Shown: in pieces, positions 1 to 64,000 of the stretch | How the letters are laid out: each line of letters opens with the position of its first letter | Numbering within the stretch: the first letter of the stretch is position 1 | Assembly (NCBI GenBank): GCA_026706025.1 | Contig: JAPOZO010000063.1 | Coordinates: 186,001 to 250,000, forward strand | Reading direction: 5' to 3' | Length of the DNA stretch: 64,000 bases | Source of the DNA: Candidatus Poribacteria bacterium | Lineage (GTDB): Bacteria; Poribacteria; WGA-4E; WGA-3G | The notes under the pieces: model-generated | Seen by the model: only the letters and a program-made list of their open reading frames with translations | Told to the model about the DNA's origin: nothing | Database searches by the model: none | Translations under genes and position numbers: made by a program

Positions 1-2
1 TC

Positions 3-2030
3 ATCTTCAAAACACCCGCGCAAGATAGTGAACCTGTGCCGGTCACCGGTATACGCGTGTTGACATTAGAGGCTGTGAATTCAGGCAAGGCAGATTTGTT
101 CTCAGCACCTTGGAAGTATCACCCGGGTGATAACCGAGAATGGGCAAGCCCAACTTTTGACGATACCGCGTGGAAATCCACGAGTACACTGCTATCTCGA
201 AAGAAACTCTCCGAAAAGGAGTGGGAGGGTATCGGTTGGTTCAGACTTCATCTGTCTCTTCCTGATGAGCAGCTCTGGAATTTGCCGTTGGCACTCCATG
301 TGACGTATCAAATGGGTGCGTCTGAAATCTATCTTGACGGGGAGTTGATTTATGAATTCGGGACAGTGGGAACACGGGAGGGAGAAGAAAAACCATATTG
401 GGAGCGAGATCCACAGGTAATTTTGTTTTCAGGAAAAACTGACCATCTCATCGCGGTTCGGCATTCTAATTTCTCTTCTGATCCGTCGATGCCTGTGCTC
501 GGTTTCGGTCTTAAACTGACACGGTTAAATTCAAACATTAAATCGCGTGTCGCTATTGTTCACGAAAGCACCACTTTTCAGATGGTGTGGACGGCGATTT
601 CGGTTTTCATGATGCTGCAGCACCTGTTACTGTTTATCTTTTATCCGCGGGCACGAGAAAACCTCTATTTTGCGATCTCGACAGGGAGTATTGGGGCTTT
701 TGTTTTTCTTTTTTTCCAACTTGGTCTTTTAACAAATCCAACACAAATTCTGTTTCTACTTCAGTTACTTGCGTGTGTCTATGTACTGATATTTTTGGCG
801 GGAATGCGATTTCTCTACACGCTCTTTTATCCGAAGTTGCCCAAACTGTCTTGGTTCTTTCTTATCGGTTGGGTTATAACTATCTGTTTGATCTTCCTTC
901 GTTTTGATACTGTCCCAACGTTCCGGGCAACTACAGTATATATCGAAGTGGCTAATGTCCCAATTCAATTAGAGATAACACTCGCTGGGTTTCTACTCCT
1001 ACAACTGTTAACCGTCCTCACGTTTTTAGAGATGGCGCGTGTGATTATCGTCGCCATCTTCAAGAAGAAAGATGGCGCGTGGATTTTTGGGCTAGGCTCG
1101 CTCATGCCTATTATCCTGCCGTTCATGTTCGATTTTTTCGTCTCATATACAAAATATGATGGAAACATAAGCTGGCAATTTAGTACGCTCGCTATCACCC
1201 TCGCGCCACTTTTCTCAATGTCGGTATATCTTGCTCGTAATTTCTCTCGAACGAGACGGAAACTTGAGACGGAGGCACTTGAGCGTCAGCTTTTGGAAGT
1301 TGAAAACACCCGAAAAACGGAGGAATTGGAAGCAGCGCGTGAACTTCAGTTGTCAATGCTACCGCAAGCTCCACCGCGATTGCCTAACCTTGATGTCGCC
1401 TTTGAGATGCGACCTGCGACAGAGGTCGGTGGCGACTATTATGACTACAATCTCACGGCGGACGATCGGCTCACGATTGCAGTTGGAGATGCTACAGGAC
1501 ACGGCATGAACGCCGGACTTGTCGTTTCCGCTGTTAAAAGTCTTTTCAAAACATCGCCACCGGAGGCAGGGAACTTGGAGACGCTTGAACGAATCTCACA
1601 GGGTGTTAAGAGCATGAACCTGAAACGGTTGTACATGGCAATGACGCTCGCTACACTCAACGGCAACAAACTGACGCTGGCAGGAGCAGGGATGCCGCCT
1701 GCACTCATCTATCGAGCAGAAGAAAACCAAGTTGAGGAGATACTTCTTGAAGGGATACCATTAGGAGGCTTCATCGGAGCTGAGCGAGAAGAAGCATCAT
1801 TGGATCTCCAGGGTGGTGATACGGTTTTGCTTATGAGTGATGGGCTACCAGAGATGTTGAACCCTGAAAACGAGATGTTAGATTATCCAAAAACGAAGGA
1901 ACTGTTTGAAGAGGTAGCAGATCAACCCCCGGATGCTATTATTGATCATCTTTTCAAAGCGAGCGCGTCGTGGGCGGACGGGGAACCGCAGGCGGATGAT
2001 ATAACGCTTGTTGTCATTAAGGTGAAGTAA
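3..2030 (+). CDS. 7TM membrane PP2C-type phosphatase (SpoIIE/RsbU), 5' partial
   Basis: The reading frame is open to the window edge, so the true start lies upstream. A globular, probably periplasmic beta domain is followed by about seven hydrophobic segments (roughly residues 180-400 counted from the GTG at 36), a short coiled coil (about 405-435) and a C-terminal SpoIIE/PP2C phosphatase domain. Phosphatase motifs are visible: GGDYYD, GDATGHG, SDGLPE and DDITLVV, which carry the metal-binding aspartates. The layout matches 7TMR-DISM sensor proteins coupled to RsbU-like serine phosphatases, which usually dephosphorylate an anti-sigma-factor antagonist. Input signal and partner are unknown; no anti-sigma antagonist gene lies next to it here. 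Family call is firm, role is inferred. Confidence 0.85.
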   Translation: MFKTPAQDSEPVPVTGIRVLTLEAVNSGKADLFSAPWKYHPGDNREWASPTFDDTAWKSTSTLLSRKKLSEKEWEGIGWFRLHLSLPDEQLWNLPLALHVTYQMGASEIYLDGELIYEFGTVGTREGEEKPYWERDPQVILFSGKTDHLIAVRHSNFSSDPSMPVLGFGLKLTRLNSNIKSRVAIVHESTTFQMVWTAISVFMMLQHLLLFIFYPRARENLYFAISTGSIGAFVFLFFQLGLLTNPTQILFLLQLLACVYVLIFLAGMRFLYTLFYPKLPKLSWFFLIGWVITICLIFLRFDTVPTFRATTVYIEVANVPIQLEITLAGFLLLQLLTVLTFLEMARVIIVAIFKKKDGAWIFGLGSLMPIILPFMFDFFVSYTKYDGNISWQFSTLAITLAPLFSMSVYLARNFSRTRRKLETEALERQLLEVENTRKTEELEAARELQLSMLPQAPPRLPNLDVAFEMRPATEVGGDYYDYNLTADDRLTIAVGDATGHGMNAGLVVSAVKSLFKTSPPEAGNLETLERISQGVKSMNLKRLYMAMTLATLNGNKLTLAGAGMPPALIYRAEENQVEEILLEGIPLGGFIGAEREEASLDLQGGDTVLLMSDGLPEMLNPENEMLDYPKTKELFEEVADQPPDAIIDHLFKASASWADGEPQADDITLVVIKVK

Positions 2031-2048
2031 CTTATTTTTTCTCCAAAC

Positions 2049-2064
2049 GCGCAATCAATTGCGC
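2049..2064. repeat. Short perfect hairpin, 7-bp stem
   Basis: GCGCAAT and ATTGCGC form a perfect inverted repeat with a two-base loop between the phosphatase gene and the PhyH gene. It has the same geometry as the hairpins at 3349, 3391 and 42909 but a different stem sequence. Confidence 0.6.
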
Positions 2065-2089
2065 TATTATTTTCTAAGGAGCTTTCATT

Positions 2090-3292
2090 ATGACTGCGAC
2101 CATAACATCGTCTCTCACCGAGCGACAGATCGCAGACTACCATGAAGATGGTTATATAATCGTGCGTAATGTTTTATCCGCGAAAGAAGCGGATGAGCTG
2201 CGGCGCGTCGTCCAACATGAGGTGAAACGCGACGCTTATCCGTCAACCCTTAAGTATCCGCAACCGGCGAAGTACACCGTCAGCGGCAACCGACTCGCTG
2301 AACCCGGACTCACTGCGATTGTTGAACATTCAACGGTTATTGGTACTGTGGAATCTGTGCTTGGGCAACCGGCGCATCTCACTGCTTACGTCGCCTATCT
2401 ACGAACACCTGGTGATAAGGGTGCTGGTGCACATTGCGACTACAAACGCTGGCGACCTGTCGGTTCATCAATGAATTGGGTGTTTGCGATTATTCCGCTG
2501 ACCGATTTCGATGCAGCGTATGGCCCCTTCCTCGTGTCCCCCAAATCGCACAAACTGACGCAGGTGATTGACAAAGATGCACGTATCTTGGACCTCACCC
2601 GTCCCGATGCGAAACAGTTGGCACCCTTCATTGATCCCGAACTCAAGGCAGGCGATCTGCTTGTCGTCAACGAGCATGTCTGGCATAAAGCACCCGCGGG
2701 AACCACGACTGAAGACCGATGCGGTATTTTCAATAAGTATTGTGCAGTGAACGCACCCCCCGCAGCGGGGTATTACCCTTACAACCCTGTCGCGTTGGAG
2801 GCATTAAGCGATGACGGTAAACGTCTCATACCCGTCTGTTTTGACAAACCGATTGCGACGACACGTCTCCTTATTGAAGATACATCAACGCAAGAATCAA
2901 AGTTTTTACTGCATCGTAACGGAGAATGGAAATTGCCGGGGGGTGAAGGTTGGGAAGAGGAGAAACTTGTCGGTTGGGATGTTGGCGCACGAATCGGTTC
3001 GATGCAAGAACTTGCTAAGACCCAACTTGATTTGGAAGTGCCGTGGATGTCCTACATTGAAGATGTTGAGACGGAAGACAGTATCTGTCGGGTCTACGGT
3101 TTTTCTGATGAGAATCTTGACCTTGATGCTCTCGCAAACGATGGCTACGACTGGTTTACAGAATCCGAGATGCGACAACGCCTCGGTGAGAGTCACACTA
3201 TCTGTCGTGCGGTGGATACATGGTATCAGGCAGATATTATTCGCGGCAAAGGCAAGGCATGCCATCAAAGTCGAACCCAATTTGATCTTTAA
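2090..3292 (+). CDS. Phytanoyl-CoA dioxygenase family protein with NUDIX-like C-terminus
   Basis: The N-terminal part (about residues 10-225) is a PhyH-type Fe(II)/2-oxoglutarate oxygenase: the metal triad is visible as H115-x-D117 and H199, with R210 placed to bind 2-oxoglutarate. Residues about 257-390 look like a NUDIX fold (a LPGGEGWEEE stretch near 282-291) but the REUXEE helix of the NUDIX box is not conserved, so hydrolase activity is doubtful. The start ATG has a clear AAGGAG site about eight bases upstream. The substrate is unknown; PhyH proteins of this type are strongly expanded in Poribacteria-like genomes. Convergent with the next PhyH gene. Confidence 0.8.
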   Translation: MTATITSSLTERQIADYHEDGYIIVRNVLSAKEADELRRVVQHEVKRDAYPSTLKYPQPAKYTVSGNRLAEPGLTAIVEHSTVIGTVESVLGQPAHLTAYVAYLRTPGDKGAGAHCDYKRWRPVGSSMNWVFAIIPLTDFDAAYGPFLVSPKSHKLTQVIDKDARILDLTRPDAKQLAPFIDPELKAGDLLVVNEHVWHKAPAGTTTEDRCGIFNKYCAVNAPPAAGYYPYNPVALEALSDDGKRLIPVCFDKPIATTRLLIEDTSTQESKFLLHRNGEWKLPGGEGWEEEKLVGWDVGARIGSMQELAKTQLDLEVPWMSYIEDVETEDSICRVYGFSDENLDLDALANDGYDWFTESEMRQRLGESHTICRAVDTWYQADIIRGKGKACHQSRTQFDL

Positions 3293-3346
3293 ACTATTGG
3301 GTTTCTGCTCGGTTTTCTCCGTTGTCGAAAACCGGTTTTTGCTTAG

Positions 3347-3408
3347 ACGGGCAATGAATTGCCCTACTACAAACGGTCAGGTTCGTAGTAGTGCGATTCA
3401 TCGCACGT
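3347..3408. repeat. Inverted pair of REP-like hairpins
   Basis: Two 28-base arms (3347-3374 and 3381-3408) are imperfect inverted copies of one unit containing GTAGTAG followed by a hairpin. The left hairpin stem is GGGCAAT/ATTGCCC, the right one is GTGCGAT/ATCGCAC, so bases differ on both sides of each stem in a pairing-preserving way. The layout resembles REPIN-type doublets. A single copy of the same unit lies at 42899-42926. Confidence 0.7.
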
Positions 3409-3452
3409 TCCGGCATTACCGAATTAATAAATTAATCTTCATTCAACCTCGC

Positions 3453-4358
3453 CTACTCTCCCCTCTCAAGCCGCTTTTTCTGTTCCTCCAGCATTTGCTT
3501 TTGACGCTTAACACGTTCTGGTACTAAACGTTCCCGCGGTGCTGTCGGCTTAAAGTCCAAACGATCTTTCCCCAATCCATCTAATACTGCTAATTCCACC
3601 GGCGAGAAATCGTCCGGGTTCTCACGATTGAAATTCATCGGTTCCGCGAGACCGACGGGTGGGTTCGTAATAAAACGCGCACGGCGAGACGGGTTCTGTG
3701 ATGCGGCGTGTAAGATGAAAGGATGCAGTAATACAACATCCCCCGCGTTTCCAGTAATCTCTACAAAATCTTTACATTTGCCAATGAGTTTCCCAAAACC
3801 GCTGCTTGGTAACAACCCTTCTGGGTGTTCATATAACCACTGTGCAACATGCTGGACAGAATCGCACGCTACAAACGTTCCACCACTCTGTGGATAGATA
3901 TCCGACCAGACAACGATTGTGAGCAATCCTTGTTCTGGGCTATCCAAGAAGTGGCGGAAAAAATCGCCATCCTTATGCCAACCGCTCACCTCTGGAGAAG
4001 GTGGTTGCCAAGGTGTGTCCGCGCCTAACGCAAAGTTGATAATAAAGCCGTCGCCCCATGTCGGTTTTGCGTTATCCCGAAGATTGATAACCCTGTCTTC
4101 ACCACCGACAAGATCACAGATAGCATCCCATGCCCTCGGCGCGATTTCCTGAATCGGCACGCGATTCATCGAAGGTAGATGGATGCGCGGTTGCTCCCAC
4201 GTCCCTGGATCATCGGGATCATAACCGAGTCGTTTAAAAGCGAACGCCTGCCACTCTTCCGCCAATTCGCGTGGGAAGCAGTCCTTTAGAACAATATGCC
4301 CTTTCTCAATGAAATGATTAACATCTGATTTGGTAAGTGTTTTGTAGGTTCGTCCCAT
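3453..4358 (-). CDS. Phytanoyl-CoA dioxygenase family protein
   Basis: A 301-residue PhyH-type Fe(II)/2-oxoglutarate oxygenase. The iron ligands are visible as H128-x-D130 (WHKDGDF) and H217 in the HPFILHAASQ stretch, followed by an arginine pair (R225/R226) for the co-substrate carboxylate. The C-terminal 40 residues are charged and probably helical. It starts 11 bases after the upstream UPF0261 gene ends, so the two are probably co-transcribed. Substrate unknown; related enzymes hydroxylate small acids or halogenate metabolites. Family call firm. Confidence 0.85.
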   Translation of the reverse strand: MGRTYKTLTKSDVNHFIEKGHIVLKDCFPRELAEEWQAFAFKRLGYDPDDPGTWEQPRIHLPSMNRVPIQEIAPRAWDAICDLVGGEDRVINLRDNAKPTWGDGFIINFALGADTPWQPPSPEVSGWHKDGDFFRHFLDSPEQGLLTIVVWSDIYPQSGGTFVACDSVQHVAQWLYEHPEGLLPSSGFGKLIGKCKDFVEITGNAGDVVLLHPFILHAASQNPSRRARFITNPPVGLAEPMNFNRENPDDFSPVELAVLDGLGKDRLDFKPTAPRERLVPERVKRQKQMLEEQKKRLERGE

Positions 4359-4369
4359 CTATTGCCTCT

Positions 4370-5581
4370 TTATTGTATGTTCGCCAGCAGCGTTTCTGCA
4401 AGTTTTGTTGCGAACTCGTCGTCGTTAATGTGAGCATCCATTTCAATAACTGTGACATTGTCGCCGATGTGTGCTTTCAAATTGTCAATCCATGCAGTTC
4501 TTGCTTCGGGTGAATCAAAGGGTTGCCCTGTTTTGTCAATCGCTGATACGCCTTGTGTTGGAATAATAACCGTAGTGGGTCCCTGCGCTTCGCTGAGTTT
4601 GCGTGCCATGGTACGTCCGAGTTCAGCGGTCTCTTCGGCAGTTGTTCGCATCAATGTTACTGTTGGATTATGCTGATAGAACAGCCTATCGCTAAATTTC
4701 TCTGGCACAGTGTCCGGTGGACCGAAGTTCACCATATCCAATGCGCCGGGCGCGACAACTTGTGGCAGTCCCGATTGACCTGCGGCTTCCAACCGGTCAG
4801 GTCCAGCACTCAGAATTCCGCCTACCAATTCGTCGGCGAGCTCAGTCGTCGTTGCATCTAACACCCCGGCAAGAAAACCACCTTTGACGAGGTCCTCCAT
4901 CGCTTGGCCACCGGTGCCAGTTGCGTGAAACACGAGAACTTCATAGCCAGCGGCTTCAAGAATTTCTCGCGCTTTTGTAACACACGGGGTCGTCACACCG
5001 AACATCGTCGCTGCGATTAAGGGTTTGTCCGCTGCTGCCGCCGCCGGCGCTTCCGTACTCACCATCCCAACGATTGCACCCGCTGCGTTGGCGAGAATTT
5101 GTCGGGACAAACGGTTAATACCAGCGATGTCTACGACAGAGTACATCATACAAATATCTTTTGATTGTACATAAGGACTGGTATCACCCGATGCCAATGT
5201 GGATACCATAATTTTCGGAACACCCACAGGAACTGCCTGCATCGCCGTTGTGCCGATGGTCGTGCCTGCGGAGCCACCGAGGGAGATGATCCCGTCAATC
5301 TCACCTGCAGCCTGTTTTTCAGCAACAAGTACTGCCGCACCCTGCGCCATCACGGTGACGCTATTGCCTCGGTCACCTTCGTCTCTTAACGCTTGTAGAG
5401 AGGATCCTCCGGCTTGTGCAACTTCATCCGCAGAAATGTCCGGTGTTAATTGTGGGTCTCCTAATATTCCTGTATTGATTACGCACGTTGAAACCCCTGC
5501 TGATTCTATCTGCGTTTTGATGAATGCGAATTCTATGCCTTTCGTGTCCATTGTCCCAACAATGCCTACCGTTTTTGCCAT
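4370..5581 (-). CDS. UPF0261 / Tm-1-like ATP-binding domain protein
   Basis: A protein of about 403 residues. The start GIVGTMDTKGIEF, the glycine-rich GGSAGTTIGTT and the long alternating strand-helix pattern match the UPF0261 (Tm-1-like) family. The plant member Tm-1 binds tobamovirus replication protein; the bacterial role is unknown, often linked to sugar-acid or catabolic loci. I chose the ATG at 5581 over the GTG at 5596 because a GGAGG lies nine bases before it. Transcribed with the following PhyH gene from the promoter at 5658-5686. Confidence 0.8.
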   Translation of the reverse strand: MAKTVGIVGTMDTKGIEFAFIKTQIESAGVSTCVINTGILGDPQLTPDISADEVAQAGGSSLQALRDEGDRGNSVTVMAQGAAVLVAEKQAAGEIDGIISLGGSAGTTIGTTAMQAVPVGVPKIMVSTLASGDTSPYVQSKDICMMYSVVDIAGINRLSRQILANAAGAIVGMVSTEAPAAAAADKPLIAATMFGVTTPCVTKAREILEAAGYEVLVFHATGTGGQAMEDLVKGGFLAGVLDATTTELADELVGGILSAGPDRLEAAGQSGLPQVVAPGALDMVNFGPPDTVPEKFSDRLFYQHNPTVTLMRTTAEETAELGRTMARKLSEAQGPTTVIIPTQGVSAIDKTGQPFDSPEARTAWIDNLKAHIGDNVTVIEMDAHINDDEFATKLAETLLANIQ

Positions 5582-5657
5582 CCCTGACTCCTCCACTTGT
5601 TGTATAGATTTAGGATTGCCTTACAATTGTGATAGGATATTCCATTTATAGCAGCTA

Positions 5658-5686
5658 ATTATAGGGCGCGTAGTGAGAGGTGTCAA
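5658..5686 (-). promoter_or_regulatory. Sigma-70 promoter for UPF0261 gene
   Basis: On the minus strand, TTGACA (5681-5686) and TATAAT (5658-5663) are separated by exactly 17 bases, about 75 bases upstream of the start at 5581. Both boxes are perfect consensus. Confidence 0.8.
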
Positions 5687-5699
5687 GCGATTTTTTAAA

Positions 5700-5728
5700 T
5701 TGACACAACTTGGAAGATGTGATACACT
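5700..5728 (+). promoter_or_regulatory. Likely sigma-70 promoter for the GspG-like gene
   Basis: TTGACA (5700-5705), 17 bases, TACACT (5723-5728). The -35 is perfect, the -10 matches four of six. A repeat at 5736-5821 lies between it and the gene, so it may have been displaced. Confidence 0.5.
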
Positions 5729-5735
5729 AAAAACG

Positions 5736-5821
5736 GTTGTCAGTCTGCCTGGCAGTGAGAGTGTTCAGTTATCGGCAGCTATGGGAACCATAAACTTCTT
5801 TAACTGGCTACTGATAACTAT
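5736..5821. repeat. Degenerate 'GTTATCAGTTGTCAGTT' MITE-like repeat
   Basis: The ends carry GTTGTCAGT and ACTGATAACT, in inverted orientation, as in the better copies at 6346, 24907, 25174 and 42784. Confidence 0.5.
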
Positions 5822-5874
5822 TTTGTCCGTGCTATGTCAGATTAGACATGTATGAGCAGATTGCGGAGGAAAAT

Positions 5875-6327
5875 GTGAAACCAATTGATTTGAAACAAGC
5901 AGGATTAACATCAATACAAATTTTAGTTGTCGTCGTCGTCCTTGGGATTATTGCCGCTGTGCTTTTCGCACCTCGGTTGCTCGGACAAGCAGGACGTGCG
6001 CTGCAAGCACAAGCCGATGCCGACATTGAAACGCTTGGCATCGCGCTGGATAGATATGCCAAAGATAACGGAGATTATCCGTCAACTGAACAAGGCTTGA
6101 AGGCACTCTGGGAAAAACCTGAGGCACCGCCGATACCTATAAATTGGCTGCTACCCTACATCCAGATCCCAATTACTGAGGATCCGTGGGGGAACCCTTA
6201 TATCTATATCCGTCCCGGCATACACGACCGGTACGGGTACGATCTCATCTCGTTCGGAAGTGATGGTGTTGAAGGCGGAACAGGCGAGGCTGAGGATGTT
6301 GTCAGTTGGATCCGGCGGGATGAATAA
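5875..6327 (+). CDS. GspG-like type II secretion pseudopilin
   Basis: A protein of about 150 residues with an N-terminal hydrophobic helix after a short polar leader and a C-terminal GspG-like region (PSTEQGLKALWEKP, DPWGNPYIY, SFGSDGVEGG) that in GspG binds calcium. I prefer the GTG at 5875, which has GGAGGA four bases upstream and gives a nine-residue leader before G10; the ATG at 5848 is the alternative. The residue five after the predicted cleavage site is Gln (G/LTSIQ) instead of the nearly invariant Glu of pilins. No other secretion genes are nearby, so it is an orphan; the role could be secretion or a pilus-like assembly. Confidence 0.75.
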   Translation: MKPIDLKQAGLTSIQILVVVVVLGIIAAVLFAPRLLGQAGRALQAQADADIETLGIALDRYAKDNGDYPSTEQGLKALWEKPEAPPIPINWLLPYIQIPITEDPWGNPYIYIRPGIHDRYGYDLISFGSDGVEGGTGEAEDVVSWIRRDE

Positions 6328-6345
6328 GTCAGAAGAGTGGTGATT

Positions 6346-6458
6346 AGTTATCAGTTTTCAGCACGATTTTTTTCAAAAAATCTTTCGGTTGTCAGTTAAA
6401 AAAGAAAGTTGACTGAATCATGTCTCCCTCTTTAACTGAAGACCGATAACTGAAAGCT
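6346..6458. repeat. MITE-like repeat, TTATCAG family
   Basis: About 110 bases with inverted ends (AGTTATCAGTTTTCAG on the left, GATAACTGAAAGCT on the right) and an internal stretch AATCTTTCGG that is shared with the copy inside pbpC at 25174-25315. Confidence 0.65.
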
Positions 6459-6475
6459 ATTCCGCGGGGGTGCTT

Positions 6476-7480
6476 ATGAAAATTACGCATATTGACGTTA
6501 TCAAAGTGAAAGTGCCGTATCATGAAGGCATCTACGAGTTGATGACGCGTCGTAATCTGTATCAGATTGATTACGTCTACAAAGTCTATACCGATGTCGG
6601 ACTTGTCGGACTTGGTGACGGTGCACACCAGGCGGACGAAGTCGTTCAACGCTATATCGGCAGAAATCCGTTTGAGTTTATGAACGGTTGGGCACCCACA
6701 CCGCTTCAGCAAGCATTTTACGACATCATGGGCAAAGCACTCGGGGTTCCGGTGCATCGGCTTCTGGGCGAAAAGGTTCACGACAAAACCTCGTTCGGCT
6801 ACTGGTCTATTGACATGACACCAGAGGAGTGGGCAGCAGAAGCGAAACACGCTTACGCCCTCGGCTATCGGCTCCACAAAATTAAGGCACGCCCATGGTT
6901 TGAAGTACTTGAGCAGGTCGAGGCAATCGCCTCTGTTGTGCCGGATGATTATCGGCTCCGCGTTGACGCGAATGACTCGTTTGAGACACCGGAACGCACA
7001 CTTGAGGTTGCGCGCCACCTTCAAGATTACAACATAGAGTCATTTGAAACGCCGATTCCACAAGCCGACATTGAAGGTTATCAAAAAATTAAACGCCAGA
7101 CTGACATGCCGATAACAATCCACTTCGGGAACCCGGATCCGATTGAAGCGATTCGGGCAAAGATGAACGACTCGTTTATTATTGCCTATCCCGACTCACG
7201 CGCTGCCAATGCCAAACGCGAAGCGACTATCTCGAATGCTGCACATCTTCCCGTCTGGATACAGATTGTCGGACTCGGTATCACAACTGCTTACGTCATG
7301 CATCTTGCCGCGGTGATGCCGAATGCCACCATGCCATCGATGACGCTTAATGCCTTGCGAGCCTATGATCTCGTCACACCATCAACGATTCCGCTTGTTG
7401 ATGGGTATGCAACTGTTCCAGATAAACCCGGATTAGGGGTTGAATTGAATGAGGACGCACTTGACAATTGCCGCGTCTAA
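6476..7480 (+). CDS. Enolase-superfamily (mandelate racemase/MLE-like) protein
   Basis: A 334-residue protein with the two-domain enolase-superfamily layout. The KxK catalytic lysines (K135, K137 in HKIKARP) and two metal ligands, D164 (RVDANDSF) and E191 (SFETP), are visible. The expected third acidic ligand is not obvious: its strand reads PITIHFGNP. The enzyme may therefore bind metal differently or have altered chemistry; substrate is probably a sugar acid or similar. The ATG at 6476 follows a GCGGGGG run; a GTG two codons upstream is possible. The next gene's GTG begins 11 bases after its stop, so the two are probably co-transcribed. Confidence 0.8.
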   Translation: MKITHIDVIKVKVPYHEGIYELMTRRNLYQIDYVYKVYTDVGLVGLGDGAHQADEVVQRYIGRNPFEFMNGWAPTPLQQAFYDIMGKALGVPVHRLLGEKVHDKTSFGYWSIDMTPEEWAAEAKHAYALGYRLHKIKARPWFEVLEQVEAIASVVPDDYRLRVDANDSFETPERTLEVARHLQDYNIESFETPIPQADIEGYQKIKRQTDMPITIHFGNPDPIEAIRAKMNDSFIIAYPDSRAANAKREATISNAAHLPVWIQIVGLGITTAYVMHLAAVMPNATMPSMTLNALRAYDLVTPSTIPLVDGYATVPDKPGLGVELNEDALDNCRV

Positions 7481-7490
7481 GGAGGGAGAA

Positions 7491-8291
7491 GTGAAAAGCG
7501 TAATTTCTGTTTGCCAAACGCAAGTTTTCATAGTCATTTTGAGTTTACCAATCCTCATGATCGGGTTCGGTGTTAACGCACACGCTGCAAAACTCGGTTT
7601 GGCGAGTGCTTGGCTCTTTGAGGATAACGGTGGAAAGGTTGCCAAAGATATCGTCAGCGGACACGATGGTGATATTAAGGGTAGCCTTGAATGGGTAAAA
7701 GACGGCAAATTCGGCGGTGCATTGAAATTCCCCGGCAAAGGTGATAGCTACGTCCGTGTTGATCACGACGACGTTTTCAACGCTGATCCCTACTCGTTTG
7801 TCGCGTGGGTGAAATTGGAAAACGCCTCGTGGCAATATGTTGTTTGGCGGAACGGAGATGTCTGGCCCGAACCAGAAAATGTGCGCCATCTTGATATATG
7901 GATTCACACTGACGATTATCCGGTCTTTATGTGGCACGTCAAGGGAAACGTCGGGCGTATTGATGGTAAAACGATCATTGCTGATGGTAAGTGGCATCAC
8001 ATCGCTAAAATCTATGATGGCAAAAACGTTCAGATGTACGTTGATGGAAAAGTAGATGGCGAGAAACCGAGCGGTGGGACGCTGGATACCAGTGAATCCC
8101 CAATCTGGATCGGCGCGCGACCTGGCAATGTTGCTGCAACTGGGCTTTTTGACGAAGTTGGGTTCTTCACCGAAGCACTCTCTGAAGACGAACTCAACAA
8201 TGTCATGGATAATGGGTTAGCTGTTTATGCTGCTGTGGATGCAGCTGGAAAAGCGACGACAACTTGGGCTTTGCTAAAAACAACAAGGTAA
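7491..8291 (+). CDS. Secreted LamG-domain protein with conserved C-terminal motif
   Basis: A Sec signal peptide (about residues 1-33, ending VNAHAA) precedes a concanavalin-like LamG fold of about 200 residues: AWLFEDNGGKVAKD, FVAWVKLEN, DGKWHHIAKIYDG and YVDGKVDG are typical strands. The protein ends with VDAAGKATTTWALLKTTR, a motif shared with three other secreted proteins in this window (20130, 20873, 21778). The GTG at 7491 follows an ideal AAGGAGGGA site, so the upstream 14 codons are not used. LamG domains bind carbohydrates or proteins; the ligand is unknown. Confidence 0.8.
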   Translation: MKSVISVCQTQVFIVILSLPILMIGFGVNAHAAKLGLASAWLFEDNGGKVAKDIVSGHDGDIKGSLEWVKDGKFGGALKFPGKGDSYVRVDHDDVFNADPYSFVAWVKLENASWQYVVWRNGDVWPEPENVRHLDIWIHTDDYPVFMWHVKGNVGRIDGKTIIADGKWHHIAKIYDGKNVQMYVDGKVDGEKPSGGTLDTSESPIWIGARPGNVAATGLFDEVGFFTEALSEDELNNVMDNGLAVYAAVDAAGKATTTWALLKTTR

Positions 8292-8317
8292 AATAATAGG
8301 CACACCCTTGTGCTGTA

Positions 8318-8339
8318 GGGGCAGGTCTTGTGCCTGCCC
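8318..8339. repeat. 'GTAGGGGC' hairpin repeat
   Basis: GGGCAGG and CCTGCCC pair around a seven-base loop (TCTTGTG). The unit CTGTAGGGGCAGGTCTTGTG resembles the hairpin inside the YWTD gene at 19504-19528. Confidence 0.6.
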
Positions 8340-8377
8340 ATTGTATGCCTAAAAACGAGAAATGGAGAGAACGCATT

Positions 8378-9796
8378 ATGCAAATGCACGTAGGTGGAGA
8401 ATGGATTGACAAATCCGACAAGATTGACGTACTGAGTCCGTTCGACGGTTCAGTTGTTGATACCGTCCCCAGAGGAGACGCAAACGACGTTGAAACTGCT
8501 ATTCGGACCGCAGAACGCGGCGCGAAGATCATGGCAGGAATGACAGGCTATGAACGCTATGAAATTCTGCGGAAAGTGGCGGATTTGATGGTCGAACGCG
8601 CAGGCGAACTCGCTGAGGTGATTACCCGCGAAGAAGGTAAAATCTTAGCCGAGGCAACGGTTGAAGCCACACGCGCTTCTGAAATCATTGCGCTCTCAGC
8701 AGAGGAATCAAAACGGTTAACCGGCGAAACGATTCCACTTGAAGGCGCGCCCGGTGTCAAAGACAAACTCGGCTTTACGGTACGTATGCCGTGTGGTATC
8801 GTTGCTGGTATTAGCCCCTTCAACTTTCCGCTGCACCTTGTTTGTCACAAAGCCGGTCCCGCAATCGCCGGTGGCAACGCAATTATCATCAAACCCGCGA
8901 CGGACACACCGCTTTCCGCATTGAAACTCGTTGAACTCTTTTTAGAAGCAGGCACGCCCCCTGAAGCGATTCAGTGTGTGACGGGACCCGGCGGCGAAAT
9001 CGGTGATACCCTCTGTGCAGACCGGCGCGTCCGAAAAATTACCTTTACTGGCAGCCGTGATGTCGGCGAACATATCTGTCGGGTCGCTGGATTAAAGCGT
9101 GTCACGATGGAACTCGGCTCAAATTCTCCGCTCATCGTCATGCCCGATGCCGACCCTGAAAAGGTTGCACGAGCGGCAGCAGCGTCTGGTTACTCTAATG
9201 CAGGACAGGTCTGCATCTCAACGCAGCGCGTCATCGCACATGAAAAAATCTATGGTGATTTCTTAGATGCGTTCCAGGCGGAAGTCGCCCAAATCAGTAC
9301 TGGCGACCCACTCGCAGAAGGGACACGCATGGGACCCATGATCCGAGAAGGTGATGCCTCCCGTGTCGCCGAATGGATTCAGGAAGCCGTCTCGGACGGT
9401 GCGGAACTGCTCACCGGTGGCGAGAAGCAAGATCAGTTTGTTACACCCGCTATCCTCGCTAACGTCAAACCAGAGATGAAGGTCTCCTGTGATGAAGTGT
9501 TCGGTCCGGCTGTCGGCGTGACGCGTGTCAATGATATTGACGAGGCAATCGCACTTGCCAACGATACGAACTACGGACTGAGTGCCGCAATCTTCACGCA
9601 GAATGTCGACTGGGCAATGAAGTTCGTCCGTGAGGTCGAATCTGGTAACTTGATGGTAAACTGGGGCACACAGTGGCGTGCGGACTTGATGCCGTACGGC
9701 GGTGTCAAAGAGAGCGGTATGGGCAAAGAGGGGCCGAAGTACGCCATAGAAGAGATGACCGAATTGAAGATGGCGATCTTCCATTTGGATGGTTAG
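8378..9796 (+). CDS. NAD(P)-dependent aldehyde dehydrogenase
   Basis: A 472-residue aldehyde dehydrogenase. The oxyanion N149 (SPFNFP), cofactor-binding K172 (IIKPA), general base E245 (MELGSNSP) and nucleophile C279 (GQVCISTQR) are all present. Sequence style resembles lactaldehyde/succinate-semialdehyde and GapN-like members. I start at ATG 8378 (MQMHVGGEW), which has GGAGAG upstream; the longer frame overlaps the hairpin repeat at 8318. It probably oxidises a small hydroxy- or semialdehyde from sugar-acid breakdown, which fits the enolase-superfamily gene nearby; this is inference. Confidence 0.85.
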   Translation: MQMHVGGEWIDKSDKIDVLSPFDGSVVDTVPRGDANDVETAIRTAERGAKIMAGMTGYERYEILRKVADLMVERAGELAEVITREEGKILAEATVEATRASEIIALSAEESKRLTGETIPLEGAPGVKDKLGFTVRMPCGIVAGISPFNFPLHLVCHKAGPAIAGGNAIIIKPATDTPLSALKLVELFLEAGTPPEAIQCVTGPGGEIGDTLCADRRVRKITFTGSRDVGEHICRVAGLKRVTMELGSNSPLIVMPDADPEKVARAAAASGYSNAGQVCISTQRVIAHEKIYGDFLDAFQAEVAQISTGDPLAEGTRMGPMIREGDASRVAEWIQEAVSDGAELLTGGEKQDQFVTPAILANVKPEMKVSCDEVFGPAVGVTRVNDIDEAIALANDTNYGLSAAIFTQNVDWAMKFVREVESGNLMVNWGTQWRADLMPYGGVKESGMGKEGPKYAIEEMTELKMAIFHLDG

Positions 9797-9807
9797 CGGG
9801 TTTTGAC

Positions 9808-9835
9808 AACGGGCGGATGGTGTTATCTGCCCGTT
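9808..9835 (+). terminator. Terminator-like hairpin after aldehyde dehydrogenase
   Basis: AACGGGCGGA pairs with TCTGCCCGTT with one G-T pair and an eight-base loop, followed by TTCCTT. Confidence 0.5.
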
Positions 9836-9947
9836 TCCTTCACGCCTTTTGTGCCACCATACCAGCGAGGATACCGAAATGTGAATTGAACCGATACATT
9901 TTCAACTGAAAACGCTTGCAAATACCTTGTAAACTACGCCTACAAAA

Positions 9948-9979
9948 TAAAAAAAGAGGCGAGGTTCAAAACCTCGCCA
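9948..9979 (-). terminator. Intrinsic terminator of the EF-G gene
   Basis: GGCGAGGTT and AACCTCGCC form a nine-base stem; on the minus strand it is followed by a run of T (CTCTTTTTTTATTTT). It lies just after the stop at 9989. Confidence 0.8.
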
Positions 9980-9988
9980 ATAAGATTA

Positions 9989-12061
9989 TCATTCTTCGTC
10001 GTCTGTTTTTGAGGCAGCGATGACCTTCTGTGCAACATCGTCAGGTGCGATGTCGTAGTGCGAGAATTCCATCGTGAAGTTACCACGCGCACTCGTCATC
10101 GACTTGAGATCGATCGAATACCGGAGCATCTCTGAAAGCGGAATGTTTGCCTGAATGATCTGCTTTTTCCCTGCCTGCTCAACACCCATCACTTGTCCGC
10201 GCCGTCCATTCAGGTCACCGATAATGTTTCCCATGAACTGTTCGGGGACTGTGATTGTAACATTCATAACCGGTTCAAGTAGACACGCATCGGCTTGTTC
10301 GGCAGCGGCAGCGAAAGCGATAGAACCAGCAATCTGAAACGCCATATCTGAAGAATCGACGGGGTGGTATTTACCATCATAGAGATCAATTTGGATGTCA
10401 ACGATTGGGAAACCCGCAAGTAAGCCTCTATCCATTCTCTCGCGGATGCCTTTTTCGACAGCTGGGATATAGTTGCGCGGGATCGCCCCACCGACGATGT
10501 TGTTAACGAACTCAAAACCTTCGCCACGTTGCAAGGGGGCGAGATTTATCGTGACATCACCGAACTGACCTCTGCCACCGGATTGGCGTTTGTGCCGTCC
10601 TTGGACTGCCTGGACAGTTCTCCGAATCGTTTCTCGGTACGGGACTTTCGGTGGTTCAACATCCGTCTCTACGCCGAATTTATCTGCCATTCGCTCCCTA
10701 TTGACGGTGATGTGCAGGTCGCCAAGCCCTGAGACGAGCAATTGCTTCGTGACTTCGTTCCGTTCAATTCTAAATACTGGATCCTCTTCAGACATGCGTG
10801 TGAGGGATGTCATCAACTTTTCATCATCGCCTTCACGCGTCGGGTGGATCGCGTAAGAGAGCACCGAGTTCGGGAAGTCAATACCTGCGAGTTGGATTGA
10901 GGCATCTCTATCGCAGAGGGTGTCGCCTGTTTGCGTCGCGGCAAGTTTAGTGAGTGCACCAATATCGCCTGCTTCCACTTGCGGCGTGCTAATCGCATTT
11001 TTGCCGTTCATGAACGTCGTTTTACCGAGGCGTTCAATTTCTCCACGCGTTGAATTACTAACTTGGGAATCCCCTTGCAACGTGCCGGAATAAACGCGGA
11101 AGAAGCTCAATTGTCCGGCAAACGGGTCAGCAATCGTTTTAAAAACAACTGCCGACATTGGCGCATCTGATGACGGTTCGCGGGTTTCTTCCGCATTCTC
11201 AGCACTTTTTACCGCCCCAACATTTACCGGAGATGGGCACCCATTTATGAGTGTATCCATCAATTGCTGCACGCCGACGTTGTTCAATGCCGTCCCACAA
11301 AGTACCGGTGCAAATTGGTTCTCAGAAATACCGAGTTGTAAACCGTTTTGAATTTCTTCGTCAGTGAGTTCGCCTTCAAAAAACTTCTCTATGAGTTCGT
11401 CATCGCTTTCTGCTGCGACTTCAACGAGTGCTTCACGCGTTTCTTCAGCCTGTGCCTCTAATTCTGCCGGGATCTCCGCTTTCGCGGCGCGCTTGTTGCC
11501 ATCGGGGTGTAGATATGCCGCCATCTGTATCACATCAACGACACCTGCGAAATTGTCCTCTTTCCCAATCGGTAGTTGGATAGGGACAGCTCGGGTCTCT
11601 AAAATATCTTCAATGCTTGCGAGCGCGTTTTCAAAACTGGCGTTCTCTTTATCCATCTTATTGATAAAGATGAGACGCGGGAGCCCATATTTATCCGCGA
11701 CTTCCCATACCTTTTCGGTGCCACCTTCGACACCGGTTGTCGCGTCAACAACAACGACGACTGCGTCGACAATTCGGAGTACGCTATAGAGGTCCCCGTA
11801 AAAATCTTCTGCGCCGGGGGTATCAATCAGATTTAGTTTGTGTCCTTCCCATTCTGCGATACAGACTGAACAATTGAGGGTGGTTTTACGTTCTATCTCA
11901 TCAGCGGCATAGTCAGCTGCAGAAGTTCCACTATCAACAGCCCCCATACGCTCAATTGCACCACCGTTGTAAAGCATCGCTTCAACGAGTGATGTCTTGC
12001 CTGCTCCTGAATGTGCGATAATTGCAATGTTCCGGATCTCATCGGTTCTGTATTGTTTCAT
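9989..12061 (-). CDS. Elongation factor G paralogue (EF-G2-like GTPase)
   Basis: A 690-residue translational GTPase with all EF-G domains. G1 is AHSGAGKT (16-23), G4 is NKMD, and the C-terminal region includes domain IV (RGQFGDVTINLAPL, YDGKYHPVDSSDMAF). The G3 motif reads DTPGAEDF (79-86): Ala83 replaces the catalytic His of canonical EF-G (DTPGHVDF), and the switch I/effector region is unlike canonical EF-G. These differences point to an FusA2-type paralogue rather than the housekeeping factor; slow or altered GTP hydrolysis is likely. It stands alone between its own promoter and terminator. Confidence 0.85.
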   Translation of the reverse strand: MKQYRTDEIRNIAIIAHSGAGKTSLVEAMLYNGGAIERMGAVDSGTSAADYAADEIERKTTLNCSVCIAEWEGHKLNLIDTPGAEDFYGDLYSVLRIVDAVVVVVDATTGVEGGTEKVWEVADKYGLPRLIFINKMDKENASFENALASIEDILETRAVPIQLPIGKEDNFAGVVDVIQMAAYLHPDGNKRAAKAEIPAELEAQAEETREALVEVAAESDDELIEKFFEGELTDEEIQNGLQLGISENQFAPVLCGTALNNVGVQQLMDTLINGCPSPVNVGAVKSAENAEETREPSSDAPMSAVVFKTIADPFAGQLSFFRVYSGTLQGDSQVSNSTRGEIERLGKTTFMNGKNAISTPQVEAGDIGALTKLAATQTGDTLCDRDASIQLAGIDFPNSVLSYAIHPTREGDDEKLMTSLTRMSEEDPVFRIERNEVTKQLLVSGLGDLHITVNRERMADKFGVETDVEPPKVPYRETIRRTVQAVQGRHKRQSGGRGQFGDVTINLAPLQRGEGFEFVNNIVGGAIPRNYIPAVEKGIRERMDRGLLAGFPIVDIQIDLYDGKYHPVDSSDMAFQIAGSIAFAAAAEQADACLLEPVMNVTITVPEQFMGNIIGDLNGRRGQVMGVEQAGKKQIIQANIPLSEMLRYSIDLKSMTSARGNFTMEFSHYDIAPDDVAQKVIAASKTDDEE

Positions 12062-12129
12062 ACGTCCAAAAATTTCTCCTTTTACTGTTAACCACTACGG
12101 AATAGAGTGAGCTATGCCGTTGAAATTAC

Positions 12130-12158
12130 ATTTTAGCACGATGCAACAAAAATGTCAA
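12130..12158 (-). promoter_or_regulatory. Sigma-70 promoter of the EF-G paralogue
   Basis: On the minus strand TTGACA (12153-12158), 17 bases, TAAAAT (12130-12135), preceded by TGC. About 70 bases upstream of the start codon. Confidence 0.8.
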
Positions 12159-12460
12159 AGAAATTTTTGCGTGTGGTAGGGTTCGCTTCTCACGGTAGCA
12201 TAAACTGTTGGTTTGTGCAGGGTTCTGTGGTGGCAAACTAATCGATTGGGTTCTTCTGGAGACGTGACTACCTCCAGTATCTGATCGGACGGGAATAGAA
12301 TAGATTAGACAGCAAGGGTGGTTGGGTGGAAGGTTACAAGTGAGTACACCTCAGTGTGCTTTGGAGGCGGGGCGCGCGAGGTCGTCCCGCTATCGAATGT
12401 TATAAAAAAGGCGGCGAATAGGGAATCCACTGCATCTTCCTACTGATGTAAGTGTTCAGA
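12159..12460. other. Intergenic stretch without recognised features
   Basis: About 300 bases between the EF-G promoter and the end of the next minus-strand gene. I see no gene, repeat or clear hairpin in it. Confidence 0.5.
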
Positions 12461-13177
12461 TTATTTTGTTGAAATTTTAACGGAATACCCACTTTCTGTC
12501 AGTTCCTCTTTGACGCTTATCCCCATAGAACGTAATTCGGCGATCGCCTCAGAATTTATGTTACCAATATCTTCAGGAGAATTACCGCGGGGATACAACC
12601 ACTTATAATAAGCAAGCGTTTTTTTGTTCGTAGAGTTCGGGTAGAGTTTAACAAGTGCCTCTTGATATTCAATTTTTTCGTCCAAAGAGATCGGTGCATC
12701 GCTATCAAACTTTCGGTTAAACTCCATTACCGTATGCACTTCTGGTATATCGCCAAACTCCTCAAGCATTTGGTTTTGTTGAGCATTATACAATTCCTCA
12801 CCCGACGTATCCGCGGTAATCAACGTACCACGCTCTATTGCCTCTTGTAACTCCAGATAATCAGAAAACGGATCGCTACTCTCTTGTTCTAATGTTTCAA
12901 GTGCTGTGTCGTTCTTCCAGTCAAAATCTAAAGGTTTCTCATTATTTTTCGCTGATTCCCGCGACGTTTCTGTGTTCTCACTAACCCGTTCTAAGTGAAA
13001 TGAAGGCACAGGCTTATCAACTTCTAACACACTTGGAACAGTGCTGTCTTGAGGATTCTCTTTAATGGTAGGAGTTTTTGGAAGGCTATCCGCAAAATTG
13101 CGTGTGCTAACTTCGAGATATACACAGAAACCTACCAACACCACGAAAAAAACGCAAACAAAGATCATTGCTTTCAT
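12461..13177 (-). CDS. Membrane-anchored protein with GDIPEVH domain
   Basis: A protein of about 238 residues with an N-terminal transmembrane anchor (MKAMIFVCVFFVVLVGFCVY), a long polar acidic linker, and one copy of a motif region EEFGDIPEVHTVMEFNRK followed by helical sequence ending in a LYPNSTN-like turn. The same region recurs in the two genes upstream. I chose ATG 13177 because TAAGGAA lies eight bases before it; a longer form from 13210 or 13267 would run into the upstream gene. Function unknown. It is the last gene of the minus-strand cluster that begins at 16455. Confidence 0.65.
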   Translation of the reverse strand: MKAMIFVCVFFVVLVGFCVYLEVSTRNFADSLPKTPTIKENPQDSTVPSVLEVDKPVPSFHLERVSENTETSRESAKNNEKPLDFDWKNDTALETLEQESSDPFSDYLELQEAIERGTLITADTSGEELYNAQQNQMLEEFGDIPEVHTVMEFNRKFDSDAPISLDEKIEYQEALVKLYPNSTNKKTLAYYKWLYPRGNSPEDIGNINSEAIAELRSMGISVKEELTESGYSVKISTK

Positions 13178-13220
13178 TTTCAGATTCCTTAAAGATGAAA
13201 ACCCAGTCATAGCTGAGTCT

Positions 13221-13988
13221 TCATTCCTCTTGGTCCTTGCGCCACTCCTCAAGGATTTTTCTCTCATCTACAGACTCGAGTGGCTGCCCATTGGCTTTCG
13301 CCTGTAGATACGCTTCTAAAAATAATCGATTTAGTATGCGGTCAGGTTCTAACTTAAAGAGTGCTTGACGATAAGCAAAGAGTTCATCTATTGTCAAAGG
13401 TTGATTATCTCTGACTTTCATCTCAAAATCTATAACAATTTGAACTTCTGGAATATCTCCGTGCTTTTCTAAAAGTGCAACATGTCTTTCTTTTAAGTCT
13501 TCTATAGTGCCTTTCTTTGTTCGACCACCTTCAAAATCAGCGTGATCTTCGTATTCTGGAAGGTTCTTTATAACCTCGTCAACAAATTTTTTATTATGTT
13601 CATTCGGCCACAGAAAATAGACCGTCCGCGCAAAAGCCAATCCGATCTCGGGCGTTGAAACTTTATTTCTCCGATATTCTATGTAAAATCGGACGTGCGG
13701 CGTATCTCCGTGAGTCTTCAATACTTCCGCCTCAAAGTATTTCTCTAAGAGCTCCGGGTCTTTGGTTTGCCATAAGTCATCCGAGAACTTAAATGTTAAT
13801 AGTTCTTCTACATCACTATCTGTTAACCGGACCCACCCTTTCGGATAGTATTTTATGTCTAAAGAGGGAATAGGCCCCATTGACGACTGACGGGGGACTA
13901 TGGTTTCCGCGGGTGGGTCTGTTTCTCCACAACCGAAAAAAAACGACAAACTGAAGAGACAGATGAGTAAACTGAAAACTGTTTTCAT
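13221..13988 (-). CDS. Lipoprotein with two GDIPEVH-type domains
   Basis: About 255 residues. The start MKTVFSLLICLFSLSFFF ends in a lipobox-like FFGC, so the mature protein should be lipid-anchored. Two copies of the repeated region are visible: KTHGDTPHVRFYIEYRR and EKHGDIPEVQIVIDFEMK, each followed by a helix and a LWPNEHNKK or LEPDRILNR turn. The ATG at 13988 has AAGGAG seven bases upstream, deciding the start over the frame's first codon at 14012. No known family recognised. The repeats and shared operon suggest it works with its two neighbours. Confidence 0.7.
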   Translation of the reverse strand: MKTVFSLLICLFSLSFFFGCGETDPPAETIVPRQSSMGPIPSLDIKYYPKGWVRLTDSDVEELLTFKFSDDLWQTKDPELLEKYFEAEVLKTHGDTPHVRFYIEYRRNKVSTPEIGLAFARTVYFLWPNEHNKKFVDEVIKNLPEYEDHADFEGGRTKKGTIEDLKERHVALLEKHGDIPEVQIVIDFEMKVRDNQPLTIDELFAYRQALFKLEPDRILNRLFLEAYLQAKANGQPLESVDERKILEEWRKDQEE

Positions 13989-14044
13989 GAGAGACTCCTT
14001 AACCAGAAACAAATACTATTATTTAGACAGTGCGCTCTGAAGAC

Positions 14045-14650
14045 CTATTGGTGTTCTTCTACCTTATCCTTTTGAAGGGCTTCAAGGAGTTCTGCGTTTT
14101 TTTCATTCGGCCAAAGGACTTGAGATGCTTCAAGGTACTTGATCCATTGATCATCTGTAATCGGTACTTTTTTTGCTATTTGTAATTTATGTTCCCCGAT
14201 GATGTGAACCTCCGGAATATCACCGAACTGCTTGAGAAGTTGGGCGTAAAAATACTCAGCATGTAATTCAGGATCTTCTGTTTTATACCAATCGCGTGGC
14301 GGATATTTATCATCGGTGTCATCTGTAGATGCCTGCTGTGGATAGGTTTGTTTCCAAGGATCATTCTTTTCAACTGTGGAATCAAATGCGCTATCATCTC
14401 GCCAGTCAACCTCATCATTGCTGGCAGGCGGTAGGGTGCCATGTGGATGATCATGGTCGTGCTCGTGTTGGACAGAGGATTTTGTTCTTTCAGTGTTGGT
14501 TTCAGTTATTGCACGCGTTTTGGGGTTTGGGATTACCATTTTATAGATTTTTATCGGTTCTTGCTGGGTGCGCGTGTTAAAGAAACCAAATCCGCCGATG
14601 CTAAGAACAAAAAGTGCAGCGAGTATCCAATGCCATTTTCGATGAAACAT
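14045..14650 (-). CDS. Membrane-anchored His-rich protein with GDIPEVH domain
   Basis: About 201 residues: an N-terminal anchor (WHWILAALFVLSIGGFGFF), a polar linker with a histidine-rich segment HEHDHDHPHG that could bind metal, and one C-terminal domain copy KQFGDIPEVHIIGEHKLQ followed by VLWPNEKNAELLEAL. The ATG overlaps the stop of the upstream gene (TGATG), indicating translational coupling. Function unknown; the domain resemblance to the next two genes is clear by eye. Confidence 0.7.
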   Translation of the reverse strand: MFHRKWHWILAALFVLSIGGFGFFNTRTQQEPIKIYKMVIPNPKTRAITETNTERTKSSVQHEHDHDHPHGTLPPASNDEVDWRDDSAFDSTVEKNDPWKQTYPQQASTDDTDDKYPPRDWYKTEDPELHAEYFYAQLLKQFGDIPEVHIIGEHKLQIAKKVPITDDQWIKYLEASQVLWPNEKNAELLEALQKDKVEEHQ

Positions 14651-15063
14651 CAAAAAACTCCATGTATTGTTATATTCCGACTCAGGGGTTTTGTGTCACT
14701 ATAGGTGTACTTGGTGGTTTTATACTTTTGTTGACTGAATCCCCAGATAATTCCGAGTGCTGGACATACCCACAAGAAACCTATCATTCCAATTCGGGCG
14801 ACGATAATAACTCTTTCTGCAAGATATTTGTTGTTGGCACCATAGTTTTCTAGTTCCTGCGCGATGCTGTAGAATTCAAGTAGATCGCCATCCATACGTT
14901 CATTCATATAGTAACCTTCAAGATTTTCAAGATTATCTGTCTTCAGATAAAAAATAAAAGGAACTGCTATAAACCATAGGTACCCGACTGCAACGCCGAA
15001 GAAAAACCTAATCAGCAAAATTAATAAAAACAAAAAAGTCGATTTTGACTGCTGCCGGAACAT
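14650..15063 (-). CDS. Small membrane protein, two TM segments
   Basis: 137 residues with hydrophobic segments at about 9-40 and 90-112 and a polar middle part (TDNLENLEGYYMNERMDGD) that would face one side of the membrane. No family recognised. No clear ribosome-binding site before ATG 15063. Its stop overlaps the start of the next gene, which supports that it is real. Confidence 0.6.
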   Translation of the reverse strand: MFRQQSKSTFLFLLILLIRFFFGVAVGYLWFIAVPFIFYLKTDNLENLEGYYMNERMDGDLLEFYSIAQELENYGANNKYLAERVIIVARIGMIGFLWVCPALGIIWGFSQQKYKTTKYTYSDTKPLSRNITIHGVF

Positions 15064-15139
15064 AGTTTTTAGATTTTAAATTCCAAAGAAGGAGTTTTGA
15101 GGGATTTAGCGAACTGCCAATCCCTCAGAAATTAATAAT

Positions 15140-15685
15140 TTAATTGACATCGGCGGTAGATTCATATCCAGGGTCACTTCCAGAACCAGAACCAGAACCA
15201 GAACTAAGGGTTTGGTCGATACTCCCTCTTGCCCTGCCGCGAGAGAATTGTCTCCTTACATCGTCTGCATCCCAATATCTGAGTTTCTCGGCTGCGGCAC
15301 CCTTGCGCTCGTCATAGTACTTATCCGTTAGAGATTTACTCGCCCGTAGAGACCATTTAATAATTCCCGTACGGCGTGGTGTAGTTTCCGCCATTACGTC
15401 TATGGAGTATTCCCCTTCATGATGGAATCCCCAATCAGCATGGACTTTAGCATACGCTACAATTTCTATACCCTTTTTCCAAGCAAAGGGTTCGCCTGGG
15501 TAATCCACGTCAATCTGAACATGTGCTTTGGTTTCTAAAGTGCCTTCTGAATCTTCTGATCTACGGGTGCCAAACTTTTCGCTCTTTGAAAATGAATCTT
15601 CATTGTCTTTGTCACGGTTGTATGCCCAAATGGACGTTCCTCCGAGAAGTCCAAGTAGTAGGACGTAGGACAGTATACGTTTCAT
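15140..15685 (-). CDS. Secreted protein of unknown function with GS-rich tail
   Basis: 181 residues with an N-terminal signal or anchor (MKRILSYVLLLGLLGGTSIWA), then a beta-rich region (HVQIDVDYPGEPFAWKKG, IEIVAYAKVHADWGF) and a Gly-Ser tail SSGSGSGSGSDPG. The tail is encoded by a short tandem hexamer array (GGTTCT on the minus strand, about 15177-15206), a likely length-variable microsatellite. A GGAGGA site lies directly before ATG 15685, eight bases after the upstream stop. Function unknown. Confidence 0.65.
   Translation of the reverse strand: MKRILSYVLLLGLLGGTSIWAYNRDKDNEDSFSKSEKFGTRRSEDSEGTLETKAHVQIDVDYPGEPFAWKKGIEIVAYAKVHADWGFHHEGEYSIDVMAETTPRRTGIIKWSLRASKSLTDKYYDERKGAAAEKLRYWDADDVRRQFSRGRARGSIDQTLSSGSGSGSGSDPGYESTADVN
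15177..15206. repeat. GGTTCT hexamer microsatellite
   Basis: About four near-perfect hexamer units encode the GS repeats at the C-terminus of the secreted protein. Confidence 0.6.
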
Positions 15686-15693
15686 ATTTCCTC

Positions 15694-16455
15694 CTAAGGT
15701 AAATTCAAAAATGTATAGGGATTGATTCCTCCATCTTCGTAAGTAACAATTTTAATGTCTGATGGAATGTCTGCCTCGGTAAAATCATCACCTTTCACTT
15801 CTATGATGTTTTCAAGACGATCACAAGCGTCCGGATCTCCTGCGATTTCAGATATGTATCGGTCACCTGTTTCACCATCCCATCTGATGTAGACTGTATT
15901 ATCAATCGTTGGGTATACCAGACCATTTTCCATTGTTGCTCCGAAGGCATTTTTTCCTTGAGAGATAAGTTTTATCTGAACTCGAAGCATTAATTCATGA
16001 TCCGCAGATTTCCGAGGCCATATATCAGCTGGCCACCCTTCTGGGAGTTCGGGATAAGGTCCAAACCCATAGGGTGAGACGGAGATATCTTCAACCGGTT
16101 CTTCCGATGAAACTATGTCATCGGGTAAGAACGCATCTTCTGCCACTTCAAGTAAATCCGCCTCATTAGGGAACGCTGTGATTTCCTCTGGTATCTCACT
16201 GGCTGTTTTGGTGTTTTCCACTGATGTTTCTACAAGGTTGTCATCGGTTTCGTTCGCGTTCTGAGCGTTAACCGCTTCTGCTCGGCGTATCTTGTTCTGT
16301 TTTTCAAGTCCCGGCAACAACTGATCATGCTGTTCTAACTCGGCTTCACTGGTGCGTTGGACGTGCCAACTATACAGCAGGCTCCCACCGACAACCACAA
16401 CAAAGAAAATGAGTCCAACTTGGATCAATCTGTTTGAGAGTAAACCACGGAACAT
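15694..16455 (-). CDS. Membrane-anchored protein, first gene of the sigma-54 operon
   Basis: 253 residues: an N-terminal transmembrane segment (LIQVGLIFFVVVVGGSLLY), a charged coiled-coil-like stretch, a Pro-rich segment (SPYGFGPYPELPEG) and a C-terminal globular part with WDGETGDRYISEIAG. No family recognised. It is the first gene after the sigma-54 promoter at 16554-16570, and is followed without a gap by the secreted GS-tail protein. Confidence 0.65.
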   Translation of the reverse strand: MFRGLLSNRLIQVGLIFFVVVVGGSLLYSWHVQRTSEAELEQHDQLLPGLEKQNKIRRAEAVNAQNANETDDNLVETSVENTKTASEIPEEITAFPNEADLLEVAEDAFLPDDIVSSEEPVEDISVSPYGFGPYPELPEGWPADIWPRKSADHELMLRVQIKLISQGKNAFGATMENGLVYPTIDNTVYIRWDGETGDRYISEIAGDPDACDRLENIIEVKGDDFTEADIPSDIKIVTYEDGGINPYTFLNLP

Positions 16456-16553
16456 ACAAGACCTCCTTGTGAATATGCATCATAGGGACTGATGGATATC
16501 TTTCAGACAGCACCTGAAAACCATCTATCTCTGTAAGGCACTCACCTACATAG

Positions 16554-16570
16554 TAGCAAGTATCATGCCA
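16554..16570 (-). promoter_or_regulatory. Sigma-54 promoter
   Basis: The minus strand reads TGGCATGATACTTGCTA, matching TGGCAC-N5-TTGCW with the GG and GC elements 12 bases apart. It lies about 100 bases upstream of the gene starting at 16455, and a sigma-54 activator gene ends just upstream at 16771. Confidence 0.7.
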
Positions 16571-16632
16571 ATGTGAGAAACCGCACTGTGACGGGATCTC
16601 ACCATTTTTCAACTGGGAATATTTTTCACATG

Positions 16633-16671
16633 TGGGCATATTTTTCCACAGAACTGGTTAAAATATGCCCA
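16633..16671. promoter_or_regulatory. Inverted repeat, likely activator-binding site
   Basis: TGGGCATATTTT and AAAATATGCCCA are perfect 12-base inverted arms separated by 15 bases. It sits about 65-100 bases upstream of the sigma-54 promoter, where enhancer sites for NtrC-type activators lie. Confidence 0.65.
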
Positions 16672-16684
16672 GTGACACACCAAG

Positions 16685-16712
16685 AAGAACACTTCTGTCC
16701 GCGCTGCCGAGC
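16685..16712. terminator. Hairpin between the activator and its target promoter
   Basis: CCGCGCT and AGCGCGG pair around a four-base loop between the sigma-54 activator gene and the inverted repeat. There is no strong T-run, so it is a weak terminator or a transcript end structure. Confidence 0.4.
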
Positions 16713-16770
16713 GCGGATCTCAAGTCTATTACAACCCCGTGTCAGCAGTGTCGTGCCATACTAAGTTTCT

Positions 16771-17799
16771 TTACGCGTTATAGTCGTGTAACTTTTTGTG
16801 CAAGGTACGCCGATGTATCCCGAGGGTCTTCGCCGTTTTTGACTTATTCCCATTCTCTCGCGCTAAGGTTGCCAAGATGGCTGACTTCTCTATCTCTTTC
16901 AAAGTTGTCCCCGTCGGAAAGGGCAGCACGAAACGTTCTCCGGCGTTAGGGTTTGCTGCGGCTGTTGCATCCGCCAACGGCAATGCGTGGACTTGAGGCA
17001 TCCGCACATCTTGTGGTAAGTGGTGCGGTAAGATTTCACCCCCTTCCGCTAAGAGGACGGCGCGACTTATGATGCCTTCCAACTCTCGGATATTGCCGGG
17101 CCAGCTGTAGGCATCAAATAACGAGAAGACTTCTGGATTTATATCTTCTATCTTTTGATTGGAAGAGTTGGCTTCCTTTTTCAAAAAGTGTGTTGCCAAC
17201 GCGGGAATGTCTTCCCGCCGCTCCCGTAACGCCGGCAGCTGGATATGAAGCGGTTTCAATCGCTCATAGAGATCTCGGCGAAACTTGCCTGCTGCAACCG
17301 CTTCTATAAGGTCGATATTTGTAGCTGCAAGGACGCGCACTTTCACTGGAATCTGTTTTGTCCCGCCCATGCGGCGAATCTCGTTTTCCTGAAGGACCCG
17401 CAACAACTTTGATTGTAGAGGTTTGGGAAGTTCCCCGATTTCGTCAAGGAAGAGTGTGCCTCCCGATGCGGTTTCAAATAGCCCGATATGTCGCTGATCG
17501 GCACCAGTAAACGTACCCTTCTCATGTCCAAAGAGTTCACTTGCTATCAGGTTCTCCGCAATCTCCGCACAGTTCACGACGACCAGAGGGTGCATTGCAT
17601 AAAGGTTCTCTGCGTGCAAAGCACGCGCGACCAGTTCTTTGCCTGTTCCTGTCTCGCCAGAAATAAGCACTATTTTAGCAGATTTTGCGAACGTGTCAAT
17701 ACGTTTCAGCACTTTAAGATGCGCTGGACTCTCACCGATAATATGGGCGTAATTCCCATGCAACTTCTCTCTTGATAACAGCATTTCGGACGGTGCCAC
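16771..17799 (-). CDS. Sigma-54-dependent transcriptional activator (AAA+, no receiver domain)
   Basis: 342 residues: a central AAA+ sigma-54 activation domain with Walker A GETGTGKE (48-55), the sigma-54 contact loop GTFTGA (95-100, usual form GAFTGA), Walker B GGTLFLDE (113-120), and a C-terminal Fis-type helix-turn-helix (KTAKTLGIHRRTLHKKL). There is almost no N-terminal sensor domain, as in PspF, so control may come from a partner protein or from expression level. It starts at GTG 17799; ATG 17784 is possible. The adjacent sigma-54 promoter and inverted repeat make the 16455-12461 operon its probable target. Confidence 0.88.
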   Translation of the reverse strand: MAPSEMLLSREKLHGNYAHIIGESPAHLKVLKRIDTFAKSAKIVLISGETGTGKELVARALHAENLYAMHPLVVVNCAEIAENLIASELFGHEKGTFTGADQRHIGLFETASGGTLFLDEIGELPKPLQSKLLRVLQENEIRRMGGTKQIPVKVRVLAATNIDLIEAVAAGKFRRDLYERLKPLHIQLPALRERREDIPALATHFLKKEANSSNQKIEDINPEVFSLFDAYSWPGNIRELEGIISRAVLLAEGGEILPHHLPQDVRMPQVHALPLADATAAANPNAGERFVLPFPTGTTLKEIEKSAILATLARENGNKSKTAKTLGIHRRTLHKKLHDYNA

Positions 17800-17918
17800 C
17801 TTTTCTGCCCTTGGGGCGGTTATATAAGTCTTGAAGGTATCCTATTCATCTAACACTTCTTTTAAATCTGTAACTCAAAACTGAATGATGCTATTATCTA
17901 ATACCTTCTCTATAATAG

Positions 17919-17942
17919 ACATTGTAATCATCTTTACAATGT
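17919..17942. promoter_or_regulatory. Inverted repeat upstream of the sigma-54 activator
   Basis: ACATTGTAA and TTACAATGT are perfect inverted arms with a six-base spacer, about 120 bases upstream of the activator gene. The shape suits a dimeric repressor or activator site. Confidence 0.45.
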
Positions 17943-17966
17943 GGCTAATCTCCAATAAATTGTCTT

Positions 17967-18072
17967 AGGACTTACGCATTTCCTCTTAAAGTCCCTCTAC
18001 CCCTGATAAGGGGGATATGGGGGGTTTAAAAGTCAAAAATCTATCATCCTGTACGAAGTTTGTGTAAGTTCT
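17967..18072. repeat. AGGACTTACGCA-type MITE, copy A
   Basis: About 106 bases with inverted ends AGGACTTACGCA and TGTGTAAGTTCT and an internal GATAAGGGGGATATGG block shared with copy B at 19666-19765 in the opposite orientation. Confidence 0.75.
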
Positions 18073-18208
18073 ATTGTATTTCATGTAATGCAAAACAAAA
18101 ATAGAGTCTTCATATTACTTTAACGCGTATGTCAGGACGAAAGGTTGCATAAAATAGATATTAGACATGATAATGGGTAAATTCTGACAAGATATGTTAG
18201 ATTTAAGT

Positions 18209-18214
18209 TATAAT
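18209..18214 (+). promoter_or_regulatory. -10 box of a probable promoter for the DUF423 gene
   Basis: TATAAT 35 bases before the gene; a -35-like CTGACA lies about 19 bases upstream, so the promoter is plausible but not ideal. Confidence 0.45.
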
Positions 18215-18249
18215 TGGTTACAGTGATAAATTCTTGAAAGGAGGCACTT

Positions 18250-18621
18250 ATGCAAAATCTTTTCTTTGCACTCGGTTCGGGTTTGAGCCTGCTGGGGGTT
18301 GTTTTTGGGGCATTTGGGGCACATACACTCAAATCAAAAATCTCGCCGGAGATGCTTGAGACTTTTGAGGTTGCGGTACGGTATCAGATGTACCACAGCC
18401 TCGGACTAATTGCAGCGGCGTGGGCGGTATCACAATGGCAGAACCAGCTCACGGCTGCATCAGGATGGTGTTTTTTGGCTGGCATCCTAATCTTTTCGGG
18501 GAGTCTTTATGTGCTGAGTCTCACGGGTATCCGGTGGCTCGGTGCGATTACACCTATCGGTGGGTTGGCATTTATTGTCGGTTGGGGTTGTCTGACCATC
18601 GCTGCGATCCGGGGTAGCTGA
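18250..18621 (+). CDS. DUF423 small membrane protein
   Basis: 123 residues, mostly hydrophobic, with about four membrane helices. The start LGVVFGAFGAHTLKSK and the segment RYQMYHSLGLI are diagnostic for the DUF423 (YgdD-like) family. Function unknown across bacteria. The ATG follows GAAAGGAGG, an excellent ribosome-binding site. It is convergent with the YWTD gene and sits between two inverted copies of the AGGACTTACGCA MITE. Confidence 0.85.
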   Translation: MQNLFFALGSGLSLLGVVFGAFGAHTLKSKISPEMLETFEVAVRYQMYHSLGLIAAAWAVSQWQNQLTAASGWCFLAGILIFSGSLYVLSLTGIRWLGAITPIGGLAFIVGWGCLTIAAIRGS

Positions 18622-18671
18622 AAGTGATTGGCAAAGTCCATCCACGGAATAGACAGCCGCGTTTTCCGCTG

Positions 18672-19649
18672 CTACTGTGACGCCGTAGACAGTGCAATGC
18701 CGATAGTAAGTATACTGTCGGTGGCAACATCTTCAATATTTGAGCCATCGAGGTTGGCACGCTGAACCTTATATTTATGTGGAGTTGTCCAATATATTTT
18801 TCCGCCCGAAGTGTCTAAGGCAATACCAATCGGACTATTCGCATAATATATTTTTAGCCCTAAAATATCTAAGGGGATATTTATGGCAGTACCGATAAGT
18901 TTGCCATATCTAACAAAGAGAGTCTTGCGATTTGAACCATCGAGATTCGCAGACTGGATTTTACCGCTGAACTCATCTGCCCAATAAATTTTATTTCCAT
19001 CCAAGTCCAGAGCGATCCCGTTTGGACCCAATAAAGCAGTGATGATGTCTTCAACATCTGAACCATTGAGATTTGCACGTTGAATCTTACTGGCACCAAG
19101 GTCTGCCCAGTACATTTTCCCATTGGGAACATCCAAGGCGATGCCACGTGGACTTTTCAAATCGGTAATAATGTCTTCAATGTCTGACCCATCAAGGTTG
19201 GCACGTTGAATCTTATTCGGCGTAGCGTTCCAGACGGTCCAGTACATCTTATTTCCATCAATATCCAGTGCAATGCCTTCCTTTATGCCTTTACTGGACG
19301 GAACCAGTTCCTCAACGTTTGAGCCATCCAAGTTGGCACGTTGAATCTTACAGCCGCTCGTCCAGTACATCTGACCGCCGAGAATGTCTAATGCTATACC
19401 AATTGGAGAGCATACGTCAGTAGTGAGGTTTTCAATGTCTGAGCTATCGGAGCGAATGCGCTGAATTCTACCCGATCTGTTTGTCCAATAGATTCGGACA
19501 TCGTAGGGGCGATGTGCCCTCGCCCCTATAACAGATGATTCTTCAGATAATACCTCATGTGACATTTTCTCGTCTTTTTCATAAACGAGAAAAAAAATGA
19601 CACATCCAGTTCCAATTAAAACGATAGCAAGTATTGATTTTTTTACCAT
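18672..19649 (-). CDS. Exported YWTD (LDL-receptor class B) beta-propeller
   Basis: 325 residues. An N-terminal anchor or lipoprotein signal (ILAIVLIGTGCVIFFLVY) is followed by about six YWTD-type repeats, e.g. MYWTSGCKIQRANLDGS and KIYWADEFSGKIQSANLDGS, each with the GIALD turn. Such propellers bind proteins extracellularly. Near the N-terminus the segment VIGARAHRPYD is encoded by a dispersed hairpin repeat (19504-19528) that was inserted in frame. The promoter candidate (19789-19818) is separated from the gene by MITE copy B. Confidence 0.8.
   Translation of the reverse strand: MVKKSILAIVLIGTGCVIFFLVYEKDEKMSHEVLSEESSVIGARAHRPYDVRIYWTNRSGRIQRIRSDSSDIENLTTDVCSPIGIALDILGGQMYWTSGCKIQRANLDGSNVEELVPSSKGIKEGIALDIDGNKMYWTVWNATPNKIQRANLDGSDIEDIITDLKSPRGIALDVPNGKMYWADLGASKIQRANLNGSDVEDIITALLGPNGIALDLDGNKIYWADEFSGKIQSANLDGSNRKTLFVRYGKLIGTAINIPLDILGLKIYYANSPIGIALDTSGGKIYWTTPHKYKVQRANLDGSNIEDVATDSILTIGIALSTASQ
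19504..19528. repeat. 'GTAGGGGC' hairpin repeat inside a gene
   Basis: TAGGGGCGA and TCGCCCCTA pair perfectly around TGTGCCC. It is related to the intergenic hairpin at 8318 and lies in the coding sequence of the YWTD protein. Confidence 0.65.
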
Positions 19650-19665
19650 AATTTGTTACTCTTTC

Positions 19666-19765
19666 AGGACTTACGCAAATTTAGCAGGCGATGGTAAATT
19701 TTGTAGTTTTAAACCCCCTAAATCCCCCTTATCAGGGGGACTTTAAGAGGAAATGCGTAAGTCCT
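19666..19765. repeat. AGGACTTACGCA-type MITE, copy B
   Basis: 100 bases with perfect 12-base inverted ends AGGACTTACGCA and TGCGTAAGTCCT; internal CCCCTTATCAGGGGGA block is the inverse of copy A. Confidence 0.8.
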
Positions 19766-19788
19766 ATCTTTGATGATTACTATGCCCT

Positions 19789-19818
19789 AAGTTAGCACTC
19801 CAGTAAAATACGGATCAA
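19789..19818 (-). promoter_or_regulatory. Possible promoter for the YWTD gene
   Basis: Minus strand TTGATC (19813-19818), 18 bases, TAACTT (19789-19794) preceded by TGC. Confidence 0.45.
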
Positions 19819-19993
19819 ATCAAAAACGGTATAAACGGACATAGAACCAATATATTTAATTCTATATATCATGTGTTACTGTGGTTTAATTATACTTTGT
19901 TTCCATTTAGCAGTCAACTTGGTAGGAATTTAGCCAGAGCCATTCCATTGTCCAAAGTCGCTTCAAAGATGGAAGACTAAATTGAGTAGAAGG

Positions 19994-20022
19994 TTGACAG
20001 ATTACGCGCTGTTGTGTAAAAT
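19994..20022 (+). promoter_or_regulatory. Sigma-70 promoter for the 20130 gene cluster
   Basis: TTGACA (19994-19999), 17 bases, TAAAAT (20017-20022), about 108 bases upstream of the start at 20130. Confidence 0.75.
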
Positions 20023-20129
20023 AGTTGGACTTTAGAGTAGTTGATAGGTTTCCAAAACTTACTGTGAAAACTCGTAAGGAAACCGAGCGAAAAATTTTGT
20101 GTTTAAAACCCCTATAAGGAGAATATCTC

Positions 20130-20804
20130 ATGAAGCAGCTAAACGTTCAGTGCCTTTGTATATGTATCTGTTTCGCTTTCATATTAGCGATACACCCAGC
20201 ATTAGCGATTCGTTACGAGTTTGATAGCGAGAAGGAGATTGCGGATTGGGAACTCGGGCCGCAGGCGACAGCGAAGGTCAAAGATGGTATGCTTGAACTT
20301 ACTGTTGCCGGTGGGCAGAATTCGGGTATCTATTTCGGCGAAGATAACTGGAGTGATTACCGGATGGAAGTCAAAGCCCGGAAACTGGTTGGTCCCTATT
20401 TCCACCTGTTCGCACGGGTGCAGGAACCGGCAGTAGATTTCTATTTCATGGAAATCAGTTATAACTCGCATACCACTTCTCTGTTCATGTTTAGTGGTGG
20501 CGCTGCAAATGAGATTACGGGCGGTCCCCGCCCGAAACGTCCTGATTCAAAGGACGCCAAAGGTGGCGATTCCTATACCATTGTTTTTGAAACGGAAGGG
20601 GAAACCCTCAGAACCTACATTGATGGGAAATTGATGGTTGAAAACCAGGATAAGACCTACGATAAAGGTCGTCCGGGTTTAGGGGGCAGGGATTCAACTG
20701 TCCTCTATGAGTACGTAGAAATTAACGGTGAAGGTATCCCGCCGACAGCCGTTGAACCCGTTGACAAGTTAGCAACTATGTGGGGTGAATTGAAAGGTAG
20801 ATAA
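20130..20804 (+). CDS. Secreted LamG/DUF1080-like protein with C-terminal motif
   Basis: 224 residues: a signal peptide (about 1-26, ending HPALA), then a jelly-roll of concanavalin type with FGEDNWSDYRMEVKARK, YTIVFETEGETLRTYIDGK and GRPGLGGRDS, similar to 3-keto-disaccharide hydrolase (DUF1080) and LamG proteins. No clear catalytic residues could be placed. It ends in AVEPVDKLATMWGELKGR, the shared tail motif. A TAAGGAGAA site precedes the ATG. First of three consecutive genes with this tail. Confidence 0.75.
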   Translation: MKQLNVQCLCICICFAFILAIHPALAIRYEFDSEKEIADWELGPQATAKVKDGMLELTVAGGQNSGIYFGEDNWSDYRMEVKARKLVGPYFHLFARVQEPAVDFYFMEISYNSHTTSLFMFSGGAANEITGGPRPKRPDSKDAKGGDSYTIVFETEGETLRTYIDGKLMVENQDKTYDKGRPGLGGRDSTVLYEYVEINGEGIPPTAVEPVDKLATMWGELKGR

Positions 20805-20812
20805 ATAAACAT

Positions 20813-20836
20813 AAGGCGGGTTCCCCTGCCCGCCTA
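20813..20836. terminator. Hairpin between two secreted-protein genes
   Basis: AGGCGGG and CCCGCCT pair around TTCCCCTG with only a weak T-rich tail; it may instead be one of the dispersed hairpin repeats. Confidence 0.4.
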
Positions 20837-20872
20837 TATTCACGTTCTAATAGGACATATAGGAGGAAAGCA

Positions 20873-21721
20873 GTGAAAAGACTGGTTACTCTTTTTTTTC
20901 TCACAGCTTTGATTTCTACTCAGGTTGAAGCCAATTTCAATTTCGCACTTCACACGGACGCGCATCCGTGGGCGCGTGAAGATGCCAAGGGCGCACAACA
21001 GGAAATTGATAACTTAATCAAAATTCTTAAAGGAGTAAACTTGGAGGTTTTTGAACCAAAAGATATTGACGGGTTGGCGACTTGGGTTAAAGCACATACC
21101 GATGGTGGTGGAAATACCTTGATTCTGACAGGTATCACCCCTTCAACGATCTATCCACCCGACAACGCGAAACCTGATGGTTCGATTCTCGAAGAGTTTC
21201 TGGATGCCGGTAATACGATTTTCAATACGGGTGAATATACCTTTTATACATCGGAAGGCCCCGCAGAAACGAACGGACAAAATGGATTACCCAATATCAT
21301 TGATGTTCCAGAAGCCTTCGTGTGGCAGGCCAGAGGCCCGGACGCTTGGCAGCCCAATCCAGTTGAAATGACTCCGACACAGGAGGGCAAAGACCATATA
21401 CCAAGTCTGAAAAAGTATAATACCTCTTATCCGTTCCACATAGAGGATTACGAGAAAACGCCATGGAAGTTAGAGATCGCGCTCGCTGAAAATAAGGATG
21501 AAGATTATCGGGTTGACCCTGCTGTGATATTCAACGAAGACACCGGGGGCCGCCTCGGTATCTTCCTTCAGGTCTATGTCGGCGATGTCCCACATCCCGG
21601 GGTTTCATGGAGCGATATTATGGGTGAATTCATTGTTAACTACTATGTGCCAGAGGTTCTATCCGTTGAACCGATCGGTAAATTAACCACTACTTGGGGA
21701 GAGTTAAAGTCCCCATATTGA
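20873..21721 (+). CDS. Secreted protein of unknown function with C-terminal motif
   Basis: 282 residues starting at GTG with TAGGAGGAAAG upstream. A signal peptide (about 1-20, ending STQVEA) is followed by an alpha/beta domain: ALHTDAHPWAREDAKG, ILTGITPSTIY, EEFLDAGNTIFNTGEYTF and GRLGIFLQVYVGD suggest a ThuA/class I amidotransferase-like fold, but no catalytic triad was identified. The end VEPIGKLTTTWGELKSPY is the clearest copy of the shared tail motif. Function unknown. Confidence 0.7.
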   Translation: MKRLVTLFFLTALISTQVEANFNFALHTDAHPWAREDAKGAQQEIDNLIKILKGVNLEVFEPKDIDGLATWVKAHTDGGGNTLILTGITPSTIYPPDNAKPDGSILEEFLDAGNTIFNTGEYTFYTSEGPAETNGQNGLPNIIDVPEAFVWQARGPDAWQPNPVEMTPTQEGKDHIPSLKKYNTSYPFHIEDYEKTPWKLEIALAENKDEDYRVDPAVIFNEDTGGRLGIFLQVYVGDVPHPGVSWSDIMGEFIVNYYVPEVLSVEPIGKLTTTWGELKSPY

Positions 21722-21777
21722 AAAATTGGAGGAAAATGAGGTGTTGCCCCTGATAGCATGCGAATAATGTTTTTTAG

Positions 21778-22554
21778 GTGGTTTCCCTCAAAAAAAAGAT
21801 GAGACAATTTGTTTGTTTTTTCGCAGTAGCAGTATTCTTGATAAGTTGTCTGCTCGCGCATGCAGCGGATCCAGACAAAGATTTACTAATCTACATACCT
21901 TTTGATGAAGGAGAGGGAAATAAGGCAGGCGATGTCGGACCTAACGGTTTCACAGGCGACATCAAGAACGCGAAATGGGTAGAGGGGGTCGTCGGGCAAG
22001 CACTCCATTTTAACAATGGAAGCGTTAACTTTGATCCGCTCAAAATTGATCAACCGAAAGAAATGACGATTGAGTTTTGGTTCAAACCCGACGAGAAAAT
22101 TGAGGGTGGTAACCGTATTGATCTGCTATATCGTTTGAATGGTGGCGGACGACCGCATATTACGTTCAACCGTGGCGGCATTTTGTTCGGCTTCTATTTT
22201 GCAACGCAAGGCGTAGAATTGCCGATACACACGACTTATGATGTGTTTGAACCGGAGTGGTACTACTTTGTCGGGTCACAGAGCAAACAGATCGCATGGA
22301 TGTATATTAACGGAGAGCTTGATGCCGAGGCGAAAGCCGGTGGAGATGCACGTATGGATTTCGGAACCCAAGGGATGTGCATCGCAGCGAGTCAAGGCAA
22401 CGGCAATTTCTTCAACGGTGTCATTGATGAATTTAAGATGTGGAGTGTTGCTCTCACAGCGGAGGAGGTCAAAGCCAACATGGAAAAAGCCCTCGCTGTG
22501 GAAGCGGATGGCAAATTAACGACAACTTGGGGCAAACTCAAGTCGGATTTATAG
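21778..22554 (+). CDS. Secreted LamG-domain protein with C-terminal motif
   Basis: About 258 residues: a signal peptide (MRQFVCFFAVAVFLISCL then LAHA), a LamG domain (LLIYIPFDEGEGNKAGD, MTIEFWFKPDEK, WMYINGELDAEAKAG, GVIDEFKMWSVALTAEE) and the tail VEADGKLTTTWGKLKSDL. The start is uncertain: GTG 21778 or ATG 21799; neither has a strong site, while a GGAGGAAA at 21728 is followed by a short blocked frame. Carbohydrate or matrix binding is likely for the LamG part. Confidence 0.75.
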   Translation: MVSLKKKMRQFVCFFAVAVFLISCLLAHAADPDKDLLIYIPFDEGEGNKAGDVGPNGFTGDIKNAKWVEGVVGQALHFNNGSVNFDPLKIDQPKEMTIEFWFKPDEKIEGGNRIDLLYRLNGGGRPHITFNRGGILFGFYFATQGVELPIHTTYDVFEPEWYYFVGSQSKQIAWMYINGELDAEAKAGGDARMDFGTQGMCIAASQGNGNFFNGVIDEFKMWSVALTAEEVKANMEKALAVEADGKLTTTWGKLKSDL

Positions 22555-22562
22555 TCGTCAAC

Positions 22563-22622
22563 GGTCAGTAATCAGTAAAGAAAATATCTGTAAGCTTACG
22601 TCTTTACTGACGGCTGATAGCC
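22563..22622. repeat. Short palindromic TTATCAG-family repeat
   Basis: GGTCAGTAATCAGTAAAG on the left and CTTTACTGACGGCTGATAG on the right form a long imperfect hairpin after the LamG gene. Confidence 0.55.
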
Positions 22623-22623
22623 A

Positions 22624-25323
22624 TTAAAAAACTGAAATGTGGAGGGGACGACTTGCTGAACGCCCCTCCGCATCCACACAAGTAATCACGTGTTCCCCTT
22701 TGATAGGGGTCAACCAGTACGGCTGTTCAGCATTCCCCTTAAAAATCAATTCACCATCCAGAAACCAGAATAACTCCTGTGTCCGATTGGACGCTGAGGC
22801 TGACAATTGTATTTTTTGCTGCGCTAATGGGACCCCATCGCGTATGTAGTACACAGTATCTTCTGTGGGAGATAGGATGACCGGGGCAGTCCCTGCAATT
22901 GTGCCTGTACACAAGGGGTTGTGTGCTGGGAGCACTGGCATAGCAAATCCATTTTTTGCAAGCCAAGTCGCTGCCTCGGCGGGCCATTCTTCAAATATTT
23001 TCGTCTGTAGGTTTGTGTCATGTTGGCGAGACGCGTCTTGAGAATGGTTTTCTCCTGTTGTCGGCAGGTTCCGGCAGTGGGAACAGAGACTGTATCCGGT
23101 AACTTCATCGACATAGATGCGTTTGTGAATCACGCAGGCTTTAACAGGTGAAATACCGGGGATATATACATCGTTTTTACGAGTGGGACAGTGTGGTGAA
23201 GGAGGCGCACCTGTGAGTGCACAGACCTCTCGCGTTTTGAGTTGTTCAGGTGTTGTATACCAACGGTGTGTATCTTGTCCTGTGAGTGCTGTGAAGAGTG
23301 CGAACAGAACAGGCGTTGCTGCGTCTGTGCCGCTCAACATCGGAGCACCTTTTCCGTCAAAATTGCCGAGCCACACACCGATTGTTAATTTCGGTGAATA
23401 CCCGATACACCACGCGTCCCGATGTCCATAAGAGGTACCAGTTTTCCATGCAATCTTCGGTAGATTCATGGTCATTTCAAAGGCTTCTGGATTTTTAACA
23501 GTGTTGACCGGTAGTTGTGAGGTTGTTAGCATCTCCGTTATAATGAAACTCGTCTCTTCTCGGAGTAAACGTTGTGAATAGGCTTTAGCCTTCAGCCATC
23601 GGGAACCTTCAGCAAGAAGATTTTCTGATTGATGACCACTGATAACTATTTGGTAAGGCGCGAATTCTCCCATATTTGCCAGCCCCGCGTAAAGTGTTGT
23701 CAACTCCAGCAGATTCACTTCGCAGCCACCGAGAACCATGGAGAGTCCATACTTTTTGCCGGATGCGAGTGTAGAGATACCTGCTCGTTTCAGAAAAGCG
23801 TGCAGGGTTCTATTTTTCAGCCGCGCATGAAGATTCACAGCGGGGACATTGAGGGAGCGAGCAAGTGCCTGACGAGCCGTAACGTAGCCATTATAGGTGC
23901 TATCATAGTTCACCGGTTCATATCCCTTGTATGTAACAGGAACATCAAAGAGCAGTGTTTCTGGTGTAATCAAGCCTTGTTCGATGCCAAGGGCGTAGAC
24001 GAAAGGTTTAAGTGTGGAACCTGGAGAACGCGGGGCGAGTGTGCCGTTTATCTGACCCAATGCACGCTGATCGAAAAAATCGTGAGAACCTACCATTGCC
24101 AAGACTTGGCGGCTTTGGGTGTCCATAACGACGATGGCACCTGTGCTTGCGGTATGGGGTTGCAAGCGGCGGGAGTCTGCGATTCCAGCAGCGGACGCAT
24201 TCAGGTATTCGCGAAGGATACGCACTGCCGTTTCTTGTACCTTCGCGTCTATTGTCGTGTATATCCTGCCATCTGCTGCCCCTTTCCAGTAACGGGTGGG
24301 GCCCCTGGTTTCTGTGTTCCATCGGTTTCCCTTAACCAATAGGCGTGAGAGATGTGGTGCTTTGAATGGGAGCGGGTAACGTTTTGTCGGTATAGGTTCT
24401 CGCAATGCCTCTTGCCACTGCTGTTCGGAAATCTGTCCGCGTGCGCGGAGGCGGTCCAGGACTTTTGCTCGCGCATGCCGGGCATTTTCTGGAAATCTGT
24501 CTGGACGTAAACGTTCTGGCGCGTTCGGAATGGCAGCAAGGAGAGCCGCCTCACCGAGACTTATTGCGTGCTGCGGTTTGTTGAAATAAAATCGGGACGC
24601 TGCCCCTGTTCCAACGATATTCCCACCGTAGGGAAGCATGTTAAAGTAAAAGTTTAGGATATCAGGTTTAGAATACGCCAGTTCAAGTTGGATTGCACGG
24701 AACATTTCAATCAGTTTGCTCGGAACAGTTCGTGCTTTCGGTTCCATCAGTCGGGCAAGCTGCATGGTGATGGTTGAGCCGCCGCGCACAACCTCTCCTG
24801 CTTTGACATTATCATAGAGGGCGGTTGCCATAGACACCGGATTGATCCCGCAGTGGTAGTAAAACCATCTGTCCTCCGCTGTTAGCATTGCTTCGTGTAG
24901 CCAAGGGCTTTCAGTTTTCGGTTTTCGGTTATCAGTTGAAGAGGGATCCTGCTCGACCAAATCACCTCTTAACTGATGACTGATGACTGATGACTGATGG
25001 CTAAAGCGCCACATACCATCCTCAGCTAAAAACGCGCGAAGCCATTCTCCGTTCCGATCTAAGACAATCCGAGAGGGTGGTGGGTGGAGACGTGCTTTGG
25101 GCAGCGGGAAACACCAATTCATGATCGTAAACAGGACAATAATAGAGAGAGGCAAAGTAGCCATCAGGCGAATAGTTATCCGTTGTCGGTACGATTTTTT
25201 CTCCGAAAAAATCTTTCGGTTTTCAGTTAAAGAGGTTTGCTGTTGCTTGAACAGTAGTTTTAACTGCGAGAAGAATCCTCTTAACTGATAACTGATAACT
25301 GATAACTGACAACTATTTTTCAT
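22624..25323 (-). CDS. pbpC: Penicillin-binding protein 1C (with repeat-derived insertions)
   Basis: 899 residues. A membrane segment (about 55-70) precedes a GT51 glycosyltransferase domain (EDRWFYYH near 150, GGSTITMQLAR), a transpeptidase domain with STLKP (near 436), SLN and KTGTS (near 626), and a C-terminal BiPBP_C domain ending ASRPLHISVF. The protein polymerises and may cross-link peptidoglycan in the periplasm. It overlaps the upstream alpha-2-macroglobulin gene by ATGA, the usual pbpC-yfhM pairing. Two MITE copies are inside the frame, at residues about 3-50 and 107-139, making it about 100 residues longer than usual. ATG at 25164 could be the original start region. Confidence 0.9.
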   Translation of the reverse strand: MKNSCQLSVISYQLRGFFSQLKLLFKQQQTSLTENRKIFSEKKSYRQRITIRLMATLPLSIIVLFTIMNWCFPLPKARLHPPPSRIVLDRNGEWLRAFLAEDGMWRFSHQSSVISHQLRGDLVEQDPSSTDNRKPKTESPWLHEAMLTAEDRWFYYHCGINPVSMATALYDNVKAGEVVRGGSTITMQLARLMEPKARTVPSKLIEMFRAIQLELAYSKPDILNFYFNMLPYGGNIVGTGAASRFYFNKPQHAISLGEAALLAAIPNAPERLRPDRFPENARHARAKVLDRLRARGQISEQQWQEALREPIPTKRYPLPFKAPHLSRLLVKGNRWNTETRGPTRYWKGAADGRIYTTIDAKVQETAVRILREYLNASAAGIADSRRLQPHTASTGAIVVMDTQSRQVLAMVGSHDFFDQRALGQINGTLAPRSPGSTLKPFVYALGIEQGLITPETLLFDVPVTYKGYEPVNYDSTYNGYVTARQALARSLNVPAVNLHARLKNRTLHAFLKRAGISTLASGKKYGLSMVLGGCEVNLLELTTLYAGLANMGEFAPYQIVISGHQSENLLAEGSRWLKAKAYSQRLLREETSFIITEMLTTSQLPVNTVKNPEAFEMTMNLPKIAWKTGTSYGHRDAWCIGYSPKLTIGVWLGNFDGKGAPMLSGTDAATPVLFALFTALTGQDTHRWYTTPEQLKTREVCALTGAPPSPHCPTRKNDVYIPGISPVKACVIHKRIYVDEVTGYSLCSHCRNLPTTGENHSQDASRQHDTNLQTKIFEEWPAEAATWLAKNGFAMPVLPAHNPLCTGTIAGTAPVILSPTEDTVYYIRDGVPLAQQKIQLSASASNRTQELFWFLDGELIFKGNAEQPYWLTPIKGEHVITCVDAEGRSASRPLHISVF
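24907..25003. repeat. TTATCAG-family MITE inside pbpC
   Basis: Ends GCTTTCAGTTTTCGG and ACTGATGACTGATGG are inverted; the copy is read in frame as a Ser/Gln-rich loop (SHQSSVISHQLRGD...) just before the glycosyltransferase domain. Confidence 0.7.
25174..25315. repeat. TTATCAG-family MITE at the start of pbpC
   Basis: About 142 bases with inverted ends AGTTATCCGTTGTCGG and four tandem ACTGATA units; read in frame it encodes residues about 3-50 of PBP1C. Confidence 0.75.
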
Positions 25324-28300
25324 TGCTCTGCAACCACTTGGATACTCATACTACCCGTTACAGCAGATTTTGTCGGATCGTACATCGCTTCTGCTGCGAT
25401 GGGTGGTAAAGTAAAGTCACCTTGTGTGACAGCCCTTAGCGCGTAATAGAATTTACGTTCGCGTTGGCGCGGGAACGTCCCGAAGAAGATAAGACGATCA
25501 TCGCGAATGTCAATATAATCGGGTTTGAAACCTTGCGCTTTCAGCCATGGAATGCCTGCTCGGGACTCCAGACGCGGGTTCTCAATCTCAAAACCTGTTG
25601 GTAACATATCGACCACGACGACATTTTCCAGATTCGCCGTCAGGGCTTTAACTGTTATCTCCGCGACGATTAAGTCGCCGTGTACAAATGTGCCCGTGAG
25701 ACTTTCACCATCTTTGTTAAAATATCGACGACGTACCTGTAATTCACGTTCATATTCTTCAATGAAGGAGTCGCGTTGGATACCAAACGCACTCCAGTAA
25801 TAGTAGCAACTCCCTTCGCCTTTGACGGTGAGTTGTATGCGTGCACCGTCCCATGCTTCATCGGTATAGCGCGTCTCGGTCGCGTCAAAATCTGCGAAGT
25901 GTTCACCGTTGAGTTTGAGAGTGCCACTGTAATTCCGATCTGCCTGTTTCTTCATAATTTTACCGAGAGCAAGGAACGCAAAGGCATTATCTTGTGTTGT
26001 CCGCCATCGGTTTCCGTCGGAGGCTGCCTCACTCAGATTCTTAACGAGCATCGGAATAGATGGATGGTTTTCGTTAACTTCAGCAAGCACGTCCAACATA
26101 ATCGCTTGGGCACGAATAGGTGAGTTAAATGTCCCCCCGGTTTCCCATCCCGGGTTGCTTTTACCATTAAAACTTGGCGATACCGATACAGGTAACATGG
26201 AAAGAGCAGTTTCCAGTTCGCCGCTGAGGGCAAACGCCCCAGCAAGTTGAAAGTGACTATAATCACTGAGACTGCTGGCACCCCTGTTTTTTAGATAGTG
26301 CATCGTACCACGGTCGGGTTGTCCAGCAGCTGCCAAGACATAGGACGCATAGGTTGCGAGCGCGATGTTTGCTTTTACCTGTTTAGCATTATTGTTGCCT
26401 TCTATGTCGGGTGAAAATTTTGCCCGTGTACTTAAACCTTCCAGCATCGCATCGTAAACACGGTCTGCTACCTCGTACCCGGCTTTTCGGGCTTCAACGA
26501 GAAAATGGGACGCGTAGATACTGCTCCACGGATTCACGTAAGTGCCGCCGGGCCAGTATGAAAAGTTATTGTTCGACATCAGCATACTTTCAAGTTTCGT
26601 GATACCCGATGTGATGTAGTAGTCCACCGAATCTTCTGCTGCCAGCATCGGTTCGACACTTCGCGCCAAATCGCTGAAATAGAGCAAGGGGAAAACCTTA
26701 CTTGTTGTCTGCTCCAGACATCCGTGTGGGTAGCGGACAAGATAGCGGAGGCTATCCGAAAACGCAATATTGGGAAACGGTGATAGTGTCAAACTAAACT
26801 CCGACGAGTTTGCTATTAGGTTTGCGGGGAGAATAAAATCAACCGATTTACCCGCATGTACCACCCCGTGCCCTGTTTTTGTGACCGGTGGTGCCACAGA
26901 TCGCAGCGGCAGTTTCACGTCTATTTGCGTTGTTTCAGTGTTCCCTTCTGCGGATAGATTAAAATCTACTTTTCCTATTGCATCCTGAGCACGAATGTCG
27001 AAAAAGACTTGTGCCTCTGTGCCTGCCTCAACTTTTTTATCAACGCTGAGTTCATGCAGCAGCGGTTCCGTTTTTGACGGTTGTGATGGATTTTCTGGGG
27101 TCTTCTCAGTCATCGTATCAGAAGGATTGATGGCACTCGCTGACAGTAGTTGCACGTCCCCTGATGCTTGCAATTTGACGGTGAATTCTCCATCCGCACC
27201 TGTGCCGTTAAAAAGGGTGACTGGGACACGGATCTTATCACCGCCTGCGAGGAATCGTGGGAAAGTCGGTGTTAGGACAATAGGTTCGCGGACAGTCAAG
27301 TAGGCTGCCGTCGCGCCGTAATCTGCTCCGGCGAGAGCGACTGCCATCAACCTCAATTTCCCATTGAACTGTGGAATCTTGAATTGGACAGTCCCGCGTC
27401 CATTTCCATCGGTTTGTACGAATCCTGACCAAAGTGAAACCGGTTTTACGCGCCTGATACTGCTCGTATTCAGCCGCTTCCTTCCCAATCCGCGTGCGCT
27501 TGCTCCATCACCGCCCGTACTTGAGTTGTCGGTGACATCCGCGATTTCAGGTAGAATCCCACTATACAGATCAAAGGCGCGCGTCTTCAACCCGCGTTGT
27601 TGATAGAAAAAGTCGTGAGGGTTAGGTGTTTGGAAGTCGGTTAATGCGAGGATTCCCTCATCAACAGCTGCTATACAGACATCATATTTCTGCCAGGAGC
27701 GTCTGCCGTGGACCTCGAACGCGATGTTTATTTCGCTGTTTGGATGAACAACAGTTTCAGATTCGCTATCGGGAACCATCAGCCCTCGGTTATCGGTAAG
27801 AGGTGTTCGTTCTTGCTGATTGCTATCAGGCTTGAGCGACATTTCAATTGAGAGTCGTCTCCGCGTTGCATCTATTTTCAAAGGTATCACACCAAACGCG
27901 CGTGCCGGGAGAAGCGATTTGTTGTCTGGTTGTGAGCCCGTATCCGTCGGGACAGCTCGCGTCAGGGTTGCTGAGAGGTAGACGTTCGGTTTGTAACCTT
28001 CACGGACCGGAATTGACAAAGTTGCTGTATTTTCCTTTATTACTATTGTTCGGTGACTGAGCACCCGTTCTCGTTCGACAGTGAGCAGAAGCGTCCCTGG
28101 GAAGGGTGCCTTAATATTCAGTTTTGCTGTCTGTCCTGGACGATAGGCGGGCTTATCAAGCACCAAGTCTAATCGGGTAGGATGCTCCATAGAGACTGAA
28201 GTGTTGCGCCATCCACTCACGTAGAACCCTATTTCCGCTGCTGCCGTTGATTCGATGTCCTCAAGGCGAACGCGATATTCACCATAGCCCGTAGGGGTAA

Positions 28301-31004
28301 ATGTCGCTGTTTTCGGTGTTTCTGCTGAAGTGAGTGCGTGTGTTTTCACCTCTGTCATTTGTGGTTCGGAGACGTACTCGTAACGTCCTGCGGCGTTCTG
28401 CCGAAGTATTGTATTCCAATGAAGTTTGTGGAGGCTGAGTTTTAAGGCTCTACCGGGTATAACTGCCATTGTATCGTCAACGGCTACGTAATCAAAGCGA
28501 AGCGGTTGGTTAATTTTGACCGCTCCGGTAGTTGTCCGCCGAATCCCTGCATAATGTGAGTACGGATGGATAACAACTCGGTGTGAAGCAGTGACAGCTC
28601 TGCCGCCGACCTCACTGACGGTTGCTGTTAGAATCCCGTTGAGTAAAGAAGGTGCTTTCAACGTTGCCGGAACAGTAAATTGGTAACGTGCTTTGCCCTC
28701 TGCATCGGTTTTGGCTTCTCCTAATTCAATCCGTTGGGTCTCAAATTGCTTGGTATTGCCGAAGACGAAGGAACGCCATTTTGTTGCATCTGTACCTGGT
28801 GGTAAGGTATCGTCAGAAACGGCAAACGGGACTGCTGCCAGTTGACATGAAACCTGAACTTTCCGTCCTACGGCTGGGGGACCGAACAGATTCATTGCAT
28901 TTACTTCAATGTTAAGTTCGTCTCCAAGTTTATAAGAAGATTTATCAACACTTATGGCAACTTTCATTCGGTCTGGCATGAATTCCTCAACCTGAAATTG
29001 CACGCTTCCAACGACTCGATCGGCAATTTGCATCTTAGCAATATAGTTCCCTGTTAGCGCGTAGTCAGGAATCGGGATTTTCACTTCACAGGCACCACTT
29101 TTGTTAGTTTGCTGCCTTAATTCTCGTATGATTCTGCCATCTGGTGCGAGGATTTTGATGCGGGTGGGGAGCGGTTCAGGTGTTTTCTGCTTTGGTCCCC
29201 GAACGATGCCAGCAAGCTGAACAGTCTCACCTGGACGATAGACCCCCCTACTGGTATAGAGGAACGCTTCATAGCCTTTTTGCAAGTAAGCAGGGCCGGC
29301 AATGTCAAAGTCTGCTGTTGCAATTTCATGCCTGTCTAATTGGATAAAGGCGAGATCGTCACGTTTCGCGACCGTAATCATAAATGGTATGAAATCTTTT
29401 GTTTTTTCTGCAATCTCAGTGAATTCCGCAAATCCTGCCCAGTTGGTTGTACCGCTGAGCAGCGTCTGGTTGTTGGCACTGATGAGTTGCACACGCGCTG
29501 CTGGTACGGGGGTGCCAGTAGCAATGGATTTCACCCAAACGTATAAATTATCGCCCGCGCGTTTCGCACTGATTCCCAAATCTGTGATGAGCACCCATTG
29601 ATGTGCTCTGTCCCACTGCCTATCGGCGTTTTGTGCCACAACCTTGAAAATACCGACATGTTCATCCGCGAGATAGTCCTCTAAGGAGATGGGTGTCGTT
29701 ACCTCTTCGTTCAATTGAGGGGGTATATCAAGTACTTCCGAGTGAATAGGTTTACCTAAATTCCGACTCCATCGGCTCCATTTGTCTAATCTTGATACAT
29801 AGATGAGGTTGTTCGCAAAAACTTTCTCAATATTGAGCTTTACACCTTTAACGTTAATCGTTGTGAGTCCAAGATTTAGATGTCCTTTTCTTGCGAGAAA
29901 GAAGCCGTCACCAAGGAACCGCAGCTGCGGTCGAATGTCTGGAATTTTGAACCGCGTCATATAGTCCCCTTTTAAAACTGCGTCGTTTCGTGCTGTCAAA
30001 CCGCGCCGAATTTTCAGGGTGTAAGTGGTACGTCGTTTAAAATTACCGTGGATTCTAATGTTCCGATAATTGGATGTCACTTGATAGTCGACTGCAGGTG
30101 TAACTTCAAGATAAGGTTCAAGCGTATCGCTGAGTACTGGCGCGTTAAAACTGACTGAAATATAAGGGGTCCCGTCACTTTCTCGAACGTCTGAATATGT
30201 TACACCGAGGGTTCCTCTACCACGCAGTATTACCGGTGTAACGTTTGCTTTTTCCAGACCGATTTCCCCTCCTGTACATTTAAATCCCTTTTCAATCTTG
30301 ACTTTTATTTCTTGGTTTACGTCGCTGCGTTTTATCCGTTTCGTCTCGAATGTTATTGTCCGCGCTGTCACCGTGTCGGTTTGAATCTGATACGGAATTT
30401 CTGTTCCATCATCTAATTCAATAGAGAGATGCGCCTTTAAATCGGCGGTCGTTACTGGATAATTAAATGTGATTGTGCCGAAACCTATTGCGTGTTCACG
30501 GGATTCGTCAGTGTTAAATTCCATGCGTGTCTGCTGAACTGCGAAAGGTTCTGTGGCGAATTTAAACTCTTTTTGCCCGGTGAGCTGGAATACTTCAGAT
30601 GGATTGATTTCGGATGTGAGTTTGACAGTATATTGTGCGGCGGGTGCTAAAGGGGCATCTAAAAAGAAACCTATTCTATCAGGTGCTATCCAGCGAGCAG
30701 TGCCTTGAACGGCTGGTGTAAACCGAAGGGCTTCCGTTGGGACTTCGGTCCCGACACGCGATTTATCAACGATTCCCTCGGAAAAGGTAATCGAAAAATC
30801 GGTCCGTTCGGGGACTTCTCCTTGTGGCTCGAAAGTGTTGACGCTGTATCGTGTCTTGGTGCTCATGTTCCCCCGCACAATGTAGAGCAGGCAGGCACCA
30901 AGGAGGAGCGTCATCAATCCTATGACCCCGATTAAACTTTTTAGTAGCAAATTTCGGTTTCCAGGCTCCGCCGAAAGATTTTTGGAAAGTTTGGAAAACA
31001 CCAT
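25320..31004 (-). CDS. Bacterial alpha-2-macroglobulin (YfhM-like), thioester type
   Basis: A 1894-residue giant envelope protein. The N-terminal hydrophobic segment ends LLLGAC, a lipobox-like site, so it may be a lipoprotein. A chain of MG beta-sandwich domains follows, and the thioester motif GCLEQ is intact with its Cys near residue 1429, followed by an alpha/alpha toroid-like domain and a C-terminal receptor-binding-like domain (LENVVVVDMLPTGFEIENP). Such proteins trap foreign proteases in the periplasm; genes next to pbpC suggest protection when the wall is repaired. GGAGG precedes ATG 31004. Some loops near 27780-27830 look repeat-derived. Confidence 0.92.
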   Translation of the reverse strand: MVFSKLSKNLSAEPGNRNLLLKSLIGVIGLMTLLLGACLLYIVRGNMSTKTRYSVNTFEPQGEVPERTDFSITFSEGIVDKSRVGTEVPTEALRFTPAVQGTARWIAPDRIGFFLDAPLAPAAQYTVKLTSEINPSEVFQLTGQKEFKFATEPFAVQQTRMEFNTDESREHAIGFGTITFNYPVTTADLKAHLSIELDDGTEIPYQIQTDTVTARTITFETKRIKRSDVNQEIKVKIEKGFKCTGGEIGLEKANVTPVILRGRGTLGVTYSDVRESDGTPYISVSFNAPVLSDTLEPYLEVTPAVDYQVTSNYRNIRIHGNFKRRTTYTLKIRRGLTARNDAVLKGDYMTRFKIPDIRPQLRFLGDGFFLARKGHLNLGLTTINVKGVKLNIEKVFANNLIYVSRLDKWSRWSRNLGKPIHSEVLDIPPQLNEEVTTPISLEDYLADEHVGIFKVVAQNADRQWDRAHQWVLITDLGISAKRAGDNLYVWVKSIATGTPVPAARVQLISANNQTLLSGTTNWAGFAEFTEIAEKTKDFIPFMITVAKRDDLAFIQLDRHEIATADFDIAGPAYLQKGYEAFLYTSRGVYRPGETVQLAGIVRGPKQKTPEPLPTRIKILAPDGRIIRELRQQTNKSGACEVKIPIPDYALTGNYIAKMQIADRVVGSVQFQVEEFMPDRMKVAISVDKSSYKLGDELNIEVNAMNLFGPPAVGRKVQVSCQLAAVPFAVSDDTLPPGTDATKWRSFVFGNTKQFETQRIELGEAKTDAEGKARYQFTVPATLKAPSLLNGILTATVSEVGGRAVTASHRVVIHPYSHYAGIRRTTTGAVKINQPLRFDYVAVDDTMAVIPGRALKLSLHKLHWNTILRQNAAGRYEYVSEPQMTEVKTHALTSAETPKTATFTPTGYGEYRVRLEDIESTAAAEIGFYVSGWRNTSVSMEHPTRLDLVLDKPAYRPGQTAKLNIKAPFPGTLLLTVERERVLSHRTIVIKENTATLSIPVREGYKPNVYLSATLTRAVPTDTGSQPDNKSLLPARAFGVIPLKIDATRRRLSIEMSLKPDSNQQERTPLTDNRGLMVPDSESETVVHPNSEINIAFEVHGRRSWQKYDVCIAAVDEGILALTDFQTPNPHDFFYQQRGLKTRAFDLYSGILPEIADVTDNSSTGGDGASARGLGRKRLNTSSIRRVKPVSLWSGFVQTDGNGRGTVQFKIPQFNGKLRLMAVALAGADYGATAAYLTVREPIVLTPTFPRFLAGGDKIRVPVTLFNGTGADGEFTVKLQASGDVQLLSASAINPSDTMTEKTPENPSQPSKTEPLLHELSVDKKVEAGTEAQVFFDIRAQDAIGKVDFNLSAEGNTETTQIDVKLPLRSVAPPVTKTGHGVVHAGKSVDFILPANLIANSSEFSLTLSPFPNIAFSDSLRYLVRYPHGCLEQTTSKVFPLLYFSDLARSVEPMLAAEDSVDYYITSGITKLESMLMSNNNFSYWPGGTYVNPWSSIYASHFLVEARKAGYEVADRVYDAMLEGLSTRAKFSPDIEGNNNAKQVKANIALATYASYVLAAAGQPDRGTMHYLKNRGASSLSDYSHFQLAGAFALSGELETALSMLPVSVSPSFNGKSNPGWETGGTFNSPIRAQAIMLDVLAEVNENHPSIPMLVKNLSEAASDGNRWRTTQDNAFAFLALGKIMKKQADRNYSGTLKLNGEHFADFDATETRYTDEAWDGARIQLTVKGEGSCYYYWSAFGIQRDSFIEEYERELQVRRRYFNKDGESLTGTFVHGDLIVAEITVKALTANLENVVVVDMLPTGFEIENPRLESRAGIPWLKAQGFKPDYIDIRDDRLIFFGTFPRQRERKFYYALRAVTQGDFTLPPIAAEAMYDPTKSAVTGSMSIQVVAEQ

Positions 31005-31295
31005 GAGAAGTGCCTCCTTTACTTTACGGTTTTGTCCTTATCGGTTTTCTTGTTTGGAACGGTTTAAGGACTATTTGTAGAGAAATCTTCTGTTTAAAAC
31101 GTTTTTTATCTACTCCGATAGGTTTAACGAATATAGTAGGAAAAAGATACTGGATAGGTTAAGCAATTTTCATGCCAAAGTTTTGGGGGCTTTGTGCTAA
31201 GCGTTTAAGAAGCGATAGTCGGATTTAGGCAGGGTTCAAGCGCGTGAGAAAAAGATGAGGAAAGTGTCTTTAAGTGGCGTTATGTGTAAATATAA

Positions 31296-31333
31296 ACACA
31301 TAGGAACGGATATGGGGATCCGTTCCTATGTGT
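31296..31333 (-). terminator. Strong hairpin, terminator of the cytochrome-porin gene
   Basis: ACACATAGGAACGGAT and ATCCGTTCCTATGTGT form a perfect 16-base stem with a six-base loop; on the minus strand a T-rich stretch (TTATATTT) follows. The rest of the gap from 31005 to 31372 shows no gene. Confidence 0.75.
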
Positions 31334-31372
31334 AAGTTTCTGGTGTGGTTTCAGGTCAAACTGTATTAATCT

Positions 31373-32539
31373 TCAGAACCAAAATCGTGACATCAAAATA
31401 ATCTGGTCTGTACCCTGAAGTTGGCGTAATGTGCCTTTATCTTGGATAGTTTCATCCTCGCCACGGTCAGCATTTGTAAGGTTTGCCCAGTAAAACAGTG
31501 AGATCGCCCCGTTTTCCATAAAATTGTATTGGGCACTGAGTGTCACCCGCTGGCTTGCGTCCCCTTTAAGTGTTCTATCTGGATCGAACAATCCGTATCG
31601 ACCTGCGATGGTGAGCTGGGGCAGGAGTCGGTATTTTGCACCGACGTAATAACCTTTTGAGTTGATGTCATCCGATGCGAAAGAGGATATCGCGCTACTG
31701 TTCCCAAAATTGAACTCTCCTTCTATACTCAAACCCGCGTAGGATGCGGTGAGAAAGGCACCGATAAGGCGTTCCCAGTCTTCACCGGGTTTTTCGAGGA
31801 TGCCAGAAATGCCAGCTCTGACGGGTCCGAGTTGCGCACCAAGTGTGCCGAGTCCGCCTTTCGCTGCAGCGTTATCGGCGTTAAAGAAGGCTGCATTGTA
31901 AAAAACTTTACCTGCATTTCCACCCAGTTCAACCCCGACATCCCGTTTGTTAGAACCGAGACCATATCCTTCCCGAACAAGTATGTTGTGATCCTTCTGT
32001 TTAATGGCGAACGGGAGACGGAATTGCCCAACTTTGACATAGAGGTATTTCGGGATAGCATCTACCGTTGCAAACGCATTCATCGTTGTTCCAGCATTAT
32101 TAGAAAGCGTAAGTCTGATGTGTTCTGAGGCTTGGGCATTGAAGGTTACTTCTGCTTGCATCAATAGGAATCTGTCAATAGAGGAATGGCATGAATTGCA
32201 GCTGGCTATCGCATTTTGCTCTGCGTCAACATGTGTTGTTTTGATGAATGCGGTCTGGAAATCAAGCGATGTGGTGAGTTGTTTAACAACCTCTTTGGCT
32301 TCTTCAGTCACAGCTTCCATGTCGAAATCTTCGGGGAATTCAAAATAGTTCTCTTCAAAAATTTCACCGATACGGTTCCGGGGACCACCGCCTGCGGGGT
32401 CGAGGTGACAAAAGCTACACTCTTTCTCAAGTTCGGTTGCAAACTCAGGACGTGCTTCTGTATCAGTCGTTAAGAAAAAACTGAGCGCGATACAGACTAT
32501 GAATGCGAACCGTAGCAACGATAGCGAGACACGGGACAT
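31373..32539 (-). CDS. Outer-membrane porin fused to a diheme cytochrome c
   Basis: About 388 residues from the ATG at 32539, which gives a normal signal peptide (cleavage near residue 29); an upstream ATG at 32611 is possible. Two c-type heme sites are present, CSFCH (41-45) and CNSCH (114-118), followed by about 265 residues of amphipathic beta strands ending in the outer-membrane signature SRFWF. The layout, cytochrome head plus beta-barrel in one chain, recalls Cyc2-type iron-oxidising outer-membrane cytochromes, which carry one heme. It could pass electrons across the outer membrane. The cytochrome P460 gene lies upstream on the same strand. Confidence 0.8.
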   Translation of the reverse strand: MSRVSLSLLRFAFIVCIALSFFLTTDTEARPEFATELEKECSFCHLDPAGGGPRNRIGEIFEENYFEFPEDFDMEAVTEEAKEVVKQLTTSLDFQTAFIKTTHVDAEQNAIASCNSCHSSIDRFLLMQAEVTFNAQASEHIRLTLSNNAGTTMNAFATVDAIPKYLYVKVGQFRLPFAIKQKDHNILVREGYGLGSNKRDVGVELGGNAGKVFYNAAFFNADNAAAKGGLGTLGAQLGPVRAGISGILEKPGEDWERLIGAFLTASYAGLSIEGEFNFGNSSAISSFASDDINSKGYYVGAKYRLLPQLTIAGRYGLFDPDRTLKGDASQRVTLSAQYNFMENGAISLFYWANLTNADRGEDETIQDKGTLRQLQGTDQIILMSRFWF

Positions 32540-32619
32540 ATTCAAATGTTTTAATCGTGAGGTGGTGTGGCTGAAGTGCCGCACACAGTTATTATAATGT
32601 GTGTTCAACATTTTCTTCA

Positions 32620-32650
32620 GATTGGAATCTCCATGCTTTAGCTTGAAGAG
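32620..32650. repeat. Possible right end of the IsrB-like element
   Basis: The minus strand reads CAAGCTAAAGCATGGAGATT, similar to CAGCCTAAAGGCTGGAGATT at the 5' end of the RNA gene (about 33905-33924). This is what a matching pair of element ends would look like. Confidence 0.4.
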
Positions 32651-32662
32651 GAAAATCTGCCT

Positions 32663-33731
32663 TTATATATCGAAAGTGAGTTGGAGTGCTAAGTTATTCT
32701 GTTCCACTTTCGGTTGTTTAGACACGAGGTCGTATCTAAAGTTAAGTCTGGTTAATATTTTACAATCCTCTAACTTTGCAGAAAGGATTAGTCTTTTACC
32801 ACCTTGTATAGGTTGTAAAGATAAACCGCCTTTTTGGTAGCCACACACTGCTGCTATACCGTGTTTGACATGCTTCACAAGAGTGTTCTTTACTACACCG
32901 AGACACATTGTACCTCCAAATCGTGGTCTTTTACCACCTTTCTGTGGTAATTGTCTATGTAGTTGTCGTCTCTTAATCTGTAAAGGTGATATACAGAATA
33001 TATCTGTATTATCCACAGTTGGTTCACCGCCAATCACATGATATGCCAGGCACCAGCTATCCACACAATGTGTCTCAAAAGATTTGGCAGTCCTATCAGA
33101 TGATTTTTTCAAACCAAGACTATCACGTATAGACTTTGTTTCGTAGCCTTGTATAGTTAAGTAACTGCCACATCTTTTCAACCTCACCATAGAACCAGTT
33201 TTTACCCACTTCAAGCGGACTAAACGACTGGTTCCATTTTTTAGCACCTTCCCAGGGACTCGCCTTAATATCTTCTACGCATATATGTGTGACCGGATAG
33301 AGTTTATCGAGCCAGTTAAGTATGCGCAGTTTCCAGTCCCACCTGGCACGAGTTCCAGCGGGTATGCGTTCTTTATTAGCAAGACGGTTCGTGCGGTTTT
33401 TTCTGTTAGGACACTTTCGTGAACGCCTACCACGCCTTAACTCTCTGCGATTCTTGACCTTCTTCGCAGTATGAGTATGTGCATCCGCCTGAACATTCAG
33501 ATATGTATGGGACTCAGATTTGACGGTGAAACCCTCTTTCTGACTACCAGGATCCACACCCACACATATCTCCTGCGTCCATTCTTTACTTTGATAATTC
33601 AGACGTATACAAAATATACCGTTGTCCCAGTAAGGCGTTGCCTGACCTGACTTAATCATCATAGCAGCGCGCGTTTCTGTTGTAGGCATTAACCGTTTAC
33701 CCTCTTTACTCTTTACAGGAACGAAATTCAT
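32663..33731 (-). pseudogene. isrB: IsrB-like (HNH-less IscB family) RNA-guided nuclease, frameshifted
   Basis: The first frame (33731-33123) carries the PLMP/RRXRR N-terminus (RLMPTTETRA), RuvC-I (VGVDPGSQKEGFTV, D60), an arginine-rich bridge helix (RRELRRGRRSRK) and RuvC-II (ICVEDIKA, E153). The second frame (32663-33247) continues with GYETKSIRDSLGLKK and RuvC-III (HCVDSW). No HNH domain lies between RuvC-II and RuvC-III, which is the mark of IsrB, a family shown elsewhere to nick DNA with an omega RNA. The frames join by +1 at about 33171-33179, near a run of four A. Either a dead gene, a sequencing error, or programmed slippage. Length when joined (about 355 residues) fits IsrB. Confidence 0.8.
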
Positions 33732-33930
33732 CGTAAACTCCCTTGCGGGCTATATGTTTCCCCATTGAGATCACAATACAGAGAGGAATCAGACTTGAGG
33801 AGCATCCGAAACATCTTGTTGTGTGCCACCACAAGCATTGCGATATATTACTCTATTCAGCGTCTCACGTTGTTAGGGTCCCAGCTGGCTGCCGATATTC
33901 TAACAATCTCCAGCCTTTAGGCTGAAGTCA
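33732..33930 (-). ncRNA. HEARO/omega RNA of the IsrB-like element
   Basis: The 199 bases directly upstream of the nuclease start, free of a conserved reading frame, begin on the minus strand with a perfect hairpin CAGCCTAAAGGCTG (33911-33924) and contain several further pairing blocks (GGCAGCCAGCTGGGACCC, GTGGTGGCACACAAC). Position, size and the leading hairpin match HEARO RNAs, now known as omega RNAs of IscB/IsrB. In that family the guide is taken from the sequence just outside the element's left end; here that would be the end of the P460 gene (TTTTCACAGAACTTCA). Confidence 0.65.
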
Positions 33931-34503
33931 CTGAAGTTCTGTGAAAACATAATCAATGTCTTCAACTCGGGTGTGGCAGCCCCAACACACACCGTCTTTA
34001 GCAATGACGGTGAAGTCAGCATCCGGTGCGTTTCGGACATATTCGATGAACTCCCAATCGTTGTGATCAGGGTCTACGCCTGCTTTCTTCCGCATAATCG
34101 CGATGAGTCCCACATAATCCTTACCGGGACGATTTGCTTCCTTTACAACGATACTACCATCCGGGTATGGGAACTGCTGTTCGCCGTTTGGTGCGATGTC
34201 TTCCCGTGTTTTGTTGACATAAACGTTTTTGGTGCCGTTGTGTGGGTCCCCGCCAGGGACGGGAGGGATAGGTTCAGCGTTTAATTTGAGCCATTGTGTA
34301 TAGCCTGCCACATCATCAGGTAAGCCGGGAAGTGCGACTACTGGTTCTTCAGGTTGGACAGGTTCTTCTGTCGTCTCAGGTTTTTCTTCTTCTTGCTGTT
34401 CAATGAGTTCTTCCAACTGTTTTTCGGCACACGCACTGAGAAGTAGACAGCTTATCAGTATTATTGCGAGGCAAGATAGCAGGTTTCGTGTTTGCGTTTT
34501 CAT
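33928..34503 (-). CDS. Cytochrome P460-family lipoprotein
   Basis: About 191 residues from ATG 34503, which has GAGGG upstream; the longer frame to 34569 lacks support. Lipobox LLSAC places the lipidated Cys at 25. After an acidic Glu/Pro-rich linker comes a P460-type domain: NGTKNVYVNKT, YPDGSIVVKEANRPG and NDWEFIEYVRNAP, ending with the heme site CWGCH (173-177). P460 proteins oxidise hydroxylamine or detoxify NO; here it may feed electrons to the downstream cytochrome-porin. Its stop codon sits exactly at the left edge of the IsrB-like element. Confidence 0.8.
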   Translation of the reverse strand: MKTQTRNLLSCLAIILISCLLLSACAEKQLEELIEQQEEEKPETTEEPVQPEEPVVALPGLPDDVAGYTQWLKLNAEPIPPVPGGDPHNGTKNVYVNKTREDIAPNGEQQFPYPDGSIVVKEANRPGKDYVGLIAIMRKKAGVDPDHNDWEFIEYVRNAPDADFTVIAKDGVCWGCHTRVEDIDYVFTELQ

Positions 34504-34534
34504 TAGAATACCCTCGATTTTTTGTATATGATTT

Positions 34535-34564
34535 GTTATATTGCGTTGGCGAGGTTTTGCCCAA
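34535..34564 (-). promoter_or_regulatory. Possible promoter for the P460 gene
   Basis: Minus strand TTGGGC (34559-34564), 18 bases, TATAAC (34535-34540), about 30 bases before the start codon. Confidence 0.4.
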
Positions 34565-34633
34565 GCCAATTTCTATAAGGATATGTTTTTATAGTGAATC
34601 GTAAAAATAAAGGGACACTTGCATCCCCCAGTA

Positions 34634-34743
34634 GGTTCGGTTTTGCGGTGTACTCACCCAAATTTGGTTTCCCACACGCGGAGCCCCAATTTTGCTTCGC
34701 AGTGAGAATGCTTATATTTCCGATCTGCATTCCTAACCGAACC
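34634..34743. repeat. MITE-like element with GGTTCGGTT ends
   Basis: GGTTCGGTT and AACCGAACC are perfect nine-base inverted ends about 110 bases apart, with further internal pairing. It occupies the middle of the gap between the P460 gene and ftsY (34504-35041); I see no gene in that gap. Confidence 0.6.
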
Positions 34744-35041
34744 GGCATAGGGTGTCCTATTAATTCTAAACTTTACTATAATACTCCAAAATGTAATACA
34801 AGGACAAATCGTCCTTTACCGGAATTTAGTATAAGACAAAATAGCAAACATTTCAAGGAAATTTGTAATTTGTATGTGTCCTATCTTTTTCCAGTAAGAA
34901 ACGAGGACGTGGATATTTCGTTGACCATTGATAACTAATTTTAGTTTGCCTTTCTGGTTGTTGTTACAGTATCATATGGATGTAGAAAATTCAGATGCGG
35001 CTGCTGAAGCCACAAATACAATAAAAGAAAAAGGAGAGATA

Positions 35042-36037
35042 ATGCTCAGAAATTTGTTTAAAGGTAGTGATGAAAGCCGCGAAGCATCCGACGTTGGAGG
35101 TAAGCAAGAGAACTGGTTTAATCGGCTCAAGTCCGGTTTAGCAAAAACTCGGAGCCAGTTGATGTCGCAGTTATCAGGGCTCTTGCGGATGGGTAGAAAG
35201 ATTGACGAGGACCTGATGGAGGAAATCGAGGAGATTTTGATCCAAGCAGATGTCGGTGTTGATACGACGTTGATGCTAATGGATAACGTGAGGGAGAGAG
35301 TAAAAGCGGAGGGATTAAGTGATTCTTCGGAATTGGAATCGGTCATAAAATCGGAAATTCTGAAGCTGCTTGGTGAAGATATGCCGCTGGACGTTAAAGA
35401 TGAAAGACCGTACACAATTTTAGTGCTTGGTGTGAATGGTGCCGGAAAAACGACGACTATCGGTAAACTTGCGAGTCGTTTTATCACGGATGGGCGGCGC
35501 GTGCTTGTCGCCGCGGGGGATACATTTCGCGCTGCAGCGGAAGATCAGCTCGCCATCTGGTGTGAGCGGGCGGGTGCCGAACTGATTCGCGGTGGAGAGA
35601 ATGCCGAACCTGCTGCTGTCGTCTTTGATGCAATTCACGCAGCGAAGCATCGCAATGCAGATGTGCTAATTGTGGATACTGCTGGGCGGCTACATACCAA
35701 AAAGCCGTTGATGGATGAGTTAGCGAAAATCGGACGTGTGATGGGACGAGCGCATGCTGGGGCACCACATGAAGTACTCCTCGTCGTTGATGGGACAGTA
35801 GGTCAGAATGCTTTGATGCAAGCGAAGATTTTCAACGAGGCGGTACCAATTACCGGTGTCGCTGTTACGAAACTTGATGGGACAGCGAAAGGCGGTATTG
35901 TCATTGGGGTGAATGCTGAGATTGGCGCGCCGGTCAAACTCATAGGGATTGGTGAGAAACTTGACGATTTGAGGGATTTCACAGGGGCAGATTTCGTTGA
36001 AGCACTCTTTGCAGCAGAAGAAACCACGGACATATAG
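35042..36037 (+). CDS. ftsY: Signal recognition particle receptor FtsY
   Basis: 331 residues. The NG domain is complete: the N-domain helices, G1 GVNGAGKTTTIGK (from about residue 130), DTFRAAAEDQL, G3 DTAGRLHTK, G4 TKLDGTAKGG and the closing GIGEKLDDLRDF. FtsY brings SRP-bound ribosomes to the membrane. The ATG at 35042 has AAAAAGGAGAG just upstream; the upstream part of the frame (from 34928) lacks support. The acidic A domain is short, as in many non-proteobacterial FtsY proteins. Confidence 0.95.
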   Translation: MLRNLFKGSDESREASDVGGKQENWFNRLKSGLAKTRSQLMSQLSGLLRMGRKIDEDLMEEIEEILIQADVGVDTTLMLMDNVRERVKAEGLSDSSELESVIKSEILKLLGEDMPLDVKDERPYTILVLGVNGAGKTTTIGKLASRFITDGRRVLVAAGDTFRAAAEDQLAIWCERAGAELIRGGENAEPAAVVFDAIHAAKHRNADVLIVDTAGRLHTKKPLMDELAKIGRVMGRAHAGAPHEVLLVVDGTVGQNALMQAKIFNEAVPITGVAVTKLDGTAKGGIVIGVNAEIGAPVKLIGIGEKLDDLRDFTGADFVEALFAAEETTDI

Positions 36038-36083
36038 TTTACGGTCTTGTGCTTCTATCCGTGCGCCTGCCTACATGGCGGGA

Positions 36084-36116
36084 GTATGCGCGCTGGAGAA
36101 GCGCGCATACAGAAAC
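36084..36116. terminator. Bidirectional terminator between ftsY and the sigma factor gene
   Basis: GTATGCGCGCT and AGCGCGCATAC form a perfect 11-base stem with a GGAGA loop, followed by a CTTTTTTA run on the plus strand. It lies between two convergent genes. Confidence 0.75.
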
Positions 36117-36120
36117 TTTT

Positions 36121-36735
36121 TTAGGAATCTGCTTCTTGTAGGTAAGGACGTAGATGTTTCCGAAGATTGCGATGGGCGTGAAGCAGATGTGCCTTGACTG
36201 TGCCATCAGATCTACCAACGACTGCCGCAATATCTTTAAGCGAGAGTCCGTCCCAATGTCGCAGAATGAAGATTTGCCGTTGCTTTGGCGGGAGCCGGCG
36301 GACGGCTTTCCGGATGTGGGTTCTCAACTCTTTATTCTCAACCGCTTTTGCTGGCGACTCTGCCCGAGGGTCGGGGATGTTTGCCATCGGCAATTCTCCC
36401 GATTCATCGGAATCATACAGGAGCACTTCTGATCTCGCTTTTTTCCTTAAGAAATCGATACAGAGATTCACTGTGATTCGATAAAGCCAGCTATAAAACT
36501 GGCACTGGCTCTTAAAATCACCTAAGCCTTGGTAGGCGCGTATGAATGCGTCTTGCGTGAGATCCAAGGCATCTTCTCGGTTTGAGATAAAGCGTTGCAC
36601 CAAGCGATAGGTGCGTTTCTGGTAGCGGGTAAAGAGCGCATCAAACGCGGCGGTGTCGCCTTGTTGAAATCGCTCAATTAGTTCGGTATCATTATAACAC
36701 TCTGGAGGAAGGCTTTCGGGGCTTTGGGACTGCAT
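36121..36735 (-). CDS. ECF-type RNA polymerase sigma factor
   Basis: 204 residues with sigma region 2 (FDALFTRYQKRTYRLVQ, DALDLTQDAFIRAYQGL, FYSWLYRITVNLC) and region 4 (RLPPKQRQIFILRHWDGLS, IAAVVGRSDGTVKAHLLHA). AAGAGGAG precedes the ATG. No zinc-finger anti-sigma gene follows in the same direction, because it is convergent with ftsY, so its control is not local. The promoter region was not identified; a palindrome lies upstream at 36770. Confidence 0.9.
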   Translation of the reverse strand: MQSQSPESLPPECYNDTELIERFQQGDTAAFDALFTRYQKRTYRLVQRFISNREDALDLTQDAFIRAYQGLGDFKSQCQFYSWLYRITVNLCIDFLRKKARSEVLLYDSDESGELPMANIPDPRAESPAKAVENKELRTHIRKAVRRLPPKQRQIFILRHWDGLSLKDIAAVVGRSDGTVKAHLLHAHRNLRKHLRPYLQEADS

Positions 36736-36769
36736 GTTCTCCTCTTAAGCGTCATCGGCCGGAAAAGTG

Positions 36770-36792
36770 GTTTCTGGTTCCAAACCAGAAAC
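36770..36792 (-). terminator. Hairpin between the marR-like gene and the sigma factor gene
   Basis: GTTTCTGGTT and AACCAGAAAC pair perfectly around CCA. It follows the MarR-like gene and could be its terminator, or an operator in front of the sigma factor gene. Confidence 0.5.
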
Positions 36793-36818
36793 TCTGGTGG
36801 CCATTGACAAAATAGTAG

Positions 36819-37697
36819 TCACTGGTTCGTTTGTTTATAAACACTACAAAACCAACGTTTATATCTTTGACTATCCTGAACCATCTGTTGTAGAAGTGTT
36901 AATTCTTCGTCTTCTTCAGCATGTGGCGCGGTCTCGAGTAAGGCAATCAGTTCCTCGTAGACGACGTTGTCTTCATGGGCAAGTGCTGAGAGTAGCACCT
37001 CCATATTTTCACCACGGCCGAGTAGATTCAACAGTCGGTTCGTATGACGAATTTCCTCGGAGGCGGCTTGGTTTAAGTACGCTGTGAGTTCGTGTTCATT
37101 CTGCTTTTCTGCGATTTGCGCGAGAATCAATCGCATCCCGACAAGTTTCAGTTTTGCCTGTGCGAGTTCGTCCAAGTCGGCTTTAAACCGTTTTTGGAGA
37201 TGATCCGCATCGCGAGGGTGTAACTGCGCATAACTTGGCCATATAGGCTTCGCCATCACCTGTTTCAACCGTTTCAGGCTTTCAATCAGATTTTCACGTT
37301 CTTGCGTGGATAGCTGCCCAAAAGTACTTTGCCAAAAATCTGCCGCGTGTTCTACACCCTCTCGGAAAAGTTCTTCAGATTGCGGCGTGAGTTTAATCCG
37401 AGCGCGTCTCCGGTCCTTATCACATTTACGACGGATTACCCAACCATGTCGTTCCAGACGACTCACTAACCCAGATGTTGTGTTATGGGCAAGACCCAAG
37501 TGCTCACCGAGTTCACTCACTGACATACCAGCATCCCGACCATACCAATGTAGATGTTGTAGGGCGTTAAACTGGACAATCGTCAGGCGATTCGGGACAA
37601 CTTCTTGAATGAATCTTGATTTGACAGCCGCTTGCGCATGACGCATCACACGCATTACGACATCAATCTCGTTATGGAATTCTTGGTCTTTAGACAT
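36819..37697 (-). CDS. MarR-family regulator fused to a ferritin-like helical domain
   Basis: 292 residues. The N-terminal half is a MarR winged helix (MSVSELGEHLGLAHNTTSGL, DRRRARIKLTPQSEELFREG). The second half (about 190-285) is a long helical bundle with EQNEHELTAYLNQAASEEIRH-type acidic and histidine residues that resembles a rubrerythrin or ferritin-like domain; metal ligands are plausible but not proven. MarR proteins repress drug, acid or oxidant responses, so a metal- or oxidant-sensing tail is a reasonable inference. No ribosome-binding site is seen before ATG 37697. Two palindromes follow its strong promoter (37814-37825, 37786-37809), consistent with self-repression. Confidence 0.75.
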   Translation of the reverse strand: MSKDQEFHNEIDVVMRVMRHAQAAVKSRFIQEVVPNRLTIVQFNALQHLHWYGRDAGMSVSELGEHLGLAHNTTSGLVSRLERHGWVIRRKCDKDRRRARIKLTPQSEELFREGVEHAADFWQSTFGQLSTQERENLIESLKRLKQVMAKPIWPSYAQLHPRDADHLQKRFKADLDELAQAKLKLVGMRLILAQIAEKQNEHELTAYLNQAASEEIRHTNRLLNLLGRGENMEVLLSALAHEDNVVYEELIALLETAPHAEEDEELTLLQQMVQDSQRYKRWFCSVYKQTNQ

Positions 37698-37785
37698 TTT
37701 GGGTATCGTTAAAATATAGATTAATAGTAAGTATGAGTGCTAACTATTAAAACGGGCAAGTCGAAAGAGACTTGCGATGAAAAAT

Positions 37786-37809
37786 AATATATCCCATATC
37801 GGATATATT
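37786..37809. promoter_or_regulatory. Palindromic operator in the MarR-like promoter region
   Basis: AATATATCC and GGATATATT are perfect arms with a six-base spacer, downstream of the -10 box. A second perfect palindrome TCGTATACGA lies at 37815-37824, at the expected transcription start. Confidence 0.65.
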
Positions 37810-37831
37810 TTCCGTCGTATACGATATAATA

Positions 37832-37860
37832 ATTATACGCCCGTTTTGCCCAAATGTCAA
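37832..37860 (-). promoter_or_regulatory. Sigma-70 promoter of the MarR-like gene
   Basis: Minus strand TTGACA (37855-37860), 17 bases, TATAAT (37832-37837), both perfect. Confidence 0.8.
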
Positions 37861-37957
37861 ATTAAAATACAAAAAATATTCAATTTTGGCATCTTTTTTA
37901 GCCAAAACTACGTATTTCGGGAAAATTATACGCATTTTTCGGAGAATTAACGTTTTT

Positions 37958-39691
37958 TTAGTTGCTGCCGACGAGACGTTGTGCTTTTATCTTTCGCTTT
38001 CGCTTCGATCTCGACTTACTTTTCTGCGGAGATGTTTGTGGCGGTTGTAATTCTTGAATATTTTCGCTCGGTTGTTGATTTTCTTTCCCTTCTTGTTGCT
38101 GTGCTATGTACTCGGCGTAGTTGCCTTCAAAAAGGTTCGCGGTGCCGCCAGGGGTTCCATCGAAAATCAGTAGTTTCGTCGCGAGGTTGTTCAGGAGATA
38201 GCGATCATGCGAAATAATAAATAGCGTTGCTGGATATTCCGCTAATGCTGCTTCTAATGCCTCGCGCGCCGGTATGTCAAGGTGGTTCGTCGGTTCATCA
38301 AGTAAAAGCACGTTGGCGTTTGCTAATAGCAACTTGGCGAGAAGTATACGGCTTTGCTCACCGCCGCTCAGGTTCCCGATCCGTTTGAAAACATCATCAC
38401 CGGAGAATAAAAACTTACCTAAGAAACTCCGTATCTCGCCTTGTGTCTGCTGTGGACGCAGCTCCCAGATTTCGTCAATGATCTCGTTATCGGGGTTGAG
38501 CCCCTGCAGTTCTTGCGTGTAGTATCCAAACTTCAGGGTGGGACCTACCCACATTTCACCTTCTGTAGCGGGTTCCTCTCCGAGAATCATACGGAAAAGC
38601 GTCGTTTTTCCCGTGCCGTTTGCCCCGACAATTCCGACAACATCGCGACGGTACACCTCAAAATTCAGGTCTGTGAATATCGACTTTTCGCCGAATGATT
38701 TGCCGACATCTTTGCATCGGAGAATGTCGTTTCCGCCGCGGGTTTCAGGTGTAAAATTGAGTTTAAGCGTTGGCGCATCTGGCTTAGGTTTTTCGACTCT
38801 CTCCAATCGCTCCAATTTTTTCCGTCTACCTTGTGCTTCTCGGGTGCGTTGTCCGGCGATGTTACGGCGAATGAAATCTTCTTCGTGCTCAATGAATGCT
38901 TGTTGTTTTTTGAACGCTCGTGCGCCGACTAATTGCTCAACTTTTTTCGTTTCAACGTACTTGGAATAGTTCCCGCGATAAATTGTTATCCTATGTTCCG
39001 CGAGTTCCCATACTTTGCGGACAACCTTATCCAAAAAATACCGGTCGTGGGAGACGACAAGGACGGCACCGTTGTATTCGGTATTGAGATAATTTTCGAG
39101 CCACTCGATCCCTTTAATATCAAGGTGATTTGTCGGTTCATCGAAAAGCAGTAGGTCCGGTGCTTCAAGGAGAAGTTTTGCGAGTGTTGCCCGGCTTTTC
39201 TGGCCGCCACTCAATACACGAATTGGTAGATTAAAATCCAGTTCAGCGAAACCTAAACCGCCGAGGATTCGGTTAATCTGGTGTTCGTAGTCGTAACCAC
39301 CGAGCCGTTCATGTTGTTCCTGAATCCGGGCATATTCTGCTAAGAGATGCGGTGACTCCTGTGTCTCCATTTCCTCCGCTAACAGGAGCATTTTGTCTTC
39401 AAGCGCGCGCCTTTTTTCAAAAACCTTAAGCATTTCTTGCCTTAACGTGCAGTCGCGCGAGAGGTCCGGTTCTTGGCTGAGATATCCGATACGCAACCCC
39501 TTCGCGGACACGACTTTACCCTTAAAATTGGCAAGCATACCGTTTATAATTTTAATTAACGTTGTTTTTCCGGTTCCGTTACGGCCAATTAACCCAATTC
39601 TGTCGCCATGCTCAATTGCGACCGAAATATTGTCGAGAATTAAGTCTGGATCGTAGAGTTTGGTGACGTTTTCTAATCGTATTAAAGACAT
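37958..39691 (-). CDS. ABC-F family ATPase (ribosome-associated type)
   Basis: 577 residues with two ABC domains and no membrane segment. Walker A motifs GRNGTGKTT and GANGTGKTT, signature motifs LSGGQKSRA and LSGGEQSRI, and two DEPTNHLD Walker B/D-loops are intact; the linker between them (KKQQAFIEHEEDFIRRN) is the ABC-F helical arm. The C-terminus is very basic (KSRSKRKRKIKAQR). ABC-F proteins act on the ribosome to relieve stalling or give antibiotic protection; Uup/YdiF-like members are closest by eye. The start codon context is the dispersed CCGCAAGGTAAAATTAAAAA leader. Confidence 0.9.
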   Translation of the reverse strand: MSLIRLENVTKLYDPDLILDNISVAIEHGDRIGLIGRNGTGKTTLIKIINGMLANFKGKVVSAKGLRIGYLSQEPDLSRDCTLRQEMLKVFEKRRALEDKMLLLAEEMETQESPHLLAEYARIQEQHERLGGYDYEHQINRILGGLGFAELDFNLPIRVLSGGQKSRATLAKLLLEAPDLLLFDEPTNHLDIKGIEWLENYLNTEYNGAVLVVSHDRYFLDKVVRKVWELAEHRITIYRGNYSKYVETKKVEQLVGARAFKKQQAFIEHEEDFIRRNIAGQRTREAQGRRKKLERLERVEKPKPDAPTLKLNFTPETRGGNDILRCKDVGKSFGEKSIFTDLNFEVYRRDVVGIVGANGTGKTTLFRMILGEEPATEGEMWVGPTLKFGYYTQELQGLNPDNEIIDEIWELRPQQTQGEIRSFLGKFLFSGDDVFKRIGNLSGGEQSRILLAKLLLANANVLLLDEPTNHLDIPAREALEAALAEYPATLFIISHDRYLLNNLATKLLIFDGTPGGTANLFEGNYAEYIAQQQEGKENQQPSENIQELQPPQTSPQKSKSRSKRKRKIKAQRLVGSN

Positions 39692-39740
39692 TTTTTAATT
39701 TTACCTTGCGGCGGAACTTCAGATGCTTAGACTTTAACGT
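39692..39740 (-). repeat. Dispersed start-codon leader, copy at the ABC-F gene
   Basis: Upstream of ATG the minus strand ends CCGCAAGGTAAAATTAAAAA, nearly identical to the bases before the genes at 52256 and 59691. It supplies the AAGG ribosome-binding site. Confidence 0.7.
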
Positions 39741-39776
39741 GCGTTCCTCTTACACTGCGATAATGTAATGTTAATT

Positions 39777-40721
39777 CTAAAATCGACCATAAAGGTCCGA
39801 CTGATGACGCTTAAATTGAGTGCTACGGGTTATCATTTCCTGATACGTATTCGCGCGCTGCGCGTCAGGGCGGCGGATATTAAATTGTCTAAATCGCCAA
39901 AACGCTATGGAAAGTGCGGCGTAGTGAACGAAGCAATCCAAATGCTGCCATTCGCTTTCTGTCATGGGGCGCATCGCGTTGTAAGCGTCCAGAAATCTCT
40001 GTACAGTCTTTAAGTTCAGTTGGTGTTCCGGTGTATAGCAGCACCCAATGATCGTCATTCCAACGTCAAGTAACAGTGTATCGTAGCAACCTTCTTCAAA
40101 ATCAAGGATTGCCACCATCTTATCGCCATTGAAGAGGGTGTTGTCTAAAAATAAATCTCCGTGTAGAAGCCCCATCGGAAGTGGCGTATTGAGTTGCGAT
40201 GCCATCGTTTCCAATTCCGATTTTAGCGATGCAATGAACGGGTGCGCCGCAAATTCTGTATCTTGCACTTCTTGGAAAAAGGGTCGCATCTGCGATATTC
40301 CCATCGCAAAGCGTGGAAGTTCTGCAATTGGTGGAACGCGATGCAGTTGCGCTAACGCCGTGCCGAGTTGCGCGAGTATTTTTGGGGTGGAAGAAGGTTG
40401 TGTTCCTCGTAGAAACGGATAGATCATCACGCTGCCAAACGTTTCATGAATCAGGGGCTGCTTCTCCTTGGTTAGAATCGGGTATACTGTCGGGTATGCG
40501 TGCTGGTGGAGCTGCGCCAAAAGCGCGATTTGCATGTTGAGTTCTGCGGGGTCTTTTTCGTCGCAAATTTTCAGCAGAAACTCGCCGGTTGTGGTTGTCA
40601 GTTTAAAATTACTATTCCCGAACCCACCGCGGATCTCCTCAAGTTTCAGTGATGTACCGATTGGGTATTGTGCAACGATGTGTGCAAGTTCTGTCGGTGA
40701 AAGGTTAGTATAACGTGCCAT
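39777..40721 (-). CDS. Aminoglycoside phosphotransferase-fold kinase, homoserine kinase II-like
   Basis: 314 residues with the APH/choline-kinase fold: a nucleotide-binding N-lobe (GGFGNSNFKLTTTTGEFLLK), catalytic HGDLFLDN and metal-binding ILDFEEG. The pattern, with LPMGLLHGDLF and the FWRFRQFN stretch near the end, resembles the ThrB type II homoserine kinases. Other small-molecule kinases of the fold cannot be excluded. It lies 18 bases after the TPR lipoprotein gene in the same direction, so both are probably read from the promoter at 41299-41327. Confidence 0.75.
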   Translation of the reverse strand: MARYTNLSPTELAHIVAQYPIGTSLKLEEIRGGFGNSNFKLTTTTGEFLLKICDEKDPAELNMQIALLAQLHQHAYPTVYPILTKEKQPLIHETFGSVMIYPFLRGTQPSSTPKILAQLGTALAQLHRVPPIAELPRFAMGISQMRPFFQEVQDTEFAAHPFIASLKSELETMASQLNTPLPMGLLHGDLFLDNTLFNGDKMVAILDFEEGCYDTLLLDVGMTIIGCCYTPEHQLNLKTVQRFLDAYNAMRPMTESEWQHLDCFVHYAALSIAFWRFRQFNIRRPDAQRANTYQEMITRSTQFKRHQSDLYGRF

Positions 40722-40739
40722 ATCTTGTGCTGCGTAGCA

Positions 40740-41273
40740 TCAATTTTGTTGATTCTTCTCTTCAGCAGTGTGTTCCAATTCTTGAAATTCGGGGGTGCTA
40801 CGAATGCCCTCAAGTGCTGGATCCACTTTTGCCGAGGAGAGAGCCTCCTTGTCTATCCGAATCGCTTTACGCAAGGATGCAATGGATCGTGTTTTTTCTT
40901 CCTTGTGTAAATAGGCAACGGCAAGGTTATAATGCGCCTTCGCGAAATCGGCATCTAACTGCGTCGCGCGCTCCCACACTTGGATCGCTTTGTCGAGTTC
41001 TCCTTGATTGCCATAGACAACACCTAATGTAAAAAACGGCATTACCCACCCCGGTTCGTTCTGGATAGCTAAGTGGAGTTCCATGATAGCTTGGTCGAAA
41101 TTGCCGTTCTGAGCAGATGTCATGCCCCAATTGTAGTGTGCGACAGCGACTGCGTTCGGTTCGGGTGCGTCCGTGTTTTGAGAATACGGTATCGCTTTCG
41201 GACCACACGCGGTAAAGTAGAAAGTTAACGCTATGATTAACAGTAGCGCGCGCCATTTATATAAAATAGTCAT
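40740..41273 (-). CDS. TPR-repeat lipoprotein
   Basis: 177 residues: signal peptide with lipobox FTAC, then about three TPR units (HYNWGMTSAQNGNFDQAIME, PFFTLGVVYGNQGELDKAIQ, AHYNLAVAYLHKEEKTRS). Such proteins are scaffolds at the outer membrane or periplasm. GGAGGAAAC precedes the ATG. Confidence 0.8.
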   Translation of the reverse strand: MTILYKWRALLLIIALTFYFTACGPKAIPYSQNTDAPEPNAVAVAHYNWGMTSAQNGNFDQAIMELHLAIQNEPGWVMPFFTLGVVYGNQGELDKAIQVWERATQLDADFAKAHYNLAVAYLHKEEKTRSIASLRKAIRIDKEALSSAKVDPALEGIRSTPEFQELEHTAEEKNQQN

Positions 41274-41298
41274 ATTGTTTCCTCCATCCGTACATTAC

Positions 41299-41327
41299 AT
41301 TTTAGCAGAAGATCGGATTGAAATCAA
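41299..41327 (-). promoter_or_regulatory. Sigma-70 promoter of the TPR lipoprotein gene
   Basis: Minus strand TTGATT (41322-41327), 17 bases, TAAAAT (41299-41304), preceded by TGC. The transcript would start close to the gene. Confidence 0.75.
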
Positions 41328-42778
41328 GGGGTGCCTACTTTTTCAACATAAATGGCGTAGACCTTCGGATCTTCTGGACGAATCCCTGTGAAATTGAGTC
41401 GGATGCGGATTGCTTCTCTTCCTTTAACCCATTCACCGCCTTTCCACTTCACTTTTTCATGAAATCCTGATGTAAAAGGGAGACAGTCCTCTCTGGAATA
41501 CCCTTCAAGTGATTGGAAACGTTCGTCTAAGATGTCAACTGTAACCTGACTGTACTCGGATAATCCATCAATATTTAGAGATACGCTGCAAGGCTGTCCT
41601 TGAAGGTCAATAGGTGCTGAAATTACGTGTGGAGGCTGTGCCGTTTTCCGAGCCATGTCTGCTGTTTGGAGATAGCCGAGCCGATCGCGCTGCCACGTTG
41701 CGATTCGGACACCGTTGCTCAGCTGCTCTGGCCATGGAGCATACCAGAAAAGCGTCTCATCACCGACATTTTCAAAGCCTTGTCCTTGCATCAGGGCGGC
41801 ATGTTTGAAGTTCATCAGTGTCGGTAGATGTTCAAAGTCATCCTCCGCCGCTTCTACCATCTGAAAATCAGGAATCGGTTCTCGGTAATGAAGCGCATCG
41901 TTGCTGACAACCAAACCGAGATCCATTGTCACGTGCCGTCGGTCGTTGTTTTTGGGTCCGTGCCACTGGCCGTAGAAGCCGAGAATCACGTTCCCGCGAT
42001 TCCATAACGCTGCACCGAGGTGTACCTGCTCACCTTGGTGTGCCCCGTATACGACAGGTCTTGGTGGAATGTTACCCCGTCTGAAACCTAAGCAGGAGGC
42101 TTCAATCCAGTGTTCAAAGTCGTAAGAGGCATATATTACCATCTGCCGTGTGGGACCTATATGGTTACCGCCGTGTGCAGTTAGATAGTAGCAACCGTTG
42201 AATTTTGTAAGACCGGACATCTCGCAGGAGGGTGGGTGCGGGTGTCGTTCGGCTTCGTGCCATCGGAGTCCGTCTTCGCTAAACATGACTGCGAATTTTG
42301 GGGTATATTTGGAGGTTTCAATAATGGCTTTAAACCGACGCGCAGGATCCGGATCATCGGGTTCATAATACACCACACACGCCTGAATATGGTACTGTCC
42401 ACCTTGGATATCCACGAGATTGTTGCGGATCGAGCCGTTATATTCTACGAGTCCGAGTTCCGGTTTCTCCCAGTTATAACCATCACGGCTTTTTGCGAAG
42501 CACACCCGATGGTGCCAACTGTCGTCATCGCCCTGTGCTAAGTACCACATCCAGAGTTCGTCGCCAACACGATGAACAGATCCATAGTAGATAACACGGG
42601 AACTGTCGGGTGCACGGGAAGGCCCCGGATGTACCACAATTCGGGTCCGATCAACGCCTGCTCTGTAAGGCACGAGTTGTAACCGAACGCCGTGTTGAAA
42701 CGGGATGCTGTAGTCGTCAAAAGGGAACAGCACGATTTGATCAGTACTTACGTGTTCGGGGTTGTTTTTGATAATCAT
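41324..42778 (-). CDS. Glycosidase-like five-bladed beta-propeller protein
   Basis: 484 residues without a signal peptide. The N-terminal part has repeated propeller-blade sequences typical of the GH32/43/130-type fold (RVIYYGSVHRVGDELWMWYL, VCFAKSRDGYNWEKPELGL, AVMFSEDGLRWHEAE, LGLVVSNDALHYREP), and the C-terminal 120 residues form a beta-sandwich-like tail (VSLNIDGLSEYSQVTVDIL). Which acidic residues would be catalytic is not clear, so the substrate is not assigned. A TTATCAG-family repeat lies directly before the ATG and no ribosome-binding site is visible. Confidence 0.65.
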   Translation of the reverse strand: MIIKNNPEHVSTDQIVLFPFDDYSIPFQHGVRLQLVPYRAGVDRTRIVVHPGPSRAPDSSRVIYYGSVHRVGDELWMWYLAQGDDDSWHHRVCFAKSRDGYNWEKPELGLVEYNGSIRNNLVDIQGGQYHIQACVVYYEPDDPDPARRFKAIIETSKYTPKFAVMFSEDGLRWHEAERHPHPPSCEMSGLTKFNGCYYLTAHGGNHIGPTRQMVIYASYDFEHWIEASCLGFRRGNIPPRPVVYGAHQGEQVHLGAALWNRGNVILGFYGQWHGPKNNDRRHVTMDLGLVVSNDALHYREPIPDFQMVEAAEDDFEHLPTLMNFKHAALMQGQGFENVGDETLFWYAPWPEQLSNGVRIATWQRDRLGYLQTADMARKTAQPPHVISAPIDLQGQPCSVSLNIDGLSEYSQVTVDILDERFQSLEGYSREDCLPFTSGFHEKVKWKGGEWVKGREAIRIRLNFTGIRPEDPKVYAIYVEKVGTP

Positions 42779-42783
42779 ATTAG

Positions 42784-42826
42784 TAGTTGTCAGTTGTCAG
42801 TTATCAGTTGTCAGTTAAAGAGGTTT
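42784..42826. repeat. TTATCAG-family repeat end
   Basis: Tandem AGTTGTCAGTTGTCAGTTATCAG units directly in front of the propeller gene. Confidence 0.55.
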
Positions 42827-42898
42827 CTGATGTACATCAAATGTTTTTTTTAAGTGGAAACTACTGTTCTATCCATTTTCAAATTGAAGGTAAATCCA

Positions 42899-42926
42899 GT
42901 TCGTAGTAGGGCAATTCATTGCCCGT
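42899..42926. repeat. REP-like hairpin, single unit
   Basis: GTTCGTAGTAGGGCAATTCA... with GGGCAAT/ATTGCCC as the stem (42909-42924). Same unit as each arm of the pair at 3347-3408. Confidence 0.65.
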
Positions 42927-42987
42927 TTCTGCGTGCCGTAAATTTTACGATTAAGAGCCTACCCTAAAATCCAAACTGGATGAAGCA

Positions 42988-44247
42988 CTACTCTTTTACG
43001 ATTGCAGCGTAGACGAGCGGTTTGACCCTTTCGCTCAGTTCGGAAAAAGGGATGTGCTGTGCAAGTGTGATGACTACCAATTCATCTCGCGGTGAGATCC
43101 AAAATTCGGTGCTCGCGCCGCCGATCCAACCGTATTCGCCAACTTGAGATGTAGGTATCCAATCTGTCTGTTGCACCCGCACCGAGACACCGAGTCCAAA
43201 ACCGAGTCCAGCATAACGCTTATCCGGTTTTTTGTCGAGCGGTATCAGGTGTGCTGGTAAGTGGTTGCGTGTCATCAATTCCACGGATTCCGTTTTCATT
43301 AACCGTTTTCCAGCGAATGTACCTTTGCATGAGAGCATCAGACAGAACCGGGCAAAATCAGCAGCGGTGGAGACTAAACCACCACCCGCGGATAGGAATT
43401 TCGGCTTCTTTCTAAAACTTGTTTCAGATACATGACCGGTTCCACCCTCTGGTGCGTCAATAACCTGTAAACCACCTTCTGGTGTTGGGGCGTACATACC
43501 TGTGAGCCGATTAATTTTCTCCGCTGGGACATAGAATCCGGTGTCCACCATACCTAACGGTTGGAAAATTCGTTCAGCTAAAAATACATCGAAAGGCTGA
43601 CCCGAAATCACCTCAATTAATCTACCCAAAACATCTGCAGCGATGCTGTAATGCCATTTCGTCCCCGGTTGATATAACAGTGGAATCCTACCGAGTCGCT
43701 CAACCATTTCTTGTAAGTTGCATTCGTGTAGGAGATGCAAACCTTCCTCTCGGTAGCGTTTATCTACCGCAGTTTGCCCTGCCATGTATCGGGCAGCACC
43801 GGGCAACCCTGCGGTGTGTCGCATCAAATCTATGACGGTCATATCCCGATCTGCTTCAATCAATGTGAATGTCTCGGCATCTGCCGCCGCTGCCACTTTT
43901 AATTCGCCCAATTCGGGTAGATACGTTGAAGCTGGAGCGTCCAGTTGTAATTTTCCATCCTCACAGAGCAGCATCACTGCAGCAGCAGCGATCGGCTTCG
44001 TCATTGAGTAGATGCGAAAGATTGTGTCTCTCTGCATCAGTTTGTTCGCCTCAATGTCCATCATACCATAAGCCTCAAGGTGTGCGATTCTCCCGCGCCT
44101 CGCCACAACAGTCACCGCGCCAGCGAGGTGTCCGTCATCAATAAACTGCTGCGCAGCAGTGGAGATACACGTAAGTCGCTTCGCTGAAAGTCCTACCGCG
44201 TGCGGTGTTGTGCTGAGTTTGGGAATTCCATCGTCTTTTAGTATCAT
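42988..44247 (-). CDS. Serine hydrolase, class C beta-lactamase fold
   Basis: 419 residues of the beta-lactamase/esterase EstB family. The catalytic SxxK is S81-M-T-K84, the second-site tyrosine is in YSIAADVLG, and a GWIGGAST stretch stands for the KTG-like third motif. No signal peptide is visible, so it is cytoplasmic. Such enzymes are usually esterases or D-amino peptidases rather than antibiotic hydrolases. It follows the three WD40 genes with a 39-base gap and may be in their transcript. Confidence 0.85.
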   Translation of the reverse strand: MILKDDGIPKLSTTPHAVGLSAKRLTCISTAAQQFIDDGHLAGAVTVVARRGRIAHLEAYGMMDIEANKLMQRDTIFRIYSMTKPIAAAAVMLLCEDGKLQLDAPASTYLPELGELKVAAAADAETFTLIEADRDMTVIDLMRHTAGLPGAARYMAGQTAVDKRYREEGLHLLHECNLQEMVERLGRIPLLYQPGTKWHYSIAADVLGRLIEVISGQPFDVFLAERIFQPLGMVDTGFYVPAEKINRLTGMYAPTPEGGLQVIDAPEGGTGHVSETSFRKKPKFLSAGGGLVSTAADFARFCLMLSCKGTFAGKRLMKTESVELMTRNHLPAHLIPLDKKPDKRYAGLGFGLGVSVRVQQTDWIPTSQVGEYGWIGGASTEFWISPRDELVVITLAQHIPFSELSERVKPLVYAAIVKE

Positions 44248-44286
44248 CTTTGTTTTCTTTGTTGGTGAGGAGTTGATTGCATTTGT

Positions 44287-46755
44287 CTATTTGATTGGAA
44301 CATTCCAGAAGAGGATAGTGCCAACAGGACTTCGGAAGTTACTGCCCCCATTCGTGCTTGCGAGTGTTTTTCCATCAGGTGCGAACGCCAATTTGTTAAT
44401 ATAACCTGCAGAGGATTTGAATGTAGTGAGGTGTTTGCCAGTGGATAGTTCCCACAAGCGAATTACACCACCTGCATCTCCGCTTGCGAGGATTGTGCTG
44501 TCTGGCGAGAATGCTAATTGATAGATGATGTATTCGTGTCCTTTGAGTGTTGAAATACGTTCTTGTCTGGCAAGATTCCACAAGGAGATGTTCTTATCTT
44601 CATTTCCCTCGCCGATGGCAAGGGTTTCCCCATCAGGTGCGAACGCCGCTGCATCTGCCGGAATGTTGAGTGTTACAATTTGCTCGCCGGTGTATGTATG
44701 CCACAAGCGTACGGCACTGTCATCACTGGTTACGAATGTTTTTCCATCGGAGGCAAACGCCAATATAATATCCCCCCACGTCACATCAACGATAGTGCAC
44801 AACGGTTTGCCAGTGGAAATATCCCATACCGTAATCTTTTCCCCTTTCTTCCGATTTTGAAAATCGTGAAAAACAGCCAGTTTTCCACCTCTTGCGGTCA
44901 ATGCAGCTAATCCCGAAAGGTATTGAACGAAGGTGGTTTTAGAACTTTTTGACATTCTTATCCTTCCATCCCTTGCTGCGCCCGGAATGTTGTGAATGTT
45001 AATTTTTTTCTTATTGGAAACATTCCACGTTTCAATGTTACCATCGCTTTCACTGATAAGGGTTGCATTGTCTATGCCAAAGGTTAATCCGTCAATAGGT
45101 TTGCCTGCACTCGATGTAAAGGTCGTGCGCGTGGAACCTGTATTTAGGTCCCAGAGTTGAATTTTACCACTTGTATCTCCGCTTGCAAGTGTTTTTCCAT
45201 CGTGTGCAAATGCCAAGGTCGTGAACATTTTTGTATAGCCTGTAGTGAAAGTACGCAATTGTATGCTGGTTAGGGGCTTCCATACATTCACTGTGCCGTT
45301 TTTATCTATCACGGCAAGGATTGTGCCATCTGGAGAAATGGCAGCAAGGGTTGGTACCTCCCGCTGCTGAGCAGCAGAGCGTTTCGGCATGAGCGCAAAC
45401 CGCTCTCGGACTGTATTAAGCGCGGTGATTTGAGAGCGTTTTGCAATATCCCATATTGCAAAGTTATTGTTCCTTATAACGGCGAATATCTTGCTATTAC
45501 CAGCAAATTTCACATCTACCTCCCCATTGAACACGGCAATTTCAGTGCGGGTGGTGACATCCCATATTGCACAACCGCCGCTTCCGATAATAGCAAGGGT
45601 TTTTCCGTCTTCTGAAAATTTTATGTCCACATCCGACCAACGGGATTCATAAGGAGGCAGTGCTGCGAGTTGTTCTCCTGCAACAACGTCCCAAATTTCA
45701 GTTGGACCTTGGTGCGCTGACCAACCACCATTCAGATGATCTACCATCCGGTACTCACTTCTACTCACAAGTGTTTTCCCATTCGGTGCAAACTCTAACC
45801 CGGTCACCCATTTCACCCATGTTGTGGGCAATTCATTTGGAATCGGACGGGCATTACCCGGGCGGCGCACTCTATCTTGAATGGGCAAAGATAGTTCAGC
45901 GTCGGTAGATCCTGTAAATGTCCTTATCTGTTGGTGGGTGGATCCATCTTGTATGCTAATTGTGCCTTCTTTGTCTCCAACAGCAAATGCAAAAGTGGCA
46001 CCACCAGTGAGATCAACGAAAGTATCTGTCGCAAGTTTCCATTTGTCGGGAGCAGCAGGACTATCCATCTGAAGCCAAGTCTTGTATTTGTCGAGTCCGG
46101 GTTTAGGCAGCTTTGGACTGTAAGTGACAAACTGTTCCTCGGTAGTAATGTCCCAAAGCCAGACTGTTCCGCTTGAATTCTGAATCACAAGTGCTTGGCT
46201 ATCGGGTAAAAATTTAAACGAATTAAGTGGACCACCAAAGATGATAAATATTGACTGCGTTTTGTGATCGGGTAAGAATTTAAAAGATTCCACTTCATCA
46301 GCAGGGATAATAGTTGTTGACCATGTACCATCAGTTAAAAATTTAAATAACTGAGCCGGAGCGACAGGCATACTTATTGTAAGTAGGTGTTTACCCGTCT
46401 CGGTGTTCCATATTCGGATAGTATCATCATATCCACTGCTGGCAAGTGTCCTGCTATCCGGTGAAAATACCACCCGTGGGATAGTTTCCTCAACTTTATG
46501 CTTATATTCTCTACTAAAGAGTGCGATTTCATTGCTTGTGTTGACATCATAGAGCCATACGCCAGCGGAACTCGCAATTGCTAAGCGGGTGTTGTCGGGC
46601 GAAATCTGTATATCCGTTACAATACCTTTTCCGAGACGCGATTTAGCACCTTCTGGCAGCTCCCACTTTGTATAGTCTTGTGCAAGGGTGTTCGTTGGAG
46701 ATAGCACTAAAAGGATGAGTAACGTCGGAAAAGTAAAAAATAAATTTATTTTCAT
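44287..46755 (-). CDS. Secreted WD40-repeat protein (third of three)
   Basis: About 822 residues from ATG 46755. A signal peptide (MKINLFFTFPTLLILLVL... ending TLAQ) leads into the shared block DYTKWELPEGAKSRLGKG, then many WD40 repeats (e.g. VVFSPDSRTLASSGYDDTIR, LAFSPDSTILASGDAGGVIR) that should fold into two or more beta propellers. Repeats in the middle are more degenerate than in the first gene. It probably acts outside the cytoplasmic membrane as a binding scaffold. Function unknown. Confidence 0.8.
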   Translation of the reverse strand: MKINLFFTFPTLLILLVLSPTNTLAQDYTKWELPEGAKSRLGKGIVTDIQISPDNTRLAIASSAGVWLYDVNTSNEIALFSREYKHKVEETIPRVVFSPDSRTLASSGYDDTIRIWNTETGKHLLTISMPVAPAQLFKFLTDGTWSTTIIPADEVESFKFLPDHKTQSIFIIFGGPLNSFKFLPDSQALVIQNSSGTVWLWDITTEEQFVTYSPKLPKPGLDKYKTWLQMDSPAAPDKWKLATDTFVDLTGGATFAFAVGDKEGTISIQDGSTHQQIRTFTGSTDAELSLPIQDRVRRPGNARPIPNELPTTWVKWVTGLEFAPNGKTLVSRSEYRMVDHLNGGWSAHQGPTEIWDVVAGEQLAALPPYESRWSDVDIKFSEDGKTLAIIGSGGCAIWDVTTRTEIAVFNGEVDVKFAGNSKIFAVIRNNNFAIWDIAKRSQITALNTVRERFALMPKRSAAQQREVPTLAAISPDGTILAVIDKNGTVNVWKPLTSIQLRTFTTGYTKMFTTLAFAHDGKTLASGDTSGKIQLWDLNTGSTRTTFTSSAGKPIDGLTFGIDNATLISESDGNIETWNVSNKKKINIHNIPGAARDGRIRMSKSSKTTFVQYLSGLAALTARGGKLAVFHDFQNRKKGEKITVWDISTGKPLCTIVDVTWGDIILAFASDGKTFVTSDDSAVRLWHTYTGEQIVTLNIPADAAAFAPDGETLAIGEGNEDKNISLWNLARQERISTLKGHEYIIYQLAFSPDSTILASGDAGGVIRLWELSTGKHLTTFKSSAGYINKLAFAPDGKTLASTNGGSNFRSPVGTILFWNVPIK

Positions 46756-46786
46756 CCTGTTGAATGTCTCAAGTTGATTACATTTG

Positions 46787-49039
46787 TTATTTTGATGGCA
46801 CATTCCAGAGGAATATGGTCCCATCATGACCACTTATGCTTGCTAAAGTTTTTCCATCAGGTGCGAATGCCAATGTGCGAACGTAACTTTTATGACCATT
46901 AAAGATGGTGAGGTGTCGGCGTGTCGGGAGTTCCCATAAATGAATTTTACCGCCTGTATCTCCGCTGGCGAGCGTGTTCCCATCAGGTGAAAATGCTAAC
47001 TCACAGACAACGTATTTGTGTCCCTCAAGACTTCCAATATGCTGTTGGTCAGTCACATTCCACAATTGGATGTGCTTATCTCGGGTTCCAACCGCCAAGG
47101 TATTTCCGTCGTGTGTGAATGCCAAGGCATAAATACTACTATCACGGAGACGAAGCCGGACTAACAAGTCGTTTATCCAGTTTCCAGGCGTTTTAAGCGT
47201 GGCAATCCGTTTACCAGTGTGTGTGCTCCACAGGTCGGTAGCAGCATGGGAATCACTGCCGCTTGCTAAGATACTTCCATCAGGCGTAAATGCTATAGGT
47301 CCCCAATCTGTTACAAACTCTATAAGGTGGCGCGGCGGTTTATCAGTCGTTATATCCCATATCTCAATAGTTGTATCAAAGGACTCAATCGGACTCTTTT
47401 CCATATTTTTAACAGCCAGTTTCTCGCTATTCGGTGCAAATGTGACTCCCTTTCGTTGATAACTTGTGCCATCATCGAACCATGATGATTCCATGGAGAT
47501 GTTTGTGTTTGGAAGTGTGTGAGCAGCGACCTGTTCGCTTGTAGCAATATTCCACTGTATGATGTCTTCTTGGTCGTTAGCGGTGGTTAAGGTTGTGTTA
47601 TCTATAGCGAAGGCTAATCCCTCAATCCTGTAAGCGGCCGCTTTAATCGTGTTCTGTTTGGCCCCGGTGTGGGTATCCCAGAGGTGGATAGTGCTGGAGC
47701 TATCGCCGCTTGCGATGGTTTTGCCATCATGTGAGAATGTTAACGCCGTAAATGGTTTTGTATAATCTGTAATGGCGAGGCGCAGCTGCTTAGCGTTTTT
47801 GGTTTCTCTCACAGCAACAGTTCCGTATTCGTCTGCGGTAACAAGAAGCGTGCCATCCTGTGATAACATGAAGCGTTCTGGAGAAATTTCAAACCACTCC
47901 ACAACTGGATTGTGTGAGGCGATTTCACTACGCGTGGCGACATTCCATATCTTATAGCTATCTTTCTCTATAATAGCGAGGGTTTTGCCATCACCAGAAA
48001 ACCGAATGTTTAGCGTCAGTGGAAACTCAGCAATTTTACGGCGTGTCGCGATGTCCCATATCGCGCAATCACTTTTTCCACCTATAGCTTTTATAGCAAC
48101 GGTTTTACCGTCACCTGAAAACGTGGCACCTATACCATACGGGAAGACTGCGAGTTGTTCTCCTGTCTCCACATCCCAGAGTTCCGTTGGACCTCCCCTT
48201 CCGCTTGAGCTACCGTCCCAGTGCGCAACTTGATAACTAATCCCATTCACCAATGTTTTACCGTCTGGAGAGAAATTTAAGCCGTTCACCCACTTCGTAG
48301 CGGGTTGTCCGTCTATAATTTTGCGTTTATAGGTGTATGGTCTCGGGGATTGAATCGGCAGGGCCGAGCTATCATCTGCTTGCACTATAAGTTTTCGCAT
48401 CTCGCGACCGGTGCGTCCATCTTGTATACTAATTGTGCCGTCCTTGTTGCCAACTGCAAAAATAAAGCCAACCGTCTGGTCAATAAACGCGTCCGTTGCA
48501 AACGACCAAATCCTATCTTTTCCAAGTCTGATTTTGGGTAAGTTTGGCGTAAAAGTGTTTAACTGTTCTCCAGTAGTGGTATCCCAAAAACTGACTGTAC
48601 CTTTCCTGTCTTTCCCTATGAGCGTTTTCCCATCGGCTGAGAATTTCAGATGAATCGGGTTGGTGGGAGGACTGAGGGACAATAGGGATTCACCAGTCTC
48701 TGTACGCCAGAGGCGAATAATTTTGTCGCTTCCACTGCTTGCGAGGATTTTGCCATCCGGTGAAAATGCGACATGCGTCACTGCCTCTGTGTGTCCTATA
48801 ATCAGAGCAGTTTCGGATCCTGTGTTAACATCGTATAGCCAGACACCAATTGAACTCGCAACAGCCAAGTACTTACCATTAACCGACAGCTGTATATCGG
48901 TTATCACGCCTTTTCCGAGTCGTGCTTTCGCACCTTCCGGCAAATTGAGTTGGGTGTAATCTTGAGCGAAAGTGTTTGGCGGAAATAGTGTTGAAAGCAG
49001 AAGTGGTATCAAAAAGATGGAAAATAATCTGGTTTGCAT
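46787..49039 (-). CDS. Secreted WD40-repeat protein (second of three)
   Basis: About 750 residues from ATG 49039, which has AAAGGA upstream. Signal peptide (MQTRLFSIFLIPLLLSTLF... ending TFAQ), the same N-terminal block DYTQLNLPEGAKARLGKG, then WD40 repeats such as AFSPDGKILASSGSDKIIR and LAFSPDGNTLASGDTGGKIH. It is closely related to its two neighbours over the whole length, so the three arose by tandem duplication. Confidence 0.8.
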   Translation of the reverse strand: MQTRLFSIFLIPLLLSTLFPPNTFAQDYTQLNLPEGAKARLGKGVITDIQLSVNGKYLAVASSIGVWLYDVNTGSETALIIGHTEAVTHVAFSPDGKILASSGSDKIIRLWRTETGESLLSLSPPTNPIHLKFSADGKTLIGKDRKGTVSFWDTTTGEQLNTFTPNLPKIRLGKDRIWSFATDAFIDQTVGFIFAVGNKDGTISIQDGRTGREMRKLIVQADDSSALPIQSPRPYTYKRKIIDGQPATKWVNGLNFSPDGKTLVNGISYQVAHWDGSSSGRGGPTELWDVETGEQLAVFPYGIGATFSGDGKTVAIKAIGGKSDCAIWDIATRRKIAEFPLTLNIRFSGDGKTLAIIEKDSYKIWNVATRSEIASHNPVVEWFEISPERFMLSQDGTLLVTADEYGTVAVRETKNAKQLRLAITDYTKPFTALTFSHDGKTIASGDSSSTIHLWDTHTGAKQNTIKAAAYRIEGLAFAIDNTTLTTANDQEDIIQWNIATSEQVAAHTLPNTNISMESSWFDDGTSYQRKGVTFAPNSEKLAVKNMEKSPIESFDTTIEIWDITTDKPPRHLIEFVTDWGPIAFTPDGSILASGSDSHAATDLWSTHTGKRIATLKTPGNWINDLLVRLRLRDSSIYALAFTHDGNTLAVGTRDKHIQLWNVTDQQHIGSLEGHKYVVCELAFSPDGNTLASGDTGGKIHLWELPTRRHLTIFNGHKSYVRTLAFAPDGKTLASISGHDGTIFLWNVPSK

Positions 49040-49055
49040 TGCGTCGCGTTCCTTT

Positions 49056-50930
49056 CTACTTACCTGTAGTAAGATCCCATAGCAGCACCGTGCTGTCCCA
49101 ACTTCCGCTGGCGAGCGTTTGTCCATCAGGACTGAAACGGATGCTCTTAACAGAGGACGTATGCCCTGTAAATGTCTTTTTGTGATCGCTTGTGGCTATA
49201 TCCCATAGACGAATCATCCTATCGCTACACCCACCTGCAAGTATTTGTCCATCAGGACTAAAGCATAGGGTACTGACATTATCTGGATGCCATTTGATTG
49301 TTTGTGTCAGTTGTCCGGTGCTTGTATCCCACAGATGGATTGTGCCGTCTGCATTCCCTGTTCCACTTGCGAGTGTTTGTCCATCTGGGCTGAAAGCGAC
49401 ACTCAAGATAGAATTTCTATGCCCAGTAACGATTTTTTTATTTTCTCCTGTGTCTATGTTTCGCAGATAAAGGAGACCGGGCCCATAACCTTTACCGCTT
49501 GCGAGTGTTTGTCCATCTGGGCTGAAACATACGCTATAAACTTCACGCACGTTCTCTGAAAATGCTTTTTTGAAGCGTCCAGTATCTACATCCCACAGAA
49601 CGAGGTCCCAAAGGCCGCCACTTGCGAGTGTTTTCCCATCTGGACTGAAAGCGACGCTCAGGACAGCGTCGGTATGATCTCTAATCGTTTTCAGGTTCTG
49701 ACCTGTATTGACATTCCATAGGCGTATAGTCTCGTCGAAACTTCCGCTTGCGAGTGTTGTGCCATCCGGACTAAAGCACACACTACTGACAGGTGCAGTA
49801 TGTCCTATGAGTGTTTGTTTATGCTCATTCGTGTCTACATTCCACAAACGGATGGTATGGTCCCCTCCTCCACTCGCAAGGGTCTGTCCATCGGGACTAA
49901 AGGAGATACTATTGACCCGCGGTGTATGTCCAGTGAGTGTTTTCAGCGGCTGACCCGTGGAAACGTCCCATAAGCGGATCGTATCGTCCCAACTCCCGCT
50001 GGCGAGTGTCTGACTATCTGGACTGAAACATACGCTTCTGACACTATCTGTATGTCCTATGAGTGTTTGTATATATTCGGCGGTGATACTATTCCACAAA
50101 CGGATGGTTTTGTCATCACCCGCACTGGCAAATGTCTGTCCATCTGGACTGAAAGAGATGCTCTGAACTGCAGAAGTATGTCCAGTAAGCGTTCGCAAGT
50201 GAGTCCCTGTGCGGCCATCCCACACATAGATACTATAGTCAGCCCCTCCGGCACTAACAAGTTTTGCCCCGTCAGGACTGAATGCAACGCACTCGACACT
50301 ATCTGTATGTTCTGTGAGTATTTTCTTATGCTCACCTGTGGTGGCATCCCACAAGTGGACTTCCCCAAAACTCGCACTTGCGAGTGTCCAATAACTTGGG
50401 TTGAACGCCACGTTCCTGACAGCAGACGTATGTCCTTTGAGCGTTTTCTTGTGCTCACCCGTGGCGACATTCCAGAAGCGTATTGTTTTGTCCGAACTTG
50501 CACTTGCGAGTGTCTTTCCATCTCGACTGAATGCAACACACTGGACATCACTTGTATGTCCTTTGAGTGTTTTCTTGTGTGTGCCTGTAGTAGCATCCCA
50601 TAGGCGTATTGTTTCATCCCGGTTTGCACTTGCGAGTGTCTTTCCATCTGGACTGAACGCTAAACTGTAGACAACTCTTGTGTGTCCAGTTAGCAGCGCG
50701 AGTTCTCGGAAAGTTGCAACCTCATAGATCCAAATACCGATGGAACTGGCAACGGCGAGTCGAGTGTCGTCTGGAGAATACTGTATTTCATTAATTTTTC
50801 CCTTACCGAGTCGTGCTTTAGCACCTTCGGGGAGTTTCCATTTTGTGTAATCTTGGGCAAGAGAATTTGATGTAACTAACATTGAAAGGAGAAGTAAAAC
50901 AAAAAAAGTGGAGAGCGATGTGGTTTTCAT
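49056..50930 (-). CDS. Secreted WD40-repeat protein (first of three)
   Basis: 624 residues: signal peptide (MKTTSLSTFFVLLLLSML... ending SLAQ), block DYTKWKLPEGAKARLGKG, then about 13 tandem, near-uniform WD40 repeats (e.g. VCFSPDSQTLASGSWDDTIR). The uniformity of the repeats at DNA level suggests recent expansion or gene conversion. Enough repeats are present for two seven-bladed propellers. AAAGGA precedes the ATG, and a probable promoter lies at 50971-50998. Confidence 0.85.
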   Translation of the reverse strand: MKTTSLSTFFVLLLLSMLVTSNSLAQDYTKWKLPEGAKARLGKGKINEIQYSPDDTRLAVASSIGIWIYEVATFRELALLTGHTRVVYSLAFSPDGKTLASANRDETIRLWDATTGTHKKTLKGHTSDVQCVAFSRDGKTLASASSDKTIRFWNVATGEHKKTLKGHTSAVRNVAFNPSYWTLASASFGEVHLWDATTGEHKKILTEHTDSVECVAFSPDGAKLVSAGGADYSIYVWDGRTGTHLRTLTGHTSAVQSISFSPDGQTFASAGDDKTIRLWNSITAEYIQTLIGHTDSVRSVCFSPDSQTLASGSWDDTIRLWDVSTGQPLKTLTGHTPRVNSISFSPDGQTLASGGGDHTIRLWNVDTNEHKQTLIGHTAPVSSVCFSPDGTTLASGSFDETIRLWNVNTGQNLKTIRDHTDAVLSVAFSPDGKTLASGGLWDLVLWDVDTGRFKKAFSENVREVYSVCFSPDGQTLASGKGYGPGLLYLRNIDTGENKKIVTGHRNSILSVAFSPDGQTLASGTGNADGTIHLWDTSTGQLTQTIKWHPDNVSTLCFSPDGQILAGGCSDRMIRLWDIATSDHKKTFTGHTSSVKSIRFSPDGQTLASGSWDSTVLLWDLTTGK

Positions 50931-50970
50931 TGCGATGTTTTCCTTTTGGATTGAGATTCGAGTATTGTGG

Positions 50971-50998
50971 ATTTTAATCTCTTTTTTTAAGAATACAA
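50971..50998 (-). promoter_or_regulatory. Probable promoter of the WD40 gene cluster
   Basis: Minus strand TTGTAT (50993-50998), 16 bases, TAAAAT (50971-50976). Confidence 0.45.
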
Positions 50999-51032
50999 AA
51001 AAAAATATGGATTTTCACATTTCCGCGCTATT

Positions 51033-52256
51033 CTATACAAGCGAATTTAGAATTGGGAGCAGAGATCGCATTGTCGGGACATCTCGGAATGTGAAACCGA
51101 ACTGCGAGAAATACGCGGATGCTTCTAACGCTTCCGCAATCAGCGAATTTTTTTCCAATTCCTTTGAGACACCAAGGATAAGGGACACATCTTTCTGTTC
51201 AGCAAGTGTGTTGAGTCTCACAATAAGGTGCCCTTGATGCCACGGATGGAACAACTCAATGGCTGTCTCTGTCCCGCTTTTGTGGACGAGTTGATAGTCT
51301 GGGAAGCAATAGAAATCGCCTGCGAGAGGGAGAAATTGGCTTCCGGGACGGACCTGCCAATCGTTGGTTTTATTCTGAAGCATCGTCTGAAAGAGTTGGA
51401 TGTCTTCGGGGATGTACGCGAGAAATTGTTGTGAAATCGGCTTGATACCACACGATTCATCAAGCGATAACCGAGAACGCTGCTTGTTCCGAAACTGGAT
51501 TTCTGCTGTGAGTTCCCATTTCGGTTGATGCAACACAGCAACAAAAAAGTTCGCCAAATTCATACCGTATCGTTTCGTTTTGTAAAAGAGGTTGAGTGGT
51601 CCGTCCACTGTAATTTCATATAGTTCGCCTTCTTTCCGAATTGTGGAGAGGAGTTGGTTGAATCTGAGGTATTTGAACAATTGACGCAGTTCGGCTGTCA
51701 TGGAATCGGCGAGTTTTAGCGTGAGCGTGTTGCAATGGAGGAGTAACCCTTGCACTTGCGCGGTGTTGTAACGGTGAAGGAGGCGTTCGGCGGAAAGTGT
51801 ATTGAATGTCAAGACCGGTTGGCTGCTCGGTAAATCCGCGTAGAGTTTGGCACTCAGCTCTGTCTGCTCCATAGGCGATTTACCTACCATTATCTGTAAC
51901 ACCTCACGCTGGTAGGCTGCGTAATCCTCGAACTGTTTTTGTGAAAGCAGACGGCTCGTTTCCGTAAAGAGTTTATGCCGAAATGCGATCAGTTCTTCGT
52001 TGGGGGCGGTATCAAACTCAGTCCGATCTAACAAGAGTTTTTCGAGTCCGCGCTTGATTATAGGTGCCACCGGTGTGCTGTCAATTATGTGCTTACTCGA
52101 TTCCAAGAGCGTTGCGCGCGACTCATTCGGCGACGTTTCAAAAACAGCAATAAGCTGCTCAGCTACCCTCAACAATTCGCTATTAGTGGGTTCTATAAAT
52201 TGTGGGTGGATTTGTCCCTTCTGGATTTTGTATTGAAGTAAGTCTTTGGTGAGCAT
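51033..52256 (-). CDS. DUF790 (Bax1-type) nuclease-like protein
   Basis: 407 residues. The all-helical N-terminal region followed by a restriction-endonuclease-like part (PLAGDFYCFPDYQLVHKS, TAIELFHPWHQGHL) matches DUF790, the family of archaeal Bax1, which is a nuclease partner of the XPB helicase. An XPB-type helicase gene lies directly upstream on the same strand. Together they would unwind and cut DNA around damage; this is inferred from the archaeal pair. The start codon follows the dispersed TTTAACCGCAAGGTACAAT leader. Confidence 0.8.
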   Translation of the reverse strand: MLTKDLLQYKIQKGQIHPQFIEPTNSELLRVAEQLIAVFETSPNESRATLLESSKHIIDSTPVAPIIKRGLEKLLLDRTEFDTAPNEELIAFRHKLFTETSRLLSQKQFEDYAAYQREVLQIMVGKSPMEQTELSAKLYADLPSSQPVLTFNTLSAERLLHRYNTAQVQGLLLHCNTLTLKLADSMTAELRQLFKYLRFNQLLSTIRKEGELYEITVDGPLNLFYKTKRYGMNLANFFVAVLHQPKWELTAEIQFRNKQRSRLSLDESCGIKPISQQFLAYIPEDIQLFQTMLQNKTNDWQVRPGSQFLPLAGDFYCFPDYQLVHKSGTETAIELFHPWHQGHLIVRLNTLAEQKDVSLILGVSKELEKNSLIAEALEASAYFSQFGFTFRDVPTMRSLLPILNSLV

Positions 52257-52403
52257 TTTTTAATTGTACCTTGCGGTTAAATGACGTGGTTTTGGACTTT
52301 AGCATTGTTTTCTCGAATCCGCTCTCCATTTTGCGGCGTACTTGAAGAAATCTACAGAAATACCCAAGCAAAAACCCCATAAGCGATCTGCTTCATTACG
52401 AGC
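52257..52403 (-). repeat. Dispersed leader element, copy at the DUF790 gene
   Basis: The minus strand from GCTCGTAATGAAGCAGATCG to the CCGCAAGGTACAATTAAAAA before ATG is nearly the same as 59551-59690. It fills most of the gap between the helicase and DUF790 genes. Confidence 0.75.
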
Positions 52404-52429
52404 GACGCGATTTTAGACTATACGAATTT

Positions 52430-53809
52430 TTAAAGTGTCTGATAGGCGTCGTGTTGTCTTCGTCGCTTGTTGACAAAGTGTTCACTGGTCTGTTTAGAGA
52501 TGAGTTCGTAAAGTACTGCCTGTTTGCCCTCGCGTTTGCGGAGGATACGTCCGAGCCGCTGCACATGTTCTCGTACACTCCCGCTCCCAGAGACGATGAT
52601 GGCGACATTCGCCTCCGGCACATCTACCCCCTCGTTTAGCACTTTTGAGGTGACGAGGATGGAATAGGTGCCGTCGCGAAATCCGTTCAAAAAGGCGTTC
52701 CGCTCTTTGAGTTTCGTCTGATGTGTTAGCACCGGGAGGAAGAAGCGCGTGCCGAGTTGATAGGCTGTGTCGTTATCCTGTGTAAAAATAAGAATCCGAT
52801 CGCCGCGATGTCTCTGTATCAATTTCCACACCCATTCCTGTTTTGTCGTGGAGGCGAAACTGATCTGTTTTTGGGTGAGATATGCTTTGAAGGCGGCGCG
52901 GCCTTCATCGGATTGTGAGGCTTTCCAGAGAAATGTATGCCAGCCGCGTGGCGTACCCATATTGATTCTCGACTGTTTGAGGAAACTTAAGTAAGTGCTG
53001 CGCGCTTCCTCGTACCGGATCCGTTCCGTGTCTTCCATCTCAACCGCGATGGTCACAACGCGATACTCGGAGAGTGTTTTCCCAGAGAGTTCCTGCACTT
53101 TTGCCTCATAACAACACTCGCCGACGAGCGCATAGAGTCGGCTCTCTTTTCCATCAACGCGTTCAGGTGTGGCTGTTAACCCTAACCGAAACGGTGCAAT
53201 GCTACTGATTGCGGCATATTGGTACTGTTCCCCCGGCAGGTGGTGGCATTCGTCGAAAATGGCGAAACCGAACCGGTTGCCGTAATGCGGTGCGTGCATA
53301 ACAGCCGATTGATAAGTCGTCACCGTAATATCTCGCAATTCGTGCTGACCGCCACCATAAAGTCCGATCTCTTGTCCGAAGTGGTCCGTCAACACCGTGT
53401 ACCACTGGTGCATGAGATCGATTGTCGGCACATGCACGAGTGTCGGACGTTGCGTATCGGCGATAAGTAAAATTGCAATGAAGGTTTTACCTGCACCCGT
53501 AGGGAGGCTTACAACACCGCGTTTGCCGTTGGCGTGCCATGCATCAATCGCCTCGGTCTGATAAGGATAAGGTGAAACCGCTTTTTGGTGCGTGAAGGAT
53601 TCTATTGTGAATTGCCGTGCTGTATCTTGATACGGGACATCGTGTGCGCGCAATTGCGAGACAAGTTTCCGATAGCGGTAGGCGGGTGCTCGGAAGGTGA
53701 GGGTGCGTTCGTCCCAACGGATGTCCGGCAGCTGCGATTCAAGTGCCTCTGGGACGTTCTGTAGGATGAGGGTGCCTTTGTCAAAATTGATTTTGAGTGG
53801 CGTTTCCAT
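52430..53809 (-). CDS. XPB/RAD25-type superfamily 2 DNA helicase
   Basis: 459 residues. Helicase motifs: Walker A LPTGAGKT (102-109), DECH (186-189), motif III TATPE (212-216) and motif VI QRLGRILRKREGK near the end; the N-terminal 75 residues look like the XPB damage-recognition part. Bacterial XPB proteins act in DNA repair and in archaea work with Bax1. The DUF790 gene follows on the same strand. A promoter for it was not clear. Confidence 0.88.
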   Translation of the reverse strand: METPLKINFDKGTLILQNVPEALESQLPDIRWDERTLTFRAPAYRYRKLVSQLRAHDVPYQDTARQFTIESFTHQKAVSPYPYQTEAIDAWHANGKRGVVSLPTGAGKTFIAILLIADTQRPTLVHVPTIDLMHQWYTVLTDHFGQEIGLYGGGQHELRDITVTTYQSAVMHAPHYGNRFGFAIFDECHHLPGEQYQYAAISSIAPFRLGLTATPERVDGKESRLYALVGECCYEAKVQELSGKTLSEYRVVTIAVEMEDTERIRYEEARSTYLSFLKQSRINMGTPRGWHTFLWKASQSDEGRAAFKAYLTQKQISFASTTKQEWVWKLIQRHRGDRILIFTQDNDTAYQLGTRFFLPVLTHQTKLKERNAFLNGFRDGTYSILVTSKVLNEGVDVPEANVAIIVSGSGSVREHVQRLGRILRKREGKQAVLYELISKQTSEHFVNKRRRQHDAYQTL

Positions 53810-53844
53810 AAATCACACCTTTCACTCATACACTCAGGAAGAAT

Positions 53845-53873
53845 TTGACATTTCTCTGGAATTGTGCTAAAAT
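53845..53873 (+). promoter_or_regulatory. Sigma-70 promoter of the small membrane protein
   Basis: TTGACA (53845-53850), 17 bases, TAAAAT (53868-53873), preceded by TGC. It lies in the divergent region between the helicase and the gene at 53919. Confidence 0.8.
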
Positions 53874-53918
53874 TCTGATGAAGTTCGTTTTAGTCTTTTA
53901 ATACTAAGGGAGTCACAC

Positions 53919-54134
53919 ATGGACAATCAAGAATTTCAAAAGCTCGTTTTAAATTGGATGGAGCGCGTGGATACTCGCCTGGGTTCACTTGAGCAGGACG
54001 TAAGTTGGATAAAGGGAAAAATGGAAGGGCGTTCTGAATCATCGTCAACGCACCGCGCGAACCTTGCCATTGCTATTAGTATTGTTGTTGGTATTGGAAG
54101 CCTCATCGGACTCATCATTAGTTGGGTTAAGTAA
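53919..54134 (+). CDS. Small coiled-coil membrane protein
   Basis: 71 residues: an N-terminal helix with heptad-like pattern (LVLNWMERVDTRLGSLEQDV) and a C-terminal membrane helix (LAIAISIVVGIGSLIGLIIS). The size and layout resemble XhlA-like or other phage-derived helper proteins, but the match is weak. A perfect promoter and AAGGGAG before the ATG support expression. Function unknown. Confidence 0.7.
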   Translation: MDNQEFQKLVLNWMERVDTRLGSLEQDVSWIKGKMEGRSESSSTHRANLAIAISIVVGIGSLIGLIISWVK

Positions 54135-54339
54135 CAAGCAAATTAGTTTCCGATCATGAATACGTGCAGCTCGTCCTACGCTATTTCTCTACAGCGATCT
54201 ACAGGTTAAATTATACCATATTTTTTGTTTTAAATGTCAAATGAAAAATTGAAAGAATTAGAGACGTTGACACCGCGCTGTACCCATCCAGAATCACAGT
54301 CTGTTCTGCCACCCTAAATCCTGTAGGGTCCGAAAAACC

Positions 54340-54368
54340 TTGATTTTCTGATGTTACTCTGCTAAAAT
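54340..54368 (+). promoter_or_regulatory. Sigma-70 promoter of the 2-hydroxyacid dehydrogenase gene
   Basis: TTGATT (54340-54345), 17 bases, TAAAAT (54363-54368), preceded by TGC. Confidence 0.75.
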
Positions 54369-54397
54369 AGGGATAAAAAGAGAGGAACAGACTACTC

Positions 54398-55363
54398 GTG
54401 CCTAAACTCATAATCACGCCGCCGCAGAACGCGGAATCACACGAATGGGCTGAACGTCTTCACAACGAATTACCCGTATACACCGTCGTCTTGCCAGAGA
54501 CAGATGAAGCAGTCGCGAGACACCTCCCAGATGCAGATGCAGTCTACGGTTGGGTGTCGCCTGAACAACTGCCGTTGGCGAAAAGCCTCCGATGGCTACA
54601 GAACCCTGCCGCAGGTCCCTTCCCCGGCTACTACTATCCAGCACTCATTGACCATCCGGTCGTCGTCTGTAACCCGCGCGGTATCTACAACGACCATATC
54701 GCACAGCATATCATGATGTTCGTGCTTGCGCTTTCGCGTGGATTGCCGTATTATATGGACGCACAACGTGAAGGGGTCTGGAGCAAAGATGCCCGCAAAA
54801 GTGGATACATTGATCTCGCACAAGCGGTAGCACTAATTGTCGGTGTTGGCGGTATCGGGCATGAGACCGCACGCCTCTGTAATGAATTCGGGATGAAAGT
54901 AATCGGTGTTGACGCGCGCTGGGAGTATGAAGTCCATTTTGTGGAGAAACACGAACCTGCTGAACTGGACACACTCCTTCCGCTTGCCGACTTTGTGATC
55001 ACCACGACACCGCACACACCCGAAACTGAGGGCATGTGGCACAAGGAGCGGTTTGCCCTGATGAAAAACACCGCTTACTTCATCAATATCGGGCGCGGCA
55101 AGACGACGAAACTCGCTGACCTCGTTTCGGCACTTGAAGAGGGTATCATTGCCGGGTGCGGTTTGGATGTCTTTGAAGTTGAACCGTTGCCTGTCGAAAG
55201 TCCATTGTGGCAATTGTCGAATGTGTTAATAACGCCACATATTGCTGTCAAAGATGCGGAGAATATTGAAGCACGGCGGTTTGAACTTTTCTTGGAAAAC
55301 GCGCGTCGATTCGCTGAAGGCGAGCCGTTGAAAAACGTCGTCAATAAAGCGGTATGGTACTAA
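54398..55363 (+). CDS. D-isomer-specific 2-hydroxyacid dehydrogenase
   Basis: 321 residues. The NAD-binding GVGGIGHETARLCNEFG (near 145) and the catalytic set, Arg in NIGRGK, Glu in LDVFEVEP and His in LITPHIA, are intact. It reduces or oxidises a 2-hydroxy/2-keto acid; substrate unknown. The start is GTG with AGAGAGG about 14 bases upstream. The PhyH-HEAT gene begins 15 bases after its stop, so the pair probably acts on the same small molecule. Confidence 0.88.
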   Translation: MPKLIITPPQNAESHEWAERLHNELPVYTVVLPETDEAVARHLPDADAVYGWVSPEQLPLAKSLRWLQNPAAGPFPGYYYPALIDHPVVVCNPRGIYNDHIAQHIMMFVLALSRGLPYYMDAQREGVWSKDARKSGYIDLAQAVALIVGVGGIGHETARLCNEFGMKVIGVDARWEYEVHFVEKHEPAELDTLLPLADFVITTTPHTPETEGMWHKERFALMKNTAYFINIGRGKTTKLADLVSALEEGIIAGCGLDVFEVEPLPVESPLWQLSNVLITPHIAVKDAENIEARRFELFLENARRFAEGEPLKNVVNKAVWY

Positions 55364-55378
55364 AAAGCAGGAGGTAGT

Positions 55379-57268
55379 GTGACAACAGTGAAACAACATC
55401 TTTTAAACGACGAGCAAATTCGCCATTTTATTGTCAACGGGTACGTCAACGTCACCGCTGATGTGCCGACACACATCCATGAAACCATCTATCACAAGAC
55501 GGATGAACTTTTCGCTGGCGCGATAGATTTTCGAGGCGATCGGCAACACAACCCGCTCAATAACATTTTACCGTTAGTTCCGGAACTTCAAGTCGTCTTG
55601 GAGTCCCCAGAGGTGCGCGGCGCGCTTACCAGTATTTTGGGTAACGGATATGTCATGCATCCGCATCGGCACTGCCACCCCAATTTTACGGGAAGTAAAC
55701 CGAGCGGAAAAGAGAACAGCGAAGAACGGTTGATGATGCCGCTTCACAAAGACGGACACGCCGGTGGAAAACGACCTCGTCACCGAACGCCGCGTTGGGC
55801 AATCCTGTTCTATTATCCACAACCCTGTCTCGCTGAGCAGGGACCGACTTGTATCATACCCGGAACGCAATACATCCGAGAATTCATGCTTGATGGCGAA
55901 CGTCAACGGCACGAACCCCACGTCGAAGGTGGAAACGGGACGCGACGGCTCTCAGAGAATTTCCTGAATCGAAACCTCGTGCCAATGTCTGGTGAACTTG
56001 GCACTGTCTGGATTATGCACTTCGATATGGTGCATTCGTTTCTTCAAAACTATGTCTCCCTAAGTCGCTACGGCATGAAATTTGTCTTTATGCGTACGGA
56101 GCAACCCACAGCACCTTCATGGAACAGCGAGACCGATATTTGGCAACCGCCGGAAGTCAACCATGTCCCTTATGATGCCGAAATCCTCTGGACATATATC
56201 TGGAACTGGATGTCCGGCAAAGCAGATCTCTATGAAACCGAGCCTCTATCTGCCGCGCTGGATATAGAATCGGCAGTTACAGCACTGAGAGCAGACGACA
56301 CAAGGGCGCGTATGGAAGCTGCCAACACCTTAGGTTTCATGCGTGAAGCTGCTGCCGAGGCGGTCCCCGCACTCATTGATGCCCTTGAAGATAGTTATGA
56401 ACCGGTACGGCGAAACGCTATTTATGCCCTCGGTGCAATCGGGAAACCGGCTGTTGAGTCTCTTGCTGACGCGCTTGATGAAGAAAAAGAGGCGTTTGAG
56501 ATGGAACCGATTCTCCATATCTGTGACGCAGCACACGGACTTGCTGCGGTTGGTGTCCCCGCTGTATCTGCGCTCGTATCTGCGTTGAAGGACGAACGCG
56601 AAAACGTCCGTGCTTCTGCGGCGTATGCGTTGGGTGAGATGGGACCTGTCGCAGCAGCGTCGGTTGACGCGCTTGTTGCATTGTTGACGGATGAATCGGA
56701 GGAGGTGCGTCGGCATACAATCTCGGCATTGGGTATGATTAAGGTGCCAACGTCGAAAACAGTTCCCGCGTTAGTGAGGGTTCTGGCGGATCGTGAAGAC
56801 ACAGATTTAGCGTTTTTTGCGGCGCAAGCGTTAACCCGTATTGGGCCCGATGCAGGAGAAGCTGTTCCCGCGTTAGGAGAGGCTTTGATGAGCGAGTCTG
56901 CTTATGTACGTGGATTCTCTTCGGAGGCGTTAAGCCGAATTGGCACTACCGAGGCGTTGCAGGCACTCGTACCGTTCCTTCGGACCGCACGTTGGTTTAA
57001 CTACGTCAATAAGAGCATGCCAGTTTTCAGCATCGAGTTAACAGCATCCCCACCGAGCGATGCAGATTCTCTCACAAAACTGATTCAAGCGTGGGCAAAA
57101 CAGAAGGACATCCCGTTGCCGAAAACAGAAGAAATCTTACAGGATTCTGATACACAATTTCAGGTGACATTCAGCGATGGCAGACGGGTGACTGCAAGAA
57201 TTGAGGGCGACACGTTAAACCTCTATCATAAACGCCGAGTGGAGGCTGGATTTAAAGCGTATCGTTAG
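55379..57268 (+). CDS. Phytanoyl-CoA dioxygenase-HEAT repeat fusion protein
   Basis: 629 residues. Residues about 10-245 are a PhyH-type oxygenase with H123-x-D125 (PLHKDGH), H219 (MVHSF) and R230. Residues about 293-550 hold roughly seven HEAT/PBS-lyase-type helical repeats (e.g. AVPALIDALEDSYEPVRRNA, ASAAYALGEMGPVAAASVDA), and the last 80 residues form a small mixed domain. HEAT repeats usually bind protein partners. GGAGG lies five bases before GTG 55379. Substrate unknown. Confidence 0.82.
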   Translation: MTTVKQHLLNDEQIRHFIVNGYVNVTADVPTHIHETIYHKTDELFAGAIDFRGDRQHNPLNNILPLVPELQVVLESPEVRGALTSILGNGYVMHPHRHCHPNFTGSKPSGKENSEERLMMPLHKDGHAGGKRPRHRTPRWAILFYYPQPCLAEQGPTCIIPGTQYIREFMLDGERQRHEPHVEGGNGTRRLSENFLNRNLVPMSGELGTVWIMHFDMVHSFLQNYVSLSRYGMKFVFMRTEQPTAPSWNSETDIWQPPEVNHVPYDAEILWTYIWNWMSGKADLYETEPLSAALDIESAVTALRADDTRARMEAANTLGFMREAAAEAVPALIDALEDSYEPVRRNAIYALGAIGKPAVESLADALDEEKEAFEMEPILHICDAAHGLAAVGVPAVSALVSALKDERENVRASAAYALGEMGPVAAASVDALVALLTDESEEVRRHTISALGMIKVPTSKTVPALVRVLADREDTDLAFFAAQALTRIGPDAGEAVPALGEALMSESAYVRGFSSEALSRIGTTEALQALVPFLRTARWFNYVNKSMPVFSIELTASPPSDADSLTKLIQAWAKQKDIPLPKTEEILQDSDTQFQVTFSDGRRVTARIEGDTLNLYHKRRVEAGFKAYR

Positions 57269-57917
57269 CCGAAATAACGCTGATAAAACTATAATAGTGT
57301 GATATTGTCTAAACCTTTTCTGTTGGTATGCGTCTTCTAATATAATTTGTATTGAAGCAAGTAGTAGAAAAGGATAGTAAACACCACATTTTATCAGGTT
57401 CTATGGAACTGTTTGTACCCGATGTCTATCTTTTTGCGTTAATTGGTTAATTGTACAAATTGGAGCATTTGGAGGATTGGGAAATGCCAAAATTAGCGGC
57501 TTTGAAAGCCTTAAAACTGGTAAATGTAAAAAAAACTACACTCTATAATGCCATGGGATGTCGGTATGGTAGTAATCACTATAGACGCTCGCGGTCGAGA
57601 AATCAAGGACACCGCACGCTTGCAACGCTGCTATGGTATGCTATCAATGCCCTTCCAAAACGAAAATAAGAAATAAATCAGAACAAACGCGGAATGCTGT
57701 GGCATATGCCATAAATTATTAAAAAATACCCAAGAAGTCGCTGCGTTGTAATCTGCGCGCAAGTGAAGATGGCAGGTTCTGTTTCTGGGGTTGCTGTTCC
57801 GTGAATGCCGAACAAATTTGTTGTCTTCATTAGATAAGGAATCTACCTTAAGGAAGGAACGATTCGTGTAAGGACGTGGCTCTATACCCACCTATTCTTT
57901 TCCGAGTTCATCTCTCG
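57269..57917. other. Intergenic region, no confident gene
   Basis: About 650 bases. A 61-codon frame from ATG 57484 with GGAGG upstream (ends 57669) is the only candidate small gene; its product is basic and matches nothing I know. A minus-strand frame at 57631-57891 overlaps it and is no better. Confidence 0.5.
57484..57669 (+). CDS. Doubtful small basic protein
   Basis: 61 codons starting MPKLAALKALKLVNVKKTT. A good GGAGG stands nine bases upstream, but codon use and composition do not look convincingly coding, and it could be a remnant of a longer gene. No function proposed. Confidence 0.25.
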   Translation: MPKLAALKALKLVNVKKTTLYNAMGCRYGSNHYRRSRSRNQGHRTLATLLWYAINALPKRK

Positions 57918-59366
57918 TTAGTTAGAGTCTTTAAGCAATCGATTGATGGTTTCTATGAGACTTTTGTTGCCTGCCTCTTTCGCTAATTTCAAAGCAGTTT
58001 GATAATCCTGTTTCGCTTCTGAGGTGCGTCCTAACGACGCTTTCATGAGTCCCCTACCATGGTAGGCTTTGGCGTAATCAGGTTTTAGTCTTATTGCAAT
58101 ATCGAAATCTGTCATAGCGGTTTTATATTTTTCCAGATTTGCCCTGGCAACTCCCCGATTGTAGTATGCGGAAGCATCATCTGGATCGAGCTGGATAGCT
58201 GTATCGTAATCTGCTATGGCGGCACTGTGCTGCTTTAGGGTTGCCTTAGCGACGCCTCGATTGTGATAGGCTTTGACGTGATCAGGTTTTAATCGGATTG
58301 TCATATCATAATCAGCGATTTCGGCGAAGTATTTTCCTAATTTACTATTTGCGATACCTCGATTGTAGTATGCTGAAGCGTGATCCGGTTTTAGGCGAAT
58401 AGTTTCTGTATAGTCGGCAATCGCGGCATCATATTGTTCCAGTTTACGTTTGGCAATACCTCGGTTGTAATAGGCTGAGGCGTGGTCAGGTTTTAGTCGT
58501 ATAGTTTCTGTATAGTCGGCAATCGCGGCACTATATTGCCCTAGTTCCTTCTTAGCGATGCCTCGATTGTAATAGGCTGATGCAGAATCTGGTTTTAAGC
58601 GAAGAACCTGAGTGTAATCGGCGATAGCACCTGCATAGTCCCCTAAATTGAGTTTCTTATTTCCCGAATTGAAATATGTCTTTGTAGGTATAGATTTACT
58701 GCCTTGCGTTAGAGGTTTGGCTGTTTCTGCGCGCGTGAGCAGGAGCTTGAGTTTGTTCACAGGAATCGCAAAATTAATATTCTGTGCATCCAGGTCTTGG
58801 TGAGCAGAAACAGACACACCAATAACCTCACCTTTACGATTTAATACGGGGCCCCCACTGCTTCCCGGAGAAATTGGTGCTGTCATTTGGAAACGGGTCT
58901 GAGCGTTCTCCCTCCGAATGCTGCTGATGATACCATCAGAGAATGTCCCTTCCATACCCTTCGGGTTACCAACGACGTACACTTCTGCACCAATCCTAAT
59001 TGCATCGCTATCACCGAGCGACAAAGGTTGGATACCCTCAGCAATAACCTTTAGCAACACGAGGTCGTTGTCCTCGTCTGTGGCTGTGATACCTTCAATC
59101 GTGTATTTGGTATGTTTGCTGACCAATTTTGCGGTGCCTCGTGCAGCACCTTGGATGACGTGGAAATTGGTCGCAATCAAGTCTGGACGGACAAAAAAAC
59201 CGCTACCAATACCGAGCGTTAAACCGGTACTATCCTGCATCTCTAAGTAAACCGTAGCGGCTAATGCATTCTCAGCGATCTCCTCGGTCGTTTGGGTGGG
59301 CGATGTTGTTGCAGTGGTGAGTAGGATTATGACCACAACCGTTGCATACAATATACGTGTAATCAC
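57918..59366 (-). CDS. Secreted trypsin-like serine protease with seven TPR repeats
   Basis: 482 residues. Signal peptide (about 1-22), then an S1C (DegP-like) protease domain with H69 (TNFHVIQG), D101 (EDNDLVLL) and S170 (PGSSGGP), no PDZ domain, and seven TPR units (about 228-465, e.g. ASAYYNRGIAKKELGQYSAA). The TPRs replace the PDZ domains that select substrates in DegP, so it probably acts on specific periplasmic partners. The start is GTG 59366 with AAAGGA upstream. Confidence 0.88.
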   Translation of the reverse strand: MITRILYATVVVIILLTTATTSPTQTTEEIAENALAATVYLEMQDSTGLTLGIGSGFFVRPDLIATNFHVIQGAARGTAKLVSKHTKYTIEGITATDEDNDLVLLKVIAEGIQPLSLGDSDAIRIGAEVYVVGNPKGMEGTFSDGIISSIRRENAQTRFQMTAPISPGSSGGPVLNRKGEVIGVSVSAHQDLDAQNINFAIPVNKLKLLLTRAETAKPLTQGSKSIPTKTYFNSGNKKLNLGDYAGAIADYTQVLRLKPDSASAYYNRGIAKKELGQYSAAIADYTETIRLKPDHASAYYNRGIAKRKLEQYDAAIADYTETIRLKPDHASAYYNRGIANSKLGKYFAEIADYDMTIRLKPDHVKAYHNRGVAKATLKQHSAAIADYDTAIQLDPDDASAYYNRGVARANLEKYKTAMTDFDIAIRLKPDYAKAYHGRGLMKASLGRTSEAKQDYQTALKLAKEAGNKSLIETINRLLKDSN

Positions 59367-59465
59367 TTTGAGGTTCCTTTGCTATTGTTTTTCGACGTTT
59401 TTGGGTTAAGGGAGTCCTGACGTGTCAGTATACCACATTTCTATTTTTTTAAGACAAGTTTCCAA

Positions 59466-59494
59466 TTGATTTTCTATGCCAAATTTGCTAAAAT
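59466..59494 (+). promoter_or_regulatory. Sigma-70 promoter of the HIT gene cluster
   Basis: TTGATT (59466-59471), 17 bases, TAAAAT (59489-59494), preceded by TGC. About 200 bases upstream of the HIT gene; the dispersed leader element lies between. Confidence 0.7.
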
Positions 59495-59550
59495 AATAAA
59501 AAAAACCGTTCTTTGAGACTCTTCTGTTTTCCCTTAATTCAAAATGCGTA

Positions 59551-59690
59551 GCTCGTAATGAAGCAGATCGCTTATGGGGTTTTTGCTTGGGGGTTTCTTC
59601 AAGGACGCTGCAAAATGGAGAGCGGATATAAAAAAGGGGCATGTCAAAATTCAAACCCACATTGTTTAACCGCAAGGAATAATTAAAATA
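59551..59690 (+). repeat. Dispersed leader element, copy at the HIT gene
   Basis: From GCTCGTAATGAAGCAGATCG to TTTAACCGCAAGGAATAATT directly before the start codon. It matches 52257-52403 (opposite strand) along most of its length. Confidence 0.75.
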
Positions 59691-60098
59691 ATGGATTGTA
59701 TCTTTTGTGCGATTGTTGCTGGTGAGATTCCGGCAGCCAAAGTATATGAAGATGAACATGTCTTCGCGTTTATGGATATTGCCCCTGCAAACCCAGGGCA
59801 TACCCTCGTGATACCGAAGCAGCACTATCGAAATATCTTTGATATGCCCGTAGAGGTCGGCACTAAAATTATGCAAGCCGCGATTCCGATCGCAAACGCG
59901 ATTCGGGTAGCATTAACCCCTGATGGGCTTAATCTGTTTCAATCGAATGAAGCTGCAGGATTTCAAACTGTTTTCCATTTCCATCTGCACCTAATTCCGC
60001 GATGGGAAGGCGATCCGCTTCGGTTACCGTGGCGACCGAGCGAGGGTGATATGGATGAAATCAACAATATTGCAGCAAAGATTCAGGATGCTTTGTAG
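59691..60098 (+). CDS. HIT-family (HINT-like) nucleotide-binding protein
   Basis: 135 residues. The zinc-type CIFC at residues 3-6, PGHTLVIPKQHY and the catalytic triad HFHLHLIPR are all present. HINT proteins hydrolyse aminoacyl- or purine-phosphoramidates. The gene starts directly after the dispersed leader. It is the first of five genes on the plus strand reaching to 63874. Confidence 0.9.
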   Translation: MDCIFCAIVAGEIPAAKVYEDEHVFAFMDIAPANPGHTLVIPKQHYRNIFDMPVEVGTKIMQAAIPIANAIRVALTPDGLNLFQSNEAAGFQTVFHFHLHLIPRWEGDPLRLPWRPSEGDMDEINNIAAKIQDAL

Positions 60099-60240
60099 AC
60101 GCAGTTCACAGATGATTTTTGTCCTGCACCGATAGGTCCTTAAACCTTTTAACACCCGATGTTGTATGTCCGCATCGGAAACCCGATTTTGACATCGGAA
60201 AAATCGGAGCAGAAACCTAATAATTAAAAAAATAAAAATT

Positions 60241-60960
60241 ATGAATATTTTGATTACCTCCGCCGGTTCCGAACTGGCGCGCAATATAGCAGGCGTATTG
60301 AAAGAAGAACATACGCTCCGCTTAACGGAATTATATTCTGTTGAAAATGTTGAAGGCACATTCGTGCAAAGCGAACTTGGGCACGACGAATCGACCAACG
60401 AACTTGTCCGCGGCATGGATGCTATTATACACATCGCCGAAGTCCCGCACGATCTCCTCGCTGAAGCCGATCAATCGGACAATTACGCTATCGACTACCA
60501 GACGCGCTGCACCTATAATCTATTGATGGCAGCGTCGGCGGAAGGTGTGAAACATGCTATTTACGCAAGCACACTCCGCCTTTTCGAGCAACACGGTGAA
60601 GACTGGACCGTCACAGAGAGTTGGCGACCGCGTCCGTCAGTCGATAGTTTTGTGCTTTCAAAACATCTCGGTGAGTTCACGTGCAGAGAATTCGGTCGCG
60701 AGGGTAAAATCGACGTGACATGCCTCCGCCTCGGCAATCTCATCACAGTTGATGCCGTAGCAACCACCGAATATGACTCGATGTGGCTTGAAATGAATGA
60801 TGCAGTCGCTGCTTTCCAAGGCGCGCTTGGATCTTCGTCGCCGTGGCGAATTTTTCATGTCCAATCAGAGTTTCCGGGTTCCCGATTCTCGATTGGGAAA
60901 GCCAAGGGACATCTAAACTTCGATCCGCAATTCGTACCATCACAGACAAAGGAGGCGTAG
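60241..60960 (+). CDS. NAD-epimerase-like protein with altered active site
   Basis: 239 residues with a Rossmann-type fold similar to extended SDR/NAD-epimerases. The usual GxxGxxG is degenerate (TSAGSELA) and the catalytic YxxxK reads F137-V-L-S-K141, so the Tyr is lost. It may be a non-catalytic partner of the next, intact paralogue, whose ATG follows its TAG within two bases. Several hairpins (e.g. CCGATG with CATCGG) fill the gap upstream. Substrate unknown. Confidence 0.7.
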   Translation: MNILITSAGSELARNIAGVLKEEHTLRLTELYSVENVEGTFVQSELGHDESTNELVRGMDAIIHIAEVPHDLLAEADQSDNYAIDYQTRCTYNLLMAASAEGVKHAIYASTLRLFEQHGEDWTVTESWRPRPSVDSFVLSKHLGEFTCREFGREGKIDVTCLRLGNLITVDAVATTEYDSMWLEMNDAVAAFQGALGSSSPWRIFHVQSEFPGSRFSIGKAKGHLNFDPQFVPSQTKEA

Positions 60961-60961
60961 C

Positions 60962-61687
60962 ATGAAGGTTCTCATTTTAGGCGGTAACGGTTATCTCGGA
61001 CCACATGTCGTCAAAGCGTTGGAGCCTTATTATACTTTGCGCGTTACGGACATCAACGACATTGAAACGAAGCATGAATCGATGCATATTGATGTCGGTT
61101 CGTTGGATCAGGTCATGCGCGCCACTGAAGGAATGGACGCAATTCTCAACTGCTCCGTGCTCCGACACGACGGACAACTGGCTTTTGATGTCAGCACGCG
61201 TGGGTGTTATAATACAATGCGCGCCGCTGTTGAGCACGGGATCCGCCGCGTCATCAACACCGGCCCACATTTCACCATTCAAGGTGATGATTATACGACC
61301 TACGATTATGAAATTAATCCGGATGTTCCACCTCACACAAGCACCGGACTCTATCCGTTGACGAAAGGATTAGGACAGGAAATCTGTAAGGTCTTCACTG
61401 AGCATTACGACATCTATGTTCTCTGTTATCTGTTTCTCAGTTTCCGGGAACACGAAGACCAAGCGGAAGGCACCGATCTCAACCCGTTTTCTGTCAGTTG
61501 GCGGGATGCAGGTGAAGCGTTCCGGCTCGGTTTGGAGATTGATCTGGAAGACCTCCCTTCACGTTGTGAAATTTTCAATATCTTCGCAGACCTGCCGCAT
61601 CAGCAGTTCTCGAATATCAAAACGAAACGTATCTTAGGGTTTACGCCGCAGGATAACTTTGAGCGGATGTGGCATAAGAAGAATTGA
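60962..61687 (+). CDS. NAD-dependent epimerase/dehydratase family protein
   Basis: 241 residues. N-terminal GGNGYLGPHV and the catalytic Y131-x-x-x-K135 (YPLTK) are intact. It probably changes a sugar nucleotide or related compound. It starts two bases after the stop of the upstream paralogue, so the two are translated together; a heterodimer is plausible. Confidence 0.82.
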   Translation: MKVLILGGNGYLGPHVVKALEPYYTLRVTDINDIETKHESMHIDVGSLDQVMRATEGMDAILNCSVLRHDGQLAFDVSTRGCYNTMRAAVEHGIRRVINTGPHFTIQGDDYTTYDYEINPDVPPHTSTGLYPLTKGLGQEICKVFTEHYDIYVLCYLFLSFREHEDQAEGTDLNPFSVSWRDAGEAFRLGLEIDLEDLPSRCEIFNIFADLPHQQFSNIKTKRILGFTPQDNFERMWHKKN

Positions 61688-61756
61688 GTTACTCGGATAC
61701 CTATTCTGCGCACACAGAGTAAGTTGAAGCCCACGGAAAGAAGTTAGGCTTAACCT

Positions 61757-62512
61757 ATGAAGATTGAACTCTTAGCACATCGCGGGGGCATGGGGCGTGC
61801 CCCTGAAAACACCCTCGCTTCCTTTAAGCAAGCGTTGGCAGACGGTGCCGATGGATATGAGTACGATGTCTGTCTTACGCAGGATAAACAACCTGTGTTG
61901 ATCCATGTCGACTTCAACCGAAATGATATACGGAAAGCTACAGGATGTACAACGCCGCTCAGTGAACTGAACTGGAAAGATGTTCAACAATTAACAGCGG
62001 TAGACTCGGATGAGCCGGTTGCACACCTTGATGATGCTCTCCGATTTACACGGGAAAACCAGATGCCGTGCTTCATTGAGCCGAAGGCGGACACGCCAGA
62101 ACTGCTCCCTATCATTGTCCAACGCGTACGCAACTTCGAGGTCGTCCATCTCACCAGTATCCTCACTTTTTACCTCCGGAAGCAGCTACTTGTTGATGCC
62201 AAACATTTAGAACCGAGGTTAGGGACGAGCGCAATACTCATCAATCCGATGGCGAATTTCCTCAAAGCAGCCGCCGCAATTGATGCAGACCGCATGATCT
62301 TAGGGTGGAGCCGGATTAACCACTTTAAACTCTATAATACTTTCGTACCCACTGTTACGCGGCAGCTCAAGCAACTTCGGAAAAATGGGATTGTTGTGGA
62401 AGCCGGGTTCATTCAGACGGCAAAGGATGTTGCTTGGGCAATCAAAAACGGCGTTGAAGGATTGTGGGCAGATGATGTGCCTTACATCAGAAGTTGTCTC
62501 AAGGAAATTTAA
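61757..62512 (+). CDS. Glycerophosphodiester phosphodiesterase
   Basis: 251 residues of the GDPD TIM-barrel family. H8-R9 (AHRGG), the PENT motif (E17), the metal ligands E35 and D37 (YEYDV) and the second catalytic H50 are in place. It splits glycerophosphodiesters such as glycerophosphocholine to glycerol-3-phosphate and an alcohol. No signal peptide, so cytoplasmic. No strong ribosome-binding site is seen (AAAGAAGTTAGG upstream). Confidence 0.88.
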   Translation: MKIELLAHRGGMGRAPENTLASFKQALADGADGYEYDVCLTQDKQPVLIHVDFNRNDIRKATGCTTPLSELNWKDVQQLTAVDSDEPVAHLDDALRFTRENQMPCFIEPKADTPELLPIIVQRVRNFEVVHLTSILTFYLRKQLLVDAKHLEPRLGTSAILINPMANFLKAAAAIDADRMILGWSRINHFKLYNTFVPTVTRQLKQLRKNGIVVEAGFIQTAKDVAWAIKNGVEGLWADDVPYIRSCLKEI

Positions 62513-62569
62513 CTATCGCACCTGCCTTTAAAAGTTTGATCCCAACCATCCCGACAGAGAACACGAATT

Positions 62570-64000
<1,431 letters not shown>

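Follow-up and report, generated by a model that had tools for sequence, protein, structure and literature searches.

Three adjacent genes in a 64,000-nt stretch of Candidatus Poribacteria DNA, analysed here at its full length and called the window, encode anchored envelope proteins that share a short motif, which raises the question of what the motif belongs to and what these proteins do. An earlier note had described the motif as a new repeat domain. Indeed, the four segments it quoted are in frame on the minus strand of the three genes (12461-14653), and the anchors differ as it had claimed, with a transmembrane (TM) anchor in genes A and C and the lipobox FFGC in gene B. The motif is real, but the conserved unit is longer, covering ~70-75 residues and four helices. 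The proposed L-x-PN is present in three copies (LYPN, LWPN and LWPN), but the second gene B unit has LEPD in its place. The term repeat suits gene B, which has two units, but there are only one or two units in each protein, and the second lipoprotein unit did not arise by recent tandem copying but forms a separate subfamily of old origin. These genes belong to a family of membrane- or lipid-anchored envelope proteins with a common, previously undescribed four-helix domain of ~75 residues, which has so far been found only in Poribacteria.

The three genes are the last of a six-gene operon in the order D, E, F, C, B and A, which runs from 16455 to 12461 on the minus strand with successive gaps or overlaps of 8, 76, -4, 32 and -47 bp (Table 1). 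Gene B was classed as a lipoprotein by eye and regular expression, from a hydrophobic stretch followed by FFGC-GE; its relatives have LTGC, FSGC or LSGC. In many loci of the family a TM-protein gene adjoins a lipoprotein gene, and their called ends often overlap by one base. This tight gene coupling and the differing anchors are consistent with the multi-protein surface or periplasmic assembly that had been suggested. Beside the operon lies a gene for a protein with LDL-receptor class B repeats (18672-19649), which are a reported feature of Poribacteria (PMC3909097).

Table 1 Features of the operon and its upstream region, in window positions
Feature	Position	Strand	Description
Sigma-54 activator, stand-alone	16771..17799	-	Pfam Sigma54_activat (9.7e-65), AAA_lid_14, HTH_8
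Inverted repeat TGGGCATATTTT-N15-AAAATATGCCCA	16633..16671	-	perfect 12-nt arms; candidate activator-binding enhancer, ~100 bp upstream of the -24 box
Sigma-54 -24/-12 promoter TGGCATGATACTTGCT	16555..16570	-	exact consensus; 99 bp before gene D as called
Gene D	15694..16455	-	253-aa TM-anchored protein without four-helix unit; has relatives in or next to further loci of the family
Gene E	15140..15685	-	181-aa protein with signal peptide; relatives near operons of the same family (L072, L088)
Gene F	14650..15063	-	137-aa membrane protein; 4-bp overlap with the start of gene C
Gene C	14045..14653	-	TM anchor, His-rich linker HEHDHDHPHG, one C-terminal unit
Gene C unit KQFGDIPEVHIIGEHKLQ	14069..14275	-	profile i-E 5.5e-30; model pLDDT 92, four helices
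Gene B	13221..14012	-	lipoprotein with two units; ATG at ~13988; lipobox FFGC
Gene B first unit KTHGDTPHVRFYIEYRR	13566..13760	-	profile i-E 9.5e-22
Gene B second unit EKHGDIPEVQIVIDFEMK	13305..13493	-	profile i-E 1.7e-20; type-2 clade, support 98/95
Gene A	12461..13267	-	TM anchor, one unit, ~46-residue C-terminal extension, no His-rich linker; 47-bp overlap with the end of gene B
Gene A unit EEFGDIPEVHTVMEFNRK	12602..12799	-	profile i-E 7e-24

The iterated profile of 69 positions (~70-75 residues with flanks) gave the consensus DPELrAkYxxAqLIkQFGDIPEVhxxxExxxK...TxDExxaYxxAxyxLwPN...LExxrK. In the summary alignment Gly18 is invariant, and Pro21, Val23 and Leu54 are each conserved at 90% or more; P-x-x-W-x-x-T often precedes first units. 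The strongest conservation falls on residues that appear to cap helices or pack in the core. The family alignment contains no His, Cys or Ser that is conserved, which suggests that the unit has a role in binding or structure and is not an enzyme.

The E-values of the window units in Table 1 come from an iterated profile that itself includes the window copies; the reality of the family rests independently on its recurrence, both in its own genome (assembly of 6.27 Mb in 103 contigs), where the profile finds 15 units spread over 10 genes and 6 loci, and across the phylum. A profile built from the copies, a check put forward in the earlier note, found the unit in 50 of 84 Poribacteria genomes. 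Within the window's genus 37 of 38 genomes contain it, and in the two further genera of the family, counted from rows, 2 of 2 and 9 of 18 do; the remaining families of the order contribute 2 of 14, and the 12 genomes beyond the order none. A species-wide scan, in which 84,980 species were represented by one genome each, returned 39 loci, all in Candidatus Poribacteria, with a single conserved pattern that distant relatives elsewhere could escape. A viral origin was rejected, since none of the 25 pattern matches on viral contigs encoded a relative. Poribacteria are best known as sponge symbionts and are among the dominant bacteria of many sponges; we know of no cultured member. One part of the phylum, Entoporibacteria, is sponge-associated, as opposed to its free-living relatives (PMC8546597).

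Structure prediction, also put forward earlier as a check, yielded four helices: AlphaFold2 on 80 aligned units placed them at residues 5-20, 24-37, 44-57 and 61-74 with a mean pLDDT of 92, and the two-unit model of gene B consists of two four-helix groups (pLDDT 80) with a low-confidence linker between them. The claim that the libraries contain no such domain is supported. No Pfam or NCBIfam model matched at cut-off, PDB sequences gave no match, Foldseek returned nothing at E < 0.001, and no confident known-domain match emerged from these searches or from VIA; a confident TPR or DUF match, named beforehand as the opposing outcome, did not appear in Pfam, NCBIfam, PDB sequences or the fold search. 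Weak HEPN matches in 3 units (best E 0.024) were taken as chance. Since none of the libraries searched contains the four-helix domain, genes encoding it would be annotated as hypothetical; 'GDIPEV' was not found in the literature searched.

The absence of a fold match is no proof of a new fold, and judging from the predicted model the unit may be TPR-like. It could be a strongly diverged helical-hairpin pair of TPR/HAT type, in which case the proteins would be ordinary TPR-like adaptor lipoproteins and TM proteins. Like TPR/HAT repeats, the unit is all-helical, its four helices forming two stacked hairpins, and among the repeat domains reported for Poribacteria, TPRs rank first in frequency (PMC3909097). 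Moreover, a designed TPR appeared in the sequence-profile search at E 4.9, and a second structural aligner listed the TPR domain of KLC1 first. However, this best structural match (Z 4.4, rmsd 5.3 Å over 72 residues) is within noise for helical folds, and TPR models matched none of the 53 units searched, even with E values up to 1 allowed. The hairpin period of the predicted model is 37-39 residues rather than the 34 of TPR, and profile-profile comparison with the TPRs of the window, in which the TPR template was thin, gave a probability of 0.1%. The conserved GDIPEV loop and the one or two units per protein are further differences from TPR/HAT repeats. A diverged TPR is an explanation that we consider unlikely.

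Two-unit members of the family are mostly lipoproteins, whereas most one-unit TM proteins have a His-rich linker. Among one-unit proteins with long N-termini, such a linker (five or more His in 15 residues) occurs in 14 of 25, compared with 2 of 359 other ORFs, and one of these two is a small secreted protein upstream of the TM/lipoprotein pair of L106. A few TM proteins, such as gene A and its close relatives, have no such linker. Outside the window, many loci encode a small secreted His/Cys protein (families 3 and 18) next to the pair, and most small secreted neighbour proteins contain 3-7 Cys and 3-8 His. These proteins and the HDHxHSH-type linkers would fit periplasmic metal handling, in which the linker of gene C and the small secreted proteins bind metal and the four-helix domains serve as carriers or docking parts. 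Yet His and Cys are not conserved in the domain, genes A and B have no His clusters, and no metal transporter was recognised among the listed neighbours, a minority of which were scanned. Metal handling is in our view unlikely.

In the tree, a single clade (98/95) holds 31 of the 33 second units of lipoproteins and is separate from first units and the units of TM proteins, indicating that the split between the two unit types is ancient. Gene C is nearly identical to its relatives in L076 and L072 from DWRDD onward, whereas its anchor and linker have strongly diverged, and this mosaic suggests an exchange of anchoring parts. An exchanged N-terminal anchor and linker could also be expected of a diversifying, bacteriocin-like family of secreted peptides and membrane immunity proteins, with the small secreted proteins as effectors and the TM protein and lipoprotein as protective partners; the recurring order of small secreted protein, TM protein and lipoprotein and the several paralogous loci per genome are in line with it. 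However, no toxin family matched at cut-off, and the unit of gene C, conserved and slowly evolving (99% identical to that of L076), is unlike the diversification of immunity proteins. We consider this explanation very unlikely.

The window operon appears to have a dedicated sigma-54 regulator that activates it. The promoter search found 2 sigma-54 sites in the window against 0.05 expected. Across the genome the consensus TGGCAYRNNNNTTGCW occurs 71 times compared with 3 for the reversed control (58 and 5, respectively, in G005), including sites before genes that we take, from their start sequences, to be glnA, groES, dnaK, clpB and hsp20 genes, and the genome encodes rpoN (PF04552, 8.4e-59). 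The activator has a PspF-like architecture, in which an AAA+ domain preceded by ~19 residues is joined to a Fis-type HTH without a sensor domain. Several related loci also have inverted repeats upstream, at a distance of ~95-105 or 205-226 bp. Of the 36 clusters with at least 1 kb of upstream sequence, 14 have a sigma-54 site no more than 2.5 kb away, against 0.5 expected, and 9 have both a site and an activator upstream of it. Stand-alone lipoprotein loci mostly have no sigma-54 promoter, so control by sigma-54 does not extend to all members of the family.

As in PspF-type regulation, a sensor-less activator is encoded in the window beside the -24/-12 promoter that it presumably serves, and the target genes are envelope genes; unlike in PspF-type systems, the targets are not Psp proteins. 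Membership of the PSP system was rejected because the four PspA/IM30-like genes over cut-off are all on contigs other than that of the window (C32 and C72, the window being on C63). The promoter pattern of the clusters agrees with the role of sigma-54 as a controller of the bacterial exterior, for which sigma-54 promoters before lipoprotein and envelope genes were likewise described (Francke et al. 2011, PMC3162934), although the genes controlled here form an undescribed, phylum-specific family. Orphan lipoprotein families that are confined to one lineage and controlled by known regulators are already a known kind. The second perfect sigma-54 promoter of the window (31162-31177, minus strand) is 157 bp before a gene for an alpha-2-macroglobulin-like protein of 1894 aa (25320-31004); the gene after it is PBP1C-like.

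In one subtype of the family, an STT3 gene directly follows the TM/lipoprotein pair (L079, L087, L089 and L106), and among the listed places STT3 and the unit adjoin in G005, G017, G019, G073 and G074, some of which are likely the same genomes as those of the L loci. PF02516 matched over cut-off for L089, L182, L183 and L185 (46-64 bits, cut-off 24.5); the STT3 of L106 had no Pfam match at 0.1 but matched NCBIfam TIGR04154 at 1.6e-10. Similar sigma-54 loci have STT3 without the four-helix domain: L181, L182 and L183 of the window's own genome also contain an activator and small secreted proteins, and L185 has a sigma-54 promoter with no activator seen. The proteins of the family could assist or partner a bacterial oligosaccharyltransferase (OST) of the STT3 type and so help to glycosylate or display small secreted proteins. 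As in STT3/PglB/AglB loci, true STT3 homologues are present beside the subtype concerned; unlike in those loci, the domain next to them is not a known OST subunit, and it is absent beside most STT3 copies. Neither the window operon nor most loci of the family have an STT3 neighbour, and among the STT3 proteins inspected the WWDYG motif is intact only in L183, with WDYG, WIYG or WSFG in the others. The secreted neighbours and the four-helix family contain no excess of N-x-S/T sequons, so glycosylation of either is unsupported, and N-glycosylation of the secreted neighbours was rejected. We consider a partnership with STT3 quite unlikely.

STT3-type oligosaccharyltransferases themselves occur in 68 of 84 Poribacteria genomes with up to 12 matches per genome, and in the window's own genome on contigs C10, C20, C34, C63 and C72; to our knowledge, so many copies are unusual for bacteria. 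In L183, three tandem genes between the STT3 gene and the sigma-54 activator encode small secreted Cys-containing proteins of 85-89 aa (5785-6051, 6219-6473 and 7006-7260 of that locus), and Cys-rich small proteins are also encoded near the STT3 genes of L182 and L185.

The reading that we prefer, at slightly less than an even chance, is that the operon encodes a sigma-54-controlled, lineage-specific envelope complex with the four-helix domain as its non-catalytic binding module. The domain, anchors, gene coupling, promoter, activator and His clusters are evident from the sequence. On strong sequence evidence, the dedicated activator would turn on all six envelope genes in one step. One product of the operon would be anchored in the inner membrane through a single N-terminal helix and extend a terminal four-helix domain on a flexible linker (His-rich in gene C), and the co-encoded lipoprotein, as its anchor and gene coupling indicate, would carry two such domains. 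The domain is probably a non-catalytic module, since the residues conserved most strongly (Gly, Pro, Val and Leu) are structural and there are no conserved candidate catalytic residues. For docking, membrane bridging, metal binding and purpose, we infer that the units may bind one another or a shared partner, by which the inner-membrane protein and the lipoprotein would form a trans-envelope or surface assembly, that the His-rich linker may bind a transition metal stabilising or gating this assembly, and that its role is probably envelope or surface remodelling in sponge-associated bacteria. Gene A and its close relatives, having no His-rich linkers, count against this reading, as do the stand-alone lipoprotein loci without the promoter and the failure to recognise a metal transporter among the listed neighbours, a minority of which were scanned. 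With little confidence, the picture may be extended to a new, phylum-specific envelope machine of sponge-associated Poribacteria in which His-rich inner-membrane tethers and co-encoded lipoproteins dock via the new four-helix domain, bridging the two membranes or displaying surface proteins, and which exists in several parallel copies, each with its own sigma-54 activator and some coupled to STT3.

The family provides a concrete, regulated, lineage-specific envelope module in a phylum that is prominent in many sponges. With the sigma-54 motif and the profile, genes otherwise called hypothetical become a regulon that is open to testing, for which existing metatranscriptomes of sponges are suitable.

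A separate motif was observed at the C-terminus of secreted proteins, several of them LamG-like, which have in common the tail KL(A/T)TTWGxLK. In the window they are encoded at 7449-8291 and 20130-20804 (both with variants of the tail), 20873-21721 and 21778-22554, and elsewhere in L186-L197. 'TTWG' together with Poribacteria was not found in the literature searched. The codon pattern of TTWGxLK occurs 51 times in the genome and not once in the reversed control, and all 15 examined occurrences are within 17 codons of a stop, suggesting a possible sorting tail.

Follow-up and report, generated by a model that had tools for sequence, protein, structure and literature searches.

A two-heme cytochrome-porin encoded beside a P460-family lipoprotein in Poribacteria, a candidate electron conduit of the outer membrane

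Cyc2, a cytochrome of Acidithiobacillus ferrooxidans and Mariprofundus ferrooxydans PV-1, has been modeled on the porins OprO and OprP and carries a single heme, the CXXCH motif of which is preceded by AXPXFAR[Q/K][T/Y] and followed by PXL, as set out by Keffer et al. 2021 (PMC8406198). The same study argues that Fe2+ must enter the Cyc2 pore to some extent; the path of the electron over the rest of the barrel is an open question. MtrAB, MtoAB, and PioAB pair a distinct decaheme protein with a barrel of 26 strands. Cytochromes P460 possess a heme-cross-linking lysine (Lys70 in Ne and Lys78 in Mc), and those that oxidize NH2OH a distal carboxylate (Glu96/Asp102), at the position of which the inactive NsP460 carries an alanine. 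The distal capping residue in the solved members of this superfamily is Phe or Arg. Proteins of the P460 fold bind NO, and some of them oxidize NH2OH.

Poribacteria form a phylum mostly known from sponges. In a 64,000-nucleotide stretch of a Poribacteria genome, termed the window, we analyzed two neighboring genes encoding a cytochrome-porin and a P460-family lipoprotein (Table 1). The open reading frame of the former (31373..32611, minus strand) has its first ATG at 32611, in frame and upstream of the start adopted here, which would give a protein of 412 instead of 388 residues. The features read from it in the preliminary description, the CSFCH and CNSCH motifs and a terminal SRFWF with Phe as the last residue, are all present, together with a signal-peptide-like N terminus. 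Past the signal region the protein has four cysteines in total, all inside the two motifs. The genome carries cytochrome c assembly genes and no second copy of the porin; an Rfam search of the window gave no match.

Table 1 Features of the cytochrome-porin/P460 locus in window coordinates
Feature	Position	Strand	Detail
Diheme cytochrome-porin gene	31373..32539	-	388 aa, from ATG at 32539
Heme 1 motif CSFCH	32405..32419	-	residues 41–45, N-terminal domain
Heme 2 motif CNSCH	32186..32200	-	residues 114–118, within L1
Loop L1	32177..32236	-	residues 102–121, between b1 (87–101) and b2 (122–136); model
Met127	32159..32161	-	strand b2, invariant in 59/59 rows; alignment
His184	31988..31990	-	loop L3 (175–198), invariant in 59/59 rows; alignment and model
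Predicted 16-strand β-barrel	31376..32281	-	residues 87–388; structure prediction
P460-family lipoprotein gene	33928..34503	-	191 aa, lipobox LSAC25; PF16694, 48.3 bits (cut-off 27)
CWGCH heme motif	33973..33987	-	P460 lipoprotein
Lys121	34141..34143	-	heme cross-link position of cytochromes P460
His88	34240..34242	-	distal capping position
Ala135	34099..34101	-	position of the distal carboxylate required for NH2OH oxidation
Insertion between the P460 and porin genes	32612..33925	-	about 1.3 kb, ends approximate
RRXRR/IscB-like (IsrB-like) gene in the insertion	33731..33123 + 33247..32663	-	split into two frames

A homologue of the porin is present in 74 of the 84 Poribacteria genomes (52 of the 55 good ones); the homologues kept make up 69 distinct rows, 59 of which were aligned. 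Both heme motifs are retained in 65 of the 69, and the pattern CXXCHx[DN]PxGxGxRNxxG at heme 1 occurs in every kept row, the rows having been picked by most of this same pattern. Across 55 aligned diheme rows, Cys114, Cys117, and His118 are 100% kept, the rest of the heme 2 loop (102–113) has a mean identity of 58%, and the spacing of the two CXXCH motifs is 73 residues in 52 rows. The motifs are thus more than chance occurrences, and a plain porin with accidental CXXCH, named beforehand, next to the lack of a predicted barrel, as an outcome that would refute the idea, is ruled out by their conservation. Of the 103 loci examined, four were dropped for lacking the heme 1 pattern in the chosen frame: a fragment (L081), two frame-broken loci (L091 and L097), and L102. 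Both motifs lie ahead of the frame break in L097; L102 has one motif, CVQCH, with RT replacing RN; and CTSCH is visible in L091, where the heme 1 CXXCH is absent from the three frames read. A contig scan with patterns reaching close relatives only returned Poribacteria matches alone, tblastn against plasmids with the window porin and a monoheme relative as queries gave zero matches, and the porin profile, run against PDB sequences, gave a single match (E 0.024), at N-terminal profile positions 9–45.

Structure prediction, the check proposed for the barrel, returned a 16-strand porin (mean pLDDT 66.5, pTM 0.67), with pLDDT below 50 in the N-terminal heme domain (residues 23–86) and in residues 105–121. 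From porin topology, L1 is expected on the extracellular side, which would place the second heme in the first extracellular loop (b1-L1-b2), a feature lacking in the one-heme relatives that exist within Poribacteria: the nearest of them, L098, retains the b1-b2 hairpin with a short loop and without the motif. His184 is the sole invariant histidine outside the CXXCH motifs in the 59-row alignment, which makes it a candidate for ligating heme 1 on the distal side. An invariant distal ligand particular to heme 2 is absent from this alignment. Both the loop position of the second heme and the role suggested for His184 are additions to the preliminary description.

The protein is, on balance, probably a single-chain, two-heme cytochrome-porin that conducts electrons across the outer membrane. 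Pointing to this are an exported-type sequence with two conserved c-heme motifs, the predicted barrel of OprO/OprP type, the P460 lipoprotein gene conserved on the upstream side, and a membrane protein, likewise conserved, that bears two c-heme motifs. Heme 1, borne by the N-terminal domain, would sit at or within the barrel's periplasmic opening, likely ligated on its distal side by His184 of the constriction loop L3, while heme 2 would hang from the first extracellular loop and take the electron up to the surface or close to it. A partner would then need to enter the pore less deeply than proposed for one-heme Cyc2. The likeliest partners would be extracellular iron or small redox compounds, and in the periplasm the P460 lipoprotein and an inner-membrane cytochrome may trade electrons with the porin. 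A more elaborate version, which we put forward tentatively and hold less probable than the conduit role itself, is that of a minimal transmembrane heme wire. Heme 1 would plug the porin on its periplasmic side, and heme 2, a graft in loop L1 of an older one-heme cytochrome-porin, would take the electron out to the surface; together with the His-capped P460 and the inner-membrane cytochrome, this wire would make up a core system with which Poribacteria exchange electrons with the cell exterior.

Of the 66 genomes in which both genes were matched, 58 have the P460 gene upstream of the porin gene, on the same strand and no more than 1.4 kb away, counting one place per genome and omitting weak P460 matches that rank below the best of G016. 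Weak matches are the only ones in G002, G004, G027, and G032, none of which has a porin match, and a P460 match is absent from eight genomes with a porin homologue. In the window, a frame-broken RRXRR/IscB-like remnant, not mentioned previously, stands between the two heme genes. A further member of the cluster, also new, was found in genus g8, in all six genomes of which a third gene, 52–391 bp after the porin, encodes a putative inner-membrane protein with two CXXCH motifs and conserved His within its TM-like part. Orthologues of this protein were matched in 68 of the 84 genomes (21 rows were aligned); their gene is unlinked to the porin in most genomes and is encoded elsewhere in that of the window (G000). 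Its model is poor (pTM 0.41), and a PDB sequence search with its profile gave no match. Since the P460 gene is unmatched in these eight genomes and the inner-membrane gene is mostly unlinked, neither is an obligate genetic partner of the porin, and the co-occurrence of the three genes, which tracks the tree, says little by itself. The joining of the inner-membrane cytochrome gene to the pair in one genus nevertheless lends some support to the electron conduit that the preliminary description had suggested.

The main competitor of this conduit, in our view unlikely, is a Cyc2-type oxidase or reductase working within the pore: a dissolved substrate (Fe2+ or a chelate) would enter the barrel, react at either of the two hemes, and thereby send an electron to the periplasm or take one from it, making the protein an enzyme and not a surface wire. 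It is consistent with the Cyc2-like build, with the half-motif AxPxFA just ahead of CXXCH in 62 of the 69 homologue rows, and with the case made by Keffer et al. 2021 (PMC8406198) for Fe2+ entry into the Cyc2 pore; moreover, heme 2 could be open to substrate, as no additional invariant ligand belongs to it. Against it, the full motif AXPXFAR[Q/K][T/Y] occurs in none of the 69 rows, nor does PXL within 6 residues downstream of CXXCH. To our knowledge, no iron-oxidizing lifestyle has been described for Poribacteria.

The P460 lipoprotein raises another option, an NO or peroxide module in which P460 would bind a small species of nitrogen or oxygen, with the porin feeding or draining electrons or admitting the substrate. 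The known reactions of the P460 fold and the conserved gene pair are in its favor, and a passage in PMC8546597, a study that itself found few nitrogen genes, says that denitrification genes have been reported in Poribacteria. The window protein is indeed the one-heme P460 lipoprotein originally described, and a conserved neighbor of the porin; it shares with the cytochrome P460/cytochrome c′-β superfamily the PF16694 match, a C-terminal CXXCH, and the lysine at the cross-link position. Lys121 is conserved in all 28 aligned P460 rows, drawn from a larger set of matches; its spacing from Gly116 is identical to that of Gly73-Lys78, and it corresponds to Phe61 of 7ead if HMMER's gap just ahead of it is ignored. 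By position it would be the cross-linking lysine of a cytochrome P460, in contrast to cytochromes c′-β, which have no lysine there. Ala135, two residues ahead of the conserved Met137 in 28 of 28 rows, occupies the carboxylate position of the NH2OH-oxidizing enzymes, as in inactive NsP460, and His88, in place of Phe or Arg, could close the distal site. This combination of Lys, Ala, and His in a lipoprotein is a further addition to the preliminary description. Ala135, His88, and the eight porin-bearing genomes devoid of a P460 match make the module improbable.

An ordinary uptake porin, with hemes that merely sense the redox state or brace the plug and no transmembrane electron flow, would agree with the general 16-strand fold. 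By Z-score, OprO (24.0) and OprP (23.8) are the best structural matches, at 14% identity, but are tied with rank 4 (23.3, within 1), and many ordinary porins fall within Z 2 of the best; Foldseek, ranking by E-value, placed general porins ahead, and OprO/OprP came first only in the second, Z-based comparison. Porin_O_P (PF07396), the family of these phosphate porins, gave no match in the genome, window porin included, at E 0.01, and matched 3 of 59 homologues at that value or better. The two strictly kept heme motifs and the heme-protein genes adjoining the porin in most lineages nonetheless render this reading very improbable, and we know of no heme domain in OprO or OprP. We give equally little credence to a periplasmic diheme carrier tethered to the barrel, with b1 not a barrel strand, since the low pLDDT of both heme regions is outweighed by the 15 strands left without b1, by the alignment of model residues 79–388 with OprO 9–414 (first and last residues only), from which b1 should pair with the first OprO strand, and by the short-looped b1-b2 of L098.

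If the electron conduit is real, most sampled Poribacteria would have a core pathway by which to exchange electrons with the environment, of which we found no mention in the literature listings, abstracts, and selected passages covered. A natural two-heme relative would also make the question of the electron path in Cyc2 testable, by comparing one-heme and two-heme forms from the same phylum or by removing the loop heme. No Cyc2-named model was matched in Pfam or NCBIfam. MtrB/PioB (PF11854) has no match in the genome, which rules out that type; in a control search, 1 of 14 genomes gave a signal, below the cut-off. The likeness to hemes in or across an outer-membrane barrel, as in MtrAB, MtoAB, and PioAB, is accompanied here by a different plan: one chain, two hemes, and 16 strands. 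The window porin is, as first suggested, Cyc2-like in build: both have a signal peptide and, at the N terminus, a c-type cytochrome that continues into a 16-strand barrel resembling OprO/OprP. The absent published motif and the two hemes exclude it from Cyc2 proper: whereas Cyc2 has one heme, the window porin has a second CXXCH in L1, and the Poribacteria porins, without R[QK][TY] and PxL, carry their own extended heme 1 pattern and are mostly encoded next to a P460 lipoprotein.

The diheme cytochrome-porin of the window contains, after the signal region, no cysteines other than those of its two heme motifs, CSFCH (residues 41–45, heme 1) and CNSCH (residues 114–118, heme 2). The preliminary description had taken both for real heme sites, and their retention across homologues bears this out: both are found in 65 of 69 distinct homologues, counted as those with the heme-1 pattern, and one motif in the remaining four. 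C114, C117, and H118 are unchanged in all 55 aligned diheme rows, with a motif-to-motif spacing of 73 in 52 of them, while identity is 58% for residues 102–113 of the heme-2 loop against 78% for residues 87–388. Of the phylum's 84 genomes, 74 have a homologue, and among the 55 more complete ones the number is 52; the window genome (G000, 6.27 Mb, with the window on contig C63) carries a single copy.

Genes of the cytochrome-porin locus and its flanks, positions in the window
Feature	Position	Strand	Remarks
P460-family lipoprotein	34503..33928	-	first in transcription order
RRXRR/IscB-like gene, frame-broken	33731..32663	-	second in transcription order, between P460 and porin
Cytochrome-porin	32539..31373	-	third in transcription order
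FtsY-like gene	34928..36037	opposite to heme genes	SRP54 domains
1894-aa open frame	31004..25320		downstream of porin
Penicillin-binding protein	25323..22624		downstream of porin

The proposed barrel was recovered in an AlphaFold2 model built from 59 rows, with 16 strands spanning residues 87 to 387 (mean pLDDT 66.5, pTM 0.67), and a C-terminal Phe is present in 58 of the 59 rows. On re-alignment with VIA-align, OprO (Z 24.0, r.m.s. deviation 3.2 over 281 residues) and OprP (Z 23.8) rank first and second, a slight lead since an OprO mutant follows at Z 23.7 and general porins at Z 23.3 and below. Heme 1 is located in the N-terminal domain, ahead of strand b1, and heme 2 lies within residues 102–121, between b1 and b2; because both ends of a porin face the periplasm, this loop would be extracellular.

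The closest monoheme relative (locus L098) retains b1 and b2, the loop between them being short and devoid of the heme-2 motif. A 31-row tree sets the monoheme proteins of family f7 apart from all others. In it, the L098 protein is placed within the diheme group, at the end of a very long branch; its position and a loss of heme 2 there are therefore unsure. Another f7 protein (L102) likewise has a single motif, and an f8 homologue (L097) has both motifs in a broken frame. About 870 bp upstream of the L098 porin, on the same strand, a lipoprotein-like protein with one CXXCH is encoded (L098:5916–6311), another heme lipoprotein adjoining a cytochrome-porin. Apart from those in the CXXCH motifs, a single His, His184 from the L3 constriction loop, is the same in every one of the 59 rows, monoheme proteins among them, and Met127 is equally invariant. 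For heme 1, the distal ligand is probably His184. No invariant further ligand specific to heme 2 is seen in these rows, and this heme may be five-coordinate or ligated by Met127.

The neighboring P460 lipoprotein, also noted in the preliminary description, proved a conserved one: it is encoded upstream of the porin, on the same strand and within 1.4 kb, in 58 of the 66 genomes that have both the porin and a strong match to P460, and within 200 bp in 48 of those 58. In the other eight, the two genes are on different contigs, several assemblies being fragmented. P460 matches, weak paralogues counted, occur in 72 of the 84 genomes; one genome (G077) has 14, against one to three in most, a lineage-specific expansion. 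Lys121 aligns with Phe61 of Thermus cytochrome c'-beta (PDB 7ead), the cross-link position according to Table 2 of a review (PMC11928373), and the Gly-Lys spacing is that of Gly73-Lys78 in McP460 (PMC6427953). Ala135 occupies the carboxylate position, two before a conserved Met, where NsP460, which does not oxidize NH2OH, also has Ala, and His88 sits at the capping position, a site taken by Phe or Arg in every solved member tabulated. Each of the 28 rows has these three residues unchanged. The lipoprotein is accordingly probably a P460 with the cross-link but without NH2OH oxidation, its heme possibly six-coordinate.

Between the two heme genes, which are intact on both sides, the window and a sister genome, G054 (locus L136, with L039 apparently the same contig), have in common a 1.3-kb insertion, 99.4% alike and spanning approximately 32612–33925 in the window. 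Its RRXRR/IscB-like frame is split in the window, the alignment of the two copies having one gap, and whole in G054, where the 355-aa protein gives no HNH match. This size and the missing HNH fit IsrB, a family of RNA-guided nickases; the upstream stretch 33740–33925 may hold the guide RNA. Elsewhere in the window, the penicillin-binding protein frame starts with SCQLSVISYQLRG and repeats SHQSSVISHQLRG inside, forming repeat-like tracts within the coding frame. Next to an ECF sigma factor is a MarR-type regulator (36819–37697) whose C-terminal half is extended and weakly matches a rubrerythrin-like domain (E 0.052), and three tandem long frames (848, 779, and 624 aa; 44287–50930) share a similar mature start, AQDYT.

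A third component is seen in genus g8 of family f3, where, in six of six genomes (G018–G023), a gene 52–391 bp after the porin, on the same strand, encodes a membrane protein that combines TM-like helices with two CXXCH motifs (frame-broken in G019). On another contig of G015, the membrane-cytochrome gene comes directly after a porin's C-terminal end. Both motifs are kept in 32 of 32 rows, some genomes being present more than once as loci were fetched twice; His49 and His85 occur in all 31 rows covering them and His108 in 31 of 32. Pfam assigns the g8 protein to Cytochrome_CBB3 (29.8 bits, cut-off 27) and that of G000 to Cytochrom_C (24.0 bits, cut-off 21.3). Orthologues occur in 68 of the 84 genomes, including G000 (C89:132842), where the gene is far from the porin, ahead of a Rieske/glutamate-synthase-like gene; at locus L131, frames like the tandem trio lie near the membrane-cytochrome gene. 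The occurrence of the orthologues resembles that of P460 and porin in families f1–f3, a pattern that follows the tree, and the g8 gene order is therefore the stronger evidence.

Electrons could be exchanged, in either direction, along a path that links the inner-membrane cytochrome through the periplasm, heme 1, and heme 2 with a partner outside the cell; the P460 lipoprotein may provide the periplasmic step. The potentials of known wild-type cross-linked P460 hemes (−340 to −424 mV, PMC11928373) would suit outward flow if P460 is in line. G000 encodes one COX1 and gives three matches to cytochrome c assembly proteins and none to MtrB/PioB.

A study of Methylobacter (PMC13322032) describes a four-TM inner-membrane cytochrome whose gene adjoins those of a porin-cytochrome complex. 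The fused cytochrome-porin is itself already known from Cyc2, for which Keffer et al. 2021 (PMC8406198) also report an OprO/OprP template and 16 strands, and whose heme, like heme 1, is N-terminal of the barrel. The two-heme form, the placement in loop L1, the P460 neighbor, and the occurrence through the Poribacteria were not found in the open-licence papers searched.

What the first reader, a model, noticed from the sequence alone, without database searches (positions are those of the whole stretch)
32620..33940. HNH-less IscB-family (IsrB-like) element with its omega/HEARO RNA next to an electron-transfer locus
The protein has the PLMP/RRXRR start, three RuvC segments and bridge helix but no HNH insert, and the 199-base upstream region has the place and leading hairpin of HEARO RNA. 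No transposase is adjacent. Family features are established knowledge; the element ends and function here are inferred.
Basis: partly seen in the sequence, partly recalled or inferred. Interest (0 to 1): 0.85.

Follow-up and report, generated by a model that had tools for sequence, protein, structure and literature searches.

The report
IsrB mobile element at gene starts
The spot holds a small RNA-guided mobile element of the IsrB kind (a relative of the Cas9 ancestor) in a Poribacteria genome; this copy has a broken protein gene, but its family tends to insert exactly between a gene's ribosome-binding site and its start codon, and this copy also seems to have crossed between species into the same site.

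Summary
Window 32609-33935 (minus strand) is an IsrB-type OMEGA element: a ~208-nt guide-RNA scaffold, an HNH-less RRXRR/RuvC protein (best PDB match DtIsrB) and a 3' hairpin. The host is Candidatus Poribacteria; 34 of 38 genus genomes carry the family. In this copy the gene has one extra base (frameshift), and its RNA matches Rfam HEARO only weakly (19.8 bits, cut-off 83).

Follow-up turned up more. (1) Copies are flanked 3' by NTGA, the known IsrB TAM, and 53% (40/75) sit exactly at a start codon, including dnaN and glnS; control ATGA sites give 13-24%. Empty sites show insertion between the Shine-Dalgarno sequence and ATG. (2) The protein's TAM-reading residues co-vary with the flank: R/Q with base 3 = G/A, T,Q/R with base 4 = A/G. 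(3) The element end carries AGGAG followed by a covarying hairpin ending 7-10 nt before the start codon in most copies, like a split ribosome-binding site. (4) The window copy has a 99%-identical twin at the same site in another species (isrB dS 0.018) although flanking genes differ (dS 0.42), which suggests homing or lateral transfer. Nothing was tested at the bench.

The parts
32609..33935 (-). whole element, left end TTCAGTGAC (33935) to right end GAAGAAAATG (32609)
   Evidence: conserved ends in 7 genomic copies; 99% identity to the G008 same-site copy between these ends, against 86-92% in the flanks
33728..33935 (-). omega-RNA scaffold (HEARO-like guide RNA)
   Evidence: family model R1 165 bits, the copy being a training member; 24 of 38 pairs with double changes; HEARO 19.8 bits, under threshold
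33936..33955 (-). inferred guide: host DNA just 5' of the scaffold (3' end of the P460 gene)
   Evidence: the same 20 nt (0-4 mismatches) is followed by TTGA in most empty relatives but by TTCA in the two occupied genomes; guide role inferred from IscB/IsrB knowledge
33123..33731 (-). isrB first reading frame (202 aa to the stop): PLMP, RuvC-I, bridge helix, RuvC-II
33157..33158 (-). site of the one-base insertion that breaks isrB
   Evidence: alignment with 6 paralogues and the G008 orthologue
32663..33156 (-). isrB second reading frame: RuvC-III (H, D) and TAM-interacting C-terminus
   Evidence: intact in the G008 orthologue, 355 aa
32609..32667 (-). right-end hairpin, AAAGG then stem, 3' end next to the downstream start codon
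   Evidence: covariation 0.624 observed against 0.148 shuffled over 35 copies; own-genome hit
32605..32608 (-). TTGA = TAM-like 3' flank; TTG is the conserved start codon of the downstream gene
   Evidence: relatives have AAGGAG-N6-8-TTGA in the same reading frame
31373..32611 (-). downstream gene: CxxCH-containing outer-membrane porin-like protein
   Evidence: ORF; weak Porin_4 match, below cut-off
33928..34569 (-). upstream gene: cytochrome P460; its stop codon lies in the element's left end
   Evidence: Pfam PF16694 47.9 bits; junction read directly

Best explanation
The element is a non-autonomous IS200/IS605-like transposon whose cargo is an IsrB nickase and its omega-RNA. Shown: protein family, RNA structure, ends, copies, flanks, empty sites. 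Inferred: an enzyme supplied in trans (a Y1 TnpA) mobilises it; the transcript across the left junction carries ~20 nt of host DNA as guide; IsrB nicks the same sequence in unoccupied alleles when it is followed by NTGA, which promotes copying of the element back into that site. Because the TAM is NTG-A, start codons are natural targets, and insertion just 5' of NTG leaves the protein sequence intact. The element's right end carries AGGAG and a hairpin that would bring it 7-10 nt from the start codon, replacing the displaced ribosome-binding site (inferred). The window copy probably inserted at GAAC|TTGA in the end of the P460 gene and then lost ~80 bp up to a second TTGA, the TTG start of the porin-like gene. 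It reached the same place in two species recently, and its isrB is now frameshifted in this genome.
For: Family. RNA. Copies. TAM: flank counts, DtIsrB NTGA in PMC9581776, residue-to-base covariation (Q at the R323 position with A3 4/4, R with G3 66/67; R at the Q326 position with G4 7/8, other residues with A4 63/63). Start codons: (40/75 against 13% of all ATGA sites and 24% of ATGA sites outside ORFs), SD cores 22/79 against 7.3%, empty sites in three genomes, full-length DnaN model match from residue 1 and GlnS, annotated cyanobacterial records. Same-site youth: dS 0.018 against 0.42/0.43, and 0.063 against 0.505 at dnaN; no other full-length copy of the window subfamily above 73% in 38 genomes. 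Guide plus TTGA in empty relatives.
Against: The window isrB is frameshifted, so this copy may be dead (or the base is an assembly error). No tnpA is adjacent, and which Y1 enzyme mobilises it is unknown. Start-codon placement may partly reflect loss of gene-disrupting insertions. AGGAG also encodes conserved Arg-Ser and may be a transposase recognition sequence. Most genomes here are MAGs. The residue-base covariation is not phylogenetically independent, and one copy (L013) departs at base 3 and one (L072) at base 4. The left flank of the window copy lost ~80 bp, so its insertion history is partly a reconstruction.
Confidence: 0.8

Rival explanations
1. Start codons are not preferred as such: TnpA inserts at any NTGA, and selection removes insertions inside genes, leaving starts and intergenic sites.
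For: ATGA sites outside ORFs are already start-like in 24% of cases; several copies are intergenic or disrupt ORFs.
Against: Observed 53% is still 3.7 times the odds of that control (p 2e-7). Insertion at a start should also harm the gene by removing promoter and SD, yet dnaN and glnS carry it.
Confidence: 0.4
2. The G000/G008 same-site copies are vertical, and the element was homogenised by gene conversion or merely evolves slowly.
For: Both share the same ~80-bp deletion junction.
Against: isrB dS is over 20 times lower than in both flanking genes, and no other close copy exists in the 38 genomes to convert from. Slow synonymous evolution across a whole ORF is implausible.
Confidence: 0.2
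3. The right-end AGGAG-hairpin is purely a transposition signal (TnpA foot and hairpin) or protein-coding constraint, with no role in translation of the next gene.
For: IS200/IS605 ends are hairpins (established knowledge); TnpB elements of the same genome have similar end hairpins; the isrB ORF runs through it.
Against: AGGAG is kept in most short isrB-less copies. An SD core lies before the stem in 65/76 copies against 14% of isrB coding windows. Stem-to-start spacing is 7-10 nt in most copies. Host genes include essential ones.
Confidence: 0.45
4. The window copy is an inert pseudogene, a remnant with no activity.
For: Single-base insertion splits isrB.
Against: Scaffold RNA and all catalytic residues remain, and intact paralogues in the same genome could supply IsrB in trans, if their protein accepts this ~70%-identical element's RNA.
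Confidence: 0.5

Closest known systems
DtIsrB (Desulfovirgula thermocuniculi IsrB, PDB 8dmb; PMC9581776)
   Same: full-length alignment, no HNH, RuvC residues, 5' guide RNA, NTGA TAM, TAM-reading Arg kept
   Different: distant in sequence (27% in the Foldseek alignment); RNA ~208 nt instead of ~300; mostly Thr or Gln at the Q326 position; natural Q323/R326 variants with NTAA/NTGG flanks
HEARO RNA RF02033 / IscB (NCBIfam NF040563)
   Same: RNA at the same place with the AUGCU...AGUC hairpin, RRXRR protein start
   Different: best RNA score 33.5 bits, cut-off 83; protein 85-88 bits, cut-off 175; no HNH
Cyanobacterial IsrB on plasmids (Stanieria, Leptolyngbya, Dolichospermum)
   Same: same element plan; right end directly at an annotated ATGA start codon in three of the inspected records
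   Different: 29-50% protein identity
T4 gene 25/38 split ribosome-binding sites (PMC3014915)
   Same: SD separated from AUG by a hairpin that restores spacing
   Different: there demonstrated by mutation; here inferred from sequence only

Membership tests
IsrB (OMEGA nickase) | ~350 aa with PLMP domain and RRXRR bridge helix | tested here: met
   intact copies 342-355 aa; LMP and RRxRR invariant; Pfam RRXRR
IsrB (OMEGA nickase) | split RuvC with catalytic residues and no HNH domain | tested here: met
   D60, E153, H221, D224 invariant; continuous alignment to 8dmb; window copy split by a frameshift
IsrB (OMEGA nickase) | upstream structured omega-RNA whose 5' flank is the guide | tested here: met
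   covarying RNA; guide role inferred, the RNA itself not seen in expression data
IsrB (OMEGA nickase) | NTGA-type TAM 3' of the target | tested here: met
   3' flanks, residue-base covariation
IsrB (OMEGA nickase) | RNA-guided nicking of the non-target strand | not testable with these tools
   needs biochemistry
HEARO RNA family RF02033 | score above the Rfam gathering threshold | tested here: not met
   19.8 bits here, 33.5 best among 11 loci, threshold 83
IscB equivalog NF040563 | score above cut-off with HNH | tested here: not met
   85-88 bits against 175, no HNH
Autonomous IS200/IS605 insertion sequence | own tnpA (Y1 transposase) | tested here: not met
   none on the window contig; five Y1 matches elsewhere

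The most novel reading that the evidence does not exclude
A lineage of IsrB elements uses start codons as its landing site: the nuclease reads NTG-A as its TAM, the element splits the host's Shine-Dalgarno from its AUG and supplies its own hairpin-split ribosome-binding site, so that essential genes (dnaN, glnS) come to depend on it; the RNA-guided nick then spreads it between species into the same start sites.
Probability: 0.3. Interest if true: 0.85.

Novelty: new variant of a known kind. Interest (0 to 1): 0.62.

Why it matters
It gives a natural TAM code for IsrB (two residues, two bases, including a double-change case, L087 with ATAG), which extends the single engineered DtIsrB mutant and could guide TAM re-design. 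It offers natural evidence bearing on what the nickase is for: same-site spread between species with elements 8-24 times younger at silent sites than their neighbours. It also raises a testable idea, that a transposon can tolerate insertion before essential genes by carrying a split ribosome-binding site. I found no report of start-codon insertion by IscB or IsrB elements in the open-access library, but key subscription papers (Weinberg 2009, Kapitonov 2016) could not be read; I recall without verification that HEARO insertion next to ATGA or GTGA was noted in the former.

Tried and rejected
Programmed +1 frameshift at CTTA: rejected because the G008 orthologue and all paralogues lack the extra base. 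Rfam at gathering threshold: nothing. Assigning the mobilising TnpA: no isrB-like left end was found next to the IS200-like gene L178. AlphaFold model: mean pLDDT 59.5, used only for the Foldseek ranking. First regex calls of the right end mis-set about ten copies to a hairpin-loop ATGG; corrected. The idea that the window copy is a plain start-codon insertion was dropped: its 5' flank matches the P460 site with TTGA in relatives, so a deletion most likely brought it to the TTG start.

Full report
Observation. On the minus strand, 33731-33123 encodes an RRXRR protein (104 bits) and 33247-32663 continues it in another frame. One extra base at 33157-33158 separates them; all six other copies in the genome are open there, and a sister species carries the same element at the same site without the extra base. 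So the protein is real but broken in this assembly. Alignment of the seven genomic copies gives sharp ends, here 33935 and 32609.

Identity. The host is Candidatus Poribacteria. Against solved structures, DtIsrB is the best match over nearly the whole protein (E 1.5e-33 with one protein; 2.7e-48 with the family profile), with IscB next, through its first part only. The IscB equivalog cut-off is not reached, no HNH is present, and RuvC residues are invariant. The 208-nt upstream RNA has 24 of 38 pairs with compensatory changes. HEARO aligns end to end in several copies but always below threshold. I therefore call it IsrB with a HEARO-related, divergent omega-RNA.

Family. 34 of 38 genus genomes carry it, up to 16 copies each. 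The own genome also holds isrB-less derivatives: a 367-nt orphan-RNA element (L190/L214), two ~219-nt ones (L191/L216, L192/L217) and a 47-nt one (L197). Several of these also end at a start codon.

Target. The 3' flank is mostly ATGA, with GTGA, ATGG, ATAA and TTGA variants. DtIsrB has an NTGA TAM read by R323 and Q326, and its Q326R mutant accepts TGG (PMC9581776). In these natural proteins the residue at the R323 position is R with G at base 3 (66 of 67) and Q with A (4 of 4); the residue at the Q326 position is R with G at base 4 (7 of 8), and other residues go with A (63 of 63); L087 combines Q and R with ATAG. Relatedness of copies inflates the p-values (5e-6 and 6e-9), but the changes occur in more than one subfamily. 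This supports the 3' flank as a protein-read TAM.

Start codons. In 40 of 75 copies the ATG of the flank opens an ORF of at least 60 codons without long in-frame upstream extension, against 13% of all ATGA sites and 24% of those outside ORFs. SD cores lie just 5' of the left end in 22 of 79 copies against 7.3% background. Three relatives keep one site empty as a purine-rich SD-spacer-ATG, and the element sits exactly before ATG without loss or duplication. The DnaN model starts at residue 1 of the ORF behind one copy. Independently annotated cyanobacterial plasmids show the same in three of the inspected records. Part of the excess may be selection against gene disruption, and the gene calling in the control is crude.

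Right end. The end hairpin covaries strongly (score 0.624 against 0.148 shuffled; sliding destroys it). An SD core precedes it in 65 of 76 copies against 14% of isrB coding windows, and 7-10 nt separate stem and start codon in most. This is the layout of T4 split ribosome-binding sites (PMC3014915). Function is inferred; a transposase signal or coding constraint would also explain the conservation.

The window copy. Relatives have, after the P460 stop, ~20-100 nt including AAGGAG and a conserved TTG start for the porin-like gene. The window's 20-nt left flank matches the P460 end in relatives with 0-4 mismatches, followed by TTGA in nearly all empty ones. I infer insertion at GAAC|TTGA and a later deletion to the second TTGA. 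G000 and G008 share this exact arrangement; their elements are 99% identical (isrB dS 0.018) while P460 and the porin-like gene have dS 0.42 and 0.43, and the next-closest full-length copy anywhere in the 38 genomes is 72%. A second shared site (dnaN, L063/L069) shows dS 0.063 against 0.505, though there a third copy at another site is almost as close (95-96%), so it is weaker. Lateral spread into the same site, as homing would do, fits best; an assembly artefact seems unlikely because the flanks differ, but reads were not available.

Judgement. The finding as given is confirmed and is a new variant within a known kind. The surprising parts are start-site insertion, the natural TAM code and same-site youth; each rests on computation only.

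Noticed in passing
G000:C63:184892-185917 (L003), just before the window start: A second, intact isrB copy lies on the same contig about 34 kb from the window copy, just before the ATG of a predicted membrane-signalling protein.
   Followed up: yes
L197 (G000:C56:212604): A 47-nt element made of a left-end hairpin fused to a right end, directly before an ATGA that opens an ATPase-like ORF; possibly the smallest mobile derivative.
   Followed up: partly
L194, L195, L196, L219, L227: TnpB-bearing elements in the same genome have end hairpins resembling those of the isrB elements but in mirror orientation, not at start codons; they may share a mobilising transposase.
   Followed up: partly
L160 (G002:C154), P460 gene end: This empty relative matches the window guide 20/20, but its TAM position reads TTCA instead of TTGA; a possible resistance change or scar.
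   Followed up: no
window 34536-34938: Stretch resembling repeats seen near the RAYT-like Y1 genes of this genome (KPNL / PTGPG-like reading frames); possible REP-type repeats.
   Followed up: no
L190/L214 (G000:C52:322134-322500): Orphan omega-RNA with right end but no isrB, before an ORF next to a CobW-like GTPase gene; could act with IsrB in trans.
   Followed up: partly
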